A DNA stretch of 64,000 bases from contig NZ_OBEN01000004.1 in assembly GCF_900215655.1 (NCBI RefSeq), forward strand, positions 1 to 64,000, in the 5' to 3' direction. Source of the DNA: Hydrogenobacter hydrogenophilus (lineage in GTDB: Bacteria > Aquificota > Aquificia > Aquificales > Aquificaceae). This document shows positions 1 to 64,000 of this stretch, one piece after another. The notes below the pieces were generated by a model. The model was given only the letters and a program-made list of their open reading frames with translations, was not told where the DNA came from and did not search any database. Numbering within the stretch: position 1 is the first letter of the stretch; each line of letters begins with the position of its first letter. Position numbers and translations under genes: made by a program.

Positions 1-51
1 CTATGAACTTTACGATCTGTTTGTGTTTTTTGTTTCTCATTCTAATATTAT

Positions 52-80
52 CTCCCCATTGTGGGGAGCTTTTTTGCTAT
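52..80 (+). terminator. Rho-independent terminator of a gene upstream of the window
   Basis: A 7-bp stem (CTCCCCA, 52-58, with TGGGGAG, 62-68) around a TTG loop is followed directly by CTTTTTTGCTATTTTT. No open reading frame of note lies in bases 1-166, so it probably ends a transcript that enters from the left. Confidence 0.75.
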
Positions 81-103
81 TTTTTAAACAGTCTCCTTTT
101 AAC

Positions 104-136
104 TTGACATTTTTTTTAATAGTCTTAACTTAATAA
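104..136 (+). promoter_or_regulatory. Probable promoter of the por operon
   Basis: A perfect -35 box TTGACA lies at 104-109. The -10 element is less clear: TAACTT (126-131, 16-bp spacer) is the best-placed candidate, and TAATAA follows at 131-136. The start codon of the first gene is at 167 with a CAGGAGG ribosome binding site at 154-160. Confidence 0.5.
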
Positions 137-166
137 AATCCGAAAATCCTTATCAGGAGGCAAGGT

Positions 167-397
167 ATGTACTATGTAGCGGAGGTGATAAACGACGAAT
201 GCAGTAAATACAACTGTAAGCAGTGCACTCTTTTTTGTCCGGAACCCAACACACTCATGTACACTGACGAAGAACATCACGCATATGTAATTCAGGACAG
301 ATGTAAAGGCTGTGCTTTATGTGTTTATGTGTGTGTAAACCTACTCAAGCGAAATGCTATACACATGATCATGCCAGAAGTGCATGCAGAAAAGTAA
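167..397 (+). CDS. porD: 2-oxoacid:ferredoxin oxidoreductase, ferredoxin-like delta subunit
   Basis: This 76-residue protein is the small iron-sulfur subunit that passes electrons between the catalytic core and soluble ferredoxin. Two [4Fe-4S] motifs are visible: C12-x4-C17-x2-C20-x3-C24 and C46-x2-C49-x2-C52-x3-C56. It is the first gene of a five-gene operon in which the catalytic subunits follow. Order and content match the five-subunit pyruvate or 2-oxoglutarate enzymes described in Hydrogenobacter; delta versus epsilon naming there is from memory and may be swapped. The first motif has four residues rather than two between its first cysteines. A CAGGAGG site six bases before the ATG supports the start. 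Confidence 0.8.
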   Translation: MYYVAEVINDECSKYNCKQCTLFCPEPNTLMYTDEEHHAYVIQDRCKGCALCVYVCVNLLKRNAIHMIMPEVHAEK

Positions 398-419
398 AGA
401 ACCCTAAAGGAGGTTTGTG

Positions 420-989
420 ATGGCACATATAGGTCCAAGTGGTTTTTCACCCTATCCGGTGGCGGTTTATGAAGGTATACTTAATCCACCACCAGGTAAA
501 GCCCTTTTGTTTAACGAAATAGTAGATGAAGAGATCGCTATGCGTGAAGCTGCAAAGGCAATGCTTACCAGAGAAAACCCCACTATATTCCCCGGACCTC
601 AGGTGCTTTACGCTTGGAACGAAGAGGCAAAGGAAAAGGCAAAGCTGGTGAGAAAGATGGCAGAAGTCTTAGGAGCCAAGATCATACCTATGTACGATTA
701 TAGGCCCAAATATCCCAAGATAAACCCCGCTATAGAGATAAATCCTAACCATCCTAACCTTACCATATGGCACAATAAGATAAAAGCTTGCATATTTGTA
801 GGTGTTCACTGCCACTATGCTAACGTAGCCTTAAAGATCATAAGGGCGGAAACGGACTGCTTTACTATAGCCATGTGCGGTATGGCAGGACACGAAGATG
901 CCATGATAACTCTCAGAGATCAGCACGTTGAGGAGATGGAAAAGTTTATAAAGGTGGCAGAAGAAGTAAAGAAAGAGCTTGGAAAGTGA
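420..989 (+). CDS. porE: 2-oxoacid:ferredoxin oxidoreductase, epsilon-like fifth subunit
   Basis: The gene sits between the ferredoxin-like and alpha subunit genes of the por operon, and its 189-residue product is soluble with no signal peptide. It has no classical iron-sulfur motif, although several Cys and His residues cluster near residues 125-165 (for example in GVHCHYANVALK and AMCGMAGHED). I recognise it as the extra subunit found in Aquificales pyruvate and 2-oxoglutarate oxidoreductases and otherwise akin to proteins annotated as a CO dehydrogenase beta-subunit family; its biochemical role is not known to me. The ATG at 420 is chosen over GTG at 417 because AAAGGAGGT ends five bases before it. 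Confidence 0.65.
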   Translation: MAHIGPSGFSPYPVAVYEGILNPPPGKALLFNEIVDEEIAMREAAKAMLTRENPTIFPGPQVLYAWNEEAKEKAKLVRKMAEVLGAKIIPMYDYRPKYPKINPAIEINPNHPNLTIWHNKIKACIFVGVHCHYANVALKIIRAETDCFTIAMCGMAGHEDAMITLRDQHVEEMEKFIKVAEEVKKELGK

Positions 990-1062
990 AAATTGATTAA
1001 AATCATGCAATTTATCTCTTTCTTAAGTAAATTTAAGTAAACCCTTATTGAGGAGGTGTAAG

Positions 1063-2265
1063 ATGCAAGCTACAGAAACCATTTTATACAACAGGGCAGG
1101 ACAGAGGGTAGTTTCTCCAGACTACCTTCTTTTTGAAGCTCCAAGAACAAAACACTTTATGACAGGTTCAGAAGCGGTTAAAGAAGCGGTAAAGCGAGCA
1201 TCCGTTGATGCGTCTGTATCTTATCCTATAACTCCGCAGTCAGAAGCTGCGCACCTCATAGGTGAGTTATGGGTGGAAGGATACGTAGGTGTTTACTTTA
1301 GGGGTGAATCCGAGTTTGGAGTTATGTCAGAAATAGCAGGGTGTGCTATGGCAGGTGCCAGAACCATAACAACCACATCAGGACCTGGAACCCTCAGAGC
1401 TATGGAAAACTTCCCCATGTGGGCTGGAACAAGGATACCAGTTCAGCTCGTGCTGATGGCAAGAGGTGTAAACTCTCCACTCTCTATACAACCTGACAAT
1501 CTTGAAGTGGGATTTTTGCTTGACACGGGTTGCATGATATGGTATGCAGAAACTGCTCAAGACTTATTTGATATGATATTAGCGGGTTTTGTAGTAGCAG
1601 AACAACCCGACGTGCATGTGCCAGTAATTACCGTAGTTGACGGCTTTTTTGTATCTCACACAAGAGAAGCCATTATGCTACCCCCAGATGACATAGCACT
1701 TCCTCCTTATAACCCCTACAGAGCTCCCATGCCCGTTATAGATGCGGAAGTTCCTCCAGGTAGATTTCTCAGAGACCCCTTTGTTATGAAGTCCAACTAC
1801 ATATCTTACGCTACACATGCAAGCTGGCAGTGGGAGGTAAGAGCTGCAATAGAAAGATCAAGACCTTACGCTAAACACTACCTTAGGGGCCTCATAGAGC
1901 ACTTTGGAGATCCAGAGGCAGATCTTGTGTTTGTAGCGTGTGGCACTGCATCCGCTCAAGCAAAGGAAGCAGTAAGGCTCTTAGAAGATGAAGGTATACC
2001 AGCAAGGGTGGTCAAACTCAAAACCATAAGACCCTTCCCCATAGAGGAACTTAGGCAAGCGGTGAAGGGTGCTAAATACATATTCGTTCCTGAGTTTAAT
2101 GTGGTAGGTTGGCTCGAAAGAGAGGTAAGGAGGTATCTCTACGGGCACTCTAACGCTGAGATAATAGGTGCTCCAAGGGTTGCTGGTGGAATGACCATGC
2201 CTGCGGAGGTTATCGTAAAAGAAGTTCTAAAACTCACAGGAAAGGAGGTCAAACATGTCATATAA
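1063..2265 (+). CDS. porA: Pyruvate (2-oxoacid):ferredoxin oxidoreductase alpha subunit
   Basis: The 400-residue alpha subunit holds the pyrimidine-binding half of the thiamine diphosphate site. Family marks include SYPITPQSEAAHLIGEL near residue 55, TTTSGPGTLRAMENFPMW near 105, and VDGFFVSHT near 192. The last motif resembles pyruvate-specific subunits (DGF..SHT) more than 2-oxoglutarate-specific ones, so I favour pyruvate synthase, which carboxylates acetyl-CoA in the reverse TCA cycle. The ATG at 1063 is preferred to an in-frame TTG at 1048, which lies inside the ribosome binding site region (AGGAGGT, 1051-1057). The 3' end overlaps the beta gene by 11 bases. A 2-oxoglutarate paralogue cannot be excluded. 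Confidence 0.85.
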   Translation: MQATETILYNRAGQRVVSPDYLLFEAPRTKHFMTGSEAVKEAVKRASVDASVSYPITPQSEAAHLIGELWVEGYVGVYFRGESEFGVMSEIAGCAMAGARTITTTSGPGTLRAMENFPMWAGTRIPVQLVLMARGVNSPLSIQPDNLEVGFLLDTGCMIWYAETAQDLFDMILAGFVVAEQPDVHVPVITVVDGFFVSHTREAIMLPPDDIALPPYNPYRAPMPVIDAEVPPGRFLRDPFVMKSNYISYATHASWQWEVRAAIERSRPYAKHYLRGLIEHFGDPEADLVFVACGTASAQAKEAVRLLEDEGIPARVVKLKTIRPFPIEELRQAVKGAKYIFVPEFNVVGWLEREVRRYLYGHSNAEIIGAPRVAGGMTMPAEVIVKEVLKLTGKEVKHVI

Positions 2266-3115
2266 GATATACGACATCAACGAAGAGCTAAAGGAGTTTA
2301 TGCCAAAAGAGATAATAGACCTTGAGGAGAAAGCCACATGGGGCAATCCCAAAAGGGGTGTTATGGACCTTCCCTACACCAAGGAGCTTATAGAAGAGCA
2401 CTCCCTCTGCGCTGGATGTCCAGAGTCTATGGCTCTCAGGTACATACTGGCATCCCTTCCTAACCCCGAGGACACCATAATAGTAAACTCCACTGGATGC
2501 ACCTCACTGGTATTTCCTCACATAGCCTTGCACACAGTTCACTCTCTCTTTGGAAACCAAAATGCTGTAGCATCTGGTATCAAAAGGGTTCTTGAGTGGC
2601 GCTTCCCCGACAAGGTTAAAGACGTGGTGGTGTTAGCGGGCGACGGCGCTACTGTGGATATAGGCCTTGACTGTACCCTTCAGTCCTTCTTTAGGCAGGA
2701 AAAGATAACCACCATATGCTTTGACAACGAGGTTTACGCTAACACGGGTGGACAGGAAAGCGGTCTTACCGTCAAAGGCCATGTCTTTAAGATGGCTCCT
2801 AAAGGTAAGCAGTGGGACAAGGTGCCCATGTGGCAATTAGCCATAGACTCGGGATGTCATTATGTGGCAAGGCTCACGGTGTCCTCTCCCAAAAGAGTGG
2901 AGCAGGTGATAAAGAAAGCCATATATGTGGCAAGAGAGGTAGGACCTACATACGTACACCTCTATACACCTTGCATACTGGAGATAGGCCTAAATGCTGA
3001 CGATGGCTTAGATGAGATGAGAGCAAGGGATAAGGAAAGGTTCGCTTTCTTTGAGTACATGACACCTCAAGCAGAAGAAGTAATAAACAGAGTAAAGGAG
3101 GAAGGCTTGCTATGA
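2255..3115 (+). CDS. porB: Pyruvate (2-oxoacid):ferredoxin oxidoreductase beta subunit
   Basis: This 286-residue subunit binds the diphosphate of thiamine diphosphate and one [4Fe-4S] cluster. Visible marks are LCAGCPES (CxxC cluster ligands, about residues 51-57), STGCTSL, and the TDP/Mg signature running from VVLAGDGATVDIGLD to FDNEVYANTGGQ (GDG about 27 residues before the Asn region). A C-terminal cysteine (LYTPC) can complete the cluster. The start overlaps the alpha gene and is preceded by AAAGGAGGT at 2241-2249. It ends in an ATGA overlap with the gamma gene, so the three catalytic subunits are translationally coupled. Confidence 0.87.
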   Translation: MSYKIYDINEELKEFMPKEIIDLEEKATWGNPKRGVMDLPYTKELIEEHSLCAGCPESMALRYILASLPNPEDTIIVNSTGCTSLVFPHIALHTVHSLFGNQNAVASGIKRVLEWRFPDKVKDVVVLAGDGATVDIGLDCTLQSFFRQEKITTICFDNEVYANTGGQESGLTVKGHVFKMAPKGKQWDKVPMWQLAIDSGCHYVARLTVSSPKRVEQVIKKAIYVAREVGPTYVHLYTPCILEIGLNADDGLDEMRARDKERFAFFEYMTPQAEEVINRVKEEGLL

Positions 3116-3825
3116 AGAGGAGAAGGGTAAACATAAGAATGCCAGCTTTGGGAGGTCAAGGTGCTGTTACTGCCGCTCACATAATAGCTACAGCTGCAGA
3201 CTACGAAGGCTATTATGCAGTTTCCAACCCTTTCTTTGGTGCTGAGAAGAGAATGGCTCCTGCTGAGAGCTATGCACGAATTGGCTTAGAACCTATTTAC
3301 GATAGAGGTGAAGTGGTTTATCCTGATGTTATAATGGTGTTCCATCCTCAAGTCATCACCATGGGCAAATCCTACACCATGCCCTTTTACTCTGGCATAA
3401 AGAGAAACGGCCTTATCATCATAAACACAGAAGAAGACTTACTTACAGAAGAAGACAAAGAATACTTGGAGTCTTTGAATGTAAAAGTGCTTAACTTTCC
3501 AGCTACAAAGTTCGCTATAGATATTGCAGGTACTGAGCTCTCCACCAACATGGCTATGATAGGAGCGCTCTTTGGCGTGATAGGTTGTGTAGGTTTAGAA
3601 GCCATAGAAGAAGGTATAAAGTCAAGATTTCTCAAAAAGTTTGTGGCATCCGGTGGTACCGCATCCCTTGACTCCGCTCTTGAGAGGAAGTTCAAGAAGA
3701 AGTTAGAGCTCATAGAGAAGAACCTAAATACCGCAAAAGCTGCCTACGAGCTTGCAAAAAGATGGGCTCAGGAACAAGGTATAGAGCCTTTCCTACCAAG
3801 ACCTCAGGAAGCAATCTCTAAATGA
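3112..3825 (+). CDS. porG: Pyruvate (2-oxoacid):ferredoxin oxidoreductase gamma subunit
   Basis: The 237-residue gamma subunit binds coenzyme A in this enzyme family. It opens with the standard MPALGGQGAVTAAHIIATAA motif and contains NPFFGAEKRMAPAESYARI and STNMAMIGALFGVIG, all usual for gamma domains. It is the last gene of the operon and is followed within ten bases by a GC-rich terminator. The ATGA overlap with the beta gene fixes the start. No unusual substitutions stand out. Confidence 0.87.
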   Translation: MKRRRVNIRMPALGGQGAVTAAHIIATAADYEGYYAVSNPFFGAEKRMAPAESYARIGLEPIYDRGEVVYPDVIMVFHPQVITMGKSYTMPFYSGIKRNGLIIINTEEDLLTEEDKEYLESLNVKVLNFPATKFAIDIAGTELSTNMAMIGALFGVIGCVGLEAIEEGIKSRFLKKFVASGGTASLDSALERKFKKKLELIEKNLNTAKAAYELAKRWAQEQGIEPFLPRPQEAISK

Positions 3826-3830
3826 AAAGT

Positions 3831-3866
3831 GGGGGGCCATAAAGCGCCCCCTTGATAATTTTTCTT
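3831..3866 (+). terminator. Rho-independent terminator after the por operon
   Basis: GGGGGC (3832-3837) pairs with GCCCCC (3846-3851) around an eight-base loop and is followed by TTGATAATTTTTCTT. It lies directly after the gamma stop codon and before the -10 box of the next gene. Confidence 0.75.
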
Positions 3867-3882
3867 GAAAGTTTAGTAAGTG

Positions 3883-3888
3883 TATAAT
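3883..3888 (+). promoter_or_regulatory. -10 box for the hemerythrin gene
   Basis: A perfect TATAAT lies 24 bases before the ATG at 3913 and directly follows TG. TTGAAA at 3865-3870 is only 12 bases upstream, too close for a normal -35, so this may be an extended -10 promoter. AGGAGGTG precedes the ATG. Confidence 0.5.
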
Positions 3889-3912
3889 TACTTATATAGG
3901 AGGTGAAGAGTT

Positions 3913-4308
3913 ATGATAATAAAAAAGACGGACTTACCTCAAGTGGCTAACTCTATTATGAATGCCCTTCACGAGGATGAAGTAGAGATCATTAACGAGC
4001 TTTATTCTGCCTGTGAGGAAGGAAACAAAGAGAGAATAGACCAGCTTATGGAACTTTTGGTCTACGATATAGAAGATCACTTTTCTACGGAAGAAGAGCT
4101 CATGAGAGAGGGAGACTTTTTTGCTTACCCTATGCACAAAGCGGAACATGACAGCATGAGGCAGGAAGTAAAGGCACTTATGGAAAGTTGGAAAAGGAAC
4201 AAAAAGCCAGAAGAGATATCTCAATTTATAAAGGAACGGTTAGTGCCTTGGCTGATGCTACACATAGCAAGATGGGACTCTACCACCGCTATGCATCTTG
4301 GGGATTGA
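3913..4308 (+). CDS. Hemerythrin-like di-iron protein
   Basis: The 131-residue protein has the four-helix hemerythrin pattern: His and acidic residues in HEDEVEIINELY near residue 20, HFSTEEELM near 56, HKAEHDSMRQEV near 75, and a final LHIARWDS near 116. These supply the His/Glu/Asp ligands of an oxygen-binding di-iron site. Bacterial relatives act in oxygen sensing, storage or delivery. It stands alone with its own promoter between two terminator-like elements, and its 3' end overlaps the convergent phosphoribosyltransferase gene by 20 bases. Its partner process cannot be told from the neighbours. Confidence 0.78.
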   Translation: MIIKKTDLPQVANSIMNALHEDEVEIINELYSACEEGNKERIDQLMELLVYDIEDHFSTEEELMREGDFFAYPMHKAEHDSMRQEVKALMESWKRNKKPEEISQFIKERLVPWLMLHIARWDSTTAMHLGD

Positions 4309-4939
4309 GCTCTTGTAAAAGCTCCAAAACCTCTTGGTCCTCCACCTGACGGAAGTCTCTGTAAAACATGCCTACCGCAAAGTTAGGTTCGTGGGATACA
4401 TGATAACAGAAAACCTCATCAGCATACTCTTTTATTTTCTTCCAAGTATCCGCAGGGCAGACAGGAGATGCAACTATTACCTTTTGTGCTCCTCTCCTTT
4501 TAACAAAATTCACGCCTGCTATAACTGTGTACCCCGTTGCTATACCATCATCAACTATTATCACCTCTCTTCCCGAAAGGTCGGGCACGCCACCTTTTAA
4601 GAAGAGCTTTTCCCTTTCCCTTATTTTTTTCATCTCCTCTTGAACTACCTTTCTTATCTGGTCTTCAGAAAGCCTAAAATAATCCACCGTTTTTTTGTCT
4701 ATGTAGACCTCACCGTCTTTGTCCACTGCTCCAAAAGCAAGTTCTGGATTTTGTGGTACTCCCAACTTCCTCACTATAAGCAGACTCATAGGAACATTAA
4801 GAATCTTTGCTACCTCTTTGGCAACCACCACACCACCCCTTGGTATTCCTAAGACTATAGGATTTAACCTTCTGTCTATCTTGTCTTTTAAATACTCTCC
4901 CAAGACCTTACCTGCTTGAGTTCTGTCTGAAAAGATCAT
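4289..4939 (-). CDS. Phosphoribosyltransferase-domain protein
   Basis: The 216-residue protein carries the PRPP-binding motif VIIVDDGIATGYT (central acidic pair DD) and the upstream loop GIPRGGVVVAKEVA typical of this predicted phosphoribosyltransferase family, often annotated as COG1926. The substrate is unknown. I chose the ATG at 4939 because upstream residues of the longer frame look non-coding and run into the divergent gene. No Shine-Dalgarno site precedes it; a TATATT on this strand (4950-4955) lies ten bases upstream, which fits a leaderless mRNA. Only 15 bases separate its start from the divergent DUF2103 start. Confidence 0.72.
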   Translation of the reverse strand: MIFSDRTQAGKVLGEYLKDKIDRRLNPIVLGIPRGGVVVAKEVAKILNVPMSLLIVRKLGVPQNPELAFGAVDKDGEVYIDKKTVDYFRLSEDQIRKVVQEEMKKIREREKLFLKGGVPDLSGREVIIVDDGIATGYTVIAGVNFVKRRGAQKVIVASPVCPADTWKKIKEYADEVFCYHVSHEPNFAVGMFYRDFRQVEDQEVLELLQELNPQDA

Positions 4940-4954
4940 CTTAAACTTAAATAT

Positions 4955-5248
4955 ATGGGCAAACACAGAAAAAACAAAGTAAAGGTTGAACACACTTTGC
5001 TTGAAGGACTTGAAAGGTATCTGAGAGTTATATCCCAATTTGATGGAGTAAAAAGTATAGTGCCGGGAAGGATATCAAGAAATAACAGAGGAAGAGGTTC
5101 AAAAGGTATATTTCTTAAATACAGGACAAACTCTGGTTTTAAGCTTCTTTATAAAAATGGCACTTCTGTGCAAGAAGTTTTTGTGGTTTGTAGCGATAGC
5201 CAAGCTTTTGAAAGGCAATTTAAAGAAGCTTATGGATACGAAGCATAG
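4955..5248 (+). CDS. DUF2103-like small protein, predicted metal-binding
   Basis: A basic 97-residue protein. The pattern GVKSIVPGRISR..., then GFKLLYKNGTSVQEVFVV, matches my memory of DUF2103, a family of predicted metal-binding proteins of unknown function. There are few obvious metal ligands in this copy (one Cys, one or two His), so the metal annotation is doubtful here. There is no Shine-Dalgarno site; TAAACT (4942-4947) lies seven bases before the ATG. The gene is divergent from the phosphoribosyltransferase and its 3' end overlaps the convergent coaX gene by 29 bases. Confidence 0.55.
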   Translation: MGKHRKNKVKVEHTLLEGLERYLRVISQFDGVKSIVPGRISRNNRGRGSKGIFLKYRTNSGFKLLYKNGTSVQEVFVVCSDSQAFERQFKEAYGYEA

Positions 5249-5897
5249 CTTTATGTATCAGTAAGGGGTCATAGATTCCCATATCTTCAAGAAGCCATCC
5301 ATCACCACCCGTGATCACCAAGGAAAAATCCTTCATGTAGGTGTTTTTCAATTCCTCAAGAAGGGTTTTTATAAAGCTTTTAGCTTCTTTTAGAACTCCT
5401 CCAACAACTGCACTTTGTGTATCTTTACCTAAAATTACCTCAACCTTCTTAAGCTCAAAAGAGGGTATAAGTTCTGCTCTCTGCGAAAGGCACTGTAGCT
5501 TTGTAGCCAATCCAAGGCTTATAAATCCACCCTCAAACACTCCTTCCACAAGGACATCAAGCACAAGGGCTGTCCCACAGCTAACTACGAGGGCATTCTC
5601 AGAGTAAAAACCAAGCGTTCCGTAAAGGTTTAAGAGCCTATCAACGCCTACTTTGGTTGTGTCAAAACCTGCCTTTATTGGTATATCTTTACCCTCTACA
5701 AAAAGGGCATTGGGAAAGATCTCCTTTAGTAGTATGTTTAGAGAGGGCTTTACTGATGCTACATATACCCTATCGTAATCGCCTCTTAAATGTTCTAATT
5801 CCTTATGGGAAAGTTTTCGGATAAAGGTAAGGTTTTTACCGTCGTATTGGCAGGCATCAACGCTGGTGTTTCCCACATCAAGAGTTAAAACCTTCAT
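5220..5897 (-). CDS. coaX: Type III pantothenate kinase
   Basis: CoaX phosphorylates pantothenate, the first step of coenzyme A synthesis. The 225-residue protein shows the ASKHA-fold marks of the type III enzyme: LTLDVGNTSVDA at the N-terminus, KVGVDRLLNLYG near residue 83, VVSCGTALVLDVL near 105 and LVITGGDGWLLEDM near the end. It is slightly shorter than usual (about 250). It lies downstream of thrB, whose 3' end overlaps its first 20 bases, so the two are probably cotranscribed and coupled. Confidence 0.82.
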   Translation of the reverse strand: MKVLTLDVGNTSVDACQYDGKNLTFIRKLSHKELEHLRGDYDRVYVASVKPSLNILLKEIFPNALFVEGKDIPIKAGFDTTKVGVDRLLNLYGTLGFYSENALVVSCGTALVLDVLVEGVFEGGFISLGLATKLQCLSQRAELIPSFELKKVEVILGKDTQSAVVGGVLKEAKSFIKTLLEELKNTYMKDFSLVITGGDGWLLEDMGIYDPLLIHKAMLRIHKLL

Positions 5898-6780
5898 AAA
5901 TCTTAGTCCCTTCTTGATCTACATCAAGAACCAAGTATCTTGCTGTTATACCCTCTTCCTCAAAGGCTTTAGTCATAGCTTTTCCTATATTTTCAAAGTT
6001 GCGGTTGGAAAAGGAAGCCACAGAGGGTCCTGCACCACTCAGAAATACCGCTAAAGCTCCCTCTTGGTAAGCCCTATCCATCACTTTAAAAAAACCCGGT
6101 ATGAGTTTGGCTCTGTAAGGTTGATGCAATCTATCCTTTACCGCCTCTTTAAGAAGATCATACTCCCTTTTGCACAGGCTTGCCATCATCAAGCTCGCTC
6201 TCTGGATGTTGTTTACCGCATCAGATAGGCTGACCTTTTGCTCTAAGATGCTTCTTGCTATATCAGTAGAAAGCTCAAAATTTGGTACAGCGACTACCAC
6301 TTTGATGTCCTCGGGGAAATCCATCTTGGTATAAATGAGTCTTTTACCGTCCCAAAGAGATATTACAAAGCCACCCAAAAGTGCGGGAGAGAGATTATCT
6401 GGGTGTGGTTCCATGCTTATGGCTAACTTTAGCTTTTCCTCCTGGCTTAGCCTTTTACTGTGCAGGATCTCAAAGGCGGTTATACCACCTATTATAGCTG
6501 TAGCAGAGGACCCAAGACCCCTCCCCGTAGGTATACTGTTCTTCTGAATTACTCTAATGGGCTTTGGATCTTCTCCAAAGTATTCACAAGCTTTAAGATA
6601 GGCTCTTATAAAGAGGTTATTCTCATCCTTGGGTAGGTTAGTTCCTTCTCCTTCTCCTTCTACTGTAAACTTTTGCCATCTTTCAAAGAAAAACTCGTTG
6701 TATAGACTAAGCGCGAGCCCAAAGGTATCAAAACCGCAACCCAGATTGCTCGTGCTTGCAGGAACTCTTACACAAAACAT
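5878..6780 (-). CDS. thrB: Homoserine kinase
   Basis: ThrB phosphorylates L-homoserine with ATP on the way to threonine. The 300-residue product has the GHMP-kinase layout: PASTSNLGCGFDTFGLAL at the N-terminus, the ATP-binding glycine-rich stretch IPTGRGLGSSATAIIGG near residue 85, and a C-terminal LSGAGPSVASF motif. The length is normal for the family. It overlaps coaX by 20 bases and is separated by nine bases from the NlpC/P60 gene on the same strand. Confidence 0.88.
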   Translation of the reverse strand: MFCVRVPASTSNLGCGFDTFGLALSLYNEFFFERWQKFTVEGEGEGTNLPKDENNLFIRAYLKACEYFGEDPKPIRVIQKNSIPTGRGLGSSATAIIGGITAFEILHSKRLSQEEKLKLAISMEPHPDNLSPALLGGFVISLWDGKRLIYTKMDFPEDIKVVVAVPNFELSTDIARSILEQKVSLSDAVNNIQRASLMMASLCKREYDLLKEAVKDRLHQPYRAKLIPGFFKVMDRAYQEGALAVFLSGAGPSVASFSNRNFENIGKAMTKAFEEEGITARYLVLDVDQEGTKIYEGFNS

Positions 6781-6789
6781 GAAAATATT

Positions 6790-7878
6790 TTACTCCAGCA
6801 CGTTTACACTTATTACTCTTCTGTATATGTTTGTAAGCTTATCTCTTTCAAGTAAATTTTTTACCACCTTGTTGACCTTTATGTACTTTCCATCATCACG
6901 CAAAATACCATAAAGCGCATGGTAGATCACAATGTCTTTTCCTTCCATGCCACCATATAGCATAACATGTCCTCTGAGAAAAAGGAGGGTTCTAAAAGGT
7001 GGTAATGTTTCAAGAGTGGTTTTCATCTCTTCGTAGCTACTGAAACCTTCTTTTACCTTTATCCCTATCTGTGATTGTTGCTGAGAGTTTCTTGGAAGTT
7101 CAAGTCCAAAAAGGGAAAATACATCTTTAACAAGGGAAGAACAATCCCAACTACCGTGCCTTCCTCCCCAGTCATAAGGCTGTCCCAAAAGCCTTTCCAG
7201 TACGCTCTTGACAAGACCTTCAGAGTACTCAAGATAACCATCGTTAAAACCTTCTGATAGGCTCACTGTATGATAAGAGCCATCAGGAAGTAAAACACGG
7301 TAAAGCTCCCCTTCCTTACTCAAATAAGGCACTTTGGAACCAAGCCCAAACTCCAAGTTTTTTATGTAAAGCTTTGGCTTTAACACTACAAGAAAGGGTA
7401 AAGAAAGCACTTCAAGAAGTTCTTTCCTATCCCTTATCGCAACATCTTTCCTTTTTACCCATCCCCTCATAAAGGGAGACTGGACATAGAGCCAATTTTC
7501 GTCTTTTGAGGTATGAAGTATCGCCAGGGGTGTGAAAGGTTCAAGAAGAGTATACTGATTTAGGTCTATGTCCTTATTGTTTTTGTATATGGCAAGGTCT
7601 GTAGGATACATCTTCATGTTTGTCCTTCTTAAGGTCCAACCAAAGGATACTTTTATCTCCTGCGGAACACCTTCCAAGTTTGTATTCTCCACAAAGCTTT
7701 TGTCCATAGGTAAAACATCTTTAAACATCCACTCTTTTACCGTACTTCCCTTTACTTTTTCTGGAAAGTCTGTTAGATTCACTACATAGGGTATCGAGGT
7801 GAGAATCTGAGAGTTTATCTTACTTACCTCAAGGCTTTGGGCTATACTGAAAAATAGTATGAGGAAAATAACTATCAT
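6790..7878 (-). CDS. Exported NlpC/P60-type cell wall peptidase with SH3 domains
   Basis: The 362-residue protein has a short hydrophobic signal sequence, then an N-terminal stabilising region and SH3-like stretches (LLEPFTPLAILHTSKDENWL, residues about 104-125), and a C-terminal NlpC/P60 domain. The catalytic Cys is in GSWDCSSLVKDVF near residue 245, and a His follows in LRGHVMLYGG. Such enzymes cut peptide stems of peptidoglycan. Its first 20 bases overlap the start of the divergent apbE gene. No Shine-Dalgarno site is visible; TAATAT on this strand (7887-7892) lies eight bases before the ATG. Confidence 0.75.
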   Translation of the reverse strand: MIVIFLILFFSIAQSLEVSKINSQILTSIPYVVNLTDFPEKVKGSTVKEWMFKDVLPMDKSFVENTNLEGVPQEIKVSFGWTLRRTNMKMYPTDLAIYKNNKDIDLNQYTLLEPFTPLAILHTSKDENWLYVQSPFMRGWVKRKDVAIRDRKELLEVLSLPFLVVLKPKLYIKNLEFGLGSKVPYLSKEGELYRVLLPDGSYHTVSLSEGFNDGYLEYSEGLVKSVLERLLGQPYDWGGRHGSWDCSSLVKDVFSLFGLELPRNSQQQSQIGIKVKEGFSSYEEMKTTLETLPPFRTLLFLRGHVMLYGGMEGKDIVIYHALYGILRDDGKYIKVNKVVKNLLERDKLTNIYRRVISVNVLE

Positions 7879-8740
7879 AGTAGTTATATTAATCCTTTCT
7901 CTTTCTGCATCCTTCCCAAAAGAGGAAGTGTTTTATCTAATGGGAACTTACGCTATTATTGATCTACCGGGAGGTAAAAACTACCAAGCCTACAGATACA
8001 TGAGAAATATTGAAGAGAAACTTTCGGACTATATGGACACTTCGGAGGTTTCGGAAATAAACAAAAATGCGGGAATTCAGCCTGTGGTTGTATCACCAGA
8101 AACCTTAGAGGTCATAAAAAAGGCACTTTACATCTCTCAGATAACGGAAGGAGCTTTTGACATAACGGTAGGTGCTATAACCATAAGGGCTAAAAGAAAC
8201 AAGGAGATATCAATAGAAGAAGCTACCAAACTTGTTGATTACAGAAAAGTTAAGTTAGAAGGCAGTAAGGTGTTTTTAACAGAAAAAAATATGGCTATAG
8301 ACTTGGGTGGTATAGGTAAGGGATACGCGGTGCAGAAGGCTTATGAATATGTAAAAACTCCAAAAGGTTTTATATCCATAGCGGGAGACATGAAAGTGTG
8401 GGGAGAGAAAAGACTGCTGGCAGTATATGACCCCATCACAAAGGGTATTCTGATGGAAGCTATAAATAAAAGAGATGTTTGTCTATCTACTTCTGGCAAC
8501 TATCTGAGAGAACATATAATAGGAAAACCAAATTCCTTGCTTCAGGTTACCGTTGCCTACGAGGATTGTACTGCTACAGATGCCATATCCACTGCGGTGT
8601 TTGCTATGAGTGACGAACAAAGACAGAGATTCTTAGAAAACCATCAGGACATAGGCATACTGCTCCTCTATAAAGATGGGTCTGTTTATTTCAACAGAAC
8701 CTTTCTTAACTATTTCGAGCTTGTCATCCTGCGAAACTGA
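7859..8740 (+). CDS. apbE: FAD:protein FMN transferase (ApbE)
   Basis: ApbE attaches FMN covalently to threonine residues of target flavoproteins outside the cytoplasm. The 293-residue protein has an uncleaved or cleavable signal segment, then FYLMGTYAIIDLPGG (family MGT motif), the FAD-binding AIDLGGIGKGYAV near residue 148, ISIAGDMKVWG near 175 and CTATDAISTAVFAM near 240. No lipobox is seen. The start overlaps the divergent NlpC/P60 gene by 20 bases and TATACT (7843-7848) lies ten bases upstream, with no Shine-Dalgarno site. Confidence 0.85.
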   Translation: MRKITIIVVILILSLSASFPKEEVFYLMGTYAIIDLPGGKNYQAYRYMRNIEEKLSDYMDTSEVSEINKNAGIQPVVVSPETLEVIKKALYISQITEGAFDITVGAITIRAKRNKEISIEEATKLVDYRKVKLEGSKVFLTEKNMAIDLGGIGKGYAVQKAYEYVKTPKGFISIAGDMKVWGEKRLLAVYDPITKGILMEAINKRDVCLSTSGNYLREHIIGKPNSLLQVTVAYEDCTATDAISTAVFAMSDEQRQRFLENHQDIGILLLYKDGSVYFNRTFLNYFELVILRN

Positions 8741-8745
8741 ATTTT

Positions 8746-8769
8746 AAGATTTATTAATCTTTATAATCA
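8746..8769 (+). terminator. AT-rich hairpin after apbE, possible weak terminator
   Basis: AAGATT (8746-8751) pairs with AATCTT (8756-8761) around a four-base loop, just after the apbE stop codon. The stem is weak and the downstream T run is broken, so termination is uncertain. A second hairpin, TACATC-GGAA-GATGTA, lies at 8796-8811 in the same gap. Confidence 0.35.
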
Positions 8770-8869
8770 ATAAAATATTATTAGATGATAACTCTTACAT
8801 CGGAAGATGTAGAAAATAAGATTTAAGAGTATAGAAATCTATTTGTAAAATTATACCAAATAGTAGTCC

Positions 8870-8897
8870 TTGACATTATAAGAACTCCTTATATATT
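8870..8897 (+). promoter_or_regulatory. Promoter of the ba3 oxidase operon
   Basis: TTGACA (8870-8875) and TATATT (8892-8897) are separated by 16 bp. The first gene starts at 8939 behind AAAAAGGAGGTG. This is one of the clearest sigma-70 promoters in the window. Confidence 0.7.
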
Positions 8898-8938
8898 TAT
8901 TAAAAATAGCTTATAGTTCTGTAAAAAGGAGGTGACAC

Positions 8939-9055
8939 ATGGAAGGACATGAAGACTTCTTCCCAAAAGGTGCAGTAGCATTTCTTGTTCTTATGCTTGC
9001 CTTTTATGCCTTTGTATGGCTCTCCATTTACTTGACGCTAATAGCAAGGGGGTAA
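8939..9055 (+). CDS. Cytochrome c oxidase (ba3-type) subunit IIa
   Basis: A 38-residue membrane peptide translated from an ATG with an excellent Shine-Dalgarno site (AAGGAGGTG, six bases upstream). It is made of a short polar start (MEGHEDFFPKG) and one transmembrane helix (about residues 11-36). Subunit IIa of ba3 oxidases is a single-helix peptide of about 33-35 residues that replaces a helix of subunit II. Its place four bases before the subunit II gene fits that role. It is too short for usual gene calling and is easily missed. Confidence 0.75.
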   Translation: MEGHEDFFPKGAVAFLVLMLAFYAFVWLSIYLTLIARG

Positions 9056-9059
9056 TACC

Positions 9060-9512
9060 ATGGACAGGGCGGAGAAGGGTGCATTCATCACAGCAGTGAT
9101 TTTTCTTGGTTTTTTCTTTGCTCTCATAGTTTACGCTGCTAAAGGTTTAAACATTGATGTACCTACCTGTATAACGGATGTGAAACCCTACACGCAGGGA
9201 CAGGTGATCCAGCATGCACCTGACAGGTATGAGATCCACTACCTTGCCAAGATGTGGTACTTTGAGCCTGCGGATGTGGAAGTGCCGGTAGGATCAACGG
9301 TGGACATATACCTGACCAGTGGGGATGTAGTCCACGGTTTTCAGATTGATGGGACCAATGTGAACCTTATGGCTGTGCCTGGAGCCATATCTTACGCAAG
9401 GGTCAAGTTTGAAAAGCCGGGTGTTTATCACATAGTCTGCCACGAATACTGCGGTATAGGACATCAGGATATGACTACAAAGATAGTGGTAAAAGGAGGT
9501 GAGCAGAAATGA
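9060..9512 (+). CDS. Cytochrome c oxidase (ba3-type) subunit II, CuA
   Basis: A 150-residue subunit with one N-terminal transmembrane helix (about 9-27) and a cupredoxin domain. All CuA ligands are present: H92 in VVHGF, then C127, E129, C131, H135 and M138 in VCHEYCGIGHQDM. It receives electrons from cytochrome c and passes them to the heme of subunit I. It has one membrane helix rather than two, as in Thermus ba3. It overlaps the subunit I gene by four bases. Confidence 0.88.
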   Translation: MDRAEKGAFITAVIFLGFFFALIVYAAKGLNIDVPTCITDVKPYTQGQVIQHAPDRYEIHYLAKMWYFEPADVEVPVGSTVDIYLTSGDVVHGFQIDGTNVNLMAVPGAISYARVKFEKPGVYHIVCHEYCGIGHQDMTTKIVVKGGEQK

Positions 9513-11251
9513 AGGTGGAAGGAAGCGTAAAAACTGTTATTTTAGGTGAGATCATATTTCCCATACTGCTACTTGTTTTTGGTATATACCACGGACTTAT
9601 GCAGGCACTCTATAGGGCGGGTATTATAAAGGACATGTCCTTCTTGGGCATTGAGTACTATCAGGGGCTTACTCTTCACGGTGTTATAAATGCGGTAGTG
9701 TTTACCACCATGGTAATTGTGGCTTTTGGTAATGCGGTGTTTCTCTATTATCTGAAAAAACCGCTCAGGCCTGCAGTCCAATGGGTTAGCTTTTTGATGA
9801 TGGTCATAGGCACTCTTATGGCTGCGTGGGCTATGTTTACGGGCAAAGCCAATGTACTATACACCTTTTACCTTCCCCTTGTAGCTCACCCTGCCTTTTA
9901 CATAGGTGCTGCTCTTCTGCTTGTAGGTTCCATAATTCCTCTTTTCTTTGACTGGGCACCTAATTACATAGCTTGGAGGAAGGAACACCCAGGAGAGAAA
10001 GTACCTTTGGCGGTCTTTGGTGTTTTTGTCAATCACATCATGTGGGTTATCATGCTCGTCCCTGTAGTAATTACGGTAGTCTTTCAGATGATTCCTCTGT
10101 CTTTGGGTATTACCCAAGAAGAGAATGTGTCTCTCAGCAGAACACTCTTTTGGGCTTTTGGACACCCCCTCGTTTACTTCTGGCTACTGCCTGCTTATAC
10201 CATGCTGTATACCATACTTCCAAAGATAGTAACAGGAGATGGAAAGCTGTATTCGGACAGCGCTGCAAGGTTTGCCTTCATACTCTTTATACTATTTTCC
10301 TTCCCTGTAGGTCTTCACCACCAGTTTACTGAACCTGCTGTAACCAACAACTACAAGCTCATACACGCGCTCTTTACTTTTGGAGTAGCTGTTCCCAGCA
10401 TGCTCACAGCCTTTACCGTTGCTGCATCTCTTGAGTACTCTATAAAACAGAAATATCCTGAGGTAAGAGACTCCCTCTTTTATTGGTGGACCAAGATACC
10501 CTACATAAGCTTAGAGGGTGATAAGTGGTTGGTTTCCTACTTTATGGCAGGTCTTTTCCTCTTCTTCGTAGGTGGCATAACGGGTATAGTCAATGCGTCT
10601 TACAATGTGAACCTCGTGGTACACAACACCTCCTTTGTACCAGGGCACTTTCACACTACCGTAGGGGGCCTTGTTACTCTGTCTCTTCTGGGTATATCCC
10701 TTTACATGGTTTCCAAACTCATGGGTAAGGATATAAGGTTTAAGGGACTTGCGGTTTTGGCTCCGTGGTTGTGGTGGCAGGGCATGCTCATTTTTGAGTA
10801 TGCTATGTCTGTAGCTGGTATTCATGGATTCCCAAGAAGAACAAACGCAGGTTTATCCTACCTAAACCCTGAGTCTCCTCTTTACAGACCCGAATGGGTA
10901 GGTTATGCGGAACTTTCCGCCTTTGCAGCCTTTATAATAGTGCTTGGATTTGTATTCTGGGCTGTGTCTTTCTTTGGAACTATCCTTTCACCAAAGGTAA
11001 GAGAGGAAACCCTCGAATTTCCTACTGCATCTGCACTGCACGACGAAAAAGCTCCAGCGCTTAACCGTTTGACGCCGTGGTTTACCGTATCAGTGCTACT
11101 CTTCGTGCTATCTTACTTACCTGCTTTGTACGATGTTACCAAGAGGGGTGTATTCTTTGACTCTCCGGGATACAACGACAAAAATCCTGTGCCTATAACC
11201 AAACCTCAGAGTGCAAAAGAAGAGAAAACAAATACCGCAGAAGCCAAGTGA
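9509..11251 (+). CDS. Cytochrome c oxidase (ba3-type) subunit I
   Basis: The 580-residue polytopic subunit contains the heme and CuB centres of a proton-pumping oxygen reductase. Visible ligands: His in LTLHGVINA (low-spin heme), His and Tyr in FGHPLVYFWLLPAY (CuB and its cross-linked Tyr), LHHQFTEP (two CuB His) and HTSFVPGHFHTTVGG-like region (His ligands of both hemes). The lack of A-family Glu motif and the IIa gene upstream indicate a B-family (ba3) enzyme with high oxygen affinity. It ends two bases before the sco start codon. Confidence 0.88.
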   Translation: MKVEGSVKTVILGEIIFPILLLVFGIYHGLMQALYRAGIIKDMSFLGIEYYQGLTLHGVINAVVFTTMVIVAFGNAVFLYYLKKPLRPAVQWVSFLMMVIGTLMAAWAMFTGKANVLYTFYLPLVAHPAFYIGAALLLVGSIIPLFFDWAPNYIAWRKEHPGEKVPLAVFGVFVNHIMWVIMLVPVVITVVFQMIPLSLGITQEENVSLSRTLFWAFGHPLVYFWLLPAYTMLYTILPKIVTGDGKLYSDSAARFAFILFILFSFPVGLHHQFTEPAVTNNYKLIHALFTFGVAVPSMLTAFTVAASLEYSIKQKYPEVRDSLFYWWTKIPYISLEGDKWLVSYFMAGLFLFFVGGITGIVNASYNVNLVVHNTSFVPGHFHTTVGGLVTLSLLGISLYMVSKLMGKDIRFKGLAVLAPWLWWQGMLIFEYAMSVAGIHGFPRRTNAGLSYLNPESPLYRPEWVGYAELSAFAAFIIVLGFVFWAVSFFGTILSPKVREETLEFPTASALHDEKAPALNRLTPWFTVSVLLFVLSYLPALYDVTKRGVFFDSPGYNDKNPVPITKPQSAKEEKTNTAEAK

Positions 11252-11252
11252 T

Positions 11253-11933
11253 ATGCGTTCCCTCGTGCGCCTTTTGTTTTGGGGGATCCTCCCCCTTCTT
11301 TTATTTTTTAGCTACACCTACTCTCAAGGAACAGGGATACCTCCTAACGAATCAAGAACTCTGGGGAAGCATTTACCCCACATAGAGCTAATGGACTCTT
11401 ACGGAAACACTTTTGACATATATGAGCTCAAAGGAAAGCCCATAATTTTGAGTCCCATATACACGCACTGTTCTTCTGCTTGTCCCATAATAACGGATTC
11501 TCTAAAAAAAGCAATTTCCCAGCTGGGAAAACCCGGAAAGGACTTTTGGGTTATCAGTTTTTCTTTTGATCCCAAAGACACAGTTAAGGACATAAGGAAG
11601 TTTCAAGAGGAGCACCATATAGACGGCATTGGTTGGAAGGTGGTCATAGCAAAGGATAAGGAAAATCTCTTTAGACTTGTAGATGCAATAGACTTTAGGT
11701 TTATGACATTGGAAAACAGAGACTTTATCCATCCCAATCTTTTGGTGGTTATATCTCCAGATATGAGGGTGAAAAAATACCTCTACGGCGTGGTTTTCAG
11801 TCATCAAGATTTAAAAAAGGCTATGGGGAAGGAAAGCATACTTGAGATAGCAAGACCTTACGTGTTCTTTGTTGGTTTATTGGGTTTTGTATCTACCTCT
11901 CTTTACATACTTTTAAAAATCTTCAAAAGGTGA
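11253..11933 (+). CDS. Sco1/SenC-type copper chaperone
   Basis: The 226-residue protein has an N-terminal signal anchor (about residues 6-24), a thioredoxin fold with the copper-binding THCSSACP motif (C73, C77), and a later His (IHPNLLVV). Sco proteins load or reduce the CuA site, which agrees with the place after the oxidase genes. An extra C-terminal hydrophobic helix (YVFFVGLLGFVSTSLYILL) suggests a second membrane anchor, less common for Sco. The ATG at 11253 is chosen; an earlier in-frame start would lie inside subunit I. Confidence 0.82.
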   Translation: MRSLVRLLFWGILPLLLFFSYTYSQGTGIPPNESRTLGKHLPHIELMDSYGNTFDIYELKGKPIILSPIYTHCSSACPIITDSLKKAISQLGKPGKDFWVISFSFDPKDTVKDIRKFQEEHHIDGIGWKVVIAKDKENLFRLVDAIDFRFMTLENRDFIHPNLLVVISPDMRVKKYLYGVVFSHQDLKKAMGKESILEIARPYVFFVGLLGFVSTSLYILLKIFKR

Positions 11934-11939
11934 TATAAT
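11934..11939 (+). promoter_or_regulatory. -10 box for tRNA-Asp and trpD
   Basis: A perfect TATAAT begins at the stop codon of the sco gene and lies 13 bases before the mature tRNA start. No convincing -35 was found. Confidence 0.5.
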
Positions 11940-11952
11940 AAAATATTGGTAA

Positions 11953-12030
11953 GGAGCCGTAGTTCAGCCCGGTCAGAACGCCGGCCTGTCAAGCCGGAGG
12001 GCGCGGGTTCAAGTCCCGTCGGCTCCGCCA
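11953..12030 (+). tRNA. tRNA-Asp (GTC)
   Basis: A full cloverleaf of 78 bases is visible with CCA encoded. The acceptor stem pairs GGAGCCG with CGGCTCC, the anticodon stem pairs CCGGC with GCCGG around CTGTCAA (anticodon GTC at 11988-11990), and the T arm reads GCGGGTTCAAGTCCCGT-like. The 3' CCA ends only seven bases before the trpD ATG, so the two share a transcript. Confidence 0.95.
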
Positions 12031-12037
12031 CTTTGCT

Positions 12038-13054
12038 ATGAAGGAAATACTTTATAAACTGTCCAACTTTGAGAATCTCACAAAAGAAGAGATCAAGACA
12101 GCCATAAAGGATATGGTGGAGGGGAGAGCCACAGATGCACAGATAGGTGCTTTCATCATAGCCACCAAGATGAAGGGGGAAAGCGTAGAAGAGATAGAAG
12201 GTTCTGCGGAAATCTTCAGAGAGTTAGCTACCAAGGTGGTTGTTTCAAGACCGGAAGAGCTTGTGGACACTTGTGGTACCGGTGGGGACATGCAGGGAAC
12301 TTTTAATGTGTCCACCATTACAGCCTTTGTGCTTGCAGGTGCGGGTGTAAGAGTAGCCAAACACGGCAACAGATCAGTATCCTCAAAAAGCGGAAGCGCA
12401 GATCTTCTGGAATATATGGGAGCAAAGATAGACCTTTCACCAGAAAAAGTGGCTGTTATGATAGAGGAGCTTGGTATAGGGTTTATGTTTGCACCCATCT
12501 TTCATCCTGCCATGAAAAGGGTTTTGGGTCCAAGGAGAGAGGTAGGTGTGCGTTCAGTGTTTAACTTGGTAGGTCCCCTCTCCAATCCAGCGGGTGCCAA
12601 GAGACAACTGCTTGGAGTTTTCTCTGAAAGGCTTGTTGATAAAATAGCTCGCGCTCTTAAAGGTCTCGGGTGTAAAAGTGCTATAGTTGTGCACGGTAAA
12701 GATGGAATAGACGAGGTCTCCATATCCTCTACCACCAAGATAGCACAGCTAAGAGAAGGTGGAGAAGTTATACTTTACGAGTTTGTACCAGAAGATGTAG
12801 GATTTAAAAGATATCCTTTAAGTTCTGTGTGCGTATCGGGTGTAGAAGAGAGCGCAAAAGTTGCTATGTCCGTTCTTAAAGGGGAGGAATCTCCCGCGTA
12901 CTACATGGTGCTTTTGAATGCCATGTTTGGGCTTATAGTCTCTGGTATTACAGAAGACAAAAAAACCGCTCTGGAGAGGGCAAAGGAGTCTATACACAGT
13001 GGTAAAGCTTACGAGAAGCTCACAAGGTTCGTAGAGCTATCCCAAAAGTTATGA
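12038..13054 (+). CDS. trpD: Anthranilate phosphoribosyltransferase
   Basis: TrpD joins anthranilate to PRPP in tryptophan synthesis. The 338-residue protein shows the family marks VDTCGTGGDMQGTFNVST near residue 80, AKHGNRSVSSKSGSADLLE near 105, and GPLSNPAGAKRQLLGV near 185. It has no Shine-Dalgarno site and starts seven bases after the CCA end of tRNA-Asp, so processing of the tRNA would leave an almost leaderless message. It overlaps mqnA by four bases; both consume products around chorismate. Confidence 0.9.
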   Translation: MKEILYKLSNFENLTKEEIKTAIKDMVEGRATDAQIGAFIIATKMKGESVEEIEGSAEIFRELATKVVVSRPEELVDTCGTGGDMQGTFNVSTITAFVLAGAGVRVAKHGNRSVSSKSGSADLLEYMGAKIDLSPEKVAVMIEELGIGFMFAPIFHPAMKRVLGPRREVGVRSVFNLVGPLSNPAGAKRQLLGVFSERLVDKIARALKGLGCKSAIVVHGKDGIDEVSISSTTKIAQLREGGEVILYEFVPEDVGFKRYPLSSVCVSGVEESAKVAMSVLKGEESPAYYMVLLNAMFGLIVSGITEDKKTALERAKESIHSGKAYEKLTRFVELSQKL

Positions 13055-13788
13055 TAAAAGTTGGGAGGGTAGCTTACCTAAACACCATTCCCCTTTTTTA
13101 CAAGTGGGAAGACCAAAACATACAGCTCGTATACGGACATCCCTCTGAACTTGCGCTTATGTTAAGGAAGGGAGATATACAAGCGGGGATAGTTTCTTCG
13201 GTGGAGTATCTTGTAAACTCTCATCTTTATGACTATGTGCCTGACATTTCCATATCTTCTAAGGAATACACCTGCTCTGTGTTGCTCTTTTCCCATGTAC
13301 CTATTGCGCAGGTCAAAAAGGTGTATCTTACACCCAACTCTATAACCTCAAGATATCTTAGCATATATGTGCTTGAAGAGATTTACCGCATAAAACCCAT
13401 CTACACAGAAGATAGAGAATGTGCAGACTGTCTTTTGCTCATAGGTGATGAAGCATTGTTTGAGAAAAAGAGAGGTAAATTTCCCTACATTTATGACCTT
13501 GGCCATGAGTGGTACAAAAAACACAAACTGCCTTTTGTCTTTGCCCTTTTCATAGTAAGGAAAGATGCGCCTTTATGGCTTGCTCAAAGAATAGGTGAGC
13601 TGTGCAATGCATCAAAAAAGGCTTTCTTCGATGACCTTATGCAGAGAAAGATAGAGATAGAGGGTTTTGAGTGGGAAGAGCTTGTTGAGTATTTCACAAA
13701 GTGCCTTCACAACGGACTTGGAGAACAGGAGCTGACTTCCCTTGAAATTTTCATGAAGTTTTTAGATTCAAGAGGTTATACTAAGTGA
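13051..13788 (+). CDS. mqnA: Chorismate dehydratase of the futalosine pathway
   Basis: MqnA dehydrates chorismate to 3-enolpyruvylbenzoate, the first step of futalosine-route menaquinone synthesis. The 245-residue protein starts with the family motif RVAYLNTIPLFY, followed by GHPSELALMLRKGDIQAGIVSSVEY (split here by its turns) and a periplasmic-binding-protein-like fold. The second pathway gene seen here is mqnC at 32.1-33.2 kb on the other strand. ATGA overlap with trpD fixes the start. Confidence 0.85.
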   Translation: MIKVGRVAYLNTIPLFYKWEDQNIQLVYGHPSELALMLRKGDIQAGIVSSVEYLVNSHLYDYVPDISISSKEYTCSVLLFSHVPIAQVKKVYLTPNSITSRYLSIYVLEEIYRIKPIYTEDRECADCLLLIGDEALFEKKRGKFPYIYDLGHEWYKKHKLPFVFALFIVRKDAPLWLAQRIGELCNASKKAFFDDLMQRKIEIEGFEWEELVEYFTKCLHNGLGEQELTSLEIFMKFLDSRGYTK

Positions 13789-13805
13789 TGAAAGGAGGTG
13801 TAGGA

Positions 13806-14195
13806 ATGAAGAAGGTAGCTTTATTTATGATTCCGGTGATGTTTTTGGTAAGTTGTGGACAGGTGACCTCAGAGAAGACTTATCAAGGAGCCGGTGTTGG
13901 CGCTGCAGGAGGTGCCATAGCAGGAGCACTTATAGACAAAGAGAACAGGTGGAGAGGAGCTGTTATAGGCGGTGTGCTCGGTGCGGTCTTAGGAGGAACT
14001 ATAACGGAGATAGCCTCAAGGGCTGCAAGGGAAGCTGCAATAAATAACAGACCTGTGGAATACAGATCTGAAGATGGAAGAGAAAAGGTTTATGCAGAGC
14101 CAGTGGCATCGAAAGGAAACTGTAAGATAGTAAAAACCAGCTATTATCAAAATGGTAAACTCGTAAAGGTGGAAGAAAAAGAGGTTTGTCCCTGA
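13806..14195 (+). CDS. Glycine-zipper outer membrane lipoprotein
   Basis: A 129-residue lipoprotein. The signal sequence ends in LVSC, a good lipobox with Cys 18. Residues about 28-75 form a glycine-zipper domain of two Gly/Ala-rich hydrophobic hairpin helices (GAGVGAAGGAIAGALID and AVIGGVLGAVLGGTITEI), as in 17 kDa surface antigen/SlyB-type proteins. The tail is polar. Function is unknown beyond envelope association. The ATG at 13806 follows AAAGGAGGTG by five bases, so the longer frame from 13785 is rejected. Confidence 0.75.
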   Translation: MKKVALFMIPVMFLVSCGQVTSEKTYQGAGVGAAGGAIAGALIDKENRWRGAVIGGVLGAVLGGTITEIASRAAREAAINNRPVEYRSEDGREKVYAEPVASKGNCKIVKTSYYQNGKLVKVEEKEVCP

Positions 14196-14798
14196 TCAGA
14201 GCATCTTACACTTGGTGTTTATGACACCAAGGTTTCCTCCTCTTTTTCTGTAAAGTATTTTAAGAGTACCTGTTTCTACATCAACAAAAGGAAGGAAGTA
14301 TACGCCTGTACCTTTTAGCTCAAAAATGGCGTCCTCAAGACTCATGGGTTTTTCCACAACAAGCTCTTCCTCTATTACAGGAGGAAGTTCCCTTTCCTCA
14401 GAAGGCATCAGCCCTGCGGTTAGCATCTCTTCCTTTAGCTTTGCTCCCCTTCTTCTTATCTCGTGTCTGCGCTGTTTTAACTTTATGATCTGCCTTTCTA
14501 CTTCGTCCATAACCCTATCAAGTGCAGAAAACACATCCACATCTTCTTCCCATGCGTGAACACTACCACCACCCCAAGTCTTGAGGTACATGTCTATGTC
14601 TACCCTGTAAAGAGTAGGTCTGCTATCTCCTGCAAAGTCCTTCTGCTTTGCCCTTGTGGTAGAAAGGGTGACTACCACTTCCACTTGATCCTCTTCCGCT
14701 TCCTTTAAAAACCTCGATAACCTTTCCAATTTGCCTTCTACAAAGCTTTTCATAGCGTCAGTCCATTCAATGCCCTTTCCGATAAATTCCAAGTTCAT
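14196..14798 (-). CDS. hpf: Ribosome hibernation promoting factor, long form
   Basis: The 200-residue protein has the N-terminal ribosome-binding domain (LEFIGKGIEWTDAMKSFVEGK, split at residue 20; DIDMYLKTW; DVFSALDRVMDEVERQI) and the C-terminal dimerisation domain KPMSLEDAIFELKGTGVYF, which defines the long form that forms 100S ribosome dimers. Linker residues 120-150 are acidic. It is convergent with the lipoprotein gene and divergent from ilvE. Confidence 0.85.
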   Translation of the reverse strand: MNLEFIGKGIEWTDAMKSFVEGKLERLSRFLKEAEEDQVEVVVTLSTTRAKQKDFAGDSRPTLYRVDIDMYLKTWGGGSVHAWEEDVDVFSALDRVMDEVERQIIKLKQRRHEIRRRGAKLKEEMLTAGLMPSEERELPPVIEEELVVEKPMSLEDAIFELKGTGVYFLPFVDVETGTLKILYRKRGGNLGVINTKCKML

Positions 14799-14839
14799 TT
14801 TCTGACCTCCTTAGTGAAATAATTATACAACGCTTGTGC

Positions 14840-14845
14840 TATAAT
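14840..14845 (+). promoter_or_regulatory. -10 box eight bases before ilvE
   Basis: A perfect TATAAT lies eight bases before the ATG at 14854 and no Shine-Dalgarno site is present. Transcription would start at or next to the start codon, which implies a leaderless message. Confidence 0.55.
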
Positions 14846-14853
14846 AAGACATC

Positions 14854-15771
14854 ATGGAATACGCCTTCTTTGAAGGTAAGATAGTCCCCGTAGAAAACGC
14901 AAACATAAACATAAAGACCAACTCCTTTCATTACGGAACCGCAGTGTTTGAGGGTATAAGAGCATACTGGAATGAAAAAGAACAGCAGTTATACATACTT
15001 TTCGCCCGTGAGCATTACGAAAGACTCTTGAAAAATGCAAGAGCTATGTTCATGAACCTTCCTTACACCGCAGATGAGCTTGTAGAGATCACTAAAGAAA
15101 TTCTCAGAAAAAGCGAGATAAGATGGGATGTTTACATAAGACCTATAGCTTACTTTAAGGACCTTGCGCTCACCCCAAAGCTCATTGGCTTTACGCCTGA
15201 TGTTGCCATATACACCTATAACTTTGGTAGGTACTTGGACACCTCAAAGGGTATAAGGGTAAAAGTTTCTTCTTGGAGGAGGAACGACGATAACTCCATA
15301 CCTTCAAGGTGGAAGGTAGCGGGTGCGTATGTAAACAGCGCTCTGGCAAAAACTGAGGCTCTTCTTGGTGGATACGACGAAGCTATAATGCTCAACCAAC
15401 ACGGATTTATTGCGGAAGGCTCTGGGGAAAACATATTCCTCATAAGGGGTGCAAAGGCAATAACTCCATCATACTCAGAACACATACTTGAGGGTATTAC
15501 AAGAAGTGCGGTCATAAAACTTCTCAAAAAGGAGCTTTTAGTAGAGGTGGAAGAAAGACCTGTTGCCAGGAGCGAACTGTATATTGCTGACGAGCTTTTT
15601 ATGACTGGTACTGCTGCGGAAGTGACACCCATAATAGAGGTGGACAACAGGAAAGTAGGAAGCGGAGAGGTGGGAACTATAACAAGAGAACTCCAAGAGC
15701 TTTACTTCAATGCGGTCAGGGGAAACATAGAAAGGTATAAGGTCTGGCTTACTCCCGTTTATGAGAAGTGA
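14854..15771 (+). CDS. ilvE: Branched-chain amino acid aminotransferase
   Basis: IlvE transfers amino groups between glutamate and the keto acids of Leu, Ile and Val, using pyridoxal phosphate. The 305-residue protein shows HYGTAVFEGIRAYW near residue 31, IRPIAYF, the PLP-Lys region KVAGAYVNSALAKTEALLGG near 152, EGSGENIFLI near 190, and FMTGTAAEVTPI near 250. The length is typical. It overlaps the next gene by 11 bases and leucine synthesis is also represented by leuA at 44.9 kb. Confidence 0.9.
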   Translation: MEYAFFEGKIVPVENANINIKTNSFHYGTAVFEGIRAYWNEKEQQLYILFAREHYERLLKNARAMFMNLPYTADELVEITKEILRKSEIRWDVYIRPIAYFKDLALTPKLIGFTPDVAIYTYNFGRYLDTSKGIRVKVSSWRRNDDNSIPSRWKVAGAYVNSALAKTEALLGGYDEAIMLNQHGFIAEGSGENIFLIRGAKAITPSYSEHILEGITRSAVIKLLKKELLVEVEERPVARSELYIADELFMTGTAAEVTPIIEVDNRKVGSGEVGTITRELQELYFNAVRGNIERYKVWLTPVYEK

Positions 15772-16828
15772 AACTCTTGATGAACTAAAGCGTTTAGCAG
15801 ACGAGGTTTTAAGAGTAAACAGACTATCTGGAAGTGAAGGAAACGCTACAGCTAAGAGAATTATAAAAAAGTGGCTAAAACATAGAGGCATAAGTTATTC
15901 TGAGGAGTTCTTTTATGTAGAGAGGCTCATGCCAATAGAAGCAAGTATAGAGGTAGGCAACACAGTAGTTTTGGGAGTCCCTTATGCAGGAAGTCCCAGC
16001 GGAGTTTATGAAGGTTATGTAAAAAGAGAGCCCATAGAAGGAGATATTGCTCTTCTTAGAGTATCAGAGGAAAAACGCGATCATGTAAAGAAGGCAAAGG
16101 CTTGTATCACATATCTAGATAAGGTCAACACTTACTATTACGGTAGTGTAAATGGGGAAGGAATCCCTTTTGTAAATATAAAGCTTGAGGATGTTCAGCA
16201 CATAGAAGACGCCTATGTGAAGCTTACGATAAAAACTAAGAAAGAGAAGGTTCTCTGTAGCAACATAGTTTTTGACTTGGGAAGAGGACCTACTATCTAC
16301 TTAGTGGCACATGTGGACACCGCGCCAGAAGTGTTTGGTTCAACAGATGGGGTAGGCTTCTTACTGCTTCTTTTTTTAGCAGATGAGCTAAAGAAAAACT
16401 TCTATCTACCTTACAGGATAAGGTTTCTCCTTACTGACGCAAAAGAGCTGGGACTTGAAGGTTCTAATTTCCATGTTAGCAAGGGTATAAAGTACGCTTA
16501 CTACTGTATAAACTTAGATACCATAGGTTGGCGCAATCCTGCAGTTATATACAAAGACGCAGAAGGATACAATGGTGAGCGCATCATGGAGATGTTTTTT
16601 AAGCATCTTCAGGACATGAGAATGGACATACCTTTTGTTAGTAAAAGCTCGGCAAAAAGTGATCATATACCTTTCAAAAGGAAAGGGGTGCAGACTCTTT
16701 TTTTGAGTTCTGAACCTTTTACCATAAATCACACCCTCCATGACAACACAGAAGCTATAAACTGGGATATGGTCATTGTATGGTACGAGCTTATCTTATC
16801 CTTTTTAAGGAGGTTTCACAGACTATGA
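15761..16828 (+). CDS. M28-family (Zn aminopeptidase-like) protein with altered catalytic residue
   Basis: The 355-residue protein resembles M28 aminopeptidases: VAHVDTAPE (metal ligands H184, D186), STDGVGF (bridging Asp), DAKELGLEGS, NLDTIGW and HTLHDNTEA (metal His). The usual catalytic Glu that precedes the metal-binding Glu in the EE pair is Lys here (K228-E229), so a normal hydrolase mechanism is doubtful. There is no signal peptide. It sits between ilvE and lolA with overlaps on both sides. It may be a non-catalytic relative or use a different base. Confidence 0.68.
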   Translation: MRSETLDELKRLADEVLRVNRLSGSEGNATAKRIIKKWLKHRGISYSEEFFYVERLMPIEASIEVGNTVVLGVPYAGSPSGVYEGYVKREPIEGDIALLRVSEEKRDHVKKAKACITYLDKVNTYYYGSVNGEGIPFVNIKLEDVQHIEDAYVKLTIKTKKEKVLCSNIVFDLGRGPTIYLVAHVDTAPEVFGSTDGVGFLLLLFLADELKKNFYLPYRIRFLLTDAKELGLEGSNFHVSKGIKYAYYCINLDTIGWRNPAVIYKDAEGYNGERIMEMFFKHLQDMRMDIPFVSKSSAKSDHIPFKRKGVQTLFLSSEPFTINHTLHDNTEAINWDMVIVWYELILSFLRRFHRL

Positions 16829-17427
16829 GATACCTTTTACTGTTGTTCCTTCCCCTCTTGTCTTTCGCACAAACTTTGCATCTTTTGGAGAAAAAGCTTG
16901 AAGAGACAAAAACTATCAGGGTATCCTTTGTGCAGAAGGTATCTTACTCTTGGTATCCTAAACCAGACATATCTAAAGGCTTTTTCTACGCCCAGAGAGG
17001 AGGAAAGTTCAGAATAGAGTATGAACAACCTGAGCGCATGCTTATAGTATCCGATGGTAGGAACATACTTATCTACTATCCACAGGAAAAAAGCGCCATT
17101 ATAGATAGGGTGGAAAATAACAGGTCTGCAGTAATAGAAGCCCTCTTCCTTTTGTCTAAGCCCTTAAGCGAGGTTTTTGAATCAATAGGAGAGATAAAAA
17201 ACGGTAGAAACACTACTTTGGTACTAAAGCCTAAACTTAGAGATGAGGAGTTTCACAGGGTTTATGTAGAGCTTGATGAAGAAAACAACATAAAGTCCAT
17301 AAAGATTGAAGACAAGGAAGGAACAACCACCACTGTGGAATTTTTGAGTGTGAGCAATAATTTTTCGCCTTCAGAGGACCTATTTAAGATCAAACTACCA
17401 CAGGGTGTAAAGGTTAAGAAGTTATGA
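16825..17427 (+). CDS. lolA: Outer membrane lipoprotein carrier protein LolA-like
   Basis: LolA carries lipoproteins across the periplasm. The 200-residue product has a signal peptide (MRYLLLLFLPLLSFA, cleavage after SFA) and the unclosed beta-barrel pattern of LolA: IRVSFVQKVSY, GGKFRIEYEQPERMLIVSDG and ILIYYPQEKSAI. The start is the ATG at 16825, which overlaps the previous stop as ATGA and has AAGGAGG upstream; the longer frame to 16780 lacks a signal peptide. Many lipoproteins in this window and the LolDE-like genes give context. Confidence 0.8.
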   Translation: MRYLLLLFLPLLSFAQTLHLLEKKLEETKTIRVSFVQKVSYSWYPKPDISKGFFYAQRGGKFRIEYEQPERMLIVSDGRNILIYYPQEKSAIIDRVENNRSAVIEALFLLSKPLSEVFESIGEIKNGRNTTLVLKPKLRDEEFHRVYVELDEENNIKSIKIEDKEGTTTTVEFLSVSNNFSPSEDLFKIKLPQGVKVKKL

Positions 17428-17909
17428 AGAAACAAGCAATAGATTTTTCCATAGAAAAGGCTTCAGAAAAAGATATGCAAGAGCTTGCACGGATATATCT
17501 AGAAGGCTACAAAGGGCTTGAAGAATATTCTTACACACACATGGATGATGTACTGGCTTATTTGAACTGGCTTTTTAGAAGGGATGTAGCAGGTATATTT
17601 GTAGCAAAGCATAACGGCAGGATCGTTGGTTTTGTAGCCAGTGATGGAAACTGGTTTAGCAAAAGGGAGGGCAAAGTAGTGGGTGCCATTCATGAGATTG
17701 TCGTACTTCCAGATTACAGGAACAAGGGTGTAGGTAAGGCTCTTGTAGAGAAAGCACTAGAGTACTTCAAAAGCAGAGGTCTTGACACCGCTGAGCTGTG
17801 GGTGGGGGAAGAAAATTATCCTGCTATAAATTTTTACAGATCTCTTGGTTTTGAAAGCAAAGACAGGTTCAATTACTGGATAAGGATGGTTAAAAAGATA
17901 GATAATTAA
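17424..17909 (+). CDS. GNAT-family N-acetyltransferase
   Basis: The 161-residue protein has the acetyl-CoA binding motif A, EIVVLPDYRNKGVGKALVEK (about residues 92-111), and motif B, AINFYRSLGFES, near 140. The substrate is unknown. It is translationally coupled to lolA by an ATGA overlap and ends four bases before the PLD-HerA fusion. A protein acetyltransferase such as a RimI-like enzyme is possible, but no specific marker is seen. Confidence 0.8.
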   Translation: MKKQAIDFSIEKASEKDMQELARIYLEGYKGLEEYSYTHMDDVLAYLNWLFRRDVAGIFVAKHNGRIVGFVASDGNWFSKREGKVVGAIHEIVVLPDYRNKGVGKALVEKALEYFKSRGLDTAELWVGEENYPAINFYRSLGFESKDRFNYWIRMVKKIDN

Positions 17910-17913
17910 AGCT

Positions 17914-19788
17914 ATGGCAGGTGGGGAGCTTATAGAAGAGCTAAAAAATGCACTCCGATCGGCTCAGGAAAGTATAAAGATAGTGTCTGCTTGGATAAAG
18001 GGGGACATCCTTGAAAGTCTTCTCCAAGATATCAGAGAAGATGTGAAGGTAGAGGTCTTCCTTAGGGCTGGAGAAAGGAAAGATATGGACATTACTGACT
18101 TTAGGGTTTTTAAGGCAGTCAGAAGCGTAAAGGGGAAAATATACCTAAACCCAAGGCTTCACGCTAAGTTCCTTATAATTGATGACAGTAGGGCTTTTGT
18201 AGGTTCTGCTAACCTCACTTATGCAGGAACACAGCAAGGTAATTTTGAGGCAGTTGTTGAGATCACAGACCCTATTAAACTCAAGGAACTTCTTCTTCTT
18301 TACCAAGCGCTAAAGGATGAATCTGAAGAGATACAGCAAGATACAGTCGCATTGGTCCTCTCCTCTGAAAACTCCCTATCCTCTCACGTCTTACTCCTTG
18401 AGGACCTTCCAGAACAGTGCTTTCTCAAAACACCAACAGAAAGGGGAATCTTACTCTGTAAGCTCATCGCAGTAAAGACCCAAGGCTTAGAAGAAAGTAT
18501 TCTTTGGGGAAAGACTGCAGATAAAGACTGGCTTATAGCTTTTCTGAAAGCTTGTGCTAACGAAACAGGAAACCTAAAAATAGGTGAAGTAAGGATCATG
18601 TGCGAGTATAGGAAGGTAAAAGAAGAGGAGAAAGAGAGTTATTTTGGCGTACCTTTAAAACCTTTGAAAGTGGGAACACAACTTCTGAGAGTAAAAGGTG
18701 ATGATCAGGACATGCAAAAGATCATGAGCATGAACCTTTCTGGATACCCTATGGAAAAAAAGGCTTTTGTAGGAAAAATACTCAACACGGATGTTGATGT
18801 TTATGTGGATATAACGAAGGTGTCCAGTATGCACATGGCAGTAATAGGCACCACTGGAGCGGGTAAAACCACATTTATCAGAAGACTCATAGAGCACGCA
18901 CAGAGCGAAGGAATTCAGTTTTTCGTTATCGATGTTTTCGGAGAGTATTACGAGAAACTAAAAGTGAACAAAGAACGCATAGAGTATGTAAAGATACCTT
19001 ATACCCTTTTTCCCATTCAAGCAGAAGACCTAAAAGACATCCTTAGGGCCTACGGTATAGGCATAGAAGAAAGAACAACAGAAGAAAAAGCATTCTTCAC
19101 GAACCTCAGAAAGTATCTTAAACCAGACCTTGAGCTTATTTGCTACAAAGAGATGAACTTAGAGGAACTTCTTATTTCATCAGCTCCTACCTCTTTAAAG
19201 AGCCATGTAAAGGACTTTCTAAACGCCCTTATGCGGGATTTTGGTCCTGCCTCTGTAAAAAATCAGAAAGATGTTTACTTTATGCTTCTTGAGGGGCTAA
19301 GATCAAACAAGGATATAGTGGTATTTGACTTTAAAGATGTACTCAACCTTGATGCCAGAACAAACATGGTAGGATTACTCATGAAGGAGGTTTTTATACT
19401 TTCAAGGCTTGATGGCAAAAAAAGACTTGTGATACTTGAAGAAGCTCACAACTTTGCCCCAGAAAGGGGTGCTTTAGATGTACCTTTTGGCAGAGAAAAC
19501 TTGTCTTACCTAATGGCAAAAAGGATAGCTTTAGAAGGTAGGAAGTTCGGTGTTGGCCTTATAGCTATAACCCAGAGGCCAGCTAATATAAGTAAGTACA
19601 TACTTTCTCAACTGAACACTCAAGCAGTTTTTAGACTTATAACCAAAAACGACCTCGATGCAGTTTCTGTATTTTTCGGAGAAGGACAGATGGAACTTCT
19701 CAGGCTCCTACCCTCCTTAAGACCCGGAACGCTCTTCCTCAGTGGTATTGCAGTCCCCTTTAGCATGCTTGTAAGTATAGAACTTTAA
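17914..19788 (+). CDS. Fusion of phospholipase D-type nuclease domain and HerA-type ATPase
   Basis: The 624-residue protein joins two modules. Residues about 1-135 are a PLD-superfamily domain with one HKD motif (RLHAKFLIIDDSRAFVGSAN: H83, K85, D90), as in dimeric PLD nucleases. Residues about 160-300 look like a HAS-barrel and linker ending in VGKILNTDVDVYVDITK. From about 305 on there is a HerA/FtsK-type ATPase: Walker A GTTGAGKTT (312-320), Walker B LVILEEAHNFAP near 508, and the sensor region AITQRPANISK near 550. HerA normally works as a hexameric DNA translocase with a separate nuclease (NurA) or with defence effectors; here nuclease and motor are one chain. GATAAT lies seven bases before the ATG, with no Shine-Dalgarno site. 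DNA repair or defence are both possible. Confidence 0.8.
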   Translation: MAGGELIEELKNALRSAQESIKIVSAWIKGDILESLLQDIREDVKVEVFLRAGERKDMDITDFRVFKAVRSVKGKIYLNPRLHAKFLIIDDSRAFVGSANLTYAGTQQGNFEAVVEITDPIKLKELLLLYQALKDESEEIQQDTVALVLSSENSLSSHVLLLEDLPEQCFLKTPTERGILLCKLIAVKTQGLEESILWGKTADKDWLIAFLKACANETGNLKIGEVRIMCEYRKVKEEEKESYFGVPLKPLKVGTQLLRVKGDDQDMQKIMSMNLSGYPMEKKAFVGKILNTDVDVYVDITKVSSMHMAVIGTTGAGKTTFIRRLIEHAQSEGIQFFVIDVFGEYYEKLKVNKERIEYVKIPYTLFPIQAEDLKDILRAYGIGIEERTTEEKAFFTNLRKYLKPDLELICYKEMNLEELLISSAPTSLKSHVKDFLNALMRDFGPASVKNQKDVYFMLLEGLRSNKDIVVFDFKDVLNLDARTNMVGLLMKEVFILSRLDGKKRLVILEEAHNFAPERGALDVPFGRENLSYLMAKRIALEGRKFGVGLIAITQRPANISKYILSQLNTQAVFRLITKNDLDAVSVFFGEGQMELLRLLPSLRPGTLFLSGIAVPFSMLVSIEL

Positions 19789-20083
19789 CCTAAAGGCTTT
19801 TTGAGATTGTCTCCAATATTTAGTTCATCAAAAAACTAAAGAGGTAAGAGCGCAACCAAGGAAGTCCGCACTGATTGCCTGGATTATCACTATAGTAGCA
19901 CCAGTCTATCTGTGTTGTAAGTGTGTTAGTGTCTATACAGAGTAGTCTTGATCTTTGAAGTATAAGCACCCACATTTCCTCCCTTCAAAAGGCACTTGTT
20001 AAGGGGTTTAGAGCTCGTTTAAAAGGCTTGAGGCATTGACAGGCAACGCAGTAGGCGGTTTTGAGGAACATTTTCCCTACTTC

Positions 20084-20113
20084 TTGACGAAATTATAAGA
20101 AAAGTTTATATTC
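20084..20113 (+). promoter_or_regulatory. Probable promoter of the Nar/Nxr-like operon
   Basis: TTGACG (20084-20089) is followed by TATATT (20108-20113) after 18 bp, or TTTATA (20106-20111) after 16 bp. The start codon is at 20165 behind AAAGGAGGC. Confidence 0.5.
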
Positions 20114-20122
20114 ATTATAAGT

Positions 20123-20134
20123 GATCTAAATCAG
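20123..20134. promoter_or_regulatory. FNR/CRP-type dyad TGAT-N4-ATCA
   Basis: TGAT CTAA ATCA is the inner core of an FNR-like site (TTGAT-N4-ATCAA), with the outer T and A replaced by G. It lies just downstream of the predicted -10 box and 30 bases before the alpha gene, a place where a bound protein could repress. Short cores of this kind also occur by chance. Confidence 0.3.
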
Positions 20135-20164
20135 TAAGTGAGTATTTAGTAAAGGAGGCAAGAC

Positions 20165-23100
20165 ATGAGAGAGATGACGAGGCGAGACCTTCTAAAGGTG
20201 GGTGGTCTTTCCCTTACCGCTATTGCGAGCCCATCTTTCGCTCTTAGGGTTATGGAACCTGTGGTAAAGGTGGAGAATCCTCTGAGCAGTTATCCCAACA
20301 GGGACTGGGAGAAGTTTTACAGAGACATTTTTAAATCAGAGACAACCTTCACCTTTTTATGCGCTCCAAACGATACTCACAACTGCCTGCTGACTGCTCA
20401 TGTCAAAAATGGGGTGATAACAAGGATTGAGCCCTCTTACAAGTTTGGCGAGGCAACAGACATATACGGACTGAGAGCTTCTCACCGTTGGGACCCCAGA
20501 TGTTGCAACAAAGGTCTTGCTCTAATGAGGAGGTTTTACGGAGATAGAAGGGTCAAGGGTCCTATGGTTAGGAAGGGTTTTTATGAGTGGTACAAGGCAG
20601 GATTTCCAAGGGACCCAAAAACAGGTAAACCCCCAGAAAAGTATTTCCAAAGAGGAAAGGATAAGTTTATAAAGGTCACATGGGATGAGGTTGCGGACAT
20701 AATAGCCAAAACTATTATAAACATAGCCTCAACTTACAGTGGTGAGGAAGGAAGAAAGAAGCTTGAGGCACAGGGACATTATCCTAAGCCCATGCTTGAT
20801 GCTATGGAAGGGGCTGGAACTAGGACTCTCAAGTTCAGAGGTTCCATGCCCTTTTTAGCTGTGGTGAGGTACACATCTCCCTATAGGTTTGCTAACATGC
20901 TTGCCATCTTAGATAGTCTTATAAGGGGAGTGGAACCGGATAAAGCCATTGGAGGGAGAGGCTGGGACAATTACGCTTTTCATACGGACCTTGCACCCGG
21001 TCATCCCATGGTCACTGGTCAGCAGAACACCGAATTTGACCTATGTATGTGGGAACACTCCAGGCTCATAATCCTATGGGGTATGAACCCTTTTACTACA
21101 AAAATGCCCGACTGTCATTGGCTCACGGAAGCTAGGATAAAAGGTTCAAAGGTTATAGTCATATCCAACGACTACTCACCCACAGCCAGAGCGTCCGATG
21201 AAGTGATAGTAGTAAGAACTGGCACCGATACCGCTTTGGCTCTCTCCATAGCCTATGTGATAATGAAGGAAAAGCTTTATCAGGATAGGTATGTCAAGAG
21301 CTTTACCGACATGCCTCTTCTTGTGAGAATGGACAATGGTAAGCTCCTCAGAGCAAGAGACTTAATACCCAACTACCAACCTAAGCCCCTCAAGAAGGCT
21401 GTTGTGTTCAAGCCAGGGGATCCGCTACCACCCTTTTACAAACAGGAGAAACAGTATATACCTGCGCCAATAAGAAACGATGACATGAATGACTTTGTCG
21501 TTTGGGACACGAAGACTAACTCACCAAAGGTCATAACAAGAGATGATGTGGGAGAAGATTTCTGGAAGCTGGGTATAGATCCCGCTCTGCACGGCACTTA
21601 TAAGGTAAAAACTGTTGATGGTAAGGAGGTAGAGGTAAAGCCCCTATTTCAGGTGTACCTTGAGTTCTTTGGAAAGAACTATACACCCAAACAGGCTGAG
21701 TTGATAACAGGCGTTCCTGCAAAGAAGATAGAGAAGCTTGCAAGAGAAATAGCAGCACATCCGAGAAACCTCAAACTCGCTCAGGGAATGGGTGTGAATC
21801 AATACTTGCACGGGGATCTAAAAGACAGAGCCATGTACATGATATGTGCCCTGACTGATAACATAGGACACCCTACTGGAAACATAGGATCTTACGCAGG
21901 AAACTTTAGGTTAGCTCTCTTTAACGGTGCACCTCAATACCTTGCAGAAGACCCCTTCAATGTAGAGCTTGATCCTGAAAAGCCTGCAAAGGTGAGGTTT
22001 TATTGGAAGCCTGAGTCTGCACACTATTACTCTCACGATGACCACCCACAATACATGGGGGACCACCTCATAACGGGTAAGACCCATATGCCCACGCCAA
22101 CCAAGTTTGTATGGTTTGTTGATGCTAACTCAATTCTTGGAAATGCAAAATGGAAGTACAACATCATAATGAACACTCTGCCCAAAATAGAGTGCATAGT
22201 GACCAATGAGTGGTGGTGGTCGCTCACCTGCGAATACTCAGACATAGTACTTGGGGTGGATGCTTGGAACGAGAATAAGTACTGGGACATAGCGGGTTCT
22301 GTAACAAATCCTTTTGTGTATGTCTGGCCCAAGACTGGACACAGAAGGTTCTTTGACACCAAAAATGACGCTGAAGCTTTTGCCCTTGTTGCTAATAGGC
22401 TTACAGAACTTACGGGGGACGAACGCTTCAGAAACTATTGGAAGTTCGTTTTGGAAGGCAAACAGGACATTGTGTACGTGCAGAGGGTTATAAACGCATC
22501 TTCCAATCTAAGAGGATACAAGCTTGAAGATATAGCCAAAAAGGCTCACGAAGGCATTCCTTCTCTCATAATGACGAGAAGCTATCCCAAATATGTGGGA
22601 GAAGACCAAACGAGAGAAAGCAAACCTTGGTACACCAAGAGCGGAAGGCTTGAATTCTATAGGGAAGAGCCCGAGTTTATGGACGCAGGAGAAAACCTAC
22701 CTGTTTACAGAGAGCCTGTGGACTCCACTCACCACGAACCCAATGTGATAGTAGCAAGGCCCCACCCCCTTCTAAGACCTAAGAAACCGGAAGATTACGG
22801 TGTTAGCTCAAAAGAGGCTCTGCTTAACACCGAGTGGAGGCAAGCCAGAAATGTACTGGTAGAGCCTGAAAAGCTACCTGGTACCAAACATCCTCTAATG
22901 GTTACCTTTGGTGCAACGCACATAGTGCATACTCCCAAGTACAGACACTCCGCTCATACTACAACGGGAGACACGGATATAACGGTGCTTCTCTTTGGAC
23001 CTTTTGGAGATATATACAGACACGACAAAAGAATGCCCTTTGTCTCAGAGGCTTATATAGACATAAACCCAAAAGACCTTGAAAAGATGGGTATAAAGGA

Positions 23101-23629
23101 CGGTGATTATGTGTGGGTGGATGCAGACCCTCAGGACAGACCCTTTGTGGGATGGCAGAAAAGGCCTGATGATTACGAGGTAGGAAGACTGCTTTTGAGA
23201 GCCAGAGCTTCCAATAACACACCGCCGGGATGCGCCAAGATATGGTTTAACATGTACGGTTCTTCTCACGGTTCTGTCAGAGGTACAAAAGAAAATCCTA
23301 ATGGACTTGCCAAAAATCCCGATACTGGCTACCAATCTCTTTACAGAAAGGGTAGCCATCAGTCTGTTACGAGAGGTTGGTTCAAGGCTACATTGCAAAC
23401 GGATACCCTCATAAGGAAGAACCTTATGGGTCAGATAATAGGAAAGGGCTTTGAGTTAGATGTTCACGGTCTTATTGGAGCTCCAAGGGAAGGCTTTTGT
23501 AAGATAACCAAAGCCGAAGACGGAGGTATAGGTGGTAAGGGTGCGTGGAGACCTCTAAAGCTTGGCTTTAGACCTATGAACGCCAGTCAGTCTCTTAGAA
23601 GGTATGTAAAAGGCGATTTCATAAAGTGA
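20165..23629 (+). CDS. Periplasmic type II DMSO-reductase-family molybdenum subunit (Nar/Nxr-like alpha)
   Basis: The 1154-residue catalytic subunit binds bis-MGD molybdenum. A twin-arginine signal (TRRDLLKVGG, residues 5-14) sends it out of the cytoplasm. The FS0 cluster region reads C66-x3-D70-x3-C74 with a further Cys pair at 113-114; cytoplasmic NarG has His-x3-Cys-x3-Cys. The stretch GWDNYAFHTDLAPGHP (D268) lines up with the NarG segment carrying the Asp molybdenum ligand, so it belongs to the type II group with Nar, Nxr, selenate, chlorate and ethylbenzene enzymes. Size and the PMVRKGFYEW segment recall archaeal periplasmic Nar and nitrite oxidoreductase. Substrate is not fixed by the sequence; nitrate is the likeliest. 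Confidence 0.75.
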   Translation: MREMTRRDLLKVGGLSLTAIASPSFALRVMEPVVKVENPLSSYPNRDWEKFYRDIFKSETTFTFLCAPNDTHNCLLTAHVKNGVITRIEPSYKFGEATDIYGLRASHRWDPRCCNKGLALMRRFYGDRRVKGPMVRKGFYEWYKAGFPRDPKTGKPPEKYFQRGKDKFIKVTWDEVADIIAKTIINIASTYSGEEGRKKLEAQGHYPKPMLDAMEGAGTRTLKFRGSMPFLAVVRYTSPYRFANMLAILDSLIRGVEPDKAIGGRGWDNYAFHTDLAPGHPMVTGQQNTEFDLCMWEHSRLIILWGMNPFTTKMPDCHWLTEARIKGSKVIVISNDYSPTARASDEVIVVRTGTDTALALSIAYVIMKEKLYQDRYVKSFTDMPLLVRMDNGKLLRARDLIPNYQPKPLKKAVVFKPGDPLPPFYKQEKQYIPAPIRNDDMNDFVVWDTKTNSPKVITRDDVGEDFWKLGIDPALHGTYKVKTVDGKEVEVKPLFQVYLEFFGKNYTPKQAELITGVPAKKIEKLAREIAAHPRNLKLAQGMGVNQYLHGDLKDRAMYMICALTDNIGHPTGNIGSYAGNFRLALFNGAPQYLAEDPFNVELDPEKPAKVRFYWKPESAHYYSHDDHPQYMGDHLITGKTHMPTPTKFVWFVDANSILGNAKWKYNIIMNTLPKIECIVTNEWWWSLTCEYSDIVLGVDAWNENKYWDIAGSVTNPFVYVWPKTGHRRFFDTKNDAEAFALVANRLTELTGDERFRNYWKFVLEGKQDIVYVQRVINASSNLRGYKLEDIAKKAHEGIPSLIMTRSYPKYVGEDQTRESKPWYTKSGRLEFYREEPEFMDAGENLPVYREPVDSTHHEPNVIVARPHPLLRPKKPEDYGVSSKEALLNTEWRQARNVLVEPEKLPGTKHPLMVTFGATHIVHTPKYRHSAHTTTGDTDITVLLFGPFGDIYRHDKRMPFVSEAYIDINPKDLEKMGIKDGDYVWVDADPQDRPFVGWQKRPDDYEVGRLLLRARASNNTPPGCAKIWFNMYGSSHGSVRGTKENPNGLAKNPDTGYQSLYRKGSHQSVTRGWFKATLQTDTLIRKNLMGQIIGKGFELDVHGLIGAPREGFCKITKAEDGGIGGKGAWRPLKLGFRPMNASQSLRRYVKGDFIK

Positions 23630-23641
23630 GGAGGTTTAGTC

Positions 23642-24751
23642 ATGGCTAAAGGTTTTAACTGGCAACTTGGCAGGGAGATAAACTATCCCTACGAGCCGAA
23701 AAGACCCAAAAGGCAGTTTGCGGTAGTTATGGACCTAAACAAGTGCATAGCCTGTCAGACATGCACCATAGCGTGCAAAACCACATGGACTCCGGGCAGG
23801 GGTCAGGAGTACATGCTGTGGAACAATGTGGAAACTAAGCCTTGGGGCTTTTATCCTCTTGGATGGGATGTTAAACTGCTTGAGCTTCTGGATGGGGATA
23901 AAAAGACTGTATTTGACGCACCGGAAGGGGAAAGGATACTGGGTTGGAAACCTGACGATCTTGACTGGATGTATCCGAACATAGGAGAGGACGAGGTGAA
24001 CGAGCCTGTAGATATAGGAACTGTCATAGAATCTTTCCCCCACCCCATATGGATGTTCTACCTTCCGAGAATTTGCAACCACTGTACTTATCCAGCATGT
24101 GTTGCAGCATGCCCAAGACAAGCCATATACAAGAGGGAGGAGGACGGTATTGTTCTTATTGACGCCGAAAGGTGCGAAGGTTATCAGGAGTGTGTTAAAG
24201 CATGCCCTTACAAGAAGACCATGTTTAACTTCGTAGCGAGGATCTCCCAAAAGTGCATAGGTTGTTTTCCTCGCGTGGAGGAAGGCTTACAGCCTCAGTG
24301 TGTGATAACCTGTATAGGTAAGATAAGGCTCATGGGTTTTATAAACCCACCAGAAGGAGCAAGGCAGGAGAATCCCATAGATTTCCTCGTGCACATAAAG
24401 AAGGTTGCTCTTCCCCTCTACCCACAGACAGGACTTGAGCCCAATGTTTACTACATACCTCCCATCAATGTACCCTTAAGGTTCTTAAGGCAGATGTTTG
24501 GACAGGGAGCAGAGCATGCGGTGAAGACATATATGGCTATGAGAGAAGGAAAAGAGCCTGAGCTTCAGGCGGTATTGCACCTCTTTGGTTCAACACCGTA
24601 CATACCTCATTCCTTTGCTGTAGGACCCAATGAGGTAATAGCTTACGACGAGAAAGGAAAGGAAATAGTAAGGGTTCCTCTTGTTGAGCCCCTTCAGTAC
24701 AGACCGCATAAAGATGAAAAGCTTGATGTTGTTAGACAGGACATACCCTAA
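23642..24751 (+). CDS. Iron-sulfur beta subunit of the type II molybdoenzyme
   Basis: The 369-residue electron-transfer subunit carries four cluster motifs: CIACQTCTIACK, CNHCTYPACVAACP, CEGYQECVKACPYKK and a last group CIGCFPR...CVITC. In the third motif Tyr stands where NarH has Trp, which marks a [3Fe-4S] cluster. It has no own signal peptide, as usual for subunits exported together with the Tat-tagged alpha subunit. NarH-like inserts after the first motif are shared with NarH, NxrB and EbdB. It starts 12 bases after the alpha gene behind GAGGAGG. Confidence 0.82.
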   Translation: MAKGFNWQLGREINYPYEPKRPKRQFAVVMDLNKCIACQTCTIACKTTWTPGRGQEYMLWNNVETKPWGFYPLGWDVKLLELLDGDKKTVFDAPEGERILGWKPDDLDWMYPNIGEDEVNEPVDIGTVIESFPHPIWMFYLPRICNHCTYPACVAACPRQAIYKREEDGIVLIDAERCEGYQECVKACPYKKTMFNFVARISQKCIGCFPRVEEGLQPQCVITCIGKIRLMGFINPPEGARQENPIDFLVHIKKVALPLYPQTGLEPNVYYIPPINVPLRFLRQMFGQGAEHAVKTYMAMREGKEPELQAVLHLFGSTPYIPHSFAVGPNEVIAYDEKGKEIVRVPLVEPLQYRPHKDEKLDVVRQDIP

Positions 24752-24764
24752 GGGAGGTTTAACC

Positions 24765-25607
24765 ATGAGGACATTAAAAATCCTTCTTTTTGGTATTGCA
24801 TTCCTTGGCTTTGCTTCAGCTCAAGAGCTTCTTTCAAAAAGAGTTCAGGAAGTACCCACAGATCCCTTCAGCAAAGTTTGGGATAACGCACCCGCAGTGG
24901 AAGTATCTCTTTCTGGTCAGGCGGTTACCACACCTATGGAGTTAAAACCTTCTGTTAATAAGATAACGGTTAAAAGCGTCAACGACGGCAAGTACATAGC
25001 CTTTTTGCTGGTATGGGAAGACAAGACAAAGGATAGCTTCCATCTTGTAGGTAAGTTTTCCGACGCTGTAGCGGTGCAGATACCTTACAAGCCTTCCCCA
25101 GACACACCTGTGACCATGGGCGACAAAGGACAAAGAGTTCTCATACTACACTGGACTGCTGCAAGACAGGAAAACATAGACCACGGTTATACAGATGTTC
25201 CAAAGGTGTATCCCAATTTTACTTACGACTGGTATCCTCATGCAATGCCTCCTTATAGATATCCGGAAGACTGGGCTAATCAGTACGCACTAAACTACAT
25301 AGGTGGGGAAAAGGTCTTTAGGAAGAACACCCTGAAAACACCTGTAAGAGAAGTGGTTGCGGAAGGTTATGGCTCTTCAACATGGAAGGATGTTCAAGGT
25401 GCAGAAGGTAAGGGTGTTTACAAGGACGGTAAGTGGTATGTGGTTATAAAAAGAGCCTTTATTGAGGAAAACACGAGCAACCCAGAATGGGGACCTGGTA
25501 AAGAAACCTTTATAACCTTTGCAGTCTGGGACGGTTCCAACGGAGAAGTGGGAGCAAGGAAGTCTTTAAGCTATTCGTGGATACCTTTAAAGATAGAGGG
25601 TAGATGA
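24765..25607 (+). CDS. Heme-b gamma subunit of the type II molybdoenzyme
   Basis: The 280-residue protein has a Sec signal peptide (cleavage near GFASAQ) and the fold of the ethylbenzene dehydrogenase gamma family (EB_dh), whose members bind one heme b through Met and Lys. Recognisable stretches are SVNDGKYIAFLLVWEDKTKD, FSDAVAVQIPYK and AFIEENTSNPEWGPG. It replaces the membrane cytochrome NarI, so the complex should be periplasmic and exchange electrons with soluble cytochromes. ATG 24765 is preferred because AAGGGAGGTTT and the signal peptide begin there. Confidence 0.75.
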   Translation: MRTLKILLFGIAFLGFASAQELLSKRVQEVPTDPFSKVWDNAPAVEVSLSGQAVTTPMELKPSVNKITVKSVNDGKYIAFLLVWEDKTKDSFHLVGKFSDAVAVQIPYKPSPDTPVTMGDKGQRVLILHWTAARQENIDHGYTDVPKVYPNFTYDWYPHAMPPYRYPEDWANQYALNYIGGEKVFRKNTLKTPVREVVAEGYGSSTWKDVQGAEGKGVYKDGKWYVVIKRAFIEENTSNPEWGPGKETFITFAVWDGSNGEVGARKSLSYSWIPLKIEGR

Positions 25608-26281
25608 CAATGAGTGTATTGCACAGAGCTTACATTTATCAGTTTCTTTCTTTAGCCTTTTTTTATCCACAAAAGGAGCTCCTTGAGGAGCTTGAGGAGG
25701 GGTTGCACGACCTCTCCCTTTCCTTTAAGACACTCCAGATGCAGGTAGATCTTGAACCTTTCAAAAAGGCTATCGCGGAAGCGAAAGAAAGGGTTATTGA
25801 TCTGCAAGGTGAATGGAATGCTCTTTTTTCAACAACCCTCAAAGCACCAGCCAATGAGACCGCTTATGAACTGGAAAAGGCGGGAAGAAAGGCGGTGGAG
25901 CTTGCGGACATAGAAGGTTTTTACAAAGCTTTCGGTTTAGAGGTAAAGTCTCCTTACGAACCTGATAGCATAGTTGCAGAGCTTGAGTTTACTGCTTTCC
26001 TGCTGAGAGGTAAGATGTGGGCTGAACAACAGGGAAACGCTGAAGCTCAAGAGGTTTATGAGAACGCCTTTAGGTCCTTCTTTAGGGATCATTTGGGGAG
26101 GTGGTACAGGATATTCACCGATCTTCTGAAGGAACACTCAGAAGAGAACTACTATAGACATTTGGGAGAGCTTCTGAAAAGTTTTCTGGACAAGGAGAGG
26201 GAAGGAATAGAAGGTATAGTAGACCTTAAAGAATACAGAAAGGAGGTTCTTGAAGGAGTTAGCTGGAAGTGTGGTACTTAA
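25604..26281 (+). CDS. TorD/NarJ-type assembly chaperone of the molybdoenzyme
   Basis: The 225-residue all-helical cytoplasmic protein matches TorD/DmsD/NarJ chaperones, which hold the alpha subunit and its Tat signal until cofactor insertion. It shows the N-terminal YIYQFLSLAFFYPQKELL pattern and the family motif EPDSIVAELEFTAFLLRGK near residue 120. An ATGA overlap links it to the gamma gene; ATG at 25610 is an alternative. The gene order alpha-beta-gamma-chaperone is that of ethylbenzene dehydrogenase rather than of ser/clr/ddh operons. Its stop codon overlaps the convergent lnt stop. Confidence 0.78.
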   Translation: MTMSVLHRAYIYQFLSLAFFYPQKELLEELEEGLHDLSLSFKTLQMQVDLEPFKKAIAEAKERVIDLQGEWNALFSTTLKAPANETAYELEKAGRKAVELADIEGFYKAFGLEVKSPYEPDSIVAELEFTAFLLRGKMWAEQQGNAEAQEVYENAFRSFFRDHLGRWYRIFTDLLKEHSEENYYRHLGELLKSFLDKEREGIEGIVDLKEYRKEVLEGVSWKCGT

Positions 26282-27612
26282 GGATCCATTAGCTTTATAT
26301 CATACACAAGAATACCTCTTTTCATGTAAGGTATTTTTTTTAGCACCTTCCCTGATGGATCTATTACCGCTGTGTCTCCTGAGTTATTCACCCAAAGGAC
26401 GAACTTGGCGTTCTCTAAGGCTCTTACTCTTGCCCAAGTGAAGTGTTGGTGCGTGCAGTCGCTGTTGTTAAACCACCCGTCGTTAGTGAGAACCACTATA
26501 AGGTTTGCCTCTTTTGACAGTTTTCTCACCAAGTCCCAGTAAGCTACTTCAAAGCAGATGGGTGTAGCCAGTCTTATGTTCCTGTAAGTTATAGGTTTCC
26601 AAGTTTTACCGGGTGTGTAGTCTATACCTGCTATTGCGGAAAAGACATCCTTTAAGAAAGCAAAAGGAAAGGGCACATACTCACCAATAGGAAGAAGCCT
26701 TATCTTGTCATAGTAGCCTACTAATTGACCGTCCTTTATTAGATAGGCAGAATTATAAGGCTTTAGACCTTCTCTTATGTCTATGAGGCCTACTAACAGA
26801 GGTGCTTGAAAGCTAAGTTCAAAAAACTCATTCCTGTCTTTGTCAAATTCATCGGAAAAAAAGAAAGGAAAGGCGGATTCTGGAAGCACTACAAGGTCTG
26901 GCTTTTCTTTCAGAGCGGACCTGACCAAGGAAAGTATCTCTTTTGTGTGTTTTCTAAACTCTTTTTCGGTGAGCTTGTCTTCCTGAGGTATTGCTGTTTG
27001 TACTAGAGCTACTTTTATGGAAACTGCGGAACTAAGTTCTTTCAAAAGTGTGTGCTTAGCATACAAACCCGTCAAAAAAACGAGCATCAGCAAAAAAAGT
27101 AGTGGTACTACTTTTCTTTTGAAGAGGAAGTAAGCCACATACCACATAAGGAGGCTCTCACCGTAAACGGTAAAAAAACGCAGTGAATACTTTGCAATGG
27201 GGATGTAAGTGGATATTTCACCTAATACAAGCCAAGGAAAGCCACCGTAAGGCAGATAAGACCTTATCACCTCAAAGAGAGAATAAAAAAGGGGTAAGGT
27301 CCATAAGCTATGGCTTAGCTTTTTCCATAACATTAGAGGTAGGTTCATTTGGTAAAAGGTGAGAAAAAGGGCAAAGATGGAAAACAAAGCGTAAGCCAAA
27401 AAGGGATTAACACCTCCATACTGTATGCTGGCTATGTTGACACATTCTAAAGATATGAAGAAGAAGGTAAAGCCTGCTAAAAAGTAATGTCTGTGATTGG
27501 GGTTTGCCAAAAGCATTAAAAGTGCTGGGAAGATCAAAAACCAAAGCTCGTAGCGAGAAAAGGGAAGATAAAGCAAAACTCCGTTAAGTATTGCAAGGAT
27601 AAACACTCTCAT
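26278..27612 (-). CDS. lnt: Apolipoprotein N-acyltransferase
   Basis: Lnt adds the third acyl chain to lipoproteins in the inner membrane. The 444-residue protein has about six N-terminal membrane helices and a C-terminal nitrilase domain with the catalytic set Glu (VLPESAFPFFF), Lys (YDKIRLLPIGEYVPF) and Cys (TPICFEVAYWD). Near the end come TNDGWFNNSDCTHQHF and RALENAKFVLWVNNSG. It is somewhat shorter than the E. coli enzyme. It overlaps truB by ATGA and is the last gene of a long minus-strand run. Confidence 0.88.
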   Translation of the reverse strand: MRVFILAILNGVLLYLPFSRYELWFLIFPALLMLLANPNHRHYFLAGFTFFFISLECVNIASIQYGGVNPFLAYALFSIFALFLTFYQMNLPLMLWKKLSHSLWTLPLFYSLFEVIRSYLPYGGFPWLVLGEISTYIPIAKYSLRFFTVYGESLLMWYVAYFLFKRKVVPLLFLLMLVFLTGLYAKHTLLKELSSAVSIKVALVQTAIPQEDKLTEKEFRKHTKEILSLVRSALKEKPDLVVLPESAFPFFFSDEFDKDRNEFFELSFQAPLLVGLIDIREGLKPYNSAYLIKDGQLVGYYDKIRLLPIGEYVPFPFAFLKDVFSAIAGIDYTPGKTWKPITYRNIRLATPICFEVAYWDLVRKLSKEANLIVVLTNDGWFNNSDCTHQHFTWARVRALENAKFVLWVNNSGDTAVIDPSGKVLKKIPYMKRGILVYDIKLMDP

Positions 27613-28475
27613 TTTTGAGGAAGAAGTCTGTAAGCTCTTAACCTGTTTTTTTCCACTACGCCTACCCCTATGAAAGTATCACCTTCGTAGAGTCTCACAA
27701 AGAGCTTTTCCTTAGTATAAGAGGGTAATGTTATGAACATGCCTTTTCTTATTTTATCCGCATTCTTAAAGTCAAGCTCAACCGCAGGCATAAAATCAAG
27801 GGCAGACCATATGGGTATTGCTATTCCTTGTAGATCTGTGAGTGTCATAAGTCTTTCATAACTTATGGCTTTACTTACATCAAAGGGACCTATCTTTGTC
27901 CTTCTTAGGTCTTCCACATAGGCACCACAACCGAGCCTTAGTCCTATGTCGTGTACAAGGCTTCTTATGTAAGTTCCAGAAGATACGCAAAATAGAAACC
28001 TCACCTGAGGTATTTGGCATTCTAACATTTGCGCATTAAAGATCTCCACTTCCACAGGTTTTAAAGGTACAGATAAACCTTTTCTTGCAAGCTCATAAGC
28101 TCTTCTGCCTTCTACCCTTTTTGCAGAATAAGGCGGTGGTGCTTGGCTTATCCTTCCTATAAAGCTCTTGAGCACGCTATGAATGTCCTGACAGGTAATA
28201 TCCACTTCTCTTTTTTCTACTACTGTGCCTTCCGCATCGTATGTATCTCTTATCTCTCCGAGCCTTGCTGTAGCCAAGTATTCCTTGGGAAGTTTGGTAA
28301 AGAACTCAGCGTACCTTGTTGCTGTATCAAGAAGAAGGATGAGCAATCCTGTAGCTATAGGGTCAAGGGTGCCTGTGTGTCCCACCTTGACTTTGAACCT
28401 TCTTTTTACATCTTCTACCACTTGGAAGGAGGTCAAGCCTTTGGGTTTGTCCACCAAAAGCACGGAAGGGAACAT
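27609..28475 (-). CDS. truB: tRNA pseudouridine(55) synthase
   Basis: TruB makes pseudouridine 55 in the T loop of tRNA. The 288-residue protein contains LLVDKPKGLTSFQVVEDVK, the catalytic motif VGHTGTLDPIATGLLILLL (Asp nucleophile in TLDP), YLATARLGEIRDTYDAEG, APPPYSAKRVEGRRAYELAR and CSSGTYIRSLVHDIG. All are standard for the family. It overlaps the upstream sigma factor gene at one base and lnt by four, suggesting coupled translation. Confidence 0.9.
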   Translation of the reverse strand: MFPSVLLVDKPKGLTSFQVVEDVKRRFKVKVGHTGTLDPIATGLLILLLDTATRYAEFFTKLPKEYLATARLGEIRDTYDAEGTVVEKREVDITCQDIHSVLKSFIGRISQAPPPYSAKRVEGRRAYELARKGLSVPLKPVEVEIFNAQMLECQIPQVRFLFCVSSGTYIRSLVHDIGLRLGCGAYVEDLRRTKIGPFDVSKAISYERLMTLTDLQGIAIPIWSALDFMPAVELDFKNADKIRKGMFITLPSYTKEKLFVRLYEGDTFIGVGVVEKNRLRAYRLLPQK

Positions 28476-29407
28476 TAGCTTAAGAAGTCTTTCAGGTGTT
28501 TCTTTATAGCCATGTTTCTAAGTTTTCTAAGCGCCCTCGTTTCTAACTGTCTGACTCTTTCTCTTGATATGTTGAGTATGTCCCCTATCTCCCTGAGGGT
28601 TCTTGGCTCTTCGCCTCTTAGTCCAAACCGTAGCTCTATAACTCTCCTTTCTTTTTCTGGAAGTCTGTCTAACATGTCTTCTATTTCTTTCTCAAGTACT
28701 TCGGTGATGATCCTTTCCTCTACATCTGCGGTTCCGTGCTGGCTTAAAAAATCAACAAAGAATGTATCCTCGTTTTCACCTACGGGCGCATCCAAAGACA
28801 GAGGTATCCTGCACACTTGCATACACTTTTCTACCTCTTCAGGACTTATTTTTAAACCTTCTTTCTTGAGTCTTTCTTCTACCTCTTCTTTTGTAGGTTT
28901 TCTTCCCAACTCTCTCTCAAGCTCCTTAGATATGACCTCTCTTGAGTATTCCTCCGCCACCTCCTCTGCTGTTGGCTCTCTCTCAAGCTCTCTAAAGAGT
29001 TTGCTGTATATACTGCCTATCCTGTTTATCACATGAGCTTGCTTGAGGGGTATTCTCACAGCACCAGTTTGTTGGGATAGCGCTTGCATAATAGCCTGTC
29101 TTATCCACCATACCGCGTAGGATATAAACTTCACACCTCTGTCTGGGTCAAACCTCTTTGCCGCTTCTATAAGACCGTGATTTCCTGCCGCTATGAGCTC
29201 AGAAAGGGGAAGTCCATATCCCAAATACTGTTTTGCTATGTTTATAACGAACCTGAGGTTAGACTCCACGAGCTTTTTAAAAGCCTCCTGATCGCCTTCC
29301 TTAGCACGCTTGGCAATCTCTTTCTCTTCCTCCGGCGTCAGGAGGGGTATTTTGGCTACCTTCTTAAGGTACTGATTTATTAGCTCCTGCTCTGTATCGG
29401 GTATCAT
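28475..29407 (-). CDS. Alternative sigma-70 factor, group 2 (RpoS-like)
   Basis: The 310-residue sigma factor has regions 1.2 to 4.2 but no region 1.1: NLRFVINIAKQYLGYGLPLS and FDPDRGVKFISYAVWWIRQA (region 2, promoter melting), region 3, and region 4 with LPEKERRVIELRFGLRG and LREIGDILNISRERVRQLE. Aquifex has an RpoS-like factor of this kind. Region 3 contains two similar blocks, ELEREPTAEEVAEE and ERELGRKPTKEEVEER, which looks like an internal tandem duplication. GAGGT overlapping the htrA stop codon precedes the ATG. Neighbours (htrA, lnt) hint at an envelope-stress role, which is inference. Confidence 0.85.
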   Translation of the reverse strand: MIPDTEQELINQYLKKVAKIPLLTPEEEKEIAKRAKEGDQEAFKKLVESNLRFVINIAKQYLGYGLPLSELIAAGNHGLIEAAKRFDPDRGVKFISYAVWWIRQAIMQALSQQTGAVRIPLKQAHVINRIGSIYSKLFRELEREPTAEEVAEEYSREVISKELERELGRKPTKEEVEERLKKEGLKISPEEVEKCMQVCRIPLSLDAPVGENEDTFFVDFLSQHGTADVEERIITEVLEKEIEDMLDRLPEKERRVIELRFGLRGEEPRTLREIGDILNISRERVRQLETRALRKLRNMAIKKHLKDFLS

Positions 29408-29411
29408 GGTT

Positions 29412-30827
29412 CTACCTCAAACTAAGCACAATATAAAGGTTTGTATCTCCTCTTCTTATGAGAAGCAGTACCTTGTCCCTTCCTGCCTTTCTGGCACTTT
29501 CTATGGCTTGAGTGAACTCCGCTCTGTTGGCAACCGCTCTGTTGTTAACGCTCATTATAATATCTCCGGGTCTTATACCACTTTGGTACGCAAGACTTCC
29601 AGGCATTACACCGCTTACATACACACCTTTTACGCCTAAGCGCCTCTCCTCATCGGGTGTAAGGTCTCTGAGCAGAAGTCCCACATCTTGAGCGGATGGT
29701 CCTGCCTGAGAAATTTTAGTCTCTTCGGGCATAGCTTCCACTTTTACCTTTATGTTTTCTTCTTTGCTGTTCCTTATTACTGTCAGAGTTATCTCTTTAC
29801 CGGGTGGAGTTCTCATAACCCTGAGCTGAAGGTCTCTCACACTGCTTACCTTTTCCCCATCTATGGCTATCACTACATCTCCTACCTTCAGTCCTGCTTT
29901 TTCTGCAGGGCTTGATGGCATCACTTGAGCTATGATAACACCTTCCTTTACTCCAACTGCTTCTGCCATATCTGGTGTGACTTCCTGTATAACCACACCA
30001 AGCCAACCTCTTATAACCTTACCTTTGGCTATGAGCTGATCCGCTACCCATTTAGCTAAGTTTATGGGAATGGCAAAACCAAGCCCTTGCCCTTCTGCAA
30101 CTATCGCTGTGTTGATACCTATAACTTCACCCCTTATGTTCACAAGAGGTCCTCCCGAGTTTCCCGGATTTATGGGTGCGTCCGTCTGTATGAAGCTCTC
30201 ATACTGAGTGACGCCTATAGACCTTTTAAGCGCGGATATGACACCCATAGTGACAGTTCTTTCAAGTCCGTAAGGGTTGCCTATGGCTATAACTAACTGT
30301 CCTACTTTTAGTTTGTCAGAGTCTCCTAATCTTGCCACCCTCTGCTCTGGATCTTTTATATCCTTTGCATCAACTTCTACCACCGCTATATCCGTTTTGG
30401 GGTCTGTTCCTACTATCCTGCCTTTCTTTTCTGTGTGCTCGTCAAACCTGACCTTTATAGCCTTTGCGTTTTGCACCACATGATTGTTGGTGAGTATGTA
30501 AAACTTTCCGTTTTTGTAGTCAATGATGACGCCAGAACCCAGGGATCTTCTTTCTTGCGGTGGAACAGGAATAGGAAAAGGGAAAGGAAAGTCTTCACCA
30601 AAAGGATTTTGCATCTGGACTTCCTGAGTGGCAAATATGGTAACCACGGAAGGTGAAACCTTATCCACTATTTGGGTGAGCTCGTTCTCAAACTGGGCAA
30701 GCACATCGCTCTTTACTAACGGAGCTCTCTGGACTTCCTCCTGTACTTTTTGAGCTTTACAGCCAGTGAATATAAGGAAGGAAAGCAAAACTAAGGATGA
30801 AAGGAAGAACATTTTTAACCTCCTCAT
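29412..30827 (-). CDS. htrA: HtrA/DegP-type periplasmic serine protease, lipoprotein
   Basis: The 471-residue protease has a lipoprotein signal (lipobox FTGC), the trypsin-like domain with catalytic His (YILTNNHVVQNA), Asp (DPKTDIAVVEVD) and Ser (INPGNSGGPLVN), and two PDZ domains (about residues 270-360 and 380-470). Such proteins degrade or refold damaged envelope proteins. Lipid anchoring is unusual for DegP proper. It overlaps bioC by four bases and is followed by the alternative sigma gene after four bases. Confidence 0.88.
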   Translation of the reverse strand: MRRLKMFFLSSLVLLSFLIFTGCKAQKVQEEVQRAPLVKSDVLAQFENELTQIVDKVSPSVVTIFATQEVQMQNPFGEDFPFPFPIPVPPQERRSLGSGVIIDYKNGKFYILTNNHVVQNAKAIKVRFDEHTEKKGRIVGTDPKTDIAVVEVDAKDIKDPEQRVARLGDSDKLKVGQLVIAIGNPYGLERTVTMGVISALKRSIGVTQYESFIQTDAPINPGNSGGPLVNIRGEVIGINTAIVAEGQGLGFAIPINLAKWVADQLIAKGKVIRGWLGVVIQEVTPDMAEAVGVKEGVIIAQVMPSSPAEKAGLKVGDVVIAIDGEKVSSVRDLQLRVMRTPPGKEITLTVIRNSKEENIKVKVEAMPEETKISQAGPSAQDVGLLLRDLTPDEERRLGVKGVYVSGVMPGSLAYQSGIRPGDIIMSVNNRAVANRAEFTQAIESARKAGRDKVLLLIRRGDTNLYIVLSLR

Positions 30828-31483
30828 GCTTTTACCTCACAGGACAAGAATAACACAGTGAAGAGGGGCATGTCAATACGAGATATCATATCCTCTATCC
30901 TCTTTTTTGACATTATAACACCTCCTGTTGAAGGGTTAAAGGAGCTACCCGTGTAGTGGAAGAACCTAACCAAGTCCCAACCTTTGAAAGGAATTTCCAT
31001 GTCTTGTGTAAAGTGATCCAACACTTTGCAACCTCCCGCCATCAGGATACCAAGAACCTCCTCTTTCTGTGGAAAGGGAAAACCTAATTCTTTTAAACTT
31101 CCCTCTATGGGGATAGCTAAAAGTAGTTGTCTTTTACAAACTCTTATTAGCTCAGGAAGGCTTTTCTTTATGTCCGTCCAGTGAAGGGAGAAGTTGCTCA
31201 CCACAAGATCAAACTGTTTGTCTTTGAAAGGCAAATACTCCGCATTTCCCAAAACTACCCTTCCAAACCTCTCTTTGTATACCTTTGCCATACCCTTTGA
31301 TATGTCAACTCCTACTACCCTTTCCAAACCTCTGCTGGCAAAGCCTGTACCACACCCCACATCTAAGGCAGGCCCACAAACCCTTTTCATATTAAGAAGT
31401 ATCTCGGCACTCTTTTTCTGTGGCAAAGCCCACCTCTCATAAGTATCAAAAGCTCTTGAGAACCTCAAGGATAAGATGCTCAT
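30824..31483 (-). CDS. bioC: Malonyl-ACP O-methyltransferase BioC-like
   Basis: The 219-residue SAM-dependent methyltransferase begins with the BioC-type helix FSRAFDTYERWALPQKKSA, then motif I ALDVGCGTGFASRGLE, VVGVDISKGMAKVY, and the SNFSLHWTDIKKSLPELIRV segment typical of BioC. BioC masks the malonyl carboxylate so that fatty acid synthesis can build pimeloyl-ACP for biotin. The preceding gene is a BioH-like esterase that would remove the methyl group, which supports the call. The two genes overlap by 38 bases. Confidence 0.75.
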   Translation of the reverse strand: MSILSLRFSRAFDTYERWALPQKKSAEILLNMKRVCGPALDVGCGTGFASRGLERVVGVDISKGMAKVYKERFGRVVLGNAEYLPFKDKQFDLVVSNFSLHWTDIKKSLPELIRVCKRQLLLAIPIEGSLKELGFPFPQKEEVLGILMAGGCKVLDHFTQDMEIPFKGWDLVRFFHYTGSSFNPSTGGVIMSKKRIEDMISRIDMPLFTVLFLSCEVKA

Positions 31484-32075
31484 AACCTTTCGGAAAATGT
31501 CCTCCTTGGAAGGTAATAAATTTAGACTTTTTAATAAGATTGTAAAGGCTCAGCCCAGCTTTTAATGGGACTATGTTATCCCAAACACCATGAATTATCA
31601 CAGTTTTTTGTTTTATATACGGCAGAAGGTAAGTCAAATCCAAGTTTATATAGTCCTCAAGCATTCTGTAAGCCACTTGAAAGTCAAGTTTGTCTTCAAA
31701 TTCTTCTGAGTAGGCTACCTTCCTAAATTCTCTTAAGAAACTCTCTCCTTCTTTTCTTAGCCTTAAAAGAAAAGCCCTTATGTTTTTCTCGCTCCAGCAC
31801 AATCTAAAATGGGGAGCTGTGCCTATAAGAATGAGCCCTTGAACCTTTTGCGGGAACATAAAAGCTGTCAAAAGAGCCAAACTGCCACCCATAGACCACC
31901 CAAGAAGCACAGATTTGTTGGGAATCCTCAGCCCTATGTCTTTAGCCATATCCCTAAAGTTTTTGTAAAGGAGCTTTGAACTTCCGTGAGCGGGAAGGTC
32001 TATGCTTAAGCACCCAAGACCTCTAAAGATCTTTGAAGAAAACCCCCAACCGTGAAGGCAGAAAAGCTTACTCAA
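31446..32075 (-). CDS. bioH: BioH-like alpha/beta hydrolase
   Basis: The 209-residue hydrolase has the oxyanion segment FCLHGWGFSS, the nucleophile elbow LLGWSMGGSLAL, an Asp in IIHGVWDNIVP and a His in FQGGHFPKGYEH. BioH demethylates pimeloyl-ACP methyl ester at the end of the BioC route; the bioC neighbour is the main argument. It is shorter than E. coli BioH (about 256), lacking part of the cap. It starts with TTG at 32075, with GAGGG upstream, and overlaps the mqnC end by eight bases. Another esterase such as BioG-like cannot be excluded. Confidence 0.68.
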   Translation of the reverse strand: MSKLFCLHGWGFSSKIFRGLGCLSIDLPAHGSSKLLYKNFRDMAKDIGLRIPNKSVLLGWSMGGSLALLTAFMFPQKVQGLILIGTAPHFRLCWSEKNIRAFLLRLRKEGESFLREFRKVAYSEEFEDKLDFQVAYRMLEDYINLDLTYLLPYIKQKTVIIHGVWDNIVPLKAGLSLYNLIKKSKFITFQGGHFPKGYEHLILEVLKSF

Positions 32076-33153
32076 AGACCCTCACTATTCTGTAGTAGGT
32101 GTCTCTCTGTGCGGGAACAAAACCTGCAGACCTTATGGCAGAAACCATATCCTCCACCTTTGGAATGTTTACCTTATAGGATGTGGAAGATATGACATTT
32201 TCCTCTATCATAACACTTCCCATGTCGTTTGCACCAAAGTGCAGTCCCACCATACCCACATGCATAGTTTGTGTCACATGAGAGCTCTGAATGTTTTTGA
32301 AGTTATCAAGATATATGCGTGAAAGGGCAAGGACTTTAAGGTAATACACAGTGGAGGTTTCCTCTATGTGGTCAAGCTGAGTGTTTCCTTTCTTGAAAGT
32401 CCAAGGTATAAAGGCTGTAAAGCCTCCCGTCTCGTCTTGCAAGCGCCTTACTCTTTCAAGATGTTCTACTATGTGGTGTGGTTTTTCTATGTGTCCAAAC
32501 ATCATGGTAGCGGTTGAAGTCATGCCAAGCTCGTGAGCGGTTCTGTGCACTTCTTCCCACTGCTCTACTGTACACTTTCCCGGACTTAAAAAACTTCTCA
32601 CTTCTTGAGAGAGCACTTCCGCACCACCACCGGGTAAAGAGTCAAGTCCTGCATTTTTCAGCCTTTCAAGAACTTGTTTTATGCTTATACCTTCTAACTT
32701 AGAGAGATAAACTATTTCTGGTGCGGAGAAGGAGTGCACTTGAATTTGAGGGAAGCGCTCTTTTATAGAGGATATGAGGTCTTCGTAATACTCTAAAGGG
32801 AGGTCTGGGTTTAACCCTCCTTGCATTAGAAGGGTTGTACCGCCCCAATCTACAAGCTCTTGAACCTTACGAAGGATCTCTTCTTTGCTGAGCACATACC
32901 CCTCAGGTGAGCCTACCTTTCTCTGAAAGGCACAGAACTTACAGCCTGCCACACAGATGTTAGTATAATTGACATTCCTGTCTATTACGAAGGTGACTAT
33001 ATCCTCAGGATGTAAGTTTTTTCTGATCTCGTTTGCCAAAAAACCCAAAAGGGTTAGGTCCGCTCCCTCCATAAGCAAAAGGGCTTCGTCAGGGCTTATC
33101 CTTCTTCTGTCAAGTGCTTTCTCCTTTATGTAATCAAGGCTGTTAGTTCTCAT
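32068..33153 (-). CDS. mqnC: Cyclic dehypoxanthinyl futalosine synthase
   Basis: MqnC is the radical SAM enzyme that cyclises dehypoxanthinyl futalosine in menaquinone synthesis. The 361-residue protein has TFVIDRNVNYTNICVAGCKF, with the [4Fe-4S] motif C-x3-C-x2-C, then TTLLMQGGLNPDLPLEYYE, DSLPGGGAEVL and TATMMFGH. The IDRNVNYTN form indicates MqnC rather than MqnE. Together with mqnA (13.1 kb) it shows that the cell uses the futalosine route. Confidence 0.85.
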   Translation of the reverse strand: MRTNSLDYIKEKALDRRRISPDEALLLMEGADLTLLGFLANEIRKNLHPEDIVTFVIDRNVNYTNICVAGCKFCAFQRKVGSPEGYVLSKEEILRKVQELVDWGGTTLLMQGGLNPDLPLEYYEDLISSIKERFPQIQVHSFSAPEIVYLSKLEGISIKQVLERLKNAGLDSLPGGGAEVLSQEVRSFLSPGKCTVEQWEEVHRTAHELGMTSTATMMFGHIEKPHHIVEHLERVRRLQDETGGFTAFIPWTFKKGNTQLDHIEETSTVYYLKVLALSRIYLDNFKNIQSSHVTQTMHVGMVGLHFGANDMGSVMIEENVISSTSYKVNIPKVEDMVSAIRSAGFVPAQRDTYYRIVRVFE

Positions 33154-33183
33154 TCCAAAAGCCTCCGTTTAAATAATATAAAC

Positions 33184-34248
33184 CTAAAGACATCCTGATC
33201 CTACCATTATCTTAAAAGACTGTCCGTGAGGTGGTTGAAGGTTAGATGTTTGCACCTGAAGATCCTTGCATTTATTCTGAATAGTTTGAATAAGCGCAGG
33301 AGCAGAAGGTGTATAGCCTTCTACAGTTATGCTTTTTCGGTCATAACTTACACTTAGTATCTTGGTCTTGGGTGGAAGCATTTCAACGAAATTCGCAAAA
33401 GACACTACAAAACCCTTGCTTTTGAGTACATTCAGGACGGCATTTTTCGTATCTATCTCCTTGCGCTTTATTTCGTACCTTTCAGCGAGGGGTTTTAACT
33501 TTTCTATCTCCTCCTGGGTCTTTTGTAGCTTGCTCTTGAGTTGATAAATATCCTTTGCCATCATACCTACTGCCAAAAGTATAAAAAAAATACCTGCAAT
33601 CAGAAGGCGAGTGGACTTCCTACTTAGCTTTACAGGAAGAAACCTGCGTTTGTCATAAAAAACAGGATCTATGGGCTTATTTTCCAAAAGCGCCTCCATA
33701 GCAAGACACGAAGCGCTGTGGATATCTTCTACTGTATAACTACCGTTTTCTACGCTTTCCGTAAGTATGCTGTCTATAAGCTTACCGTCTTTTATAACTA
33801 TCCTTTCGTAAAGTGTATCACCAAGCTTTCTGTAAAAAATCCCAGTTTTTTCCCCTACATAAAGTGCTGGGGAAGGCACTACAAACTTAAGATTAGGGAA
33901 GCTCATAAGCTCTTCAAAAAGGGATTGTGGCACCGCGAACACTAAGCATTCTATATTATCTTTTTCCCTACTTGTAGTCAAGACGCTCACTTTCAAAGGG
34001 ACCTTTGTAGGGAATAAGTCTTCAATGTTGAGCATAACTGTTTCCAAAAGGTCATCTACCGCCTGAGCAGGAAAAAGGTATTTGCGCACCAAAAGTATGT
34101 CTCTTCCTACTGCTATACCAAGTTTTTTGTTTTTGGAAAACTCCCTTAGTTGGTCAAGACTTTCAAAGCTTAGCTTCCCTTCCTGTGAACATACATAAAT
34201 TCCTCTTTGAGTTATCTCTACACCAACAGCTTTCTTTTTAAAATTCAT
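33184..34248 (-). CDS. PilM/PilN-like or GspL-like fused pilus/secretion protein
   Basis: The 354-residue protein has an N-terminal region with a PilM-like actin-fold start ([20 protein letters not shown]), one membrane helix near residues 217-238 ([19 protein letters not shown]), a coiled coil ([20 protein letters not shown]) and a ferredoxin-fold periplasmic end like PilN ([20 protein letters not shown]). This PilM-plus-PilN layout equals GspL of type II secretion. No pilO, pilQ or gsp genes adjoin it. It overlaps rpoD by four bases. Similarity is inferred from architecture, not from strong motifs. Confidence 0.55.
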
Positions 34249-35957
34249 ATCTCAAAGTCTTTCAAATACTTGGCTCTTGCTGGATGCCTGAGTTTTCTTA
34301 TGGCTTTTGTCTCTATCTGCCTTATCCTCTCTCTGGTGACATTAAACATCTTGCCTACCTGCTCTAAGGTGTATTCTGTGCCGTCAACAAGTCCATACCT
34401 GTACATAAGTATTTCCTTTTCCTTTTCTCCCAAGGTGTTAAGAACTTTTATAAGCTGTTCTCTGAGGAGCTTCCTTGAAACCTGTTCTTCAGGTGATGGA
34501 ACGCTTTTGTCCTCTATGAAGTCTCTTAGGTGGGTCTCTTCGTCATCTCCTATAGGTGTCTCAAGGGATATGGGTTCTTGGGAAGTTCTCATGACTTTTC
34601 TTGCTTTTTCTACTGATATGCCTAAGTATTTTGCTATTTCCTCTGGGAAAGGTTCACGCCCAAGTTCTTGAAAGAGTTTTTTGTGTGCCTTTGTTATGTC
34701 ATTAATGGTCTCTATCATGTGTACGGGTATCCTTATGGTTCTTGCTTGGTCTGCTATAGCTCTTGTTATAGCTTGTCTTATCCACCAAGTGGCATAGGTA
34801 GAGAACTTATAACCTTTCCTGTAGTCGTACTTATCTACCGCCTTCATAAGCCCTATGTTGCCTTCTTGTATGAGGTCTAAAAAGTGCAGGCCCCTGTTGA
34901 CATACTTTTTGGCTATGGATACCACAAGCCTTAGGTTGCACTTGACCATAACCTGTTTTGCTTTGGTTACTTTGGTTCTGCCCTCTTTTATAATGTGCAT
35001 GACCCTGTCTAACTCTTCAGGAAGGACCCCTAACTCTTTTCTTAACTCTTTTACTTCCTTTTCAAGGCTTAGGTATTCACTTTTCAAAACTTGAAACTTG
35101 GCAAAGCCGTATCCTGCCCTTTCTGCTTTGAGCTGTAAGTCTTTGTTATAATCATAAAACTTTATGAGCTCTTCCACATCTGGGTGTATGCTCTCTAATT
35201 TTTGCTTTCTAATCTCGTACTCTTTTAATTTTTTTGTGTACCTTTTGTAAAGGTTCAAAAGCTCGTCCGCTACCTTTTCAAACTTTGAGTATTTTAGTTT
35301 CATGTCCTTTAGTACTCTGTTCATCTTGGCGTGCTTTTCAAGATATGCCCTTTTATACTCTGGTGTTCTGTATTTGAGGTATAGCTCCCTCCAAGTTATG
35401 GCTTCTTTGTAAGCCTTGGCGAGCTCAAGTCCCTTTTCAATAAAGTATCTTTCAAGGTGCTCGTGGCTCTCTTCGTACTCTTCCACCGTTTTACTGTCAT
35501 CCATTGTATCCATAAGGTCTGTAGCTTTAATCTTTCCGTTGCAGACATTTCCCCACTCCCTGAGCACCCTGTCTATGAGGAAGGAAGTCCTCAAAAGGCC
35601 TCGCCTCATGATCTTCCTGCCTATTTCTATCTGTTTTGCGTACATGATCTCCTCTTCCCTTTTGAGTAGAGGTATCCTTCCCATTTCTCTTAGATAAAGC
35701 TTTACTGGATCGCCGTCTCTGGCACTGAGAAGGAGGTTGTCCGCTGATACGGTGAGCTCATCACCACCCTCTATCTCTTCTGTGAGTTCCTCGCTTTCTA
35801 CTATCCTTACGCCCCTTTCCTGAAGGAAGTCCATGATCTCTTCGTATATCTCTGGGTCTGCAACCTCATCTCCTAAAGCGTCGTTGATCTCATCGTAGGT
35901 CACATAACCTTTCTCGCCAAGCTCCATGAGCTTCTTTATGTTTTCTTTACTCAGCAT
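34245..35957 (-). CDS. rpoD: Primary RNA polymerase sigma factor
   Basis: The 570-residue housekeeping sigma-70 has region 1.1 at its start ([20 protein letters not shown]), region 1.2 ([20 protein letters not shown]), a non-conserved insert of medium size, region 2 ([40 protein letters not shown]), region 3 and region 4 ([33 protein letters not shown]). All are textbook primary-sigma segments. It begins the long minus-strand run toward lnt, has AAGGAGGT before the ATG, and a recognisable promoter. Confidence 0.93.
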
Positions 35958-35985
35958 GCCTTACCTCCTTCATTAAACTTTATAT

Positions 35986-36013
35986 AATATAGGCTTTTTA
36001 GACTTTCTTACAA
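35986..36013 (-). promoter_or_regulatory. Promoter of rpoD
   Basis: On the minus strand TTGTAA (36008-36013) and TATATT (35986-35991) are separated by 16 bp, 28 bases before the rpoD ATG. The -35 box overlaps the stop codon of the ABC ATPase gene. Confidence 0.55.
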
Positions 36014-36664
36014 CACTAAAAGTCCGTCCTTCATCTGCAGTATCCTGTTTGCTTTTTTTGCCAGCTCAAGTTCGTGGGTAACCATAACCACAGTTGTACC
36101 AGACCTGTTTATCTCCTGTAGTATCTGCATGACAATTGCGGTGTTTTTGCTATCTAAGTTGCCTGTAGGTTCATCTGCTAATATTACTTCTGGATTGTTG
36201 GCTAAGGCTCTGGCTATGGCTGTTCTTTGCATCTCCCCTCCTGATACTTGGTAAATTTTTCTCTTCTCCTTACCCCCAAGCCCTAAACTTTTAAGAAGCT
36301 CACGAGCTCTTTCTTCTGCTTGCGGTCTTTGTATGCCCTTCTTTAACATTGGGATCATGACGTTCTCAAGCAAAGTAAATTCAGGAAGCAAGTAATGAAA
36401 CTGAAAAACAAAGCCTATACTTTCGTTCCTTATTCTGGAGACCATCTGGGAATCCATAGAACTAACTTGTTGTCCCTTGAAAAACACTTCGCCCTCTGTA
36501 GGAAAATCAAGAAGTCCCATTATGTAGAGCAAGGAGCTTTTCCCAGAACCAGAAGCGCCTATAATCGCTAAGAATTCTCCTTTATGGACCTTCAGGTCAA
36601 TACCTTTTAGTATTTCTTCACTGCCTACTCTCTTTTTTACATTAATAAGCTCTATCAGAACCAT
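36008..36664 (-). CDS. ABC transporter ATP-binding protein, LolD/MacB type
   Basis: The 218-residue ATPase has Walker A IIGASGSGKSSLLYIMG, the signature VSGGEMQRTAIARAL and Walker B EVILADEPTGNLDS with the LolD/MacB-type TGNLDS ending. It energises the permease encoded directly upstream (one-base overlap). The three genes adaptor-permease-ATPase suggest a MacAB- or DevBCA-like exporter acting across the periplasm. A LolCDE role is the alternative, but a membrane-fusion protein is not part of Lol systems. Confidence 0.82.
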   Translation of the reverse strand: MVLIELINVKKRVGSEEILKGIDLKVHKGEFLAIIGASGSGKSSLLYIMGLLDFPTEGEVFFKGQQVSSMDSQMVSRIRNESIGFVFQFHYLLPEFTLLENVMIPMLKKGIQRPQAEERARELLKSLGLGGKEKRKIYQVSGGEMQRTAIARALANNPEVILADEPTGNLDSKNTAIVMQILQEINRSGTTVVMVTHELELAKKANRILQMKDGLLVL

Positions 36665-37908
36665 CAGCCACTTCTGAATATATCCACAGGGTTTAGCCTA
36701 CTCGCTCTGTAAGATGGATAGAAACTTGCAAAAAAGGAAAAAAACATAGAGAAGATAAAGGCATACAGGTAATATATGGGTCTTCTGTCTAATATGAAGC
36801 CTTTAGTTCTTATAAGTCCTTCTACATCAAGCTTCACCGAAGAAAGATACTCCTGAAGAGCATAACCCAAAATAAAACCCAATATGGCTCCAAAGAACCC
36901 TATGGCTAATCCTTGTGCGAGAAACATGAAAAGTATGTCTCTTCTACTGTATCCCATTGCCATAAGTATAGCTATGTCCTTTTTCTTTTCTAAGACGGTC
37001 ATCATAATAATGTTGAAAATACCAAAGGCGGAAACGGTCAGTATGGCAAACACTATCATGTATGTTATGAGGTTCTGTATTTTGAATATCTGAAGGAAGT
37101 TTATATAAGCTCTCTGCCAACTCTCCACATCGTACCTGAGATTTTTCTGAAGGTCTAAGGCTATCTTCTGGGCTTTGTTTACATCCTTTACTTTTATCAC
37201 TATTTCATTCACTTCGTCAGGTCTGTCTGTGAGGGCTTGCAAAGTTTTTATGTGCATGTAAACTCTACTGTTATCTATGTTAGTTATGCCTGAGTTAAAA
37301 AAGTCTTCTATCTTGAGCAAAGCTGTGCGACCGTTTGCCAAAGAGAGGATCACCTTCTTACCTGTGTCCTTTATACCCAAGTCCTTAGCTACCAGCTTAC
37401 CAACTATTAAAGCGTCTTTGTTTGTCTTTAGTTTTTCTATTCTCTTGTTTTCAAGAAACCTGTTTATCACAGATGCCTTTGGTTCCATGTCAGGGTCTAT
37501 GCCTATGAGTGTAACAGGTTTTTCTTTAACACCGTACTTGAGAATACCTCTTGCTACAAGGTGTACCGCTACACCGGCAATGTCTTCCCTTCTCTGTACT
37601 TCTTTGATTATGTCCCTCCAACCTACGATCCTGTCCTTCTCTTTTGGTTTGTTGCCGTAAACTTCCCATATGTTATCCTGCTTAGCTTTCTTTACTATTC
37701 TGTCTTCTTCCTCATACTCTTTTGGTTTTATACTTATGTGAGCTTCCAAGTCTATGACTTGCTGGATAAAGTAGTTCTGAAAGCCAAACATGAGAGAACT
37801 CATAACTATTAACGCACAGACCCCAATAGCAACACCTGCTACGGAAACAAGGGTCTGCCTTTTTCTCTCAAGAAGGAGCTTGTAAGCTATGAAGAGCGTG
37901 TGATTCAT
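36664..37908 (-). CDS. ABC transporter permease, FtsX/LolE/MacB type
   Basis: The 414-residue permease has one N-terminal membrane helix, a large periplasmic domain (about residues 45-265) and three C-terminal helices, the FtsX-domain layout. The ILTVSAFGIFNIIMMTVLEK and DIAILMAMGYSRRDILFMFL segments are typical of LolC/E and MacB mechanotransmission permeases. It lies between the adaptor (ATGA overlap) and the ATPase. The substrate could be a lipoprotein, lipid or peptide. Confidence 0.8.
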   Translation of the reverse strand: MNHTLFIAYKLLLERKRQTLVSVAGVAIGVCALIVMSSLMFGFQNYFIQQVIDLEAHISIKPKEYEEEDRIVKKAKQDNIWEVYGNKPKEKDRIVGWRDIIKEVQRREDIAGVAVHLVARGILKYGVKEKPVTLIGIDPDMEPKASVINRFLENKRIEKLKTNKDALIVGKLVAKDLGIKDTGKKVILSLANGRTALLKIEDFFNSGITNIDNSRVYMHIKTLQALTDRPDEVNEIVIKVKDVNKAQKIALDLQKNLRYDVESWQRAYINFLQIFKIQNLITYMIVFAILTVSAFGIFNIIMMTVLEKKKDIAILMAMGYSRRDILFMFLAQGLAIGFFGAILGFILGYALQEYLSSVKLDVEGLIRTKGFILDRRPIYYLYAFIFSMFFSFFASFYPSYRASRLNPVDIFRSG

Positions 37909-39011
37909 TCTACAATCACCTTATCACCTTTCTTTAAACCTTCAATTATTTCAATGTATCCATCTACCTGACTCCCAACCTTGACGGGCACTTTGACCTT
38001 TCTAACCCTTTCGTACTTATAAACATATCCGTCTTTGTAAGCGGAGATGGGTATGACCAGAGCTTTTTTCTCCTCCACCAGTATGTTTGCCTCCACGGTG
38101 GCACCTGCTGGAACTTCTGCAGGCAGCGGAGCACTTGCTCTTACCTCAAGGGTTTTTTTGTTCCTGTCAAGTTCCTCCTTTACAAGCTTTACAGTCCCTT
38201 CAAACACCTTATCTGGGTAAATGTCAAGAGAAAGAAACACTTTCATACCTCTCTTTATCATGGAAGCGTATTCCTCGTCTACATTAAGAACTACCTCTTT
38301 ATCTTTCTCATTTCCTATGCTGAAAAGCTTGTTATCACTCATATAATTTACATAGTCCCCTACTTCCACATATCTGTTAAGCACTATACCATCAACAGGA
38401 CTTCTTATGTAATACCTTTCTATCTCCCTTTTTATCTTCTCTTTGTTTGCGTAAAGGGTTTTCTCTTCTGACTTAAGGGAAGTTATGGCATCCTCATATA
38501 CAGCGAGCGCTCGCTGGTACTCACTTTTGGCGTTTTCGTAAGATCTTTTTGCCTCTTCGTACTGCTCCTTTGGTATGAGTCCCCTTTCTGAAAGGTTTTT
38601 TCTTCTTTCAAGATACCTTTGGGCTTGTTCCATATTTCTTTTAGTTATATCCACCTGCTCCTGCAAGCTCTTTCTGTAGTCTGAATCCTCTCTGAGTCTT
38701 TCTCTGACGAGCTTTAACCTTTCCTCAGCTTCTTTGAGTGAAGCAAGCACTGGTCCTGGATCAATAACGGCGAGTATCTGTCCTTTCTTCACTTTGTCCC
38801 CTTCTTTTACCCTAATCTCCTGTATGTATCCAGACACCTCGGATTTTACCACTACATAATTCACGGGCTTTACATAGCCAGAAGCGTAAACTACTTTCTT
38901 TATAGGTCTTTCTTCTACCACAAAAACCTTTACTTTGTTGCTTTTGTAAAAAACCACCAAAAGAGCACCAACTGTGAGTAAAACCCCTAATGGGAAAAAC
39001 AGTTTTTTCAT
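37905..39011 (-). CDS. Membrane fusion protein (MacA/DevB-like adaptor)
   Basis: The 368-residue adaptor has an N-terminal membrane anchor (KLFFPLGVLLTVGALLVVFY), a lipoyl domain half (GYIQEIRVKEGDKVKKGQIL), a long alpha-helical hairpin (residues about 90-190), the second lipoyl half (YYIRSPVDGIVLNRYVEVGD) and a beta-barrel end. Such adaptors link an inner membrane pump to an outer membrane channel. The first gene of a three-gene exporter operon. TATAAT on the minus strand lies about 25 bases upstream. Confidence 0.82.
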   Translation of the reverse strand: MKKLFFPLGVLLTVGALLVVFYKSNKVKVFVVEERPIKKVVYASGYVKPVNYVVVKSEVSGYIQEIRVKEGDKVKKGQILAVIDPGPVLASLKEAEERLKLVRERLREDSDYRKSLQEQVDITKRNMEQAQRYLERRKNLSERGLIPKEQYEEAKRSYENAKSEYQRALAVYEDAITSLKSEEKTLYANKEKIKREIERYYIRSPVDGIVLNRYVEVGDYVNYMSDNKLFSIGNEKDKEVVLNVDEEYASMIKRGMKVFLSLDIYPDKVFEGTVKLVKEELDRNKKTLEVRASAPLPAEVPAGATVEANILVEEKKALVIPISAYKDGYVYKYERVRKVKVPVKVGSQVDGYIEIIEGLKKGDKVIVE

Positions 39012-39045
39012 AGGCTAACTTTTTTTCATGTTATATTATATCCCT

Positions 39046-39062
39046 ATGCTCTCTACAGACCT
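39046..39062 (+). repeat. Truncated copy of the fabG start (left copy of a 17-bp direct repeat)
   Basis: ATGCTCTCTACAGACCT differs at one base from the first 17 bases of fabG (40077-40093). It is followed by a stop codon after six codons, and it ends directly at the stop codon of the dehydrogenase gene. It looks like a leftover of the original fabG start. Confidence 0.6.
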
Positions 39063-40052
39063 TTAGACTATCTCAAACCTTCCCAAAGAACCATGTTTTA
39101 AAAACATCTCTATACACTCAACTGTACATTTTCTTATATTATTCACTGCCTCTTTTGTGTAATAAGCTATATGAGGAGTGATTATAACATTATCTAAGGT
39201 TGAAAGCTTGATTATCTTCAGGTTTTTATCTGAAGCTAAACCCCTTTCGTAAGATTTGAGTATTAGGAATTCTTCGTCTTCAAAAACATCTAAGCCAGCT
39301 CCCCCAAGCCTACCTTGCATAAGAGCTTCGTAAAGAGCATCCGTATCTACCACCTTGCCCCTTGAGGTATTTATAAGTATGGCACCTTCTTTCATCAACT
39401 TTATCCTTTCACCGTTTATCATGTGATGGGTCTGTGGTGTGTAAGGTATGTGTAAAGAGATAATGTCGCTCTCTCTTAAAACCTTTTCAAGGTCTGTGTA
39501 ATTCACACCTAAGGTTTTAAGCTCTGTGTTCTCAACTACATCATAAGCCAAAACTCTGGAACCTAAGAGATGTAGTATCTTTGCAGTCCAGCTACCTATC
39601 CTTCCTGTTCCTATAACTCCAACTGTCAGATCCGCAAAGGTCTGTGCCTCAAGCTCATTATCCTGAGAGAAGTTCAGGTTTCTAATTCTCTTTTCTATCT
39701 TTTTGAACTTTCTGACGAGAGCAAACATCATAGCTATTGCGTGTTCTGCCACAGACCTTGGGGAGTAAGCGGGCATGTGGGCTACTTTTATACCCTTTGA
39801 TTTACAGTAATCAAGGTCTATGTGATCATAACCAACAGAACGCGTAACTATTAGTTTTAACCTTTTGAATGCCTCCAATCTATCCCTGTTTAGTTTGTCA
39901 AAGACAAATACGCACAGTATGTCTGCATCCTCCACTTCACTTAGGTTTATAAGGTCCAAATGCTTATCGTAAAAGACAAGCTGGTATTCCTTCAAATGAT
40001 TTGCATAGTAATCTACATCTTCTTTTCCTACTTCTGTGAAAACTATTTTCAT
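39063..40052 (-). CDS. D-2-hydroxyacid dehydrogenase (D-lactate dehydrogenase-like)
   Basis: The 329-residue NAD-dependent enzyme has the Rossmann motif TVGVIGTGRIGSWTAKILH near residue 145 and the catalytic Arg (LIVTRSVGYDHID or NTSRGKVVD), Glu (GLDVFEDEE) and His (ITPHIAYYTKEA) of the family. The overall form is nearest to LdhA-type D-lactate dehydrogenases, but other 2-hydroxy acids are possible. It is divergent from fabG with 24 bases between starts and is bracketed by a direct repeat of the fabG start, which suggests insertion at this place. Confidence 0.8.
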   Translation of the reverse strand: MKIVFTEVGKEDVDYYANHLKEYQLVFYDKHLDLINLSEVEDADILCVFVFDKLNRDRLEAFKRLKLIVTRSVGYDHIDLDYCKSKGIKVAHMPAYSPRSVAEHAIAMMFALVRKFKKIEKRIRNLNFSQDNELEAQTFADLTVGVIGTGRIGSWTAKILHLLGSRVLAYDVVENTELKTLGVNYTDLEKVLRESDIISLHIPYTPQTHHMINGERIKLMKEGAILINTSRGKVVDTDALYEALMQGRLGGAGLDVFEDEEFLILKSYERGLASDKNLKIIKLSTLDNVIITPHIAYYTKEAVNNIRKCTVECIEMFLKHGSLGRFEIV

Positions 40053-40063
40053 AACTAATATGA

Positions 40064-40069
40064 TATACT
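40064..40069 (+). promoter_or_regulatory. -10 box seven bases before fabG
   Basis: TATACT lies seven bases before the fabG ATG. On the other strand TATATC (40062-40067) lies nine bases before the dehydrogenase ATG. The two boxes overlap in a 24-base divergent gap and neither gene has a Shine-Dalgarno site. Confidence 0.5.
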
Positions 40070-40076
40070 AATCTTT

Positions 40077-40826
40077 ATGCTCTCTATAGACCTATCGGGA
40101 AAAAAAGCACTCATCACAGGTTCCACAAGGGGTATAGGCAGGGCAATAGCAGAGTACCTTGCATCAGCAGGTGCAAGTATTGTGATCACAGGAAGAGACA
40201 GATCAAGAGCTCAGGAGATCGCTAAAGAGCTTTCTGATAAGTACTCAGTTCCTACTTTTGGCACAAGCATCAACTTGGAAGACCCAAATTCTGTAAGAGC
40301 GTGCTGTGAAGAGATACAAAGTAAGGTGGGGGATATAGACATACTTGTGAATAACGCAGGCATAACCAAGGACAAACTTTTTTTAAGAATGTCCTTAGAA
40401 GATTGGGAAGAGGTATTAAAGGTGAACCTAACAGGCACTTTCTTGATAACATCTTTTTTTGTAAAGGATATGGTCAAAAAAAGGTGGGGCAGAATAATAA
40501 ATGTATCTTCCGTGGTTGGTTTTACAGGGAATGCGGGGCAAGTCAACTACTCCACTACAAAAGCGGGTCTTGTGGGTTTTACCAAAAGCTTGGCAAAGGA
40601 GCTCGCAAGCAGGAACATAACGGTTAATGCGGTAGCACCGGGCTTTATAGAAACTGATATGACTTCCCTACTTCCAGAAGACCTAAAGCAGGAATATCTG
40701 AAGGGAATACCTCTTGGTAGGTTTGGTAAACCCGAGGATGTAGCTGGTGCGGTGCTTTTTCTGTGCTCCCCTTTAGCTGACTACATAACTGGAGAGGTCA
40801 TACACGTAAATGGTGGCATGTACTAA
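40077..40826 (+). CDS. fabG: 3-oxoacyl-ACP reductase
   Basis: FabG reduces 3-oxoacyl-ACP with NADPH in fatty acid elongation. The 249-residue short-chain dehydrogenase shows ALITGSTRGIGRAIAEYLA (cofactor motif), DILVNNAGITKD, the catalytic Ser in INVSSVVGFTGNAGQVNYST, Tyr-x3-Lys (YSTTKAG), VNAVAPGFIETDMT and a C-terminal GEVIHVNGGMY. It is followed by topA after three bases. The first 17 bases recur at 39046. Confidence 0.9.
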   Translation: MLSIDLSGKKALITGSTRGIGRAIAEYLASAGASIVITGRDRSRAQEIAKELSDKYSVPTFGTSINLEDPNSVRACCEEIQSKVGDIDILVNNAGITKDKLFLRMSLEDWEEVLKVNLTGTFLITSFFVKDMVKKRWGRIINVSSVVGFTGNAGQVNYSTTKAGLVGFTKSLAKELASRNITVNAVAPGFIETDMTSLLPEDLKQEYLKGIPLGRFGKPEDVAGAVLFLCSPLADYITGEVIHVNGGMY

Positions 40827-40829
40827 GAG

Positions 40830-42434
40830 ATGAAGCTCTTCATAGTGGAGTCTCCAACAAAAGCCAAGTCCATATCTAAGTATTTGGGAAAAGATTGGAT
40901 AGTTAAGGCAACACTGGGACACATAAAAGACCTTCCAGAAAGATCCTTGGGGGTAGACCCAAAGACCTTAGAACCTAAGTATGTGTGGCTAAAAGGTAAA
41001 AAGAAACTGGTGGAAAACATAAAAAAGATCGCAAAAAATGCCCAAAAGATCTATTTGGGAACAGACCCAGACAGAGAGGGAGAAGCCATAGCTTACTTTT
41101 TAAAGGAGGAGCTTTCCCGTGTGAATGGCAGAATTTACAGAGCTATGTTTTACGAAATTACCAAAAATTCCATACTTAAAGCGGTTCAAACAGCTAAAGA
41201 CATAGATTTAAACCTTGTGCACGCACAGTTTGCAAGAAGAGTGCTTGACAGACTGATAGGATACAAGCTCTCACCCCTTTTGTGGAAGGAACTCACAACA
41301 AAAGGTTTGTCTGTTGGGAGAGTTCAATCTCCTGCTCTTAGGCTAATAGTAGAAAGGGAGAAGCAGATTCAGAGCTTTAAAAAGAAAAAGTATTACTACA
41401 TAAAAGTAGATTTTGAGAAAGACGGTGTGAGCTTTTCTGCAGTTTTCCAACAGAGGTTTGAAAAGCCCTCCAACGCAGAGCCTTACCTAAAGAAGCTAAA
41501 GGATACCATGTTTGTTGTAAATGCTGTAAAAAAGGAAAAGTCCATATCCGACCCACCAAAACCTTTTAATACCGCGAGCCTACAATCAGAAGGTAGCAAA
41601 AAACTCAACTTAAGTGTTAGTGAGATACAGAAAATAGCCCAAAAGCTATACGAAGAAGGATACATCACATACCCAAGAACAGACAGCTACAGAATGAACC
41701 AAGAGAAAGCTCAAGAGTTTATAGCTTTTATAGAAAAAAATTACGGAAAGGAGTATGTGGGAAAACTTAGGAACTTCAGAGAGGGAAGGCTCTCCCAGTC
41801 TGCACACGAATGCATAAGACCCACAAGCCTGAGAAAAAAACCTAAGGAAGGCATAGAACTAAAGCTATACTTGCTTATAAGCTCAAGAACCCTTGCGAGC
41901 CTATCTTCCCCTGCAATAATAGAAAAGACCTATGTTAGTCTAAATCCTATAACTGACGAAGCTCTTGAGTTTTTTGCAGAAGGTGAGGATTTACTGTTTG
42001 ATGGTTGGATGAAAATCTACGGAAAGGAATGGGAAGGTAAAAAACTTCCTGAGCTTACACAGGGAGATATACTAAAACCAAAAAGGATATACATAGAGGA
42101 AAGGGAGACACAGCCCCCACCAAGATACACAGAAGGAAGCCTTGTGAAAACTTTAGAGCGCTTAGGCATTGGAAGACCATCCACTTACGCAACCATCGTG
42201 AAAACCCTAAAACAAAGAGGGTATGTAGCTGTTGAAAAAGGACATTTAAAGCCTACAGAGATAGCCTTTAAGGTGGTTGATTATCTTATGGAAAAGTTTC
42301 CAAGTCTTATGGATTATAGTTTTACTGCAAACATGGAAGATATGCTGGATGAGATAGAGGAAGGTAGAAAAGACTGGAAACTTATAACCAAAGAAATTTA
42401 TAGGAAAGTGCTTCATGAGTACACTCAAGAGTAA
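40830..42434 (+). CDS. topA: DNA topoisomerase I (type IA)
   Basis: The 534-residue enzyme relaxes negative supercoils. It has the Toprim domain (KLFIVESPTKAKSISKYLG, TDPDREGEAIAYFL), the catalytic Tyr in YEEGYITYPRTDSYRM, and PPPRYTEGSLVKTLERLGIG with RPSTYATIV. It ends shortly after the core, so the C-terminal zinc-ribbon domains of longer bacterial enzymes are absent, as in Aquifex. The 3' end overlaps the next gene by 20 bases. Confidence 0.9.
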   Translation: MKLFIVESPTKAKSISKYLGKDWIVKATLGHIKDLPERSLGVDPKTLEPKYVWLKGKKKLVENIKKIAKNAQKIYLGTDPDREGEAIAYFLKEELSRVNGRIYRAMFYEITKNSILKAVQTAKDIDLNLVHAQFARRVLDRLIGYKLSPLLWKELTTKGLSVGRVQSPALRLIVEREKQIQSFKKKKYYYIKVDFEKDGVSFSAVFQQRFEKPSNAEPYLKKLKDTMFVVNAVKKEKSISDPPKPFNTASLQSEGSKKLNLSVSEIQKIAQKLYEEGYITYPRTDSYRMNQEKAQEFIAFIEKNYGKEYVGKLRNFREGRLSQSAHECIRPTSLRKKPKEGIELKLYLLISSRTLASLSSPAIIEKTYVSLNPITDEALEFFAEGEDLLFDGWMKIYGKEWEGKKLPELTQGDILKPKRIYIEERETQPPPRYTEGSLVKTLERLGIGRPSTYATIVKTLKQRGYVAVEKGHLKPTEIAFKVVDYLMEKFPSLMDYSFTANMEDMLDEIEEGRKDWKLITKEIYRKVLHEYTQE

Positions 42435-43416
42435 GTTTGTAGGAACTATAATAGGCTCGGCTTTGGGAGATGCTATAGGCAAGTGCGTGGAGGAGATCAC
42501 CATAAAGGAAGTCTATGACTTTTATGGTGGTCCAGTAGAAGGTTTTGTGGAACCTCATCCTCTTAGTCCTGCATACGGATCTGCACCGCAGGAAGTGTCT
42601 GATGAAACAACAATAACCCTTATACTTCTTGAAAGCATAGTGAGCAAAAAGGCAATAGATCCCTATGACTTTTACAACAGACTGCTTGCTTGGAGGCAGG
42701 ACGAAAAAAGCCATAGATACCCTGACCCTGCCTTACTAACAGCTCTTGACCTTCTGTCTTCTGGTATATCTCTTGAAAATGCTGGTTTTGTATCTGCAAG
42801 CGTTGAAGGTATTTTGAGATGCATCGCAGTTGGAATGTTCCACTTTTATGAACCTACGATAGCTTCTGAGGGGGCAAGGCTCGTTTCCATAATGACCCAC
42901 AGAAGTCCAGAGGTTTACGATGCGAGTTCCATGCTTGCAGTTTTTATATCCTACCTTCTTAAAGGGGATCATGACCTTAGGGATCTCTCGCAGAGGTTAA
43001 AGCTTCTGGAAACGCTTGGGTCATTTGCGAAATATAAAAAACATAAATCTTACATAGATAAAGTGAAGGAACTCCTTGAGTGTGGAGCAACGCTGGAAGA
43101 AGCCATTTACAGCATAGGCAACTCCACTTATGTCTTTGAAGCCTTTCCCATATCCCTCTTTATTTTCCTCTCCCACATAGAACATCCCATGAGTGCCTTT
43201 TGGTCTGCGGTAAACTCCTACGGAGAGTTTGGAGGCGATACGGATGCCATAGGATACTTAGTAGGTGCTTATATAGGCGCTTATTGGGGGGAAAGCGTCT
43301 TCCCACCATACCTTGTTGAAAACTTAGAAAATTCAGGTTATTATATTTCTTTAGCACAGAGGCTCTACGGCATAGTAGAAGAACACATAGAAAGGAGGTT
43401 AGAAGATGCCCTATAA
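42415..43416 (+). CDS. ADP-ribosylglycohydrolase family protein (DraG-like)
   Basis: The 333-residue protein has the metal-binding marks of DraG-type ADP-ribosyl hydrolases: GTIIGSALGDAIGKCVEE, VSDETTITLILLE (S-D-x-T), and SYGEFGGDTDAIGYLVGAY (GGDTDAIG). Such enzymes remove ADP-ribose from proteins or nucleic acids. No ADP-ribosyltransferase gene is in the window, so the partner is unknown. It is coupled to topA upstream and hfq downstream by overlaps. Confidence 0.82.
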   Translation: MSTLKSKFVGTIIGSALGDAIGKCVEEITIKEVYDFYGGPVEGFVEPHPLSPAYGSAPQEVSDETTITLILLESIVSKKAIDPYDFYNRLLAWRQDEKSHRYPDPALLTALDLLSSGISLENAGFVSASVEGILRCIAVGMFHFYEPTIASEGARLVSIMTHRSPEVYDASSMLAVFISYLLKGDHDLRDLSQRLKLLETLGSFAKYKKHKSYIDKVKELLECGATLEEAIYSIGNSTYVFEAFPISLFIFLSHIEHPMSAFWSAVNSYGEFGGDTDAIGYLVGAYIGAYWGESVFPPYLVENLENSGYYISLAQRLYGIVEEHIERRLEDAL

Positions 43417-43648
43417 GTTGCAGGAGAGCTTTTTAAACACCGCAAGGAAGAGAAGGGTAAAGGTGACCATATACCTTGTGAATGGAGTTAGACTTCAAGG
43501 TAGGGTAAGATCCTTTGATCTGTATACTATACTTATAGAAGATGGGAGGCAACAGACCCTTGTTTATAAACACGCCATAACCACGATAATACCTGCAGAA
43601 AAGCTTGAGATAGAGTTTGAAGAAGAGGGTGTGCCTGGGGCTGTGTAA
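43406..43648 (+). CDS. hfq: RNA-binding protein Hfq
   Basis: Hfq is the ring-shaped chaperone for small RNAs. The 80-residue protein matches family motifs: LQESFLNTARKRRVKVTIYL (Sm1), GVRLQGRVRSFDLYTILIE, and the Sm2 signature VYKHAITTIIP. Residues Gln at position 6, Tyr/Phe in the uridine pocket and the YKHA loop are in place; the C-terminal tail is short and acidic. A strong AAAGGAGG site precedes the ATG inside the draG-like gene. Confidence 0.92.
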   Translation: MPYKLQESFLNTARKRRVKVTIYLVNGVRLQGRVRSFDLYTILIEDGRQQTLVYKHAITTIIPAEKLEIEFEEEGVPGAV

Positions 43649-43660
43649 AGCCCCACTCTT
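43637..43660 (+). terminator. Hairpin at the end of hfq
   Basis: GGGGCT (43637-43642) pairs with AGCCCC (43649-43654); the hfq stop codon is in the loop. The following T run is weak (ACTCTT), and the next gene is convergent, so it may serve both strands poorly. Confidence 0.45.
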
Positions 43661-43991
43661 AAAACATACCGGGAGGTTTGCCTTTTGAAACTACAAGCCT
43701 TTCTACGGGTTGATCTTTCTTAAGATGGCTATTGACTATTTCTTCCACATCTTCTAATCTAACATTCCCGTACCACACACCTTCTGGGTAAACCACCATA
43801 GTGGGTCCCATTCCACAGGGACCAAGACAGCCTGTAGGTGTTACTACCACGCTCATAAATAGCTCTGGGTCCATCTGCAGTTTTTCCATGAATTTTTGGT
43901 AAATATCTCTGCTTCCTTTCTCTGCGCAAGAACCCATAGGATGCCCTGGTGGCCTTTGGTTTACGCATATAAAGACGTGCTTAAAATTCAT
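43659..43991 (-). CDS. Thioredoxin-like [2Fe-2S] ferredoxin
   Basis: The 110-residue protein matches the thioredoxin-fold [2Fe-2S] ferredoxin of Aquifex aeolicus (known as Fd4) in length and motif order: FKHVFICVNQRPPGHPMGSC at the start, TPTGCLGPCGMGP in the middle and LVVSKGKPPGMF at the end. Four cysteines (one in FICV, one in GSC and two in GCLGPC) ligate the cluster. Its electron partner is unknown. AGGAGGT five bases before the ATG at 43991 supports this start over the longer frame from 44069. Confidence 0.88.
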   Translation of the reverse strand: MNFKHVFICVNQRPPGHPMGSCAEKGSRDIYQKFMEKLQMDPELFMSVVVTPTGCLGPCGMGPTMVVYPEGVWYGNVRLEDVEEIVNSHLKKDQPVERLVVSKGKPPGMF

Positions 43992-44068
43992 TACATACCT
44001 CCTGTAGCTTTTTGTTAAGTATTTTAGCAGATGCTCAGAAGTTCCCATTATGAGATACATCATGACCA

Positions 44069-44833
44069 TTAGAGCACATCATAAAAACCTCTTTTGAGAA
44101 GTTTGTAAACAAGCGCACCTAAAACTAAGGATACACAAGATATTATCAAGGAAATGATAAACAGTTTTAGGTCTATATAACCTTTCAACAATGAGGTTTG
44201 GACATTCCTGAGCATATAAAAAAGTGGGTTAAAAAGGAGAAAGGGTTTGAGAGGCTCAGGCACATAAGAAACGGGGTATATGATGGGTAGAGAGTAAAAG
44301 ACAAAACTTAGGAGGGTTGAAACTATCTGAGAGATGTCTCTTACATACACACACAGACTTCCCAAAATAAGAGTTAAGCCAGCAACAAAGCAAAGTTCCA
44401 CCATGAGCACTGGAATTAGCGGTATTAGGTGAGTCAGACTTTGCGGGAAGTCCTTGAGTAAAAGGGCGTACCCCAGAGAAACAAAGGTGTATATGAAACC
44501 TGTTATGGTGGAAGCAAGCACAAAAAGGTATGGTGGTACGGCGGTCTTCTTTAGCAGGTAAGCGTTGTCTGTTATAGAGTTCATACCCCTGATTAAAGAC
44601 TGGCTGAAACCATTCCAAAAGGCAAGTCCCGTGAGAAGATAAACTGTATAGCTTGCACCCTCTGTAGCATCAATAGGAAACCTTGCTCTCACTATATGTT
44701 GAAATATAAGGTAAAAAATTCCTGTCATGAGAAGAGGGTTTAAAAACATCCACAAAGTACCAAACATAGACCCTGCAAAAGACATTTTTATGTCTCTTTT
44801 CACAAGCTGGTACAAAAGGTAATAGTTATGCAT
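44069..44833 (-). CDS. ABC-2 type polysaccharide/polyol export permease
   Basis: The 254-residue integral membrane protein has six predicted helices and the ABC-2 pattern of KpsM/Wzm/TagG permeases: LVKRDIKMSFAGSMFGTLWM at the N-terminus (amphipathic helix and first helix), LLKKTAVPPYLFVLA, and FNPLFYMLRNVQTSLLKG near the end. It should export a surface glycan with an ATPase partner, but no such gene is next to it. The ATG at 44833 is chosen by the family N-terminus. A TATAAT on this strand lies about 22 bases upstream. Confidence 0.75.
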   Translation of the reverse strand: MHNYYLLYQLVKRDIKMSFAGSMFGTLWMFLNPLLMTGIFYLIFQHIVRARFPIDATEGASYTVYLLTGLAFWNGFSQSLIRGMNSITDNAYLLKKTAVPPYLFVLASTITGFIYTFVSLGYALLLKDFPQSLTHLIPLIPVLMVELCFVAGLTLILGSLCVYVRDISQIVSTLLSFVFYSLPIIYPVSYVPEPLKPFLLFNPLFYMLRNVQTSLLKGYIDLKLFIISLIISCVSLVLGALVYKLLKRGFYDVL

Positions 44834-44868
44834 TCCAGAACACAAGGTCAAAATTATAATGCGCTCTC

Positions 44869-44901
44869 TTGACTTTTAGTTAATTGAGAATTATTATCAT
44901 T
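44869..44901 (+). promoter_or_regulatory. Promoter of leuA with overlapping Fur-like box
   Basis: TTGACT (44869-44874) and TATTAT (44892-44897) are 17 bp apart. GAGAATTATTATCATT (44886-44901), which covers the -10, agrees with the first 16 bases of the classical Fur consensus at 13 positions. AAAGGAGGT follows before the ATG at 44919. Confidence 0.5.
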
Positions 44902-44918
44902 AAAGGAGGTTTCCGTGT

Positions 44919-46478
44919 ATGGATAAAGTGTACATATTTGACACTACTTTAAGGGACGGAGAGCAGGCACCGGGCTTTTCCATGACTGCTGACGAAAAAC
45001 TTCAGATGGCACATCAGCTTGCAAAACTCGGTGTGGATATCATAGAAGCGGGCTTTGCAGCAGCATCCAAAGGGGACTTTGATAGTGTTAGGCTTATAGC
45101 TTTGGAGGTAGATGGTCCTGTTATATGCTCCTTAGCAAGAGCTTTGGAAAAGGACATAGAGCTTGCAGGAGAAGCTTTAAAACCAGCAAAAAGAAAGAGG
45201 ATACACACTTTTATAGCCACCTCAGAAATACACATGAAATACAAACTGCGCATGTCTCCTGAGGAGGTTCTTGAGAGAACAAAAAAAGCTGTGGAATTTG
45301 CAAGAAAGTTTACCGATGATGTGGAGTTCTCATGTGAAGATGCTACAAGAAGTCAGAGGGAATTCCTTTATAAGGTTATAGAGACTGCCATAAAGGCGGG
45401 TGCTACCGTGATAAACATACCTGACACTGTAGGATACGCACTGCCAGAGGAGTTTGCCCAACTTATAGAGGACATAAAGAATAATGTTCCCAACATAGAT
45501 AAAGCCATCATAAGCGTACACTGTCATGATGACCTTGGTATGGCTGTTGCTAACTCTCTTATGGCGGTAAAGCATGGCGCAAGGCAGGTGGAATGCACCA
45601 TAAACGGTATAGGAGAAAGAGCGGGCAACGCTGCTCTTGAAGAGATAGTCATGGCAATAAAGGTGCGTAAAGATTTCTTTGGTGATCTTTACACAGAAAT
45701 AAACACAAAGGAGATATACAAAACTAGCAGACTACTTTGTAGGATAACAGGGTCTTTTGTACAGCCTAACAAGGCGGTAGTAGGAGACAACGCCTTTGCT
45801 CACGAATCTGGTATACATCAGCACGGAGTTCTTGCAAACCCCCTCACTTACGAGATAATGAGTCCAGAAGATGTGGGCTTTCCTTCGACAAGGATCATAT
45901 TAGGTAAGCATTCGGGAAGGCACGCACTCAAGCGCAGATTGAGTCAGCTGGGTTTTCAACTGAGCGACCAAGATATAGAGAGGGTTTTTGAAAAGTTTAA
46001 GGCTCTTGCGGACAAGAAAAAAGAAGTTTACGATGAAGATTTGGAATCTCTCATATACGAAGAGTTTATGAAAGTTGAGGAAGAAGAGCCTATAAAGATA
46101 AAACACTATCAGGTACAAACAGGAGAAAACCTTCTTCCTACAGCTACTGTGGTGCTTAGCTTTAACGGTGAAGAAAGAACCGCAACCTCTACGGGAAACG
46201 GTCCTGTGGATGCGGTAATAAAAGCAATACAAAAAGCCCTTGGCATAGAACCCAAGCTGTTGGACTTTTCCATAAAGGCACTTACTCCAAACACGGATGC
46301 TCAAGCGGAAGCTCGCTTGGTAGTAGAACTTGACAATGTGAAAGCTTCTGGCAGAGGAGTGGATACAGACATCATCAAAGCAAGCGTAAACGGCTTTGTA
46401 GATGCTCTAAATAGAGCCATTATGAGAAAAAATTACATAATTTCCAAGGAGAAAATAAGAGAAGAAGGAACTGTATAA
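44919..46478 (+). CDS. leuA: 2-isopropylmalate synthase
   Basis: LeuA condenses acetyl-CoA with 2-ketoisovalerate, the first committed step to leucine. The 519-residue protein has the DRE-TIM barrel (IFDTTLRDGEQAPGFSMT, metal ligands SVHCHDDLGMAVANSLMAVK and ECTINGIGERAGNAALEE), a linker and a C-terminal regulatory domain (residues about 390-505) that normally senses leucine. It fits true LeuA rather than homocitrate or citramalate synthase by length and by HESGIHQHGVL. The TATAAT of the next gene overlaps its stop codon. Confidence 0.9.
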   Translation: MDKVYIFDTTLRDGEQAPGFSMTADEKLQMAHQLAKLGVDIIEAGFAAASKGDFDSVRLIALEVDGPVICSLARALEKDIELAGEALKPAKRKRIHTFIATSEIHMKYKLRMSPEEVLERTKKAVEFARKFTDDVEFSCEDATRSQREFLYKVIETAIKAGATVINIPDTVGYALPEEFAQLIEDIKNNVPNIDKAIISVHCHDDLGMAVANSLMAVKHGARQVECTINGIGERAGNAALEEIVMAIKVRKDFFGDLYTEINTKEIYKTSRLLCRITGSFVQPNKAVVGDNAFAHESGIHQHGVLANPLTYEIMSPEDVGFPSTRIILGKHSGRHALKRRLSQLGFQLSDQDIERVFEKFKALADKKKEVYDEDLESLIYEEFMKVEEEEPIKIKHYQVQTGENLLPTATVVLSFNGEERTATSTGNGPVDAVIKAIQKALGIEPKLLDFSIKALTPNTDAQAEARLVVELDNVKASGRGVDTDIIKASVNGFVDALNRAIMRKNYIISKEKIREEGTV

Positions 46479-46479
46479 T
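46474..46479 (+). promoter_or_regulatory. -10 box seven bases before the DUF1232 gene
   Basis: A perfect TATAAT overlaps the leuA stop codon and lies seven bases before the ATG at 46487. There is no Shine-Dalgarno site. Confidence 0.5.
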
Positions 46480-46486
46480 AGTAATT

Positions 46487-46864
46487 ATGCAGGACCCAAA
46501 GAAGGAAAAAACACTTCAAAGATACTACAAACCTGTGCAGATAAGTGAACTTAGAAAGCTCTTTTTTGAAAAACTTTCTTCTGTACCACCTACTATGGAG
46601 TATGTGAGAAATCTTATCCTGGATACTAAGCTTTTGTTTAGAATTCTTAGTGATCCCAACTTTGACCTGCAGGAATCTGCAAGAAGAGACTTTACTTCTG
46701 CCCTTCTTTACTTTATAGAAAACAAGGACTCCATCCCTGACTGGATACCACTGATAGGTTTATGGGACGACTACAAACTCGTAAGGTACGTGAAAGAGAA
46801 GCACAAGAAAGAGATAGAAAGGTACTTCTCCCAGGTCAGATATTTTGTGGCTAACTACTTCTGA
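46487..46864 (+). CDS. DUF1232 (YkvA-like) protein
   Basis: The 125-residue protein carries the DUF1232 core ALLYFIENKDSIPDWIPLIG followed by LWDDYKLV, in the usual form of a hydrophobic hairpin with an IPD/WIP turn and an acidic pair. The flanking ends are basic. YkvA-like proteins are small membrane-associated proteins of unknown function. It overlaps the start of the DppB-like permease gene at one base, so both are coupled. Confidence 0.7.
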   Translation: MQDPKKEKTLQRYYKPVQISELRKLFFEKLSSVPPTMEYVRNLILDTKLLFRILSDPNFDLQESARRDFTSALLYFIENKDSIPDWIPLIGLWDDYKLVRYVKEKHKKEIERYFSQVRYFVANYF

Positions 46865-47841
46865 TGGTAAGGTTTCTTTTTGTAAGGCTTTTGCAGTCAG
46901 TCATTACCCTTTTGGGTGTCACTTTCCTTTCCTTTCTTATCATAAAGATGGCACCAGGAGATTACTTGGATCAGCTTAGGCTTAATCCACAGATATCGCC
47001 AGAGACCATAGAGCTTCTCAAAAAACAGTACGGTTTGGACAAGCCCCTGTCAGTTCAGTACCTCAAGTGGCTCAAATCCGCAATAACCTTTGATTTGGGA
47101 TACTCCTTCCAGTACCACGCGCCTGTGTTAGAGCTCATAAAAGAAAGGATAGGTAATACTTTACTGCTGACGCTTAGTTCTGCGATAATCTCTTGGTTTT
47201 TTGCCCTTACTCTTGGCTTTCTGGCAGGTTTTAGGGAAGGCACTTGGATAGATAGGCTTATAAAGGCATACGCTTACACCTTTATGTCCTTTCCCTCTTT
47301 CTTCCTGGCTTTTATACTTCTATTAATAGTGTCCAAGACGGGAATTCTTCCTGTTGGTGGTATGCACAGTGCTGGGTTTGAGCGTATGAGTCTTTCCGAG
47401 AGAACTTTGGATCTTTTGAAACACATGGTTGTACCTGTTCTTACATTAAGTTTGGTTTCAACTGCAAGCATGGTAAGACTAGTGAGAAGCAGTGTGATAG
47501 AAGTACTAAGCAGTCCCATGGTGCTCTTTTTGAAGGCAAAGGGATTACCCAAAAAGGTTATGATAAAGCACGTCTTTAAGAATGTGATGAACCCATTTAC
47601 TACGCTGATAGGTTATGAGATTGCAGGACTTCTTTCGGGTGCGGCACTTATAGAGATAATAGTGGGTTGGCCAGGTCTTGGAACTCTTATGCTTGATGCG
47701 GTTTTGTCTCAAGACCTTTTTTTAGTGATGGGAGGACTGTACATAGGAACCATTATGCTACTGCTTGGAAACCTCATAGCAGACATACTCCTTGCTGTGT
47801 TGGATCCTCGCATAAGAGAAAGAGAATTAATAAGCAAATAA
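46864..47841 (+). CDS. Peptide/nickel ABC transporter permease, DppB/OppB-like
   Basis: The 325-residue permease has six helices and the family marks: RLLQSVITLLGVTFLSFLII at the N-terminus, KMAPGDYLDQ, LKKQYGLDKPLSVQYLKWL, and the EAA-type loop FLKAKGLPKKVMIKHVFKN, which contacts the ATPase. Dpp/Opp systems need a second permease (DppC), two ATPases and a binding protein; none adjoins it, so the rest must be elsewhere. The substrate (peptide, nickel, sugar) is open. Confidence 0.8.
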   Translation: MVRFLFVRLLQSVITLLGVTFLSFLIIKMAPGDYLDQLRLNPQISPETIELLKKQYGLDKPLSVQYLKWLKSAITFDLGYSFQYHAPVLELIKERIGNTLLLTLSSAIISWFFALTLGFLAGFREGTWIDRLIKAYAYTFMSFPSFFLAFILLLIVSKTGILPVGGMHSAGFERMSLSERTLDLLKHMVVPVLTLSLVSTASMVRLVRSSVIEVLSSPMVLFLKAKGLPKKVMIKHVFKNVMNPFTTLIGYEIAGLLSGAALIEIIVGWPGLGTLMLDAVLSQDLFLVMGGLYIGTIMLLLGNLIADILLAVLDPRIRERELISK

Positions 47842-47867
47842 TTAATAAAAAATTTATGTGTTTCTGC

Positions 47868-47873
47868 TACAAT
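47868..47873 (+). promoter_or_regulatory. -10 box eight bases before the RND efflux operon
   Basis: TACAAT lies eight bases before the ATG at 47882. There is no Shine-Dalgarno site, in line with a leaderless start for the whole efflux operon. Confidence 0.45.
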
Positions 47874-47881
47874 CCTGCTTC

Positions 47882-49090
47882 ATGAAGTTTATTTTTGTCC
47901 TTCTTTTTGTGAGCTTTGCTTTTTCGGAAGAGATAAGTCTCTTTAAGGCAATAAAACTACTCAGAGATAAAAACTATGACTTTAAGATATCCCTTTACGA
48001 AATTAAAAAGAGTGAAGGTGCGTATTTACAGGCTGGATTGTTCCAAAATCCTACCCTTTCGGTAAATTACACAGGCCTTAACTTTGGGAAGAATATCCTT
48101 TACGATACGGGAAACACATTGCTTTCTGCGAGGATAGATCAACCTATAGAGCTTGGCGGAAAAAGGGAATACAGGAAGCTTTCTGCCATGTATCAGCTAA
48201 GATCCGTAGGCTACCAAAGTGAAGACCTTCTTAGAACCTTGAGCCTGGGTTTGGTATCCGCTTACTTTCAAGCACTCTCCGATAGGGCTTACCTTGAGTA
48301 CATAAAGCAGGACATGGACGAGTTTGAGAAGATATTAAAAATACAGGAACAGAAACAGAAGTTAGGTTTTTTAAGCTTGATAGAGCTTATAAAACTCCAG
48401 CTATATAAAACTGAACTTGAAAAAGCCCTAACCCAGGCAATGAGCAACTACAAAAAGGACTTAAAGGACTTTAGCTTCTATTTAGGTGGTGAAGATTACG
48501 AGCCAACAGATGTAAAGGATATCTCCAAGGAAGCCAACTTGGAAGAACTCATACAAAGAGCTCTAAAAGAGCGAGAAAGTCTAAAGGCTCTAAAAGAACA
48601 ACTAAGGTCTGTGGATTACCAAATAAGACTTTTGAAGGCTTACTCCATTCCAGACATTTCTGTAGGTGTGGAGTATGACGCCTTTGGTGTGAAATACAAG
48701 CCGGGGTTGGGTTTTGGTGTTTCGGTAAGCCTTCCCCTATTTGACCGCAGGCAGGGAGACCTTCTGACGGCTATGGCTTTAAGAGAACAGATCCTTACTT
48801 CCATAAAACGCGAAGAAGGAAGGATAAGAAAAGAACTTTCTCAAGCCTATGAGGACTACATAGCTAACAAAAAGATATATAACAACTATACGGAAAAAAA
48901 ACAGCTTATGGACGAGCTGTTAGAGAGGACAAAGAAAGCATACCTACTGGGAGGTATATCTACCCTTGACTTTTTAGATACTCTGCGCACATACAGAGCC
49001 TTTATGAACGCCTTTTTTCAGGCTCGTTATCAATACCTGCAAAGCTACTACACTTTAGAAATCTTGGGAGTCGGGAATTATGAAGGTTAA
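47882..49090 (+). CDS. TolC-family outer membrane efflux protein
   Basis: The 402-residue protein has a signal peptide (MKFIFVLLFVSFAFS) and two repeats of the outer membrane efflux domain, with long helices separated by short strands: FQNPTLSVNYTGLNFG, RIDQPIELGGKREYRKL, and GVSVSLPLFDRRQGDLLTAM. It is the outer membrane channel of the tripartite pump encoded with the next two genes, as CusC/CzcC. The start at 47882 gives the signal peptide; the longer frame adds no sensible residues. It overlaps the adaptor gene by 11 bases. Confidence 0.82.
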   Translation: MKFIFVLLFVSFAFSEEISLFKAIKLLRDKNYDFKISLYEIKKSEGAYLQAGLFQNPTLSVNYTGLNFGKNILYDTGNTLLSARIDQPIELGGKREYRKLSAMYQLRSVGYQSEDLLRTLSLGLVSAYFQALSDRAYLEYIKQDMDEFEKILKIQEQKQKLGFLSLIELIKLQLYKTELEKALTQAMSNYKKDLKDFSFYLGGEDYEPTDVKDISKEANLEELIQRALKERESLKALKEQLRSVDYQIRLLKAYSIPDISVGVEYDAFGVKYKPGLGFGVSVSLPLFDRRQGDLLTAMALREQILTSIKREEGRIRKELSQAYEDYIANKKIYNNYTEKKQLMDELLERTKKAYLLGGISTLDFLDTLRTYRAFMNAFFQARYQYLQSYYTLEILGVGNYEG

Positions 49091-50105
49091 GTTTTTAATG
49101 TTTGGTCTGGTACTTGTATTTGCATGCGGTAAAAAGGAAGAGAAAATACCAGAAAAGGAAAGAACTCAAAACATTCAAACCCTTCAGGTGGCTGTTCAAA
49201 GGGTAGAAGATTTCATAGAAGCTACAGGTAGTATACAGCCTGATAAGGAAGGTGTGGTAAAAATAACATCGCGTCTACCGGGTGTAGTGCAAAGCATAAA
49301 AGTGCAGGTGGGAGATAGGGTAAAAAAGGGTCAGCTTCTTGCAGTGGTAAAAGCTCCGGACGCAACAGACCTTTATTCTCAAAAAGTCTCTCTTACCGTA
49401 CAGTTAGCACAGGCAAAAAGACTTTATGAACTAAAGCAAAAACTCTACGAAGTTGGAGCCATACCCAAAAGCGAACTCATGGATGCAGAAACTAACTATA
49501 AGGTCATAAAAGCCCAGCTGGAAGGTGTAGAACAAAAGTTAAAACTGTTAGGTGGTGGTATGGGTGTAAGCATGGTAAGATCTCCCATAGATGGTGTCGT
49601 TTATCAGATAAATGCTCATGTAGGCGATAGCGTAGACACATCTACGGAAATACTGAGCATTGCAGACCCTAAAAAGGTTGTAGTAGTTGCACAGCTTCAT
49701 GACAGGGATGCGTTTAAGATTAAAAAGGGAGATGCTGTTGAGTTTAACATAAGCACTTATCCAGATAAGAACTTCAAAGGCTTGGTAAAGTATGTAAGTG
49801 ATGTTGTAGACCCAGAAACGCGCACAGTAAAGGTTTACATAGATCCTTTGGAGAAAGAACCTTTCAAGATAAATATGTTTTTCAACATGAAAGTTTTTAC
49901 AGGAGAAAAGCGATATGCGGTTTTACCAAAAAGGGCTCTTTTATACCAAGATGGTAAGTTCTATGTCTACCTTTTGGAAGGCAAAAATGTAGAGAAAAGA
50001 GAAGTACTTTTTGTAAAAGAGTTGGAAGATGGTAATGTAGCCTTAGAAGGCTTAAAAGAAGGACAGAAAGTGCTTGCAAATCCTATGAGAGAGGTATCAC
50101 CTTGA
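49080..50105 (+). CDS. RND efflux membrane fusion lipoprotein
   Basis: The 341-residue periplasmic adaptor has a lipoprotein signal with lipobox VFAC, lipoyl halves (RLPGVVQSIKVQVGDRVKKG and VRSPIDGVVYQINAHVGDS), a short helical hairpin and beta-barrel plus membrane-proximal domains. It bridges the RND pump and the TolC-type channel. The short hairpin is typical of CusB/CzcB-like adaptors. It overlaps both neighbours (11 and 4 bases). No His/Met-rich metal-binding tail is seen. Confidence 0.82.
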   Translation: MKVKFLMFGLVLVFACGKKEEKIPEKERTQNIQTLQVAVQRVEDFIEATGSIQPDKEGVVKITSRLPGVVQSIKVQVGDRVKKGQLLAVVKAPDATDLYSQKVSLTVQLAQAKRLYELKQKLYEVGAIPKSELMDAETNYKVIKAQLEGVEQKLKLLGGGMGVSMVRSPIDGVVYQINAHVGDSVDTSTEILSIADPKKVVVVAQLHDRDAFKIKKGDAVEFNISTYPDKNFKGLVKYVSDVVDPETRTVKVYIDPLEKEPFKINMFFNMKVFTGEKRYAVLPKRALLYQDGKFYVYLLEGKNVEKREVLFVKELEDGNVALEGLKEGQKVLANPMREVSP

Positions 50106-53100
50106 AGTCTTGGGTAAACTTTGTTGCGAATAACAGTTTACTCTTTATACTTCTTACCTTTATTGTTATCAGTGCTTTTGCGCTTTTTCTTAGGAATCTA
50201 AATGTAGAAGCCTTTCCTGATCCTTCACCCCCTGTAATAGAGATAGTTTCCCTTTATCCTGGAAGGTCTGCTGAAGAGGTAGAAAGACAAATAACCGTAC
50301 CTTTAGAAATAGCTCTTGCGGGTATGCGTGGTCTTCACAGAATAAACTCCATATCCCTATACGGTCTTTCGGACATCAAGTGCACCTTCTCTTACGACAT
50401 ACCTTACAAAGAGGCAAGACAAGAAGTTATAAACAGACTTTCCACAGTTAGCCTTCCTGATGGAGTATCACCCCAGATAATCCCCAATCCCATAGGAGAG
50501 GTGATGCGATACGTTGTAGTAGGAAACAGAGACCTTATGGAGCTGAGGACTCTACAAGACTGGGTCATATCCAGATACATAAAAACCGCAGAGGGTGTGG
50601 AAGATGTACCAAGCTACGGTGGGTTTATAAAGGCTTATGTGGTAGAGATAAAGCCTGAAAATCTCTTAAAGTACAAAGTCTCTTTATCAGATGTAGTTCA
50701 AGCCATTACAAACTCTAACATAAATGTAGGAGGTAGAGCCATAGACTTTGGTTCTCAGTACTTCCTTATAAGGGGAGTGGGTCTTATCAGAAACATTAAA
50801 GATATAGAACAGATAGTAGTTGCCTACCACAACGGCGTACCTGTTTTGATAAAAGACCTTGGAGAAGTAAGGATTGGCAACATACCAAGAACGGGTATAG
50901 TGGGACTAAATAACAAAGATGACATAGTTATGGGTGTGGTTGTGCTAAGAAGAGATGCCAAAAGCATTCCATCTATAAGGTCTATACGGGAAAAAATTGA
51001 AGAACTAAACTCTTACATCCTTCCCAAGGATGTGAAGGTGATACCCTTTTACGAAAGGGGCAAGCTCATAGACACTGTCATTCATAAGGTTTCAGAGATA
51101 GCTCTCGTGGGTATAGTTTTGGTATTTGCTTCCATCTTTTTATTCTTAGGAGATCTAAGAGTAGCCTTATTGGTAGCTCTTACCGTTCCCATGTCTTTGG
51201 TTGTAGCCTTAGGTGTTATGGCAATAAAAGGGGAGTCCGCTAACTTCCTTTCCATAGCTGCTATAGACTTTGGCATAATAGCGGACATACCCTTGCTCTT
51301 TGTAGAAAACTATCTTAGGAATACAAGGCAGTTGGGTGTCAGGCGTGCTATAGTCCAATCTTCTCAGGAGGTAGGAAGGCTACTTGTGTTTTCTGTAGTT
51401 CTCATTGGAATATCCTTTCTTCCTGTTTTTCTAATGGAGGGTGCGGAAAAGCGCATATTTGCACCTATGGTCAGAACTTACCTTTATGCCATAAGTGCGG
51501 TGGTGATTTTGACCTTTACCTTTGTAGTAGCTCTTTTGGTCTCCGCTATCAAATCTGCCAAAGAAAAAACTCTTGTAGTTAGAATTTTGGAAGACATCTA
51601 CGACAAGCTACTTAATAAGCTTTTGAACCTGAGGCTAAAGTACACGGTTATACTGCTTTCTTCTTTGGCACTACTTAGTCTTTTTGTCATCAAAAGCTTA
51701 GGGCTTGAGTTTATTCCCAAAATGGATGAAGGCAACATTTACATGCGTATAATCTTTCCTTACTCTATATCTCTTTCCCAAACCTATGAGAACGCTAAGA
51801 AAGTAAGAGACTTTCTAATGGAATTTCCTGAGATAAAAACGGTAGAATTTCAAGTAGGAAGACCTGAGGATGGAACAGACCCAACTGGACCTTTCAATTC
51901 TGAATATTTCATAGACCTAAAGCCTTACTCCCAATGGAAGAGGTTTGGTTCTAAGGAAGAGTTGGAAGAAGCTATAAGAGTAGGTGTGAAAAGCATGTTT
52001 CCTAAGGTAGATATAAATATCTCTCAGTACATACAGGACAACCTTGAGGAAGTTATGACTGGGGTAAAAGGGGAAAACGCTGTAAAAGTTTTTGGCGATG
52101 ACCTTTACAAGTTAGATACCATTGCAGACCAAATAAAAGAGCGGATAACCAAAGTAAAGGGAATAGAAGATGTGGGCATTTTTAGAGAAATAGGTCAACC
52201 TAACTTGGTGATAGAAGCAGACAGAGAAAAACTTTCTGCCTACGGTCTTAGTGTACAGCAACTTATGGATACGGTATCTGCAGCAATGGGAGGCAAAGAA
52301 GCAACACAGGTTATAGAAGGAGACAAACGCTTTTCCCTTCTTGTGATACTACCAGATGAGTTAAGACAGAATGTATCAAAGATAGGAGATATTCCCGTTT
52401 TGCTTCCTAACGGCTCTTATGTAAAATTGTCTTCCGTTGCAAATATAAAGTTCAGCACAGGCGCATCCTTTATATACAGAGAAAATTACAAAAGGTACAT
52501 ACCCATAAAGTTCAGCGTAGTTTCCAAAGACCTTGCAGGTGCTGTGCGCAAAGCTCAGGAATCCGTAAAAGACATTCAACTACCAGAAGGTTATTTTATA
52601 GAGTGGAGCGGACAGTTCAAGAGTCTGGTAGAGGGTCTAAGAAGGTTTGCTTTTTCTGGCACTTTAGCGCTATTTTCTTTGAGTGTCTTTCTTTACATAA
52701 TAAACCGTTCTGTACGAAACACCCTTATCGCTATGTCTGGTATTCTCTTTGCACTTTTTGGTGGATCAGTAAGTCTTTTAATAGCAGGTTTTCCTATGAG
52801 TCTTTCCGCTATAGTAGGTTTTGTATCCATACTTGGAATATCCGTACTGAACATATCATTTATGCTCAGAGCTTACAAAAAACATATACTTGATGGACTA
52901 TCTTCTGTGGAATCCGCAAAAAGAAGCGCTAAAGAGAACTTTAGAGCGGTGCTTCTGAGCAGTTTTACGGCATCCATGGGGCTTTTACCCACTGCACTTG
53001 CAAAAGGTGTAGGAAGCCAGATACAAAAACCTCTCGCTGTAGTAGTTGTAGGTGGTATGCTCCTCTCAGGACTGCTTATATTATTAGTAGTACCATCTCT

Positions 53101-53131
53101 TTTGAGGTATGCACATGTGGAGGAGAGGTAG
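50102..53131 (+). CDS. RND efflux pump, heavy-metal (CzcA/CusA) type
   Basis: The 1009-residue inner membrane pump has 12 predicted helices and two large periplasmic loops. Proton-relay residues of the heavy-metal branch are spaced as in CzcA: D389, D395 and E402 in DFGIIADIPLLFVEN; the usual DGAV after the relay is DIPL here. The segment GRPEDGTDPTGPFNSEYFID is also typical of CzcA-like pumps. The start is TTG at 50102, inside the TTGA overlap with the adaptor gene. The exported ion is not determined; Co/Zn/Cd, Cu/Ag or Ni are possible. Confidence 0.85.
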   Translation: MKSWVNFVANNSLLFILLTFIVISAFALFLRNLNVEAFPDPSPPVIEIVSLYPGRSAEEVERQITVPLEIALAGMRGLHRINSISLYGLSDIKCTFSYDIPYKEARQEVINRLSTVSLPDGVSPQIIPNPIGEVMRYVVVGNRDLMELRTLQDWVISRYIKTAEGVEDVPSYGGFIKAYVVEIKPENLLKYKVSLSDVVQAITNSNINVGGRAIDFGSQYFLIRGVGLIRNIKDIEQIVVAYHNGVPVLIKDLGEVRIGNIPRTGIVGLNNKDDIVMGVVVLRRDAKSIPSIRSIREKIEELNSYILPKDVKVIPFYERGKLIDTVIHKVSEIALVGIVLVFASIFLFLGDLRVALLVALTVPMSLVVALGVMAIKGESANFLSIAAIDFGIIADIPLLFVENYLRNTRQLGVRRAIVQSSQEVGRLLVFSVVLIGISFLPVFLMEGAEKRIFAPMVRTYLYAISAVVILTFTFVVALLVSAIKSAKEKTLVVRILEDIYDKLLNKLLNLRLKYTVILLSSLALLSLFVIKSLGLEFIPKMDEGNIYMRIIFPYSISLSQTYENAKKVRDFLMEFPEIKTVEFQVGRPEDGTDPTGPFNSEYFIDLKPYSQWKRFGSKEELEEAIRVGVKSMFPKVDINISQYIQDNLEEVMTGVKGENAVKVFGDDLYKLDTIADQIKERITKVKGIEDVGIFREIGQPNLVIEADREKLSAYGLSVQQLMDTVSAAMGGKEATQVIEGDKRFSLLVILPDELRQNVSKIGDIPVLLPNGSYVKLSSVANIKFSTGASFIYRENYKRYIPIKFSVVSKDLAGAVRKAQESVKDIQLPEGYFIEWSGQFKSLVEGLRRFAFSGTLALFSLSVFLYIINRSVRNTLIAMSGILFALFGGSVSLLIAGFPMSLSAIVGFVSILGISVLNISFMLRAYKKHILDGLSSVESAKRSAKENFRAVLLSSFTASMGLLPTALAKGVGSQIQKPLAVVVVGGMLLSGLLILLVVPSLLRYAHVEER

Positions 53132-53135
53132 GGCT

Positions 53136-53345
53136 TTGGAAGTTTTTTTAGTGGCTCTTTTGCTCACAGCGCAGGATGAAGAAAATATCCCAAAAAGTAT
53201 GGAGCCAGACCTTAAACTCAGTTATAACCTTGACAAGATGACCAGATTGAATTTTGGTGTAAGAACGCCTACGGATTTTGAGTACATGACTAACGGAAGG
53301 AAGTACATAAACCAGTACATCATATGGTTAAGCATAGGTTTTTGA
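53136..53345 (+). CDS. Small exported protein after the RND pump, outer-membrane-like end
   Basis: A 69-residue frame from a TTG start eight bases after AGGAGAGG gives a short hydrophobic signal (MEVFLVALLLTA) and a polar body with alternating strands. It ends in QYIIWLSIGF: a terminal Phe with alternating hydrophobic residues, the signature of outer membrane beta-barrel proteins. It might be the remnant of a larger porin-like protein or a real small operon member. The frame is also open back to 53109 inside the pump gene. I do not recognise a family. Confidence 0.4.
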   Translation: MEVFLVALLLTAQDEENIPKSMEPDLKLSYNLDKMTRLNFGVRTPTDFEYMTNGRKYINQYIIWLSIGF

Positions 53346-53371
53346 GACTTGAGTTAGGAGCTGTCAGGGAT

Positions 53372-53377
53372 TAGAAT
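53372..53377 (+). promoter_or_regulatory. -10 box eight bases before the recombinase gene
   Basis: TAGAAT lies eight bases before the ATG at 53386, with no Shine-Dalgarno site. Confidence 0.4.
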
Positions 53378-53385
53378 TAAAATTT

Positions 53386-54252
53386 ATGGATAGTGATCAC
53401 CTTTTGAGGCTTTGGAAAAATAGCTTAGAAAGAACTAAAAGCCCAAGAACTGTTATTACATACATAAGAAGCTTTGAGTCCTTCGTAAAACACATACAAA
53501 GTCAAGACTTTATCCAAATAGACCCCAAAAGTATATACAGTTATGTGGACGCTTCATTGCTTAACACTTCTTCCATACTTACTCACTTATCTGCTATAAA
53601 GCACTTTTATAAGTTTGCTTTCAGAAGAGGATACATAGACAAGGAAAGATACTCACATATAGAAACGGTCATAGACGAAGTGAGAGAGGAAATAGGAAGG
53701 AATGTAGCGGATAGATATCCAAAGGCTTTATCAAAGGAAGAAACCAAGAGAATTCTATCGGCGGTACATGGGACTAAGTACGAGAAGGTATACATGCTTC
53801 TTCTTCACAGCGGTGTAAGACTTTCTGAGTATCTTGCCCTTAGGAAAAGCAATTTTTATCAGGACAAAAGTGGTCTTTTATGGATAAGGCTTTCTGCAGA
53901 CATCACCAAAGGTAGAAAGGAAAGGCTCGTTCCCGTCTTAGGAAGCACAAAAGAAGAAACATACGAAGCTACACATAAGTTGCTTGAATGGATAGAGTCG
54001 TACGATGAGAACTTTAAGGTCAAAAGGGGATCTCTTCAAGTTTATACTAACCGATTGTCCCACAGATTGGGAATTCCTTTTTCTGTGCATAGCTTTAGAC
54101 ATACCTACATAACAAATTTAGTAAATAGTGGTTTTCCTGCTGAAGTGGTAAAAGAGTTTGCAGGACACTCACACATAAGAACTACCATAGACATATACTA
54201 TAAGTTTAGTCAGGAAAGGGCAAGACAGTTAGTAGAAAGCTTTCTAAAATGA
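53386..54252 (+). CDS. Tyrosine recombinase (XerC/D-like)
   Basis: The 288-residue protein has an N-terminal SAM-like DNA-binding domain (residues about 1-95) and a catalytic domain with Arg I in LLHSGVRLSEYLALRK, the beta-hairpin Lys in ITKGRKERLVPV, HSFRHTYITNL (His-x2-Arg), GHSHIRTTIDIYYK (His and the nucleophile Tyr). It most likely resolves chromosome dimers; no integrated element or att sites are seen around it, and I found no dif-like site nearby. It is coupled to trmD by ATGA. Confidence 0.82.
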   Translation: MDSDHLLRLWKNSLERTKSPRTVITYIRSFESFVKHIQSQDFIQIDPKSIYSYVDASLLNTSSILTHLSAIKHFYKFAFRRGYIDKERYSHIETVIDEVREEIGRNVADRYPKALSKEETKRILSAVHGTKYEKVYMLLLHSGVRLSEYLALRKSNFYQDKSGLLWIRLSADITKGRKERLVPVLGSTKEETYEATHKLLEWIESYDENFKVKRGSLQVYTNRLSHRLGIPFSVHSFRHTYITNLVNSGFPAEVVKEFAGHSHIRTTIDIYYKFSQERARQLVESFLK

Positions 54253-54992
54253 AGTTTTTCGTGCTTACCATCTTCCCTCAGATAATAGAGTGCTACGCTC
54301 AGTATGGTATCATCAAGCAAGCTATAAAGAAGTCTGTTTTGGATCTGAAAGTGATAGATATAAGGCGTTATGCGGACAAGGGGAAGGTAGACGATACCGC
54401 TTACGGTGGTCTTCCGGGTATGGTGATAAAGCCAGAACCCGTTTTTAGCGCTTATAAGGAGATCATCCAAAAACACAGCAAGCCTTACACCATAATACCT
54501 CAACCTTGGGGCAAAAGACTTACCCAAGAGGATTTTGAGAGATTATCCAAAAAAGACAGTATAGCGGTAATATGCGGTAGATACGAAGGTTTAGATGAGC
54601 GTGTCAGCACTCTTGCAGATGAAGAGCTATCTTTGGGAGATTTTGTGCTTTCCGGAGGGGAAGTCTTTGCTCTTGCATTGCTTGAAGGTATTGTAAGGCT
54701 TCTACCGGGCGTGCTTACAGAACCAGAAAGTCTTCTGTCTGATTCTTTCAGAAGGTGGATGGGATACCCTGTTTACACAAGACCTCCTGAGTACGAGGGC
54801 ATGAAGGTCCCAGAAGTTTTGCTGTCTGGAAATCACAAACTTATAGAGATGTGGAAACTCTGGCATGCTATAGAAAGGACTTTAAAGTACAGGCCAGATC
54901 TTATCCCACAAGACCTTACACCCACAGAAAAACACATTTTGGAGAGCATAAAAAAAGGCATGAGCTTTGAAGAGTGGATAACTAAGCGCTAA
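54249..54992 (+). CDS. trmD: tRNA (guanine-37-N1)-methyltransferase
   Basis: TrmD methylates G37 of tRNAs and prevents frameshifts. The 247-residue SPOUT enzyme has DDTAYGGLPGMVIKPEPVF, the SAM trefoil knot CGRYEGLDERV and SLGDFVLSGGEVFALALLEG, and the C-terminal helices (VPEVLLSGNHKLIEMWKLW). In many bacteria trmD lies with ribosomal genes; here it follows a recombinase. It is convergent with the flavoprotein gene, overlapping it by 11 bases. Confidence 0.92.
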   Translation: MKFFVLTIFPQIIECYAQYGIIKQAIKKSVLDLKVIDIRRYADKGKVDDTAYGGLPGMVIKPEPVFSAYKEIIQKHSKPYTIIPQPWGKRLTQEDFERLSKKDSIAVICGRYEGLDERVSTLADEELSLGDFVLSGGEVFALALLEGIVRLLPGVLTEPESLLSDSFRRWMGYPVYTRPPEYEGMKVPEVLLSGNHKLIEMWKLWHAIERTLKYRPDLIPQDLTPTEKHILESIKKGMSFEEWITKR

Positions 54993-55746
54993 TGCGTTTA
55001 CTTGCAAGCTTTTTTAGATACTCCTCAAGAGCTATTTTTTCCTCTTCTTTGTAGGTGTCTTCTTTCTTTATCACTTCTTCCCAGTCTATACTGTGAGCAT
55101 CAAACCATGGACCATCAGTACATGCAAGAGAATAACCATCCCCCACTTTTAGCCTGCAACTAAGACATAGCCCCACAGAACACAGCATATACACCTTAGG
55201 CGTAGCTATATGCCTTACAGAAGGGTACATATCTGAGACATTCTTTGATAGTAAGTTATCACCAACGGTTATTACAAGATCAACACCTTTGTAAGCCTTT
55301 AAATCTTTCTCTAAGATAACTTCATCAAATTTTTCTTTTTTTAAAATATCAGTGAAAACTTCCTCAAAATAAACCAGAGTGATGTGGTTTCCCATCTCCT
55401 TTAGAGCTCTCCCTACGCTTATTGCACCTGCAACACCCCAATTTTTTGAATATAAAACTACCTTTCCGTAGTAATTAGCAGGAAAAGGTTTCCCCAAAGG
55501 ACCACCTACATAATAAAATTCCTCTCCTTCTTCTTTTATCTCAAGAGTACTCCTTCCTACTATTTCCAGTATGCAAGAAAAACCATCTTGAAAAGTTTCC
55601 AAAACAAATACAGGTATTCTTTCCGAATCTTCTTTGAGCTGTAATATGACAAACTGTCCTGCTTTTGCATCCGATATGTGAGGAGCATAAATCCTTAAGA
55701 GCAAAAATCTTTCACCTAAAATTTCCTTAGAAAGAATCTTGAACAT
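54982..55746 (-). CDS. NfnA/SudB/PyrK-like FAD-NAD(P)-[2Fe-2S] oxidoreductase subunit
   Basis: The 254-residue protein has the ferredoxin reductase layout: FAD-binding barrel (residues 1-95, AGQFVILQLK), NAD(P) domain (KVVLYSKNWGVAGAISVGRA) and a C-terminal [2Fe-2S] site, MLCSVGLCLSCRLKVGDGYS plus a later Cys in LACTDGPWFD. This is the pattern of the small subunit of NADH-dependent ferredoxin:NADP oxidoreductase or sulfide dehydrogenase, which need a large partner (NfnB/SudA) not present here. TATAAT lies eight bases before the ATG, between it and the last CRISPR repeat 20 bases away. Confidence 0.75.
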   Translation of the reverse strand: MFKILSKEILGERFLLLRIYAPHISDAKAGQFVILQLKEDSERIPVFVLETFQDGFSCILEIVGRSTLEIKEEGEEFYYVGGPLGKPFPANYYGKVVLYSKNWGVAGAISVGRALKEMGNHITLVYFEEVFTDILKKEKFDEVILEKDLKAYKGVDLVITVGDNLLSKNVSDMYPSVRHIATPKVYMLCSVGLCLSCRLKVGDGYSLACTDGPWFDAHSIDWEEVIKKEDTYKEEEKIALEEYLKKLASKRISA

Positions 55747-55754
55747 ATGGACTT

Positions 55755-55760
55755 ATTATA
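55755..55760 (-). promoter_or_regulatory. -10 box between CRISPR array and the flavoprotein gene
   Basis: A perfect TATAAT on the minus strand lies eight bases before the ATG at 55746 and seven bases outside the outermost CRISPR repeat. No -35 is visible where expected, which would fall inside that repeat. Confidence 0.5.
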
Positions 55761-55766
55761 ACCCAC

Positions 55767-56188
55767 CTTTCAATTCCACACGGTACATTAGAAACTCTTT
55801 TGGAAGACCTGCACCACCTAAGATTACAAGAGCTTTCAATTCCACACGGTACATTAGAAACACAAAAACATAGCGAGTATGTGGATTAAAAGTCTAATCT
55901 TTCAATTCCACACGGTACATTAGAAACGTGCAAAGGGCTATAGTGAAGTATCTTTCACAATACTTTCAATTCCACACGGTACATTAGAAACAAAAAAGAG
56001 ATTCTCATGATTGAAAGAGAACACATACCTTTCAATTCCACACGGTACATTAGAAACTGTAGGCACTACTACACTTAATCCTGCATTGTCTACCTTTCAA
56101 TTCCACACGGTACATTAGAAACCTTCAGGAGTGCCATAAACTCTTAGCTTGTAGTAAGGCTTTCAATTCCACACGGTACATTAGAAAC
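55767..56188 (-). CRISPR. CRISPR array, seven repeats and six spacers
   Basis: Seven identical 29-base repeats (plus-strand form CTTTCAATTCCACACGGTAC + ATTAGAAAC) lie at 55767, 55833, 55899, 55963, 56029, 56094 and 56160. Six spacers are 37, 37, 35, 37, 36 and 37 bases. The reverse complement begins GTTTC and ends ATTGAAAG, the usual 5' crRNA tag form of type I-B/III systems, so transcription runs leftward on the minus strand. The leader is therefore to the right (from 56189). No cas gene is in the window. All repeats being identical indicates no decay at the trailer end. Confidence 0.97.
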
Positions 56189-56576
56189 CCCAAAAGGGAT
56201 ATTCAAGAAAAACATTATACATCAACACTTTGCTAAAAGGGTACCCTTTTCAAATGAAGTTAATTTTCGGAAATCTTCAGTTCCCAAAAAGAGGCTGAAA
56301 AATTACCATTCCTAACTATTGAAACTCAACAGTTCCAAAAGTACCTCATCAAAACATCAAAATGCCAAAATGTTTTGATGAAGACATCAAAGGTATACTA
56401 CCCCTCTTATCTTACAAACACAGTCCTTATTCAACTGTCAAGATGACAAGGGGCTTATAAAACCACTCAATCCTTTTTTTATTTTAACCCTTAGAGAGAG
56501 AAATTGCTTATGATATATATCATAAAGTGTGTGAAGGATACTATTTGTCCGCAAAAGATTTTATAATTAACTTTTA
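56189..56576. other. CRISPR leader and upstream gap (388 bases without a gene)
   Basis: No open frame is supported. On the minus strand TATAAT (56214-56219) would start transcription about 20 bases before the first repeat. The perfect palindrome AAAAGGGTACCCTTTT (56235-56250) covers the -35 position. Further right come an 11-bp inverted repeat (56347-56357 with 56370-56380) and a dyad TGTCA-AGA-TGACA (56436-56448). The right end holds the -10 of the lytic transglycosylase gene. Confidence 0.6.
56562..56567 (+). promoter_or_regulatory. -10 box nine bases before the lytic transglycosylase gene
   Basis: A perfect TATAAT lies nine bases before the ATG at 56577, with no Shine-Dalgarno site. Confidence 0.5.
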
Positions 56577-57392
56577 ATGAAGAGGGGGATAGGAATACTT
56601 GCGTTGTGTTGTTTTTTGTTTTCTTGCACTGCAACCGTAAAGCAAGCGGTCATACCAAAAAGCAGGGATACCATAAGGCTAGTGAAAAAGGGGAGCTTTA
56701 CTTTTTCTGAAGAGGAAGAAATGTTTATCTACCAAGAGGCAAAGAACTTTGGCATTCCTGTACCAGATCGCGAGGAGATCAGAAGATACATATGGTACTT
56801 TTTACAAAATAAACCGTATATTCAAAAGACACTCCAAAGGGCTGAGTACTACCTACCACTAATAAAACCCATCATAGAAAAAAGCGGGCTACCTTCTGAA
56901 CTTGCTTTGCTTCCAGTTATAGAGAGTGGTTTTAACCCTTTAGCTGTGTCAAGATCTGGAGCTGCTGGGCTTTGGCAGTTTATACCATCAACTGCAAAAA
57001 GGTATGGACTTCGGGTAGATGAACAAGTAGATGAAAGATTTGATGTAATAAAATCAACAGAAGCAGCGGTAAGATACTTAAAAGACTTATATAACATGTT
57101 TGGTAATTGGGAGCTTGCATTGGCAGCGTACAACTGCGGTGAGAACTGTGTAAAAAACAAAACCGCAGGTGTAGACTTCTGGATCACAAAGGACATGCTT
57201 CCTGTAGAAACTAGAAACTATGTGCCAGCTTTTTTTGCAGTACTTTTGTTAACAAGAGATCCTATCAAGTACGGACTTTCTATTCCAGAGGAAAGACAAG
57301 CTAAAGCAGAAAGCCCATCAGCAGATGTAGCAAATCACAGAGAAAAGATAATCACTCTTGATAACGGAGCTAAGATAATCATAAGAGAATAA
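56577..57392 (+). CDS. Lytic transglycosylase lipoprotein (SLT domain)
   Basis: The 271-residue protein has a lipoprotein signal (lipobox LFSC) and a Slt/MltD-type goose lysozyme-like domain: the catalytic Glu in LALLPVIESGFNPLAVS, then GAAGLWQFIPSTAKRYGL and NWELALAAYNCGENCV. It cuts peptidoglycan glycan strands from the outer membrane side. No LysM domains follow; the C-terminal tail is short. Two cysteines in the AAYNCGENC loop are unusual for the motif AAYNAGxG. It probably shares no promoter with the CRISPR leader on the other strand. Confidence 0.82.
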   Translation: MKRGIGILALCCFLFSCTATVKQAVIPKSRDTIRLVKKGSFTFSEEEEMFIYQEAKNFGIPVPDREEIRRYIWYFLQNKPYIQKTLQRAEYYLPLIKPIIEKSGLPSELALLPVIESGFNPLAVSRSGAAGLWQFIPSTAKRYGLRVDEQVDERFDVIKSTEAAVRYLKDLYNMFGNWELALAAYNCGENCVKNKTAGVDFWITKDMLPVETRNYVPAFFAVLLLTRDPIKYGLSIPEERQAKAESPSADVANHREKIITLDNGAKIIIRE

Positions 57393-57414
57393 CCTTTGCT
57401 TTATTTTAATTACT

Positions 57415-58758
57415 ATGAAAGGTGCGCTTTTGGTTATTGACGATGAAAAGAATATAAGAGAAACTCTTGCAAAACTTCTTGAGGAAGAAGGCTACTATGT
57501 AAAGACCGCGGAAAGCATAGAAAGTAGCAAAAAGCTTATACAGTCCGAATACTTTCACGCTGTTTTGCTTGATATATGGCTACCAGATGGTGATGGTCTA
57601 TCCCTTTTGAGCTACATTAAAACTTATCTTCCAGATACAAGCGTTATCATCATAACAGGCCATGGAAAAGTAGAACACGCTGTTAAAGCCATAAAGGAAG
57701 GTGCTTATGACTTTCTTGAAAAGCCCTTCTCTATGGAAAGGTTGTTCTTAACGGTAGATAGAGCGGTTCAGGAGGTCTTGAGGAAAAGAGCAACAAAGAG
57801 TGAAGAAGACGAGCTTATAGGTTCTTCAAAACCCATGATGGAGCTTAAGCAGATTATAGAAAAGATAGCCAAGACAAACATAAACGTGCTTCTAATAGGT
57901 GAGAGCGGAACAGGTAAGGAGCTGGTGGCAAGAAAGATACACGAACTTTCTGAAAGAAGTCAAGCACCTTTCGTAGACATAAACTGCGCTTCGCTACCGG
58001 AAGATCTTATAGAGGCAGAGCTTTTTGGATACGAAAAGGGTGCCTTTACTTCCGCATTTGCAAGAAAACAGGGAAAGTTGGAACTTGCACATGGTGGGAC
58101 TCTCTTTCTTGACGAAATAGGAGATATGAGCCTAAAAGCTCAGGCTAAACTCCTCAGAGTGCTTGAGACTAAAAAGTTCACAAGGTTAGGGGGAACGCAA
58201 ACCGTATATTCTGAGTTTAGACTCATCTGTGCTTCTAACAAAGATCTGCGCAAAGAAATAAAAAAGGGAAACTTTAGGGAAGACCTTTACTACAGAATAT
58301 CTGCCTTTATTATAAGCTTACCACCTCTTAGGGAAAGAGGTGAGGATATAATTTTGCTTGCGGAACACTTTTTAGATAAGTTTTCCAAAGAGTATAAGAA
58401 ACCTAAAAAACACCTAACGGAGGAGGCAAAAGCATTACTGATGGCATACCCATGGAAGGGAAATGTACGGGAACTTAAAAACTTTATAGAAAGACTCGTG
58501 ATCCTTCACACGGGTGAGGAGATAAAGGCGCAGGATATAAAAAACTTACTTGGCTTTTTGCCTGCAGAGAATTACGATGCGCTTTTTGAACAAAAAGACC
58601 TAAAGACTGCTAAGCAGGAATTTGAAAAGTTATTTCTGAAGAGAAAACTCAAAGAATACAACTACGATTTGAAGAAAGTTTCACAAGTAATAAACCTTGA
58701 TCTTTCTAATCTATACAGAAAAATAAAACAGTACAACATACAGATAGAAGGGGGCTAA
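57415..58758 (+). CDS. NtrC-family sigma-54-dependent response regulator
   Basis: The 447-residue regulator has a receiver domain (phospho-Asp in [13 protein letters not shown]), an AAA+ domain (Walker [18 protein letters not shown]; Walker [12 protein letters not shown]; arginine finger FREDLYYRI) and a C-terminal Fis-type helix-turn-helix ([20 protein letters not shown]). The sigma-54 contact motif reads GAFTSA (209-214), not GAFTGA. No histidine kinase adjoins it. TATTTT lies seven bases before the ATG, with no Shine-Dalgarno site. NtrX-like regulators have a similar layout. Confidence 0.87.
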
Positions 58759-58765
58759 AGCCCCC
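58750..58765. terminator. GC-rich hairpin between convergent genes
   Basis: GGGGGC-TAAA-GCCCCC includes the stop codon of the regulator gene. No T run follows on either strand, so termination would be weak or need another factor. Confidence 0.35.
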
Positions 58766-58774
58766 ACAAAAGGT

Positions 58775-58999
58775 TCACTTCTTCTGCTCTTCCTTCTTTT
58801 CCTCTTTCTTCTCTTCCTTCTTCTCCTCCTTCTTCATGTGCTTCTTCATGTGCTTCTTATGAGCTTTTTTGTGAGCTTTTTCCTCCTTCTGGGCTGCAGG
58901 CTTCTCTTCCTTCTTCTCGCCTGCGGGAGCTTGAGCTTCTGCAGCTACAGCTGCACCTGCAAAGGCTACTGTAAGTAGTGCTGCTAAGAACTTCTTCAT
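58775..58999 (-). CDS. Small exported Lys/Glu/His-rich protein
   Basis: The 74-residue product has a clear Sec signal (MKKFLAALLTVAFAGAAVAA), leaving about 54 residues of low-complexity sequence: KAHKKAHKKHMKKHMKK followed by repeats of EEKK. It should be unstructured or a charged helix in the periplasm. The His/Met pattern could bind metal ions, which is speculation. AAGGAGGT and TATACT upstream indicate that it is expressed by itself. Similar peptides occur in Aquificales, but I know no function. Confidence 0.65.
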   Translation of the reverse strand: MKKFLAALLTVAFAGAAVAAEAQAPAGEKKEEKPAAQKEEKAHKKAHKKHMKKHMKKEEKKEEKKEEKKEEQKK

Positions 59000-59066
59000 G
59001 GCTTACCTCCTTAAAAGTATTGATAAGTATAATTCTATATGGGTTAAGATGAAAAATTGATGAAAC

Positions 59067-59921
59067 TTACAGTAGGGGTTTTATCGTCAAAAGGAAAAAC
59101 TGGTAAAACACGGAGAGCACACCTACAGAATAGTAAAGCCTTGTGGAACGGTCTGTCTTCTTTGATATTAAAAAACCTAAGGTAATAAGCATAGGCGAAA
59201 GTAGAGAGTTCAGTAAATTAAGCTTTTGGTCCCTTTTGAGCTTTTCTTTGTTTCTTTCTAAGCTTACAAACTTTCCAAGACTCAGTCGGTATTCCCAAAA
59301 GGATGTTAGATAGAACTTATTATTTTCTTCTGACAGTAAGCTTCCTTCAGTGAATATTAGGGTGTCTTTTTCTATATGGGCGCTCTTTGCCACTACTAAA
59401 ATACGCTCTTTTTTAAAAAATACATTACTAAGGTAATTGCCAGTGCGTCCATCTGTATAGAGAGTCATATCTCCTACCGTGGAAAATGTCTTTTCGGGTA
59501 TAGAATAAACCATGTTCAAGTAATATTTGTAAGTTAAATAATTTCTCATGAAAGATATGTCTTCCTCGTGGAGTATAAAGGATGTAAATACTAAGAATAA
59601 AAAGATAGGTGCGCACCTTATAAGTGTCTGCAAGTAGGCAAAGTAGGGAGATATACCAAAGGATTCTATAACATTTAGCTTTTCTGTATCCTTCAATTCA
59701 AAAAAAACAACAGAAGAAGATACGAAAAGTGAAGTTGGCAGAAAATAAAAGAGAGAATAGAATATCCAAAGGACTAAAAAGGGTAAGGTCTCTCGCAGAG
59801 GAAGGGATAAAACTATGTTGTCTATCCTAAAAAACTGAAAGAGTATAAAAGCTAAAGATAGAACAAAGCTGATAATAATGGACATTTTTATTAATTTCCA
59901 ACTTAAAAAACTCCACAGCAT
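59067..59921 (-). CDS. LptF/LptG-family permease (YjgP/YjgQ)
   Basis: The 284-residue membrane protein has three N-terminal helices, a periplasmic domain (residues about 125-215) and three C-terminal helices, as in LptF and LptG, the permeases that extract lipopolysaccharide from the inner membrane. The N-terminal pattern (FLSWKLIKMSIIISFVLSLA, LPTSLFVSSSVVFFELKDTE) fits. It is shorter than usual (about 350). It shares one base with the stop of the TPR gene upstream. LptB is not in the window. Confidence 0.7.
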   Translation of the reverse strand: MLWSFLSWKLIKMSIIISFVLSLAFILFQFFRIDNIVLSLPLRETLPFLVLWIFYSLFYFLPTSLFVSSSVVFFELKDTEKLNVIESFGISPYFAYLQTLIRCAPIFLFLVFTSFILHEEDISFMRNYLTYKYYLNMVYSIPEKTFSTVGDMTLYTDGRTGNYLSNVFFKKERILVVAKSAHIEKDTLIFTEGSLLSEENNKFYLTSFWEYRLSLGKFVSLERNKEKLKRDQKLNLLNSLLSPMLITLGFLISKKTDRSTRLYYSVGVLSVFYQFFLLTIKPLL

Positions 59922-61561
59922 CAGTATTGATTAAGCTTTTCTTTGAGCCTGTTCTCTTGTCCTGGTTCTCCTCTTTTCCCTGCTTTTAGAAGTTCCAATG
60001 CCTTTTCGTAGTATTTTTTAGCCTCTTGCTTCTTTCCGAGTTTTACAAGCACATCTCCAATATGTTCGTTAATGACTGGGTCTCCTTTTTCCTTCTCATA
60101 AGCCTTTTTTAGCCATTCGTAAGCGCTCTTGTAATCTCCTTCATAATATAGAACCCAAGCATAACTGTCCATATAGGCAGGATTTTCTTTATCCTTTGAT
60201 AAGGCTTCAAGTATGAGTTTTTTTGCATCCTCTAAGCGTGCAGGTCCGTACCAAAGAAGGAGAGAGTATCCCAAATGATTTAAAAGCTCTGGATCACCAG
60301 GGTTTAGCTCAAGAGCTTTTTTGAGGTCTGCTTCTGCGCTTATTGGCTGTCCTAACTTGTCATACACTATGGCTCTTAAAAAATATCCCCTGTAGTCCAT
60401 AGGATTTGTGCTTATGGCGAGGTTTATGTAAGTTATGGCATCTTGAGGCTTTCCCTCTTCGTTAAGAAGACTTCCCATAAGAAGGTTAAGCTGGTAGTTT
60501 TTAGGCTCTAAGGAAAGACCTTTTTGGAGTAAATGGCGTGCTTTTTCGTAGTCTCTGCTATCTATGTACATGCCTGCGAGTCTTTCTATAACCTTCGTGT
60601 TGGTGGGATCTTTTTTGTATATATCTTCGTATATTTTGCGTGCGCTGTCCGTTTTCTTCCCCATTTCTAAAAGTAAAGCGTAGGTGTAGGCTACATCAAG
60701 ACGATCAGGGTACTTAGAGTAAAGCTGGCTAAGAATTTTTTCTGCTTGGTCTTGTTTTCCACTTCTTATAAGTACCAAAGCGTATTGATAGGTGTAATTT
60801 TCTTCAGGGTAAAGTTGGGCGAGTTTTTCGTATACTTCCTGTGCATCTTCAAGCCTGTTGGTGAGTACATAAAGCTGGGCAAGCCTTTCAAGAGCGGACT
60901 TGTTGTTTGGCGAGCTTTTTAGCACATCCTTGTAGAGCTGTTCCGCTTTAGTATATTCTCCACCTTCTTCGTAAATCTTACCTAAGGTGATAAATCCGGC
61001 TTCAAATGTAGCGTTTATCTTAAGGGACCTTTCTAAGTACTGTATGGCAAGCTTTTTATCACCTTCGGAGAGATATATTCTTGCAAGCATGTAATAGGGT
61101 AGTGGATTGTCAGGGCTTTCCTTTGCGAGCTTTTCTATAATAGACTTGGCTTTTTCCCTTTCACCCTTTTTTAGGTATTCGTCTGCCAGAAAGAGCATGA
61201 TCTCTTTGGAATTTGGGATCAGCGTGTGGCCTTCCTCAAGTACGGATAGGGCTTTACTTGGCTCGTTCATCAAGGAATAAACACTGTAAAGAGTCAGGTA
61301 AGACTCCTGATGCTTAGGATACATTGCTTTCATTCTCTTTGCAAGTTCAAGAGCTCTATCTTTTCTCTTCAAAACTAGCTCAAGCCTAACTGTGTCTACA
61401 AAGAGACTTGGCGTGGGTGCTTTCTCTAAAGCTCTCCTGCAATAAAATTCTGCTTTTTGTGGTTTTTCCTGCTGATAGTATCTGCAGAAAAAGTAATCTG
61501 TGTAAGGATTGTAGGCAAAAGAAGGTAAAGATATAAAAACCAATAAAAGCAGGTATATCAT
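59921..61561 (-). CDS. Exported tetratricopeptide repeat protein
   Basis: The 546-residue protein starts with a signal peptide (MIYLLLLVFISLPSFA) and is then made of about 13-14 TPR units, for example EAGFITLGKIYEEGGEYTKA and MDSYAWVLYYEGDYKSAYEW. TPR arrays serve as protein-binding scaffolds; its place between usp and the LptF/G-like gene gives little more. Outer-membrane assembly or exopolysaccharide secretion would be usual contexts. It overlaps usp by ATGA. Confidence 0.78.
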   Translation of the reverse strand: MIYLLLLVFISLPSFAYNPYTDYFFCRYYQQEKPQKAEFYCRRALEKAPTPSLFVDTVRLELVLKRKDRALELAKRMKAMYPKHQESYLTLYSVYSLMNEPSKALSVLEEGHTLIPNSKEIMLFLADEYLKKGEREKAKSIIEKLAKESPDNPLPYYMLARIYLSEGDKKLAIQYLERSLKINATFEAGFITLGKIYEEGGEYTKAEQLYKDVLKSSPNNKSALERLAQLYVLTNRLEDAQEVYEKLAQLYPEENYTYQYALVLIRSGKQDQAEKILSQLYSKYPDRLDVAYTYALLLEMGKKTDSARKIYEDIYKKDPTNTKVIERLAGMYIDSRDYEKARHLLQKGLSLEPKNYQLNLLMGSLLNEEGKPQDAITYINLAISTNPMDYRGYFLRAIVYDKLGQPISAEADLKKALELNPGDPELLNHLGYSLLLWYGPARLEDAKKLILEALSKDKENPAYMDSYAWVLYYEGDYKSAYEWLKKAYEKEKGDPVINEHIGDVLVKLGKKQEAKKYYEKALELLKAGKRGEPGQENRLKEKLNQY

Positions 61562-62439
61562 TGAACACTCCTGTGTATAAGTACTGGCAGTTCTGCTTTC
61601 TTAAGGACTTCTGAAGATGTACTTCCAAGAAGTACCCTCTGAAGTGTAGAAAGTCCTCTGTTTCCCATGACTATTAGATCTACATCTGTGTTATTTTTCA
61701 GATATTCCAGCACTGCATCCGCAGGATTTTTCCCTTCTATAACTTTCACTTGAGTAGTAAATCCTTCCGCCCGAGCCTTTTCTTTGAGACTTTCCAAGTA
61801 TTTTATCTTTTCTTCTCTGTAGCGCTCACTTATGACATCCTTTATGTTAGCTACTACAGGTAATTCTATGGTCTCTTCCACATGAAGAATAGTTGTCTGA
61901 GGGTTGAAAGGCTTAAGGAGTTTAATAGCAAACTCAAAGGCGAGGTCTGCGTATTTGGACAAATCATGCGCTATGACCACTTTTTTGAAGTTTTCTACCT
62001 CTCTGCCTTTGAGTACAAGTAGGGGTTTCTTTGTGTACCTTGCTACCTTTTCTGCGGTAGAACCTACGAGTATTTTTTCTATCAGGCTTTTTCTGTGGCT
62101 AGCCATTATAATAAGGTCAAAAGACTGCTCCTTTTCAAGTATGAGCTCCGCAGGGTCACCCATATCAATCATTAGTTCTACAGGTATGGGTTTTAAAAAA
62201 TCTGCAAGTCCAGAGAGCCGTTCTTTTGCTTCCTCTTCCTTCCTCTTTTCAAGGTCAGAAAGAAGTTCAAGGTCTATAACGCTCATTCCAAAGCTTTCTG
62301 GATATGGAAGATAAAGTACTGGCGATACCACATGAAGGAGAGCCACTTTTGCAGAATGAGCTTGAGCTAATATTTTTACTAACCTAAGGAGAGGATTAGT
62401 TATCTCTGTAAAGTCAACCGGCACTAAAAACTTCATCAT
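61558..62439 (-). CDS. Universal stress protein with two UspA domains
   Basis: The 293-residue protein has two UspA domains in tandem (residues about 1-145 and 150-293). Each has the ATP-binding form: first, LIIMASHRKSLIEKILVGST; second, DLIVMGNRGLSTLQRVLLGS followed by SEVLKKAELPVLIHR. The second matches the G-x2-G-x9-G-S/T ATP-binding pattern well; the first is degenerate. Such proteins help survival in stress by unknown means. The gene lies between suhB and the TPR gene with minimal spacing. Confidence 0.83.
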   Translation of the reverse strand: MMKFLVPVDFTEITNPLLRLVKILAQAHSAKVALLHVVSPVLYLPYPESFGMSVIDLELLSDLEKRKEEEAKERLSGLADFLKPIPVELMIDMGDPAELILEKEQSFDLIIMASHRKSLIEKILVGSTAEKVARYTKKPLLVLKGREVENFKKVVIAHDLSKYADLAFEFAIKLLKPFNPQTTILHVEETIELPVVANIKDVISERYREEKIKYLESLKEKARAEGFTTQVKVIEGKNPADAVLEYLKNNTDVDLIVMGNRGLSTLQRVLLGSTSSEVLKKAELPVLIHRSVQ

Positions 62440-62440
62440 G

Positions 62441-63229
62441 TTATAAACCCTCTAAGTTAGATTTTACAGTATTTTCTATGTACGGAAAAGCAGTGGGTGT
62501 ACCAGCTATCACATCCGTTCCTTTGGTCAAGTCTTTTGTAAGATGTACCTTTCCACCTGCCTCTTGCAGTATCAGTATGCCTGCACACACATCCCAAGGA
62601 TTTAGTTCAAACTCTATAAGGCCATCAAATATACCTTCTGCTGTAAAACAAAGGTCTATTGCTGCAGCACCTGGCCTTCTCATAGCTCCCACTTTCTCAA
62701 AAAGTTCCTTAAATATATTCCAGTATATGTCAAGGTTTCTTTTTGCTCTTGAGGGAAAACCGTAAGCGATAAAAAAACTTTTTACCTGCACTCTTTTGCT
62801 AACCTCTATACTTTTGCCGTTTTTGTAAGCACCGCCACCCTTGTAAGCCCAATAAAGAGTGTCATATAAAGGCATGTATACCGCACCCACTATAGGTTCT
62901 TTCCGATAAGTAAGTCCCACGGATACACCAAAGATGGGAAAACCCGCTATGTAATTTTTCGTACCATCAAGAGGGTCTATGTACCAGACATAGTCGCTGT
63001 TATCTGTACCTCCTTCTTCTTCTCCCACTACATCGTGGTCTGGAAAGTTTATCTTTATATATTTTCTTATTCTTTCCTCAGAGCTTTTATCCACAAAGCT
63101 TACCACATCTTTTTCTGACTTTTCTTGGACATCTTTTTGGGTAAGCTTTCCAAAGTGTTCTTTAAGGATAAGTCCACCTATTAACGCTGATTCTTTGGCA
63201 ACCTTTAAGAAAGACTCCACTTTATCCAT
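62441..63229 (-). CDS. Inositol-1-monophosphatase family protein (SuhB-like)
   Basis: The 262-residue Mg-dependent phosphatase shows the family motifs VGEEEGGTDN (metal Glu), WYIDPLDGTKNYIAGFP (metal Asp pair) and ELNPWDVCAGILILQEAGG (Asp of the third site). Substrates in this family include inositol phosphate, fructose-1,6-bisphosphate and NADP; the sequence alone does not decide. In thermophiles it may act as fructose-1,6-bisphosphatase. It follows purN by 38 bases. Confidence 0.83.
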   Translation of the reverse strand: MDKVESFLKVAKESALIGGLILKEHFGKLTQKDVQEKSEKDVVSFVDKSSEERIRKYIKINFPDHDVVGEEEGGTDNSDYVWYIDPLDGTKNYIAGFPIFGVSVGLTYRKEPIVGAVYMPLYDTLYWAYKGGGAYKNGKSIEVSKRVQVKSFFIAYGFPSRAKRNLDIYWNIFKELFEKVGAMRRPGAAAIDLCFTAEGIFDGLIEFELNPWDVCAGILILQEAGGKVHLTKDLTKGTDVIAGTPTAFPYIENTVKSNLEGL

Positions 63230-63267
63230 AAGAGTTTAAAGAAAGTATATCACATATCCTATTAAAG

Positions 63268-63909
63268 CTAAAACACTTCAAGCTGTGGATTTGCAGGAAG
63301 AGTTCCGTAGTTTGCACCATGGACTACTACTTTCCTTCCCATCACCTTTACCCTTCCCTCAGATATCCACCTTACCGCCTGAGGTAGCAATCTATGCTCG
63401 TAAGAAAGTATGCGCTCTGATAGTGTCTCTTCTGTATCATCAGGAAGCACGGGCACGCAAGCCTGAACTATAACAGGACCGCTGTCCAACTCTTCTGTAA
63501 CAAAGTGAACGGTACAGCCTGTTATTCTAGAACCGTACTCAAGAGCCTGCCTCTGAGCGGACTTTCCCAAAAAAGCTGGTGTAAGGGAGGGATGGATATT
63601 TATTATTTTCATAGGGAAGGCTTTTATAAAGTGTTCAGACAGAATGCGCATAAAACCTGCTAATACCACAAGGTCTACACCACTTAAAGCTTTTATTATC
63701 TCCTCTTCAAAGGCTTCCTGCGTTGAAAAGTCTTTTCTCTTTATCACTAAGTACGGTATTTTGTGCCTTTTACACCTCTCTAAAGCGTAAGCTTTTTCCC
63801 TGTCGGATATAACTATGTCAATACTGCAAGGTAGTTTTCCTGATTCTATGCCATCTATAAGAGCCTGAAGATTGGAACCTCTGCCAGAAACAAGTACACC
63901 CAGTTTCAT
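63268..63909 (-). CDS. purN: Phosphoribosylglycinamide formyltransferase
   Basis: PurN adds the formyl group from 10-formyl-THF to GAR in purine synthesis. The 213-residue protein has [19 protein letters not shown], the catalytic Asn/His/Asp set ([36 protein letters not shown]) and a normal C-terminus. ATG at 63909 fits the family start better than TTG at 63915. There is no Shine-Dalgarno site; the predicted transcription start is only a few bases upstream. First gene of the run purN-suhB-usp-TPR-lptF/G. Confidence 0.9.
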
Positions 63910-63921
63910 AAGCAAGCAATA

Positions 63922-63951
63922 AATCTAACGCAAATGTCTTGAGTTTGTCAA
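63922..63951 (-). promoter_or_regulatory. Promoter of the purN run
   Basis: On the minus strand TTGACA (63946-63951) and TAGATT (63922-63927) are 18 bp apart. The start point would fall near 63915, leaving a leader of about six bases. Confidence 0.6.
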
Positions 63952-63977
63952 GATACACCTTGTCAGAAGTAGGCAAA

Positions 63978-64000
63978 TAAGGAGGTTATAATAAAGAGAG
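63978..64000 (+). promoter_or_regulatory. Ribosome-binding-site-like sequence at the window edge
   Basis: AAGGAGGT near 63980 and a TATAAT just after it appear at the very end, with no start codon before the window stops. A plus-strand gene may begin right outside. Confidence 0.25.

Follow-up and report, generated by a model that had tools for sequence, protein, structure and literature searches.

Gene organization of the fabG locus

The window is the whole 64-kb stretch of DNA analysed here, and all positions refer to it. It belongs to genome G000, a hot-spring Hydrogenobacter, in a comparison set of five species of the genus, G000 to G004. At the locus, an ABC exporter operon on the minus strand and fabG on the plus strand point away from each other, and a D-2-hydroxyacid dehydrogenase gene lies between them (Table 1). 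The block of genes downstream of fabG is kept together with fabG in G001–G004, and the flanks on both sides vary.

Table 1. Features at the fabG locus of the window
Feature	Position	Strand	Basis
LolD-type ATPase, ABC exporter operon	36008-36664	-	profile matches
LolC/E-MacB-type permease, ABC exporter operon	36664-37908	-	profile matches
HlyD/RND-type periplasmic adaptor (mfp), ABC exporter operon	37905-39011	-	profile matches
Whole ABC exporter operon	36008..39011	-	colinear with G002:C10 as far as 39062
Old divergent promoter region, CATGTTATATTATATCCCT	39027..39045	.	identical, including the next ATG, in G002
fabG-facing -10-like TATTAT in the old promoter region	39034-39039	+	box spacing
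TATAAT upstream of mfp, within the old promoter region	39027..39045	-	read from the sequence
fabG relic (left copy), first 17 nt, cut at codon 6 and continuing into the dehydrogenase stop	39046..39062	+	
D-lactate / D-2-hydroxyacid dehydrogenase, 329 aa, between the copies	39063..40052	-	PF02826 and PF00389
New fabG promoter region	40053..40076	+	common to G001 (2-nt indel), differs from G002
-10-like TATACT, new fabG promoter	40064-40069	+	7 nt ahead of the ATG
fabG, 3-oxoacyl-ACP reductase	40077..40826	+	TIGR01830 over cut-off
topA, ADP-ribosylglycohydrolase-like gene and hfq-like gene	in 40830..44069	+	block conserved with fabG
Thioredoxin-like [2Fe-2S] ferredoxin	in 40830..44069	-	block conserved with fabG

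Elsewhere in the window, 6.5 kb at 19800-26290 encode a molybdopterin oxidoreductase, a 4Fe-4S subunit and a nitrate-reductase-delta-like chaperone. This stretch is absent here in G002, and in G003 and G004 it adjoins the exporter operon. The joint sequences were inspected once, and no clear repeat was seen at them. The first 95 bp of the window (1-95), at the contig start, occur again in identical or almost identical form at many other contig ends; they are probably a dispersed repeat at which the assembly breaks. The region 55767-56533 is repetitive, with similar copies on C1, C2, C3, C6, C10 and C11 (75-87% identity) and in other species.

A direct repeat of the fabG start

The first 17 bases of fabG occur twice. 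As the first-pass annotation reported, the left copy ATGCTCTCTACAGACCT (39046-39062) differs by a single base from the right copy ATGCTCTCTATAGACCT (40077-40093), and directly after the last base of the left copy comes the stop codon of the dehydrogenase gene (TTA on the plus strand, 39063-39065). The translations it gave, MLSTDL-stop for the left copy and MLSIDL for the fabG start, are correct. Both copies also follow ATC(C/T)(C/T)T as it described, which brings the repeat to an ungapped 23 nt with 20 identical positions (39040-39062 and 40071-40093). The same annotation had considered that the repeat might be a common dispersed element. The whole 1.6-Mb assembly contains no further site with fewer than two mismatches to the 17-mer; a dispersed element is therefore ruled out, and nothing suggests a mobile or regulatory role for the repeat itself.

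An extension of the repeat into the promoter was tried and rejected. A gapped 35-nt alignment exists, and its promoter part is no better than that of other upstream regions bearing a -10 box. Of 75 other upstream regions that have a spaced -10 box, 7-9 align equally well, so we do not count the TAT-rich likeness ahead of the two copies as evidence of homology. Within about 2.2 kb, a 17-mer that matches the fabG start with no more than one mismatch has a chance probability of about 1e-5. Over all pairs in the 64 kb, however, about 10 pairs of equal quality are expected by chance, so the repeat on its own, spotted by eye, is weak evidence, suggestive and not compelling. This expectation, together with promoter parts that resemble each other no more than other upstream regions do, would suit a 17-mer that arose accidentally upstream of the exporter, with a promoter likeness that reflects only a common -10 box. 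The case for the repeat rests on its position and on the comparison with G002.

The empty site in G002

In G002, mfp and fabG are direct divergent neighbors with no dehydrogenase between them, and the G002 FabG is 94% identical to that of the window. To the left, the two sequences are homologous over 12.8 kb, up to and including the final base of the left copy (39062). Past the equivalent of this base the G002 sequence goes on into fabG, and homology to the right side of the window resumes at 40060. The G002 position orthologous to the left copy is fabG's own start (C10:12720-12736), and 22 bases, CATGTTATATTATATCCCTATG, are identical between the left copy of the window and the start of the intact fabG of G002. 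For a relative that lacks the dehydrogenase, the first-pass annotation had predicted just one copy, adjoining the ABC exporter operon. G002 bears this out, and its one fabG start lies exactly in the place of the left copy. G002 is the one empty-site genome among the five species. In other genera, fabG starts match the 17-mer at 12-14 of 17 positions, and the 17-mer is absent from mfp upstream regions elsewhere.

The G002 junction, the identical 22 bases and the fabG starts of the family identify the left copy as a relic of an earlier fabG start. A junction between exporter and fabG thus predates the present dehydrogenase arrangement. An accidental 17-mer is extremely improbable in this light, since the same position in G002, in unbroken synteny, is a real fabG start behind the same 22 nt. 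The relic and the G002 17-mer agree at 13 of 17 bases, for which the chance is 2e-5.

The locus in the other Hydrogenobacter species

In G001 (Hydrogenobacter sp. KUB_Bin01) the dehydrogenase gene is divergent from fabG and the promoter is the right-hand promoter of the window, with a 2-nt indel only. The arrangement is thus not private to the window genome; its dehydrogenase-fabG half is present in G001. Homology between G001 and the window is 89% over 5,006 bp and begins at window position 39062, at the dehydrogenase stop codon. The exporter operon of G001 is on another contig. The two dehydrogenases are 92% identical in amino acid sequence, and the next best match is 63%.

On the left side, the 3' end of the G001 dehydrogenase gene directly abuts an FCSD flavoprotein pseudogene (L031:8457-9393). 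This FCSD gene has lost about 40 N-terminal codons and has several frameshifts, and it is intact in the other four species; the left flank of G001 is thus clearly a secondary, later rearrangement. G001 is for that reason uninformative on whether the relic ever adjoined its dehydrogenase, and it was discarded as a witness for the left joint.

The secondary nature of this flank fits an alternative in which the filled state is the older one. The common ancestor would have had the order exporter, relic, dehydrogenase, fabG; recombination between the 17-bp repeats would then have removed the dehydrogenase in G002, and a later rearrangement the left side in G001. A deletion between short direct repeats yields exactly the G002 sequence. 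The presence of a fabG start beside mfp is, however, left unexplained, and an older junction of exporter and fabG is still required. In addition, fabG of G003 and G004 adjoins neither mfp nor the dehydrogenase and has yet another divergent neighbor. We consider an older filled state unlikely.

No close relative of the dehydrogenase was found in G003 and G004, where the best match is a distant PGDH-like gene. Among the genomes searched, this dehydrogenase lies at fabG only in G000 and G001. In three genomes from another family of the order (G034, G039 and G032; loci L026, L027 and L030), a D-2-hydroxyacid dehydrogenase of a different clade is located directly upstream of fabG and is co-directional with it, possibly an independent association.

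The dehydrogenase and its second locus

The dehydrogenase matches the NAD-binding domain PF02826 (E 2e-56) and the catalytic domain PF00389 (E 3e-34), both above cut-off, and no NCBIfam equivalog is over its cut-off. The closest solved sequence is 3kb6, a D-lactate dehydrogenase (E 5e-115). The translation contains the motifs NTSRGKVVDTDAL, GLDVFEDE and ITPHIAYYT, which by the usual pattern of the family carry the presumed catalytic Arg, Glu and His. The reaction of the enzyme is probably the conversion between pyruvate and D-lactate. In a maximum-likelihood tree, the gene falls in an Aquificota clade together with the Aquifex gene, and its nearest relative is the 63% identical gene of G002. 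Phylogeny had been proposed as a check for signs of transfer; it gives no distant donor, and the gene stays within the Aquificota D-lactate dehydrogenase clade. G007, which carries a 57% identical gene, is presumably Aquifex aeolicus. Its D-lactate dehydrogenase belongs to the same D-2-hydroxyacid dehydrogenase clade as the Hydrogenobacter copy but sits at another locus.

The 63% identical gene is the only close relative of the dehydrogenase in G002. It lies between purB and purL (L068:4261-5274, C34). In G000 (C2:129427-129443) and in G001, purB and purL are separated by an empty spacer of 15 bp, so that purB-purL forms a second pair of filled and empty sites for the D-lactate dehydrogenase family. 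In the five-species set the close D-lactate dehydrogenase occupies one or the other of the two loci, never both. The identity of 63% is far under the 84-97% usual for G000-G002 orthologs, which suggests distinct copies and not one recently moved gene. No direct repeat was found at the purB-purL site. Dating the capture against the G000-G001 split was attempted and given up, as the fourfold-site divergence of the dehydrogenase, 0.22, falls within the 0.14-0.50 of other genes. One could imagine D-lactate dehydrogenase as an itinerant single-copy gene that alternates between fabG (G000 and G001) and purB-purL (G002), each capture being free of transposase, placed at a gene boundary, bringing or supplying the promoter of the neighbor and rewiring a leaderless fatty-acid synthesis gene. 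We regard this generalization as a long shot.

Old and new promoters

A -10-like box (5 or 6 of 6 matches to TATAAT) is placed 6-7 nt ahead of the ATG in 10 of 11 fabG starts, the relic included. Among window genes, such a box at a spacing of 5-8 nt is seen in only 9 of 49. Given this contrast, the fabG transcripts of this family are likely to be leaderless, and the TAT-rich box that precedes each copy would be the -10 element of fabG and not an extra part of the repeat. Directly ahead of mfp, the minus strand of the old region has the sequence GGGATATAATATAAC. This minus-strand TATAAT is identical in G002, and on both grounds the old promoter is probably retained as the promoter of the exporter operon. 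The first-pass annotation had taken the promoter left behind to be dead; that is probably not the case.

How the dehydrogenase came between exporter and fabG

We consider it quite probable that the locus holds a relic of the fabG start, with the dehydrogenase and a new promoter placed between the exporter operon and fabG. In the ancestor, as still in G002, the exporter operon and fabG would have been divergent on one short shared promoter. In the window lineage, D-lactate dehydrogenase and a new fabG-facing promoter would have come between them. fabG would now be read from the new promoter, and the old promoter would have remained with the exporter operon, together with the 17 nt that opened the old fabG. 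The first-pass annotation proposed an insertion at the start of fabG with duplication of the target. Its relic and its captured gene are borne out by the empty site of G002; target duplication is one of two mechanisms that fit.

The other mechanism is homologous recombination with DNA carrying the dehydrogenase, the new promoter, fabG and topA in the order seen in G001. At the right end, the crossover would lie within the common fabG-topA block. The left end would be an illegitimate joint, of the homology-facilitated kind, connecting nucleotide 17 of fabG to the dehydrogenase stop codon. At fourfold sites the exporter genes are 0.43 divergent from G001, and right of the joint, from the dehydrogenase as far as 43416, the value drops to 0.28 (p = 4e-6). 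Divergence to G002 across the joint shows no significant change (0.25 and 0.30, p = 0.13). In per-gene quartets, mfp and the permease group strongly with G002 (delta lnL 23-35), fabG and topA weakly group G000 with G001 (delta lnL 2.2 and 1.2), and the next gene favors G002 (4.0). Tree topologies conflict throughout the window, and the change in divergence at the joint may belong to a general mosaicism; recombination is therefore given about an even chance, and a share of the probability goes to further routes beyond the two mechanisms, the older filled state among them. The relic also has CTCTCT as in fabG of G000 and G001 (16/17), not TTTTCC as in G002 (13/17). Had a G002-like native allele simply been replaced, the opposite similarity would be expected; the comparison involves only 14 informative bases.

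Neighboring genes in the window disagree on whether G000 goes with G001 or with G002 (for example, 15761-16828 versus 17914-19788), which suggests mosaic ancestry among these Hydrogenobacter species. ABBA-BABA-like site-pattern counts are biased by the short branch of G000 and by a distant outgroup, and so were not taken to prove gene flow. Gene order in the genus is much rearranged.

Insertion of a 1,014-bp piece also fits the geometry of the repeat. The 17-bp copies flank a segment that runs from the dehydrogenase stop codon to just before the fabG ATG, and they would be target duplications, or attL and attR of an element that lost its integrase. The empty site in G002 is as predicted, and the copies are closer to each other (16/17) than to that of G002. 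Some integrative elements are known to replace a housekeeping gene's 5' end along with its promoter (PMC8409611). Against this, the dehydrogenase is the sole content of the insert, and 17 bases are long for a transposon target duplication. As the first-pass annotation noted for transposases, there is no transposase ORF in 39063-40076; nor is any integrase or transposase linked to the insert. The only tyrosine recombinase of the window (53386-54252) is 13 kb off and conserved in all five species, and the one other in the genome is on a different contig. Inverted repeats of at least 12 nt were not found in 38800-40300. Of the features of integrative elements, the locus thus has direct repeats and a matching empty site but no integrase, and it has neither the transposase nor the terminal inverted repeats of a transposon or insertion sequence. 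We regard insertion of such a piece as possible and rather doubtful.

Relation to known systems and significance

Homology-facilitated illegitimate recombination is described in Acinetobacter, Streptococcus pneumoniae and Pseudomonas stutzeri (PMC3240628). It has one homologous end and one illegitimate end with resident remnants, and the recombination proposed here would be alike; the illegitimate end is seen in fabG, cut after nt 17 and fused to the dehydrogenase stop codon. Here, however, the process is read from comparison only, and the remnant is the start of the resident gene, not its end. In Vibrio T6SS loci, orphan gene remnants are left by displacement (PMC5361080). There too an incoming module displaces a resident and leaves a fossil of it alongside, but the Vibrio remnant is a whole functional immunity gene and the one here is a 17-nt non-coding stub. 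SXT-like integrative elements target the 5' end of dusA or prfC (PMC8409611), giving the housekeeping gene a new promoter with the old start beyond the insert, as in the window. The 1-kb insert here differs in having no integrase, excision factor or mobility gene.

The locus reveals no new system. The event is ordinary in kind and has left an unusually legible scar of genome rearrangement, with a breakpoint readable to the base and with empty site, filled site and gene-start fossil within one genus. It provides one worked case of gene-order rearrangement at operon edges in Hydrogenobacter, and an example of an essential gene swapping its promoter without loss of function.
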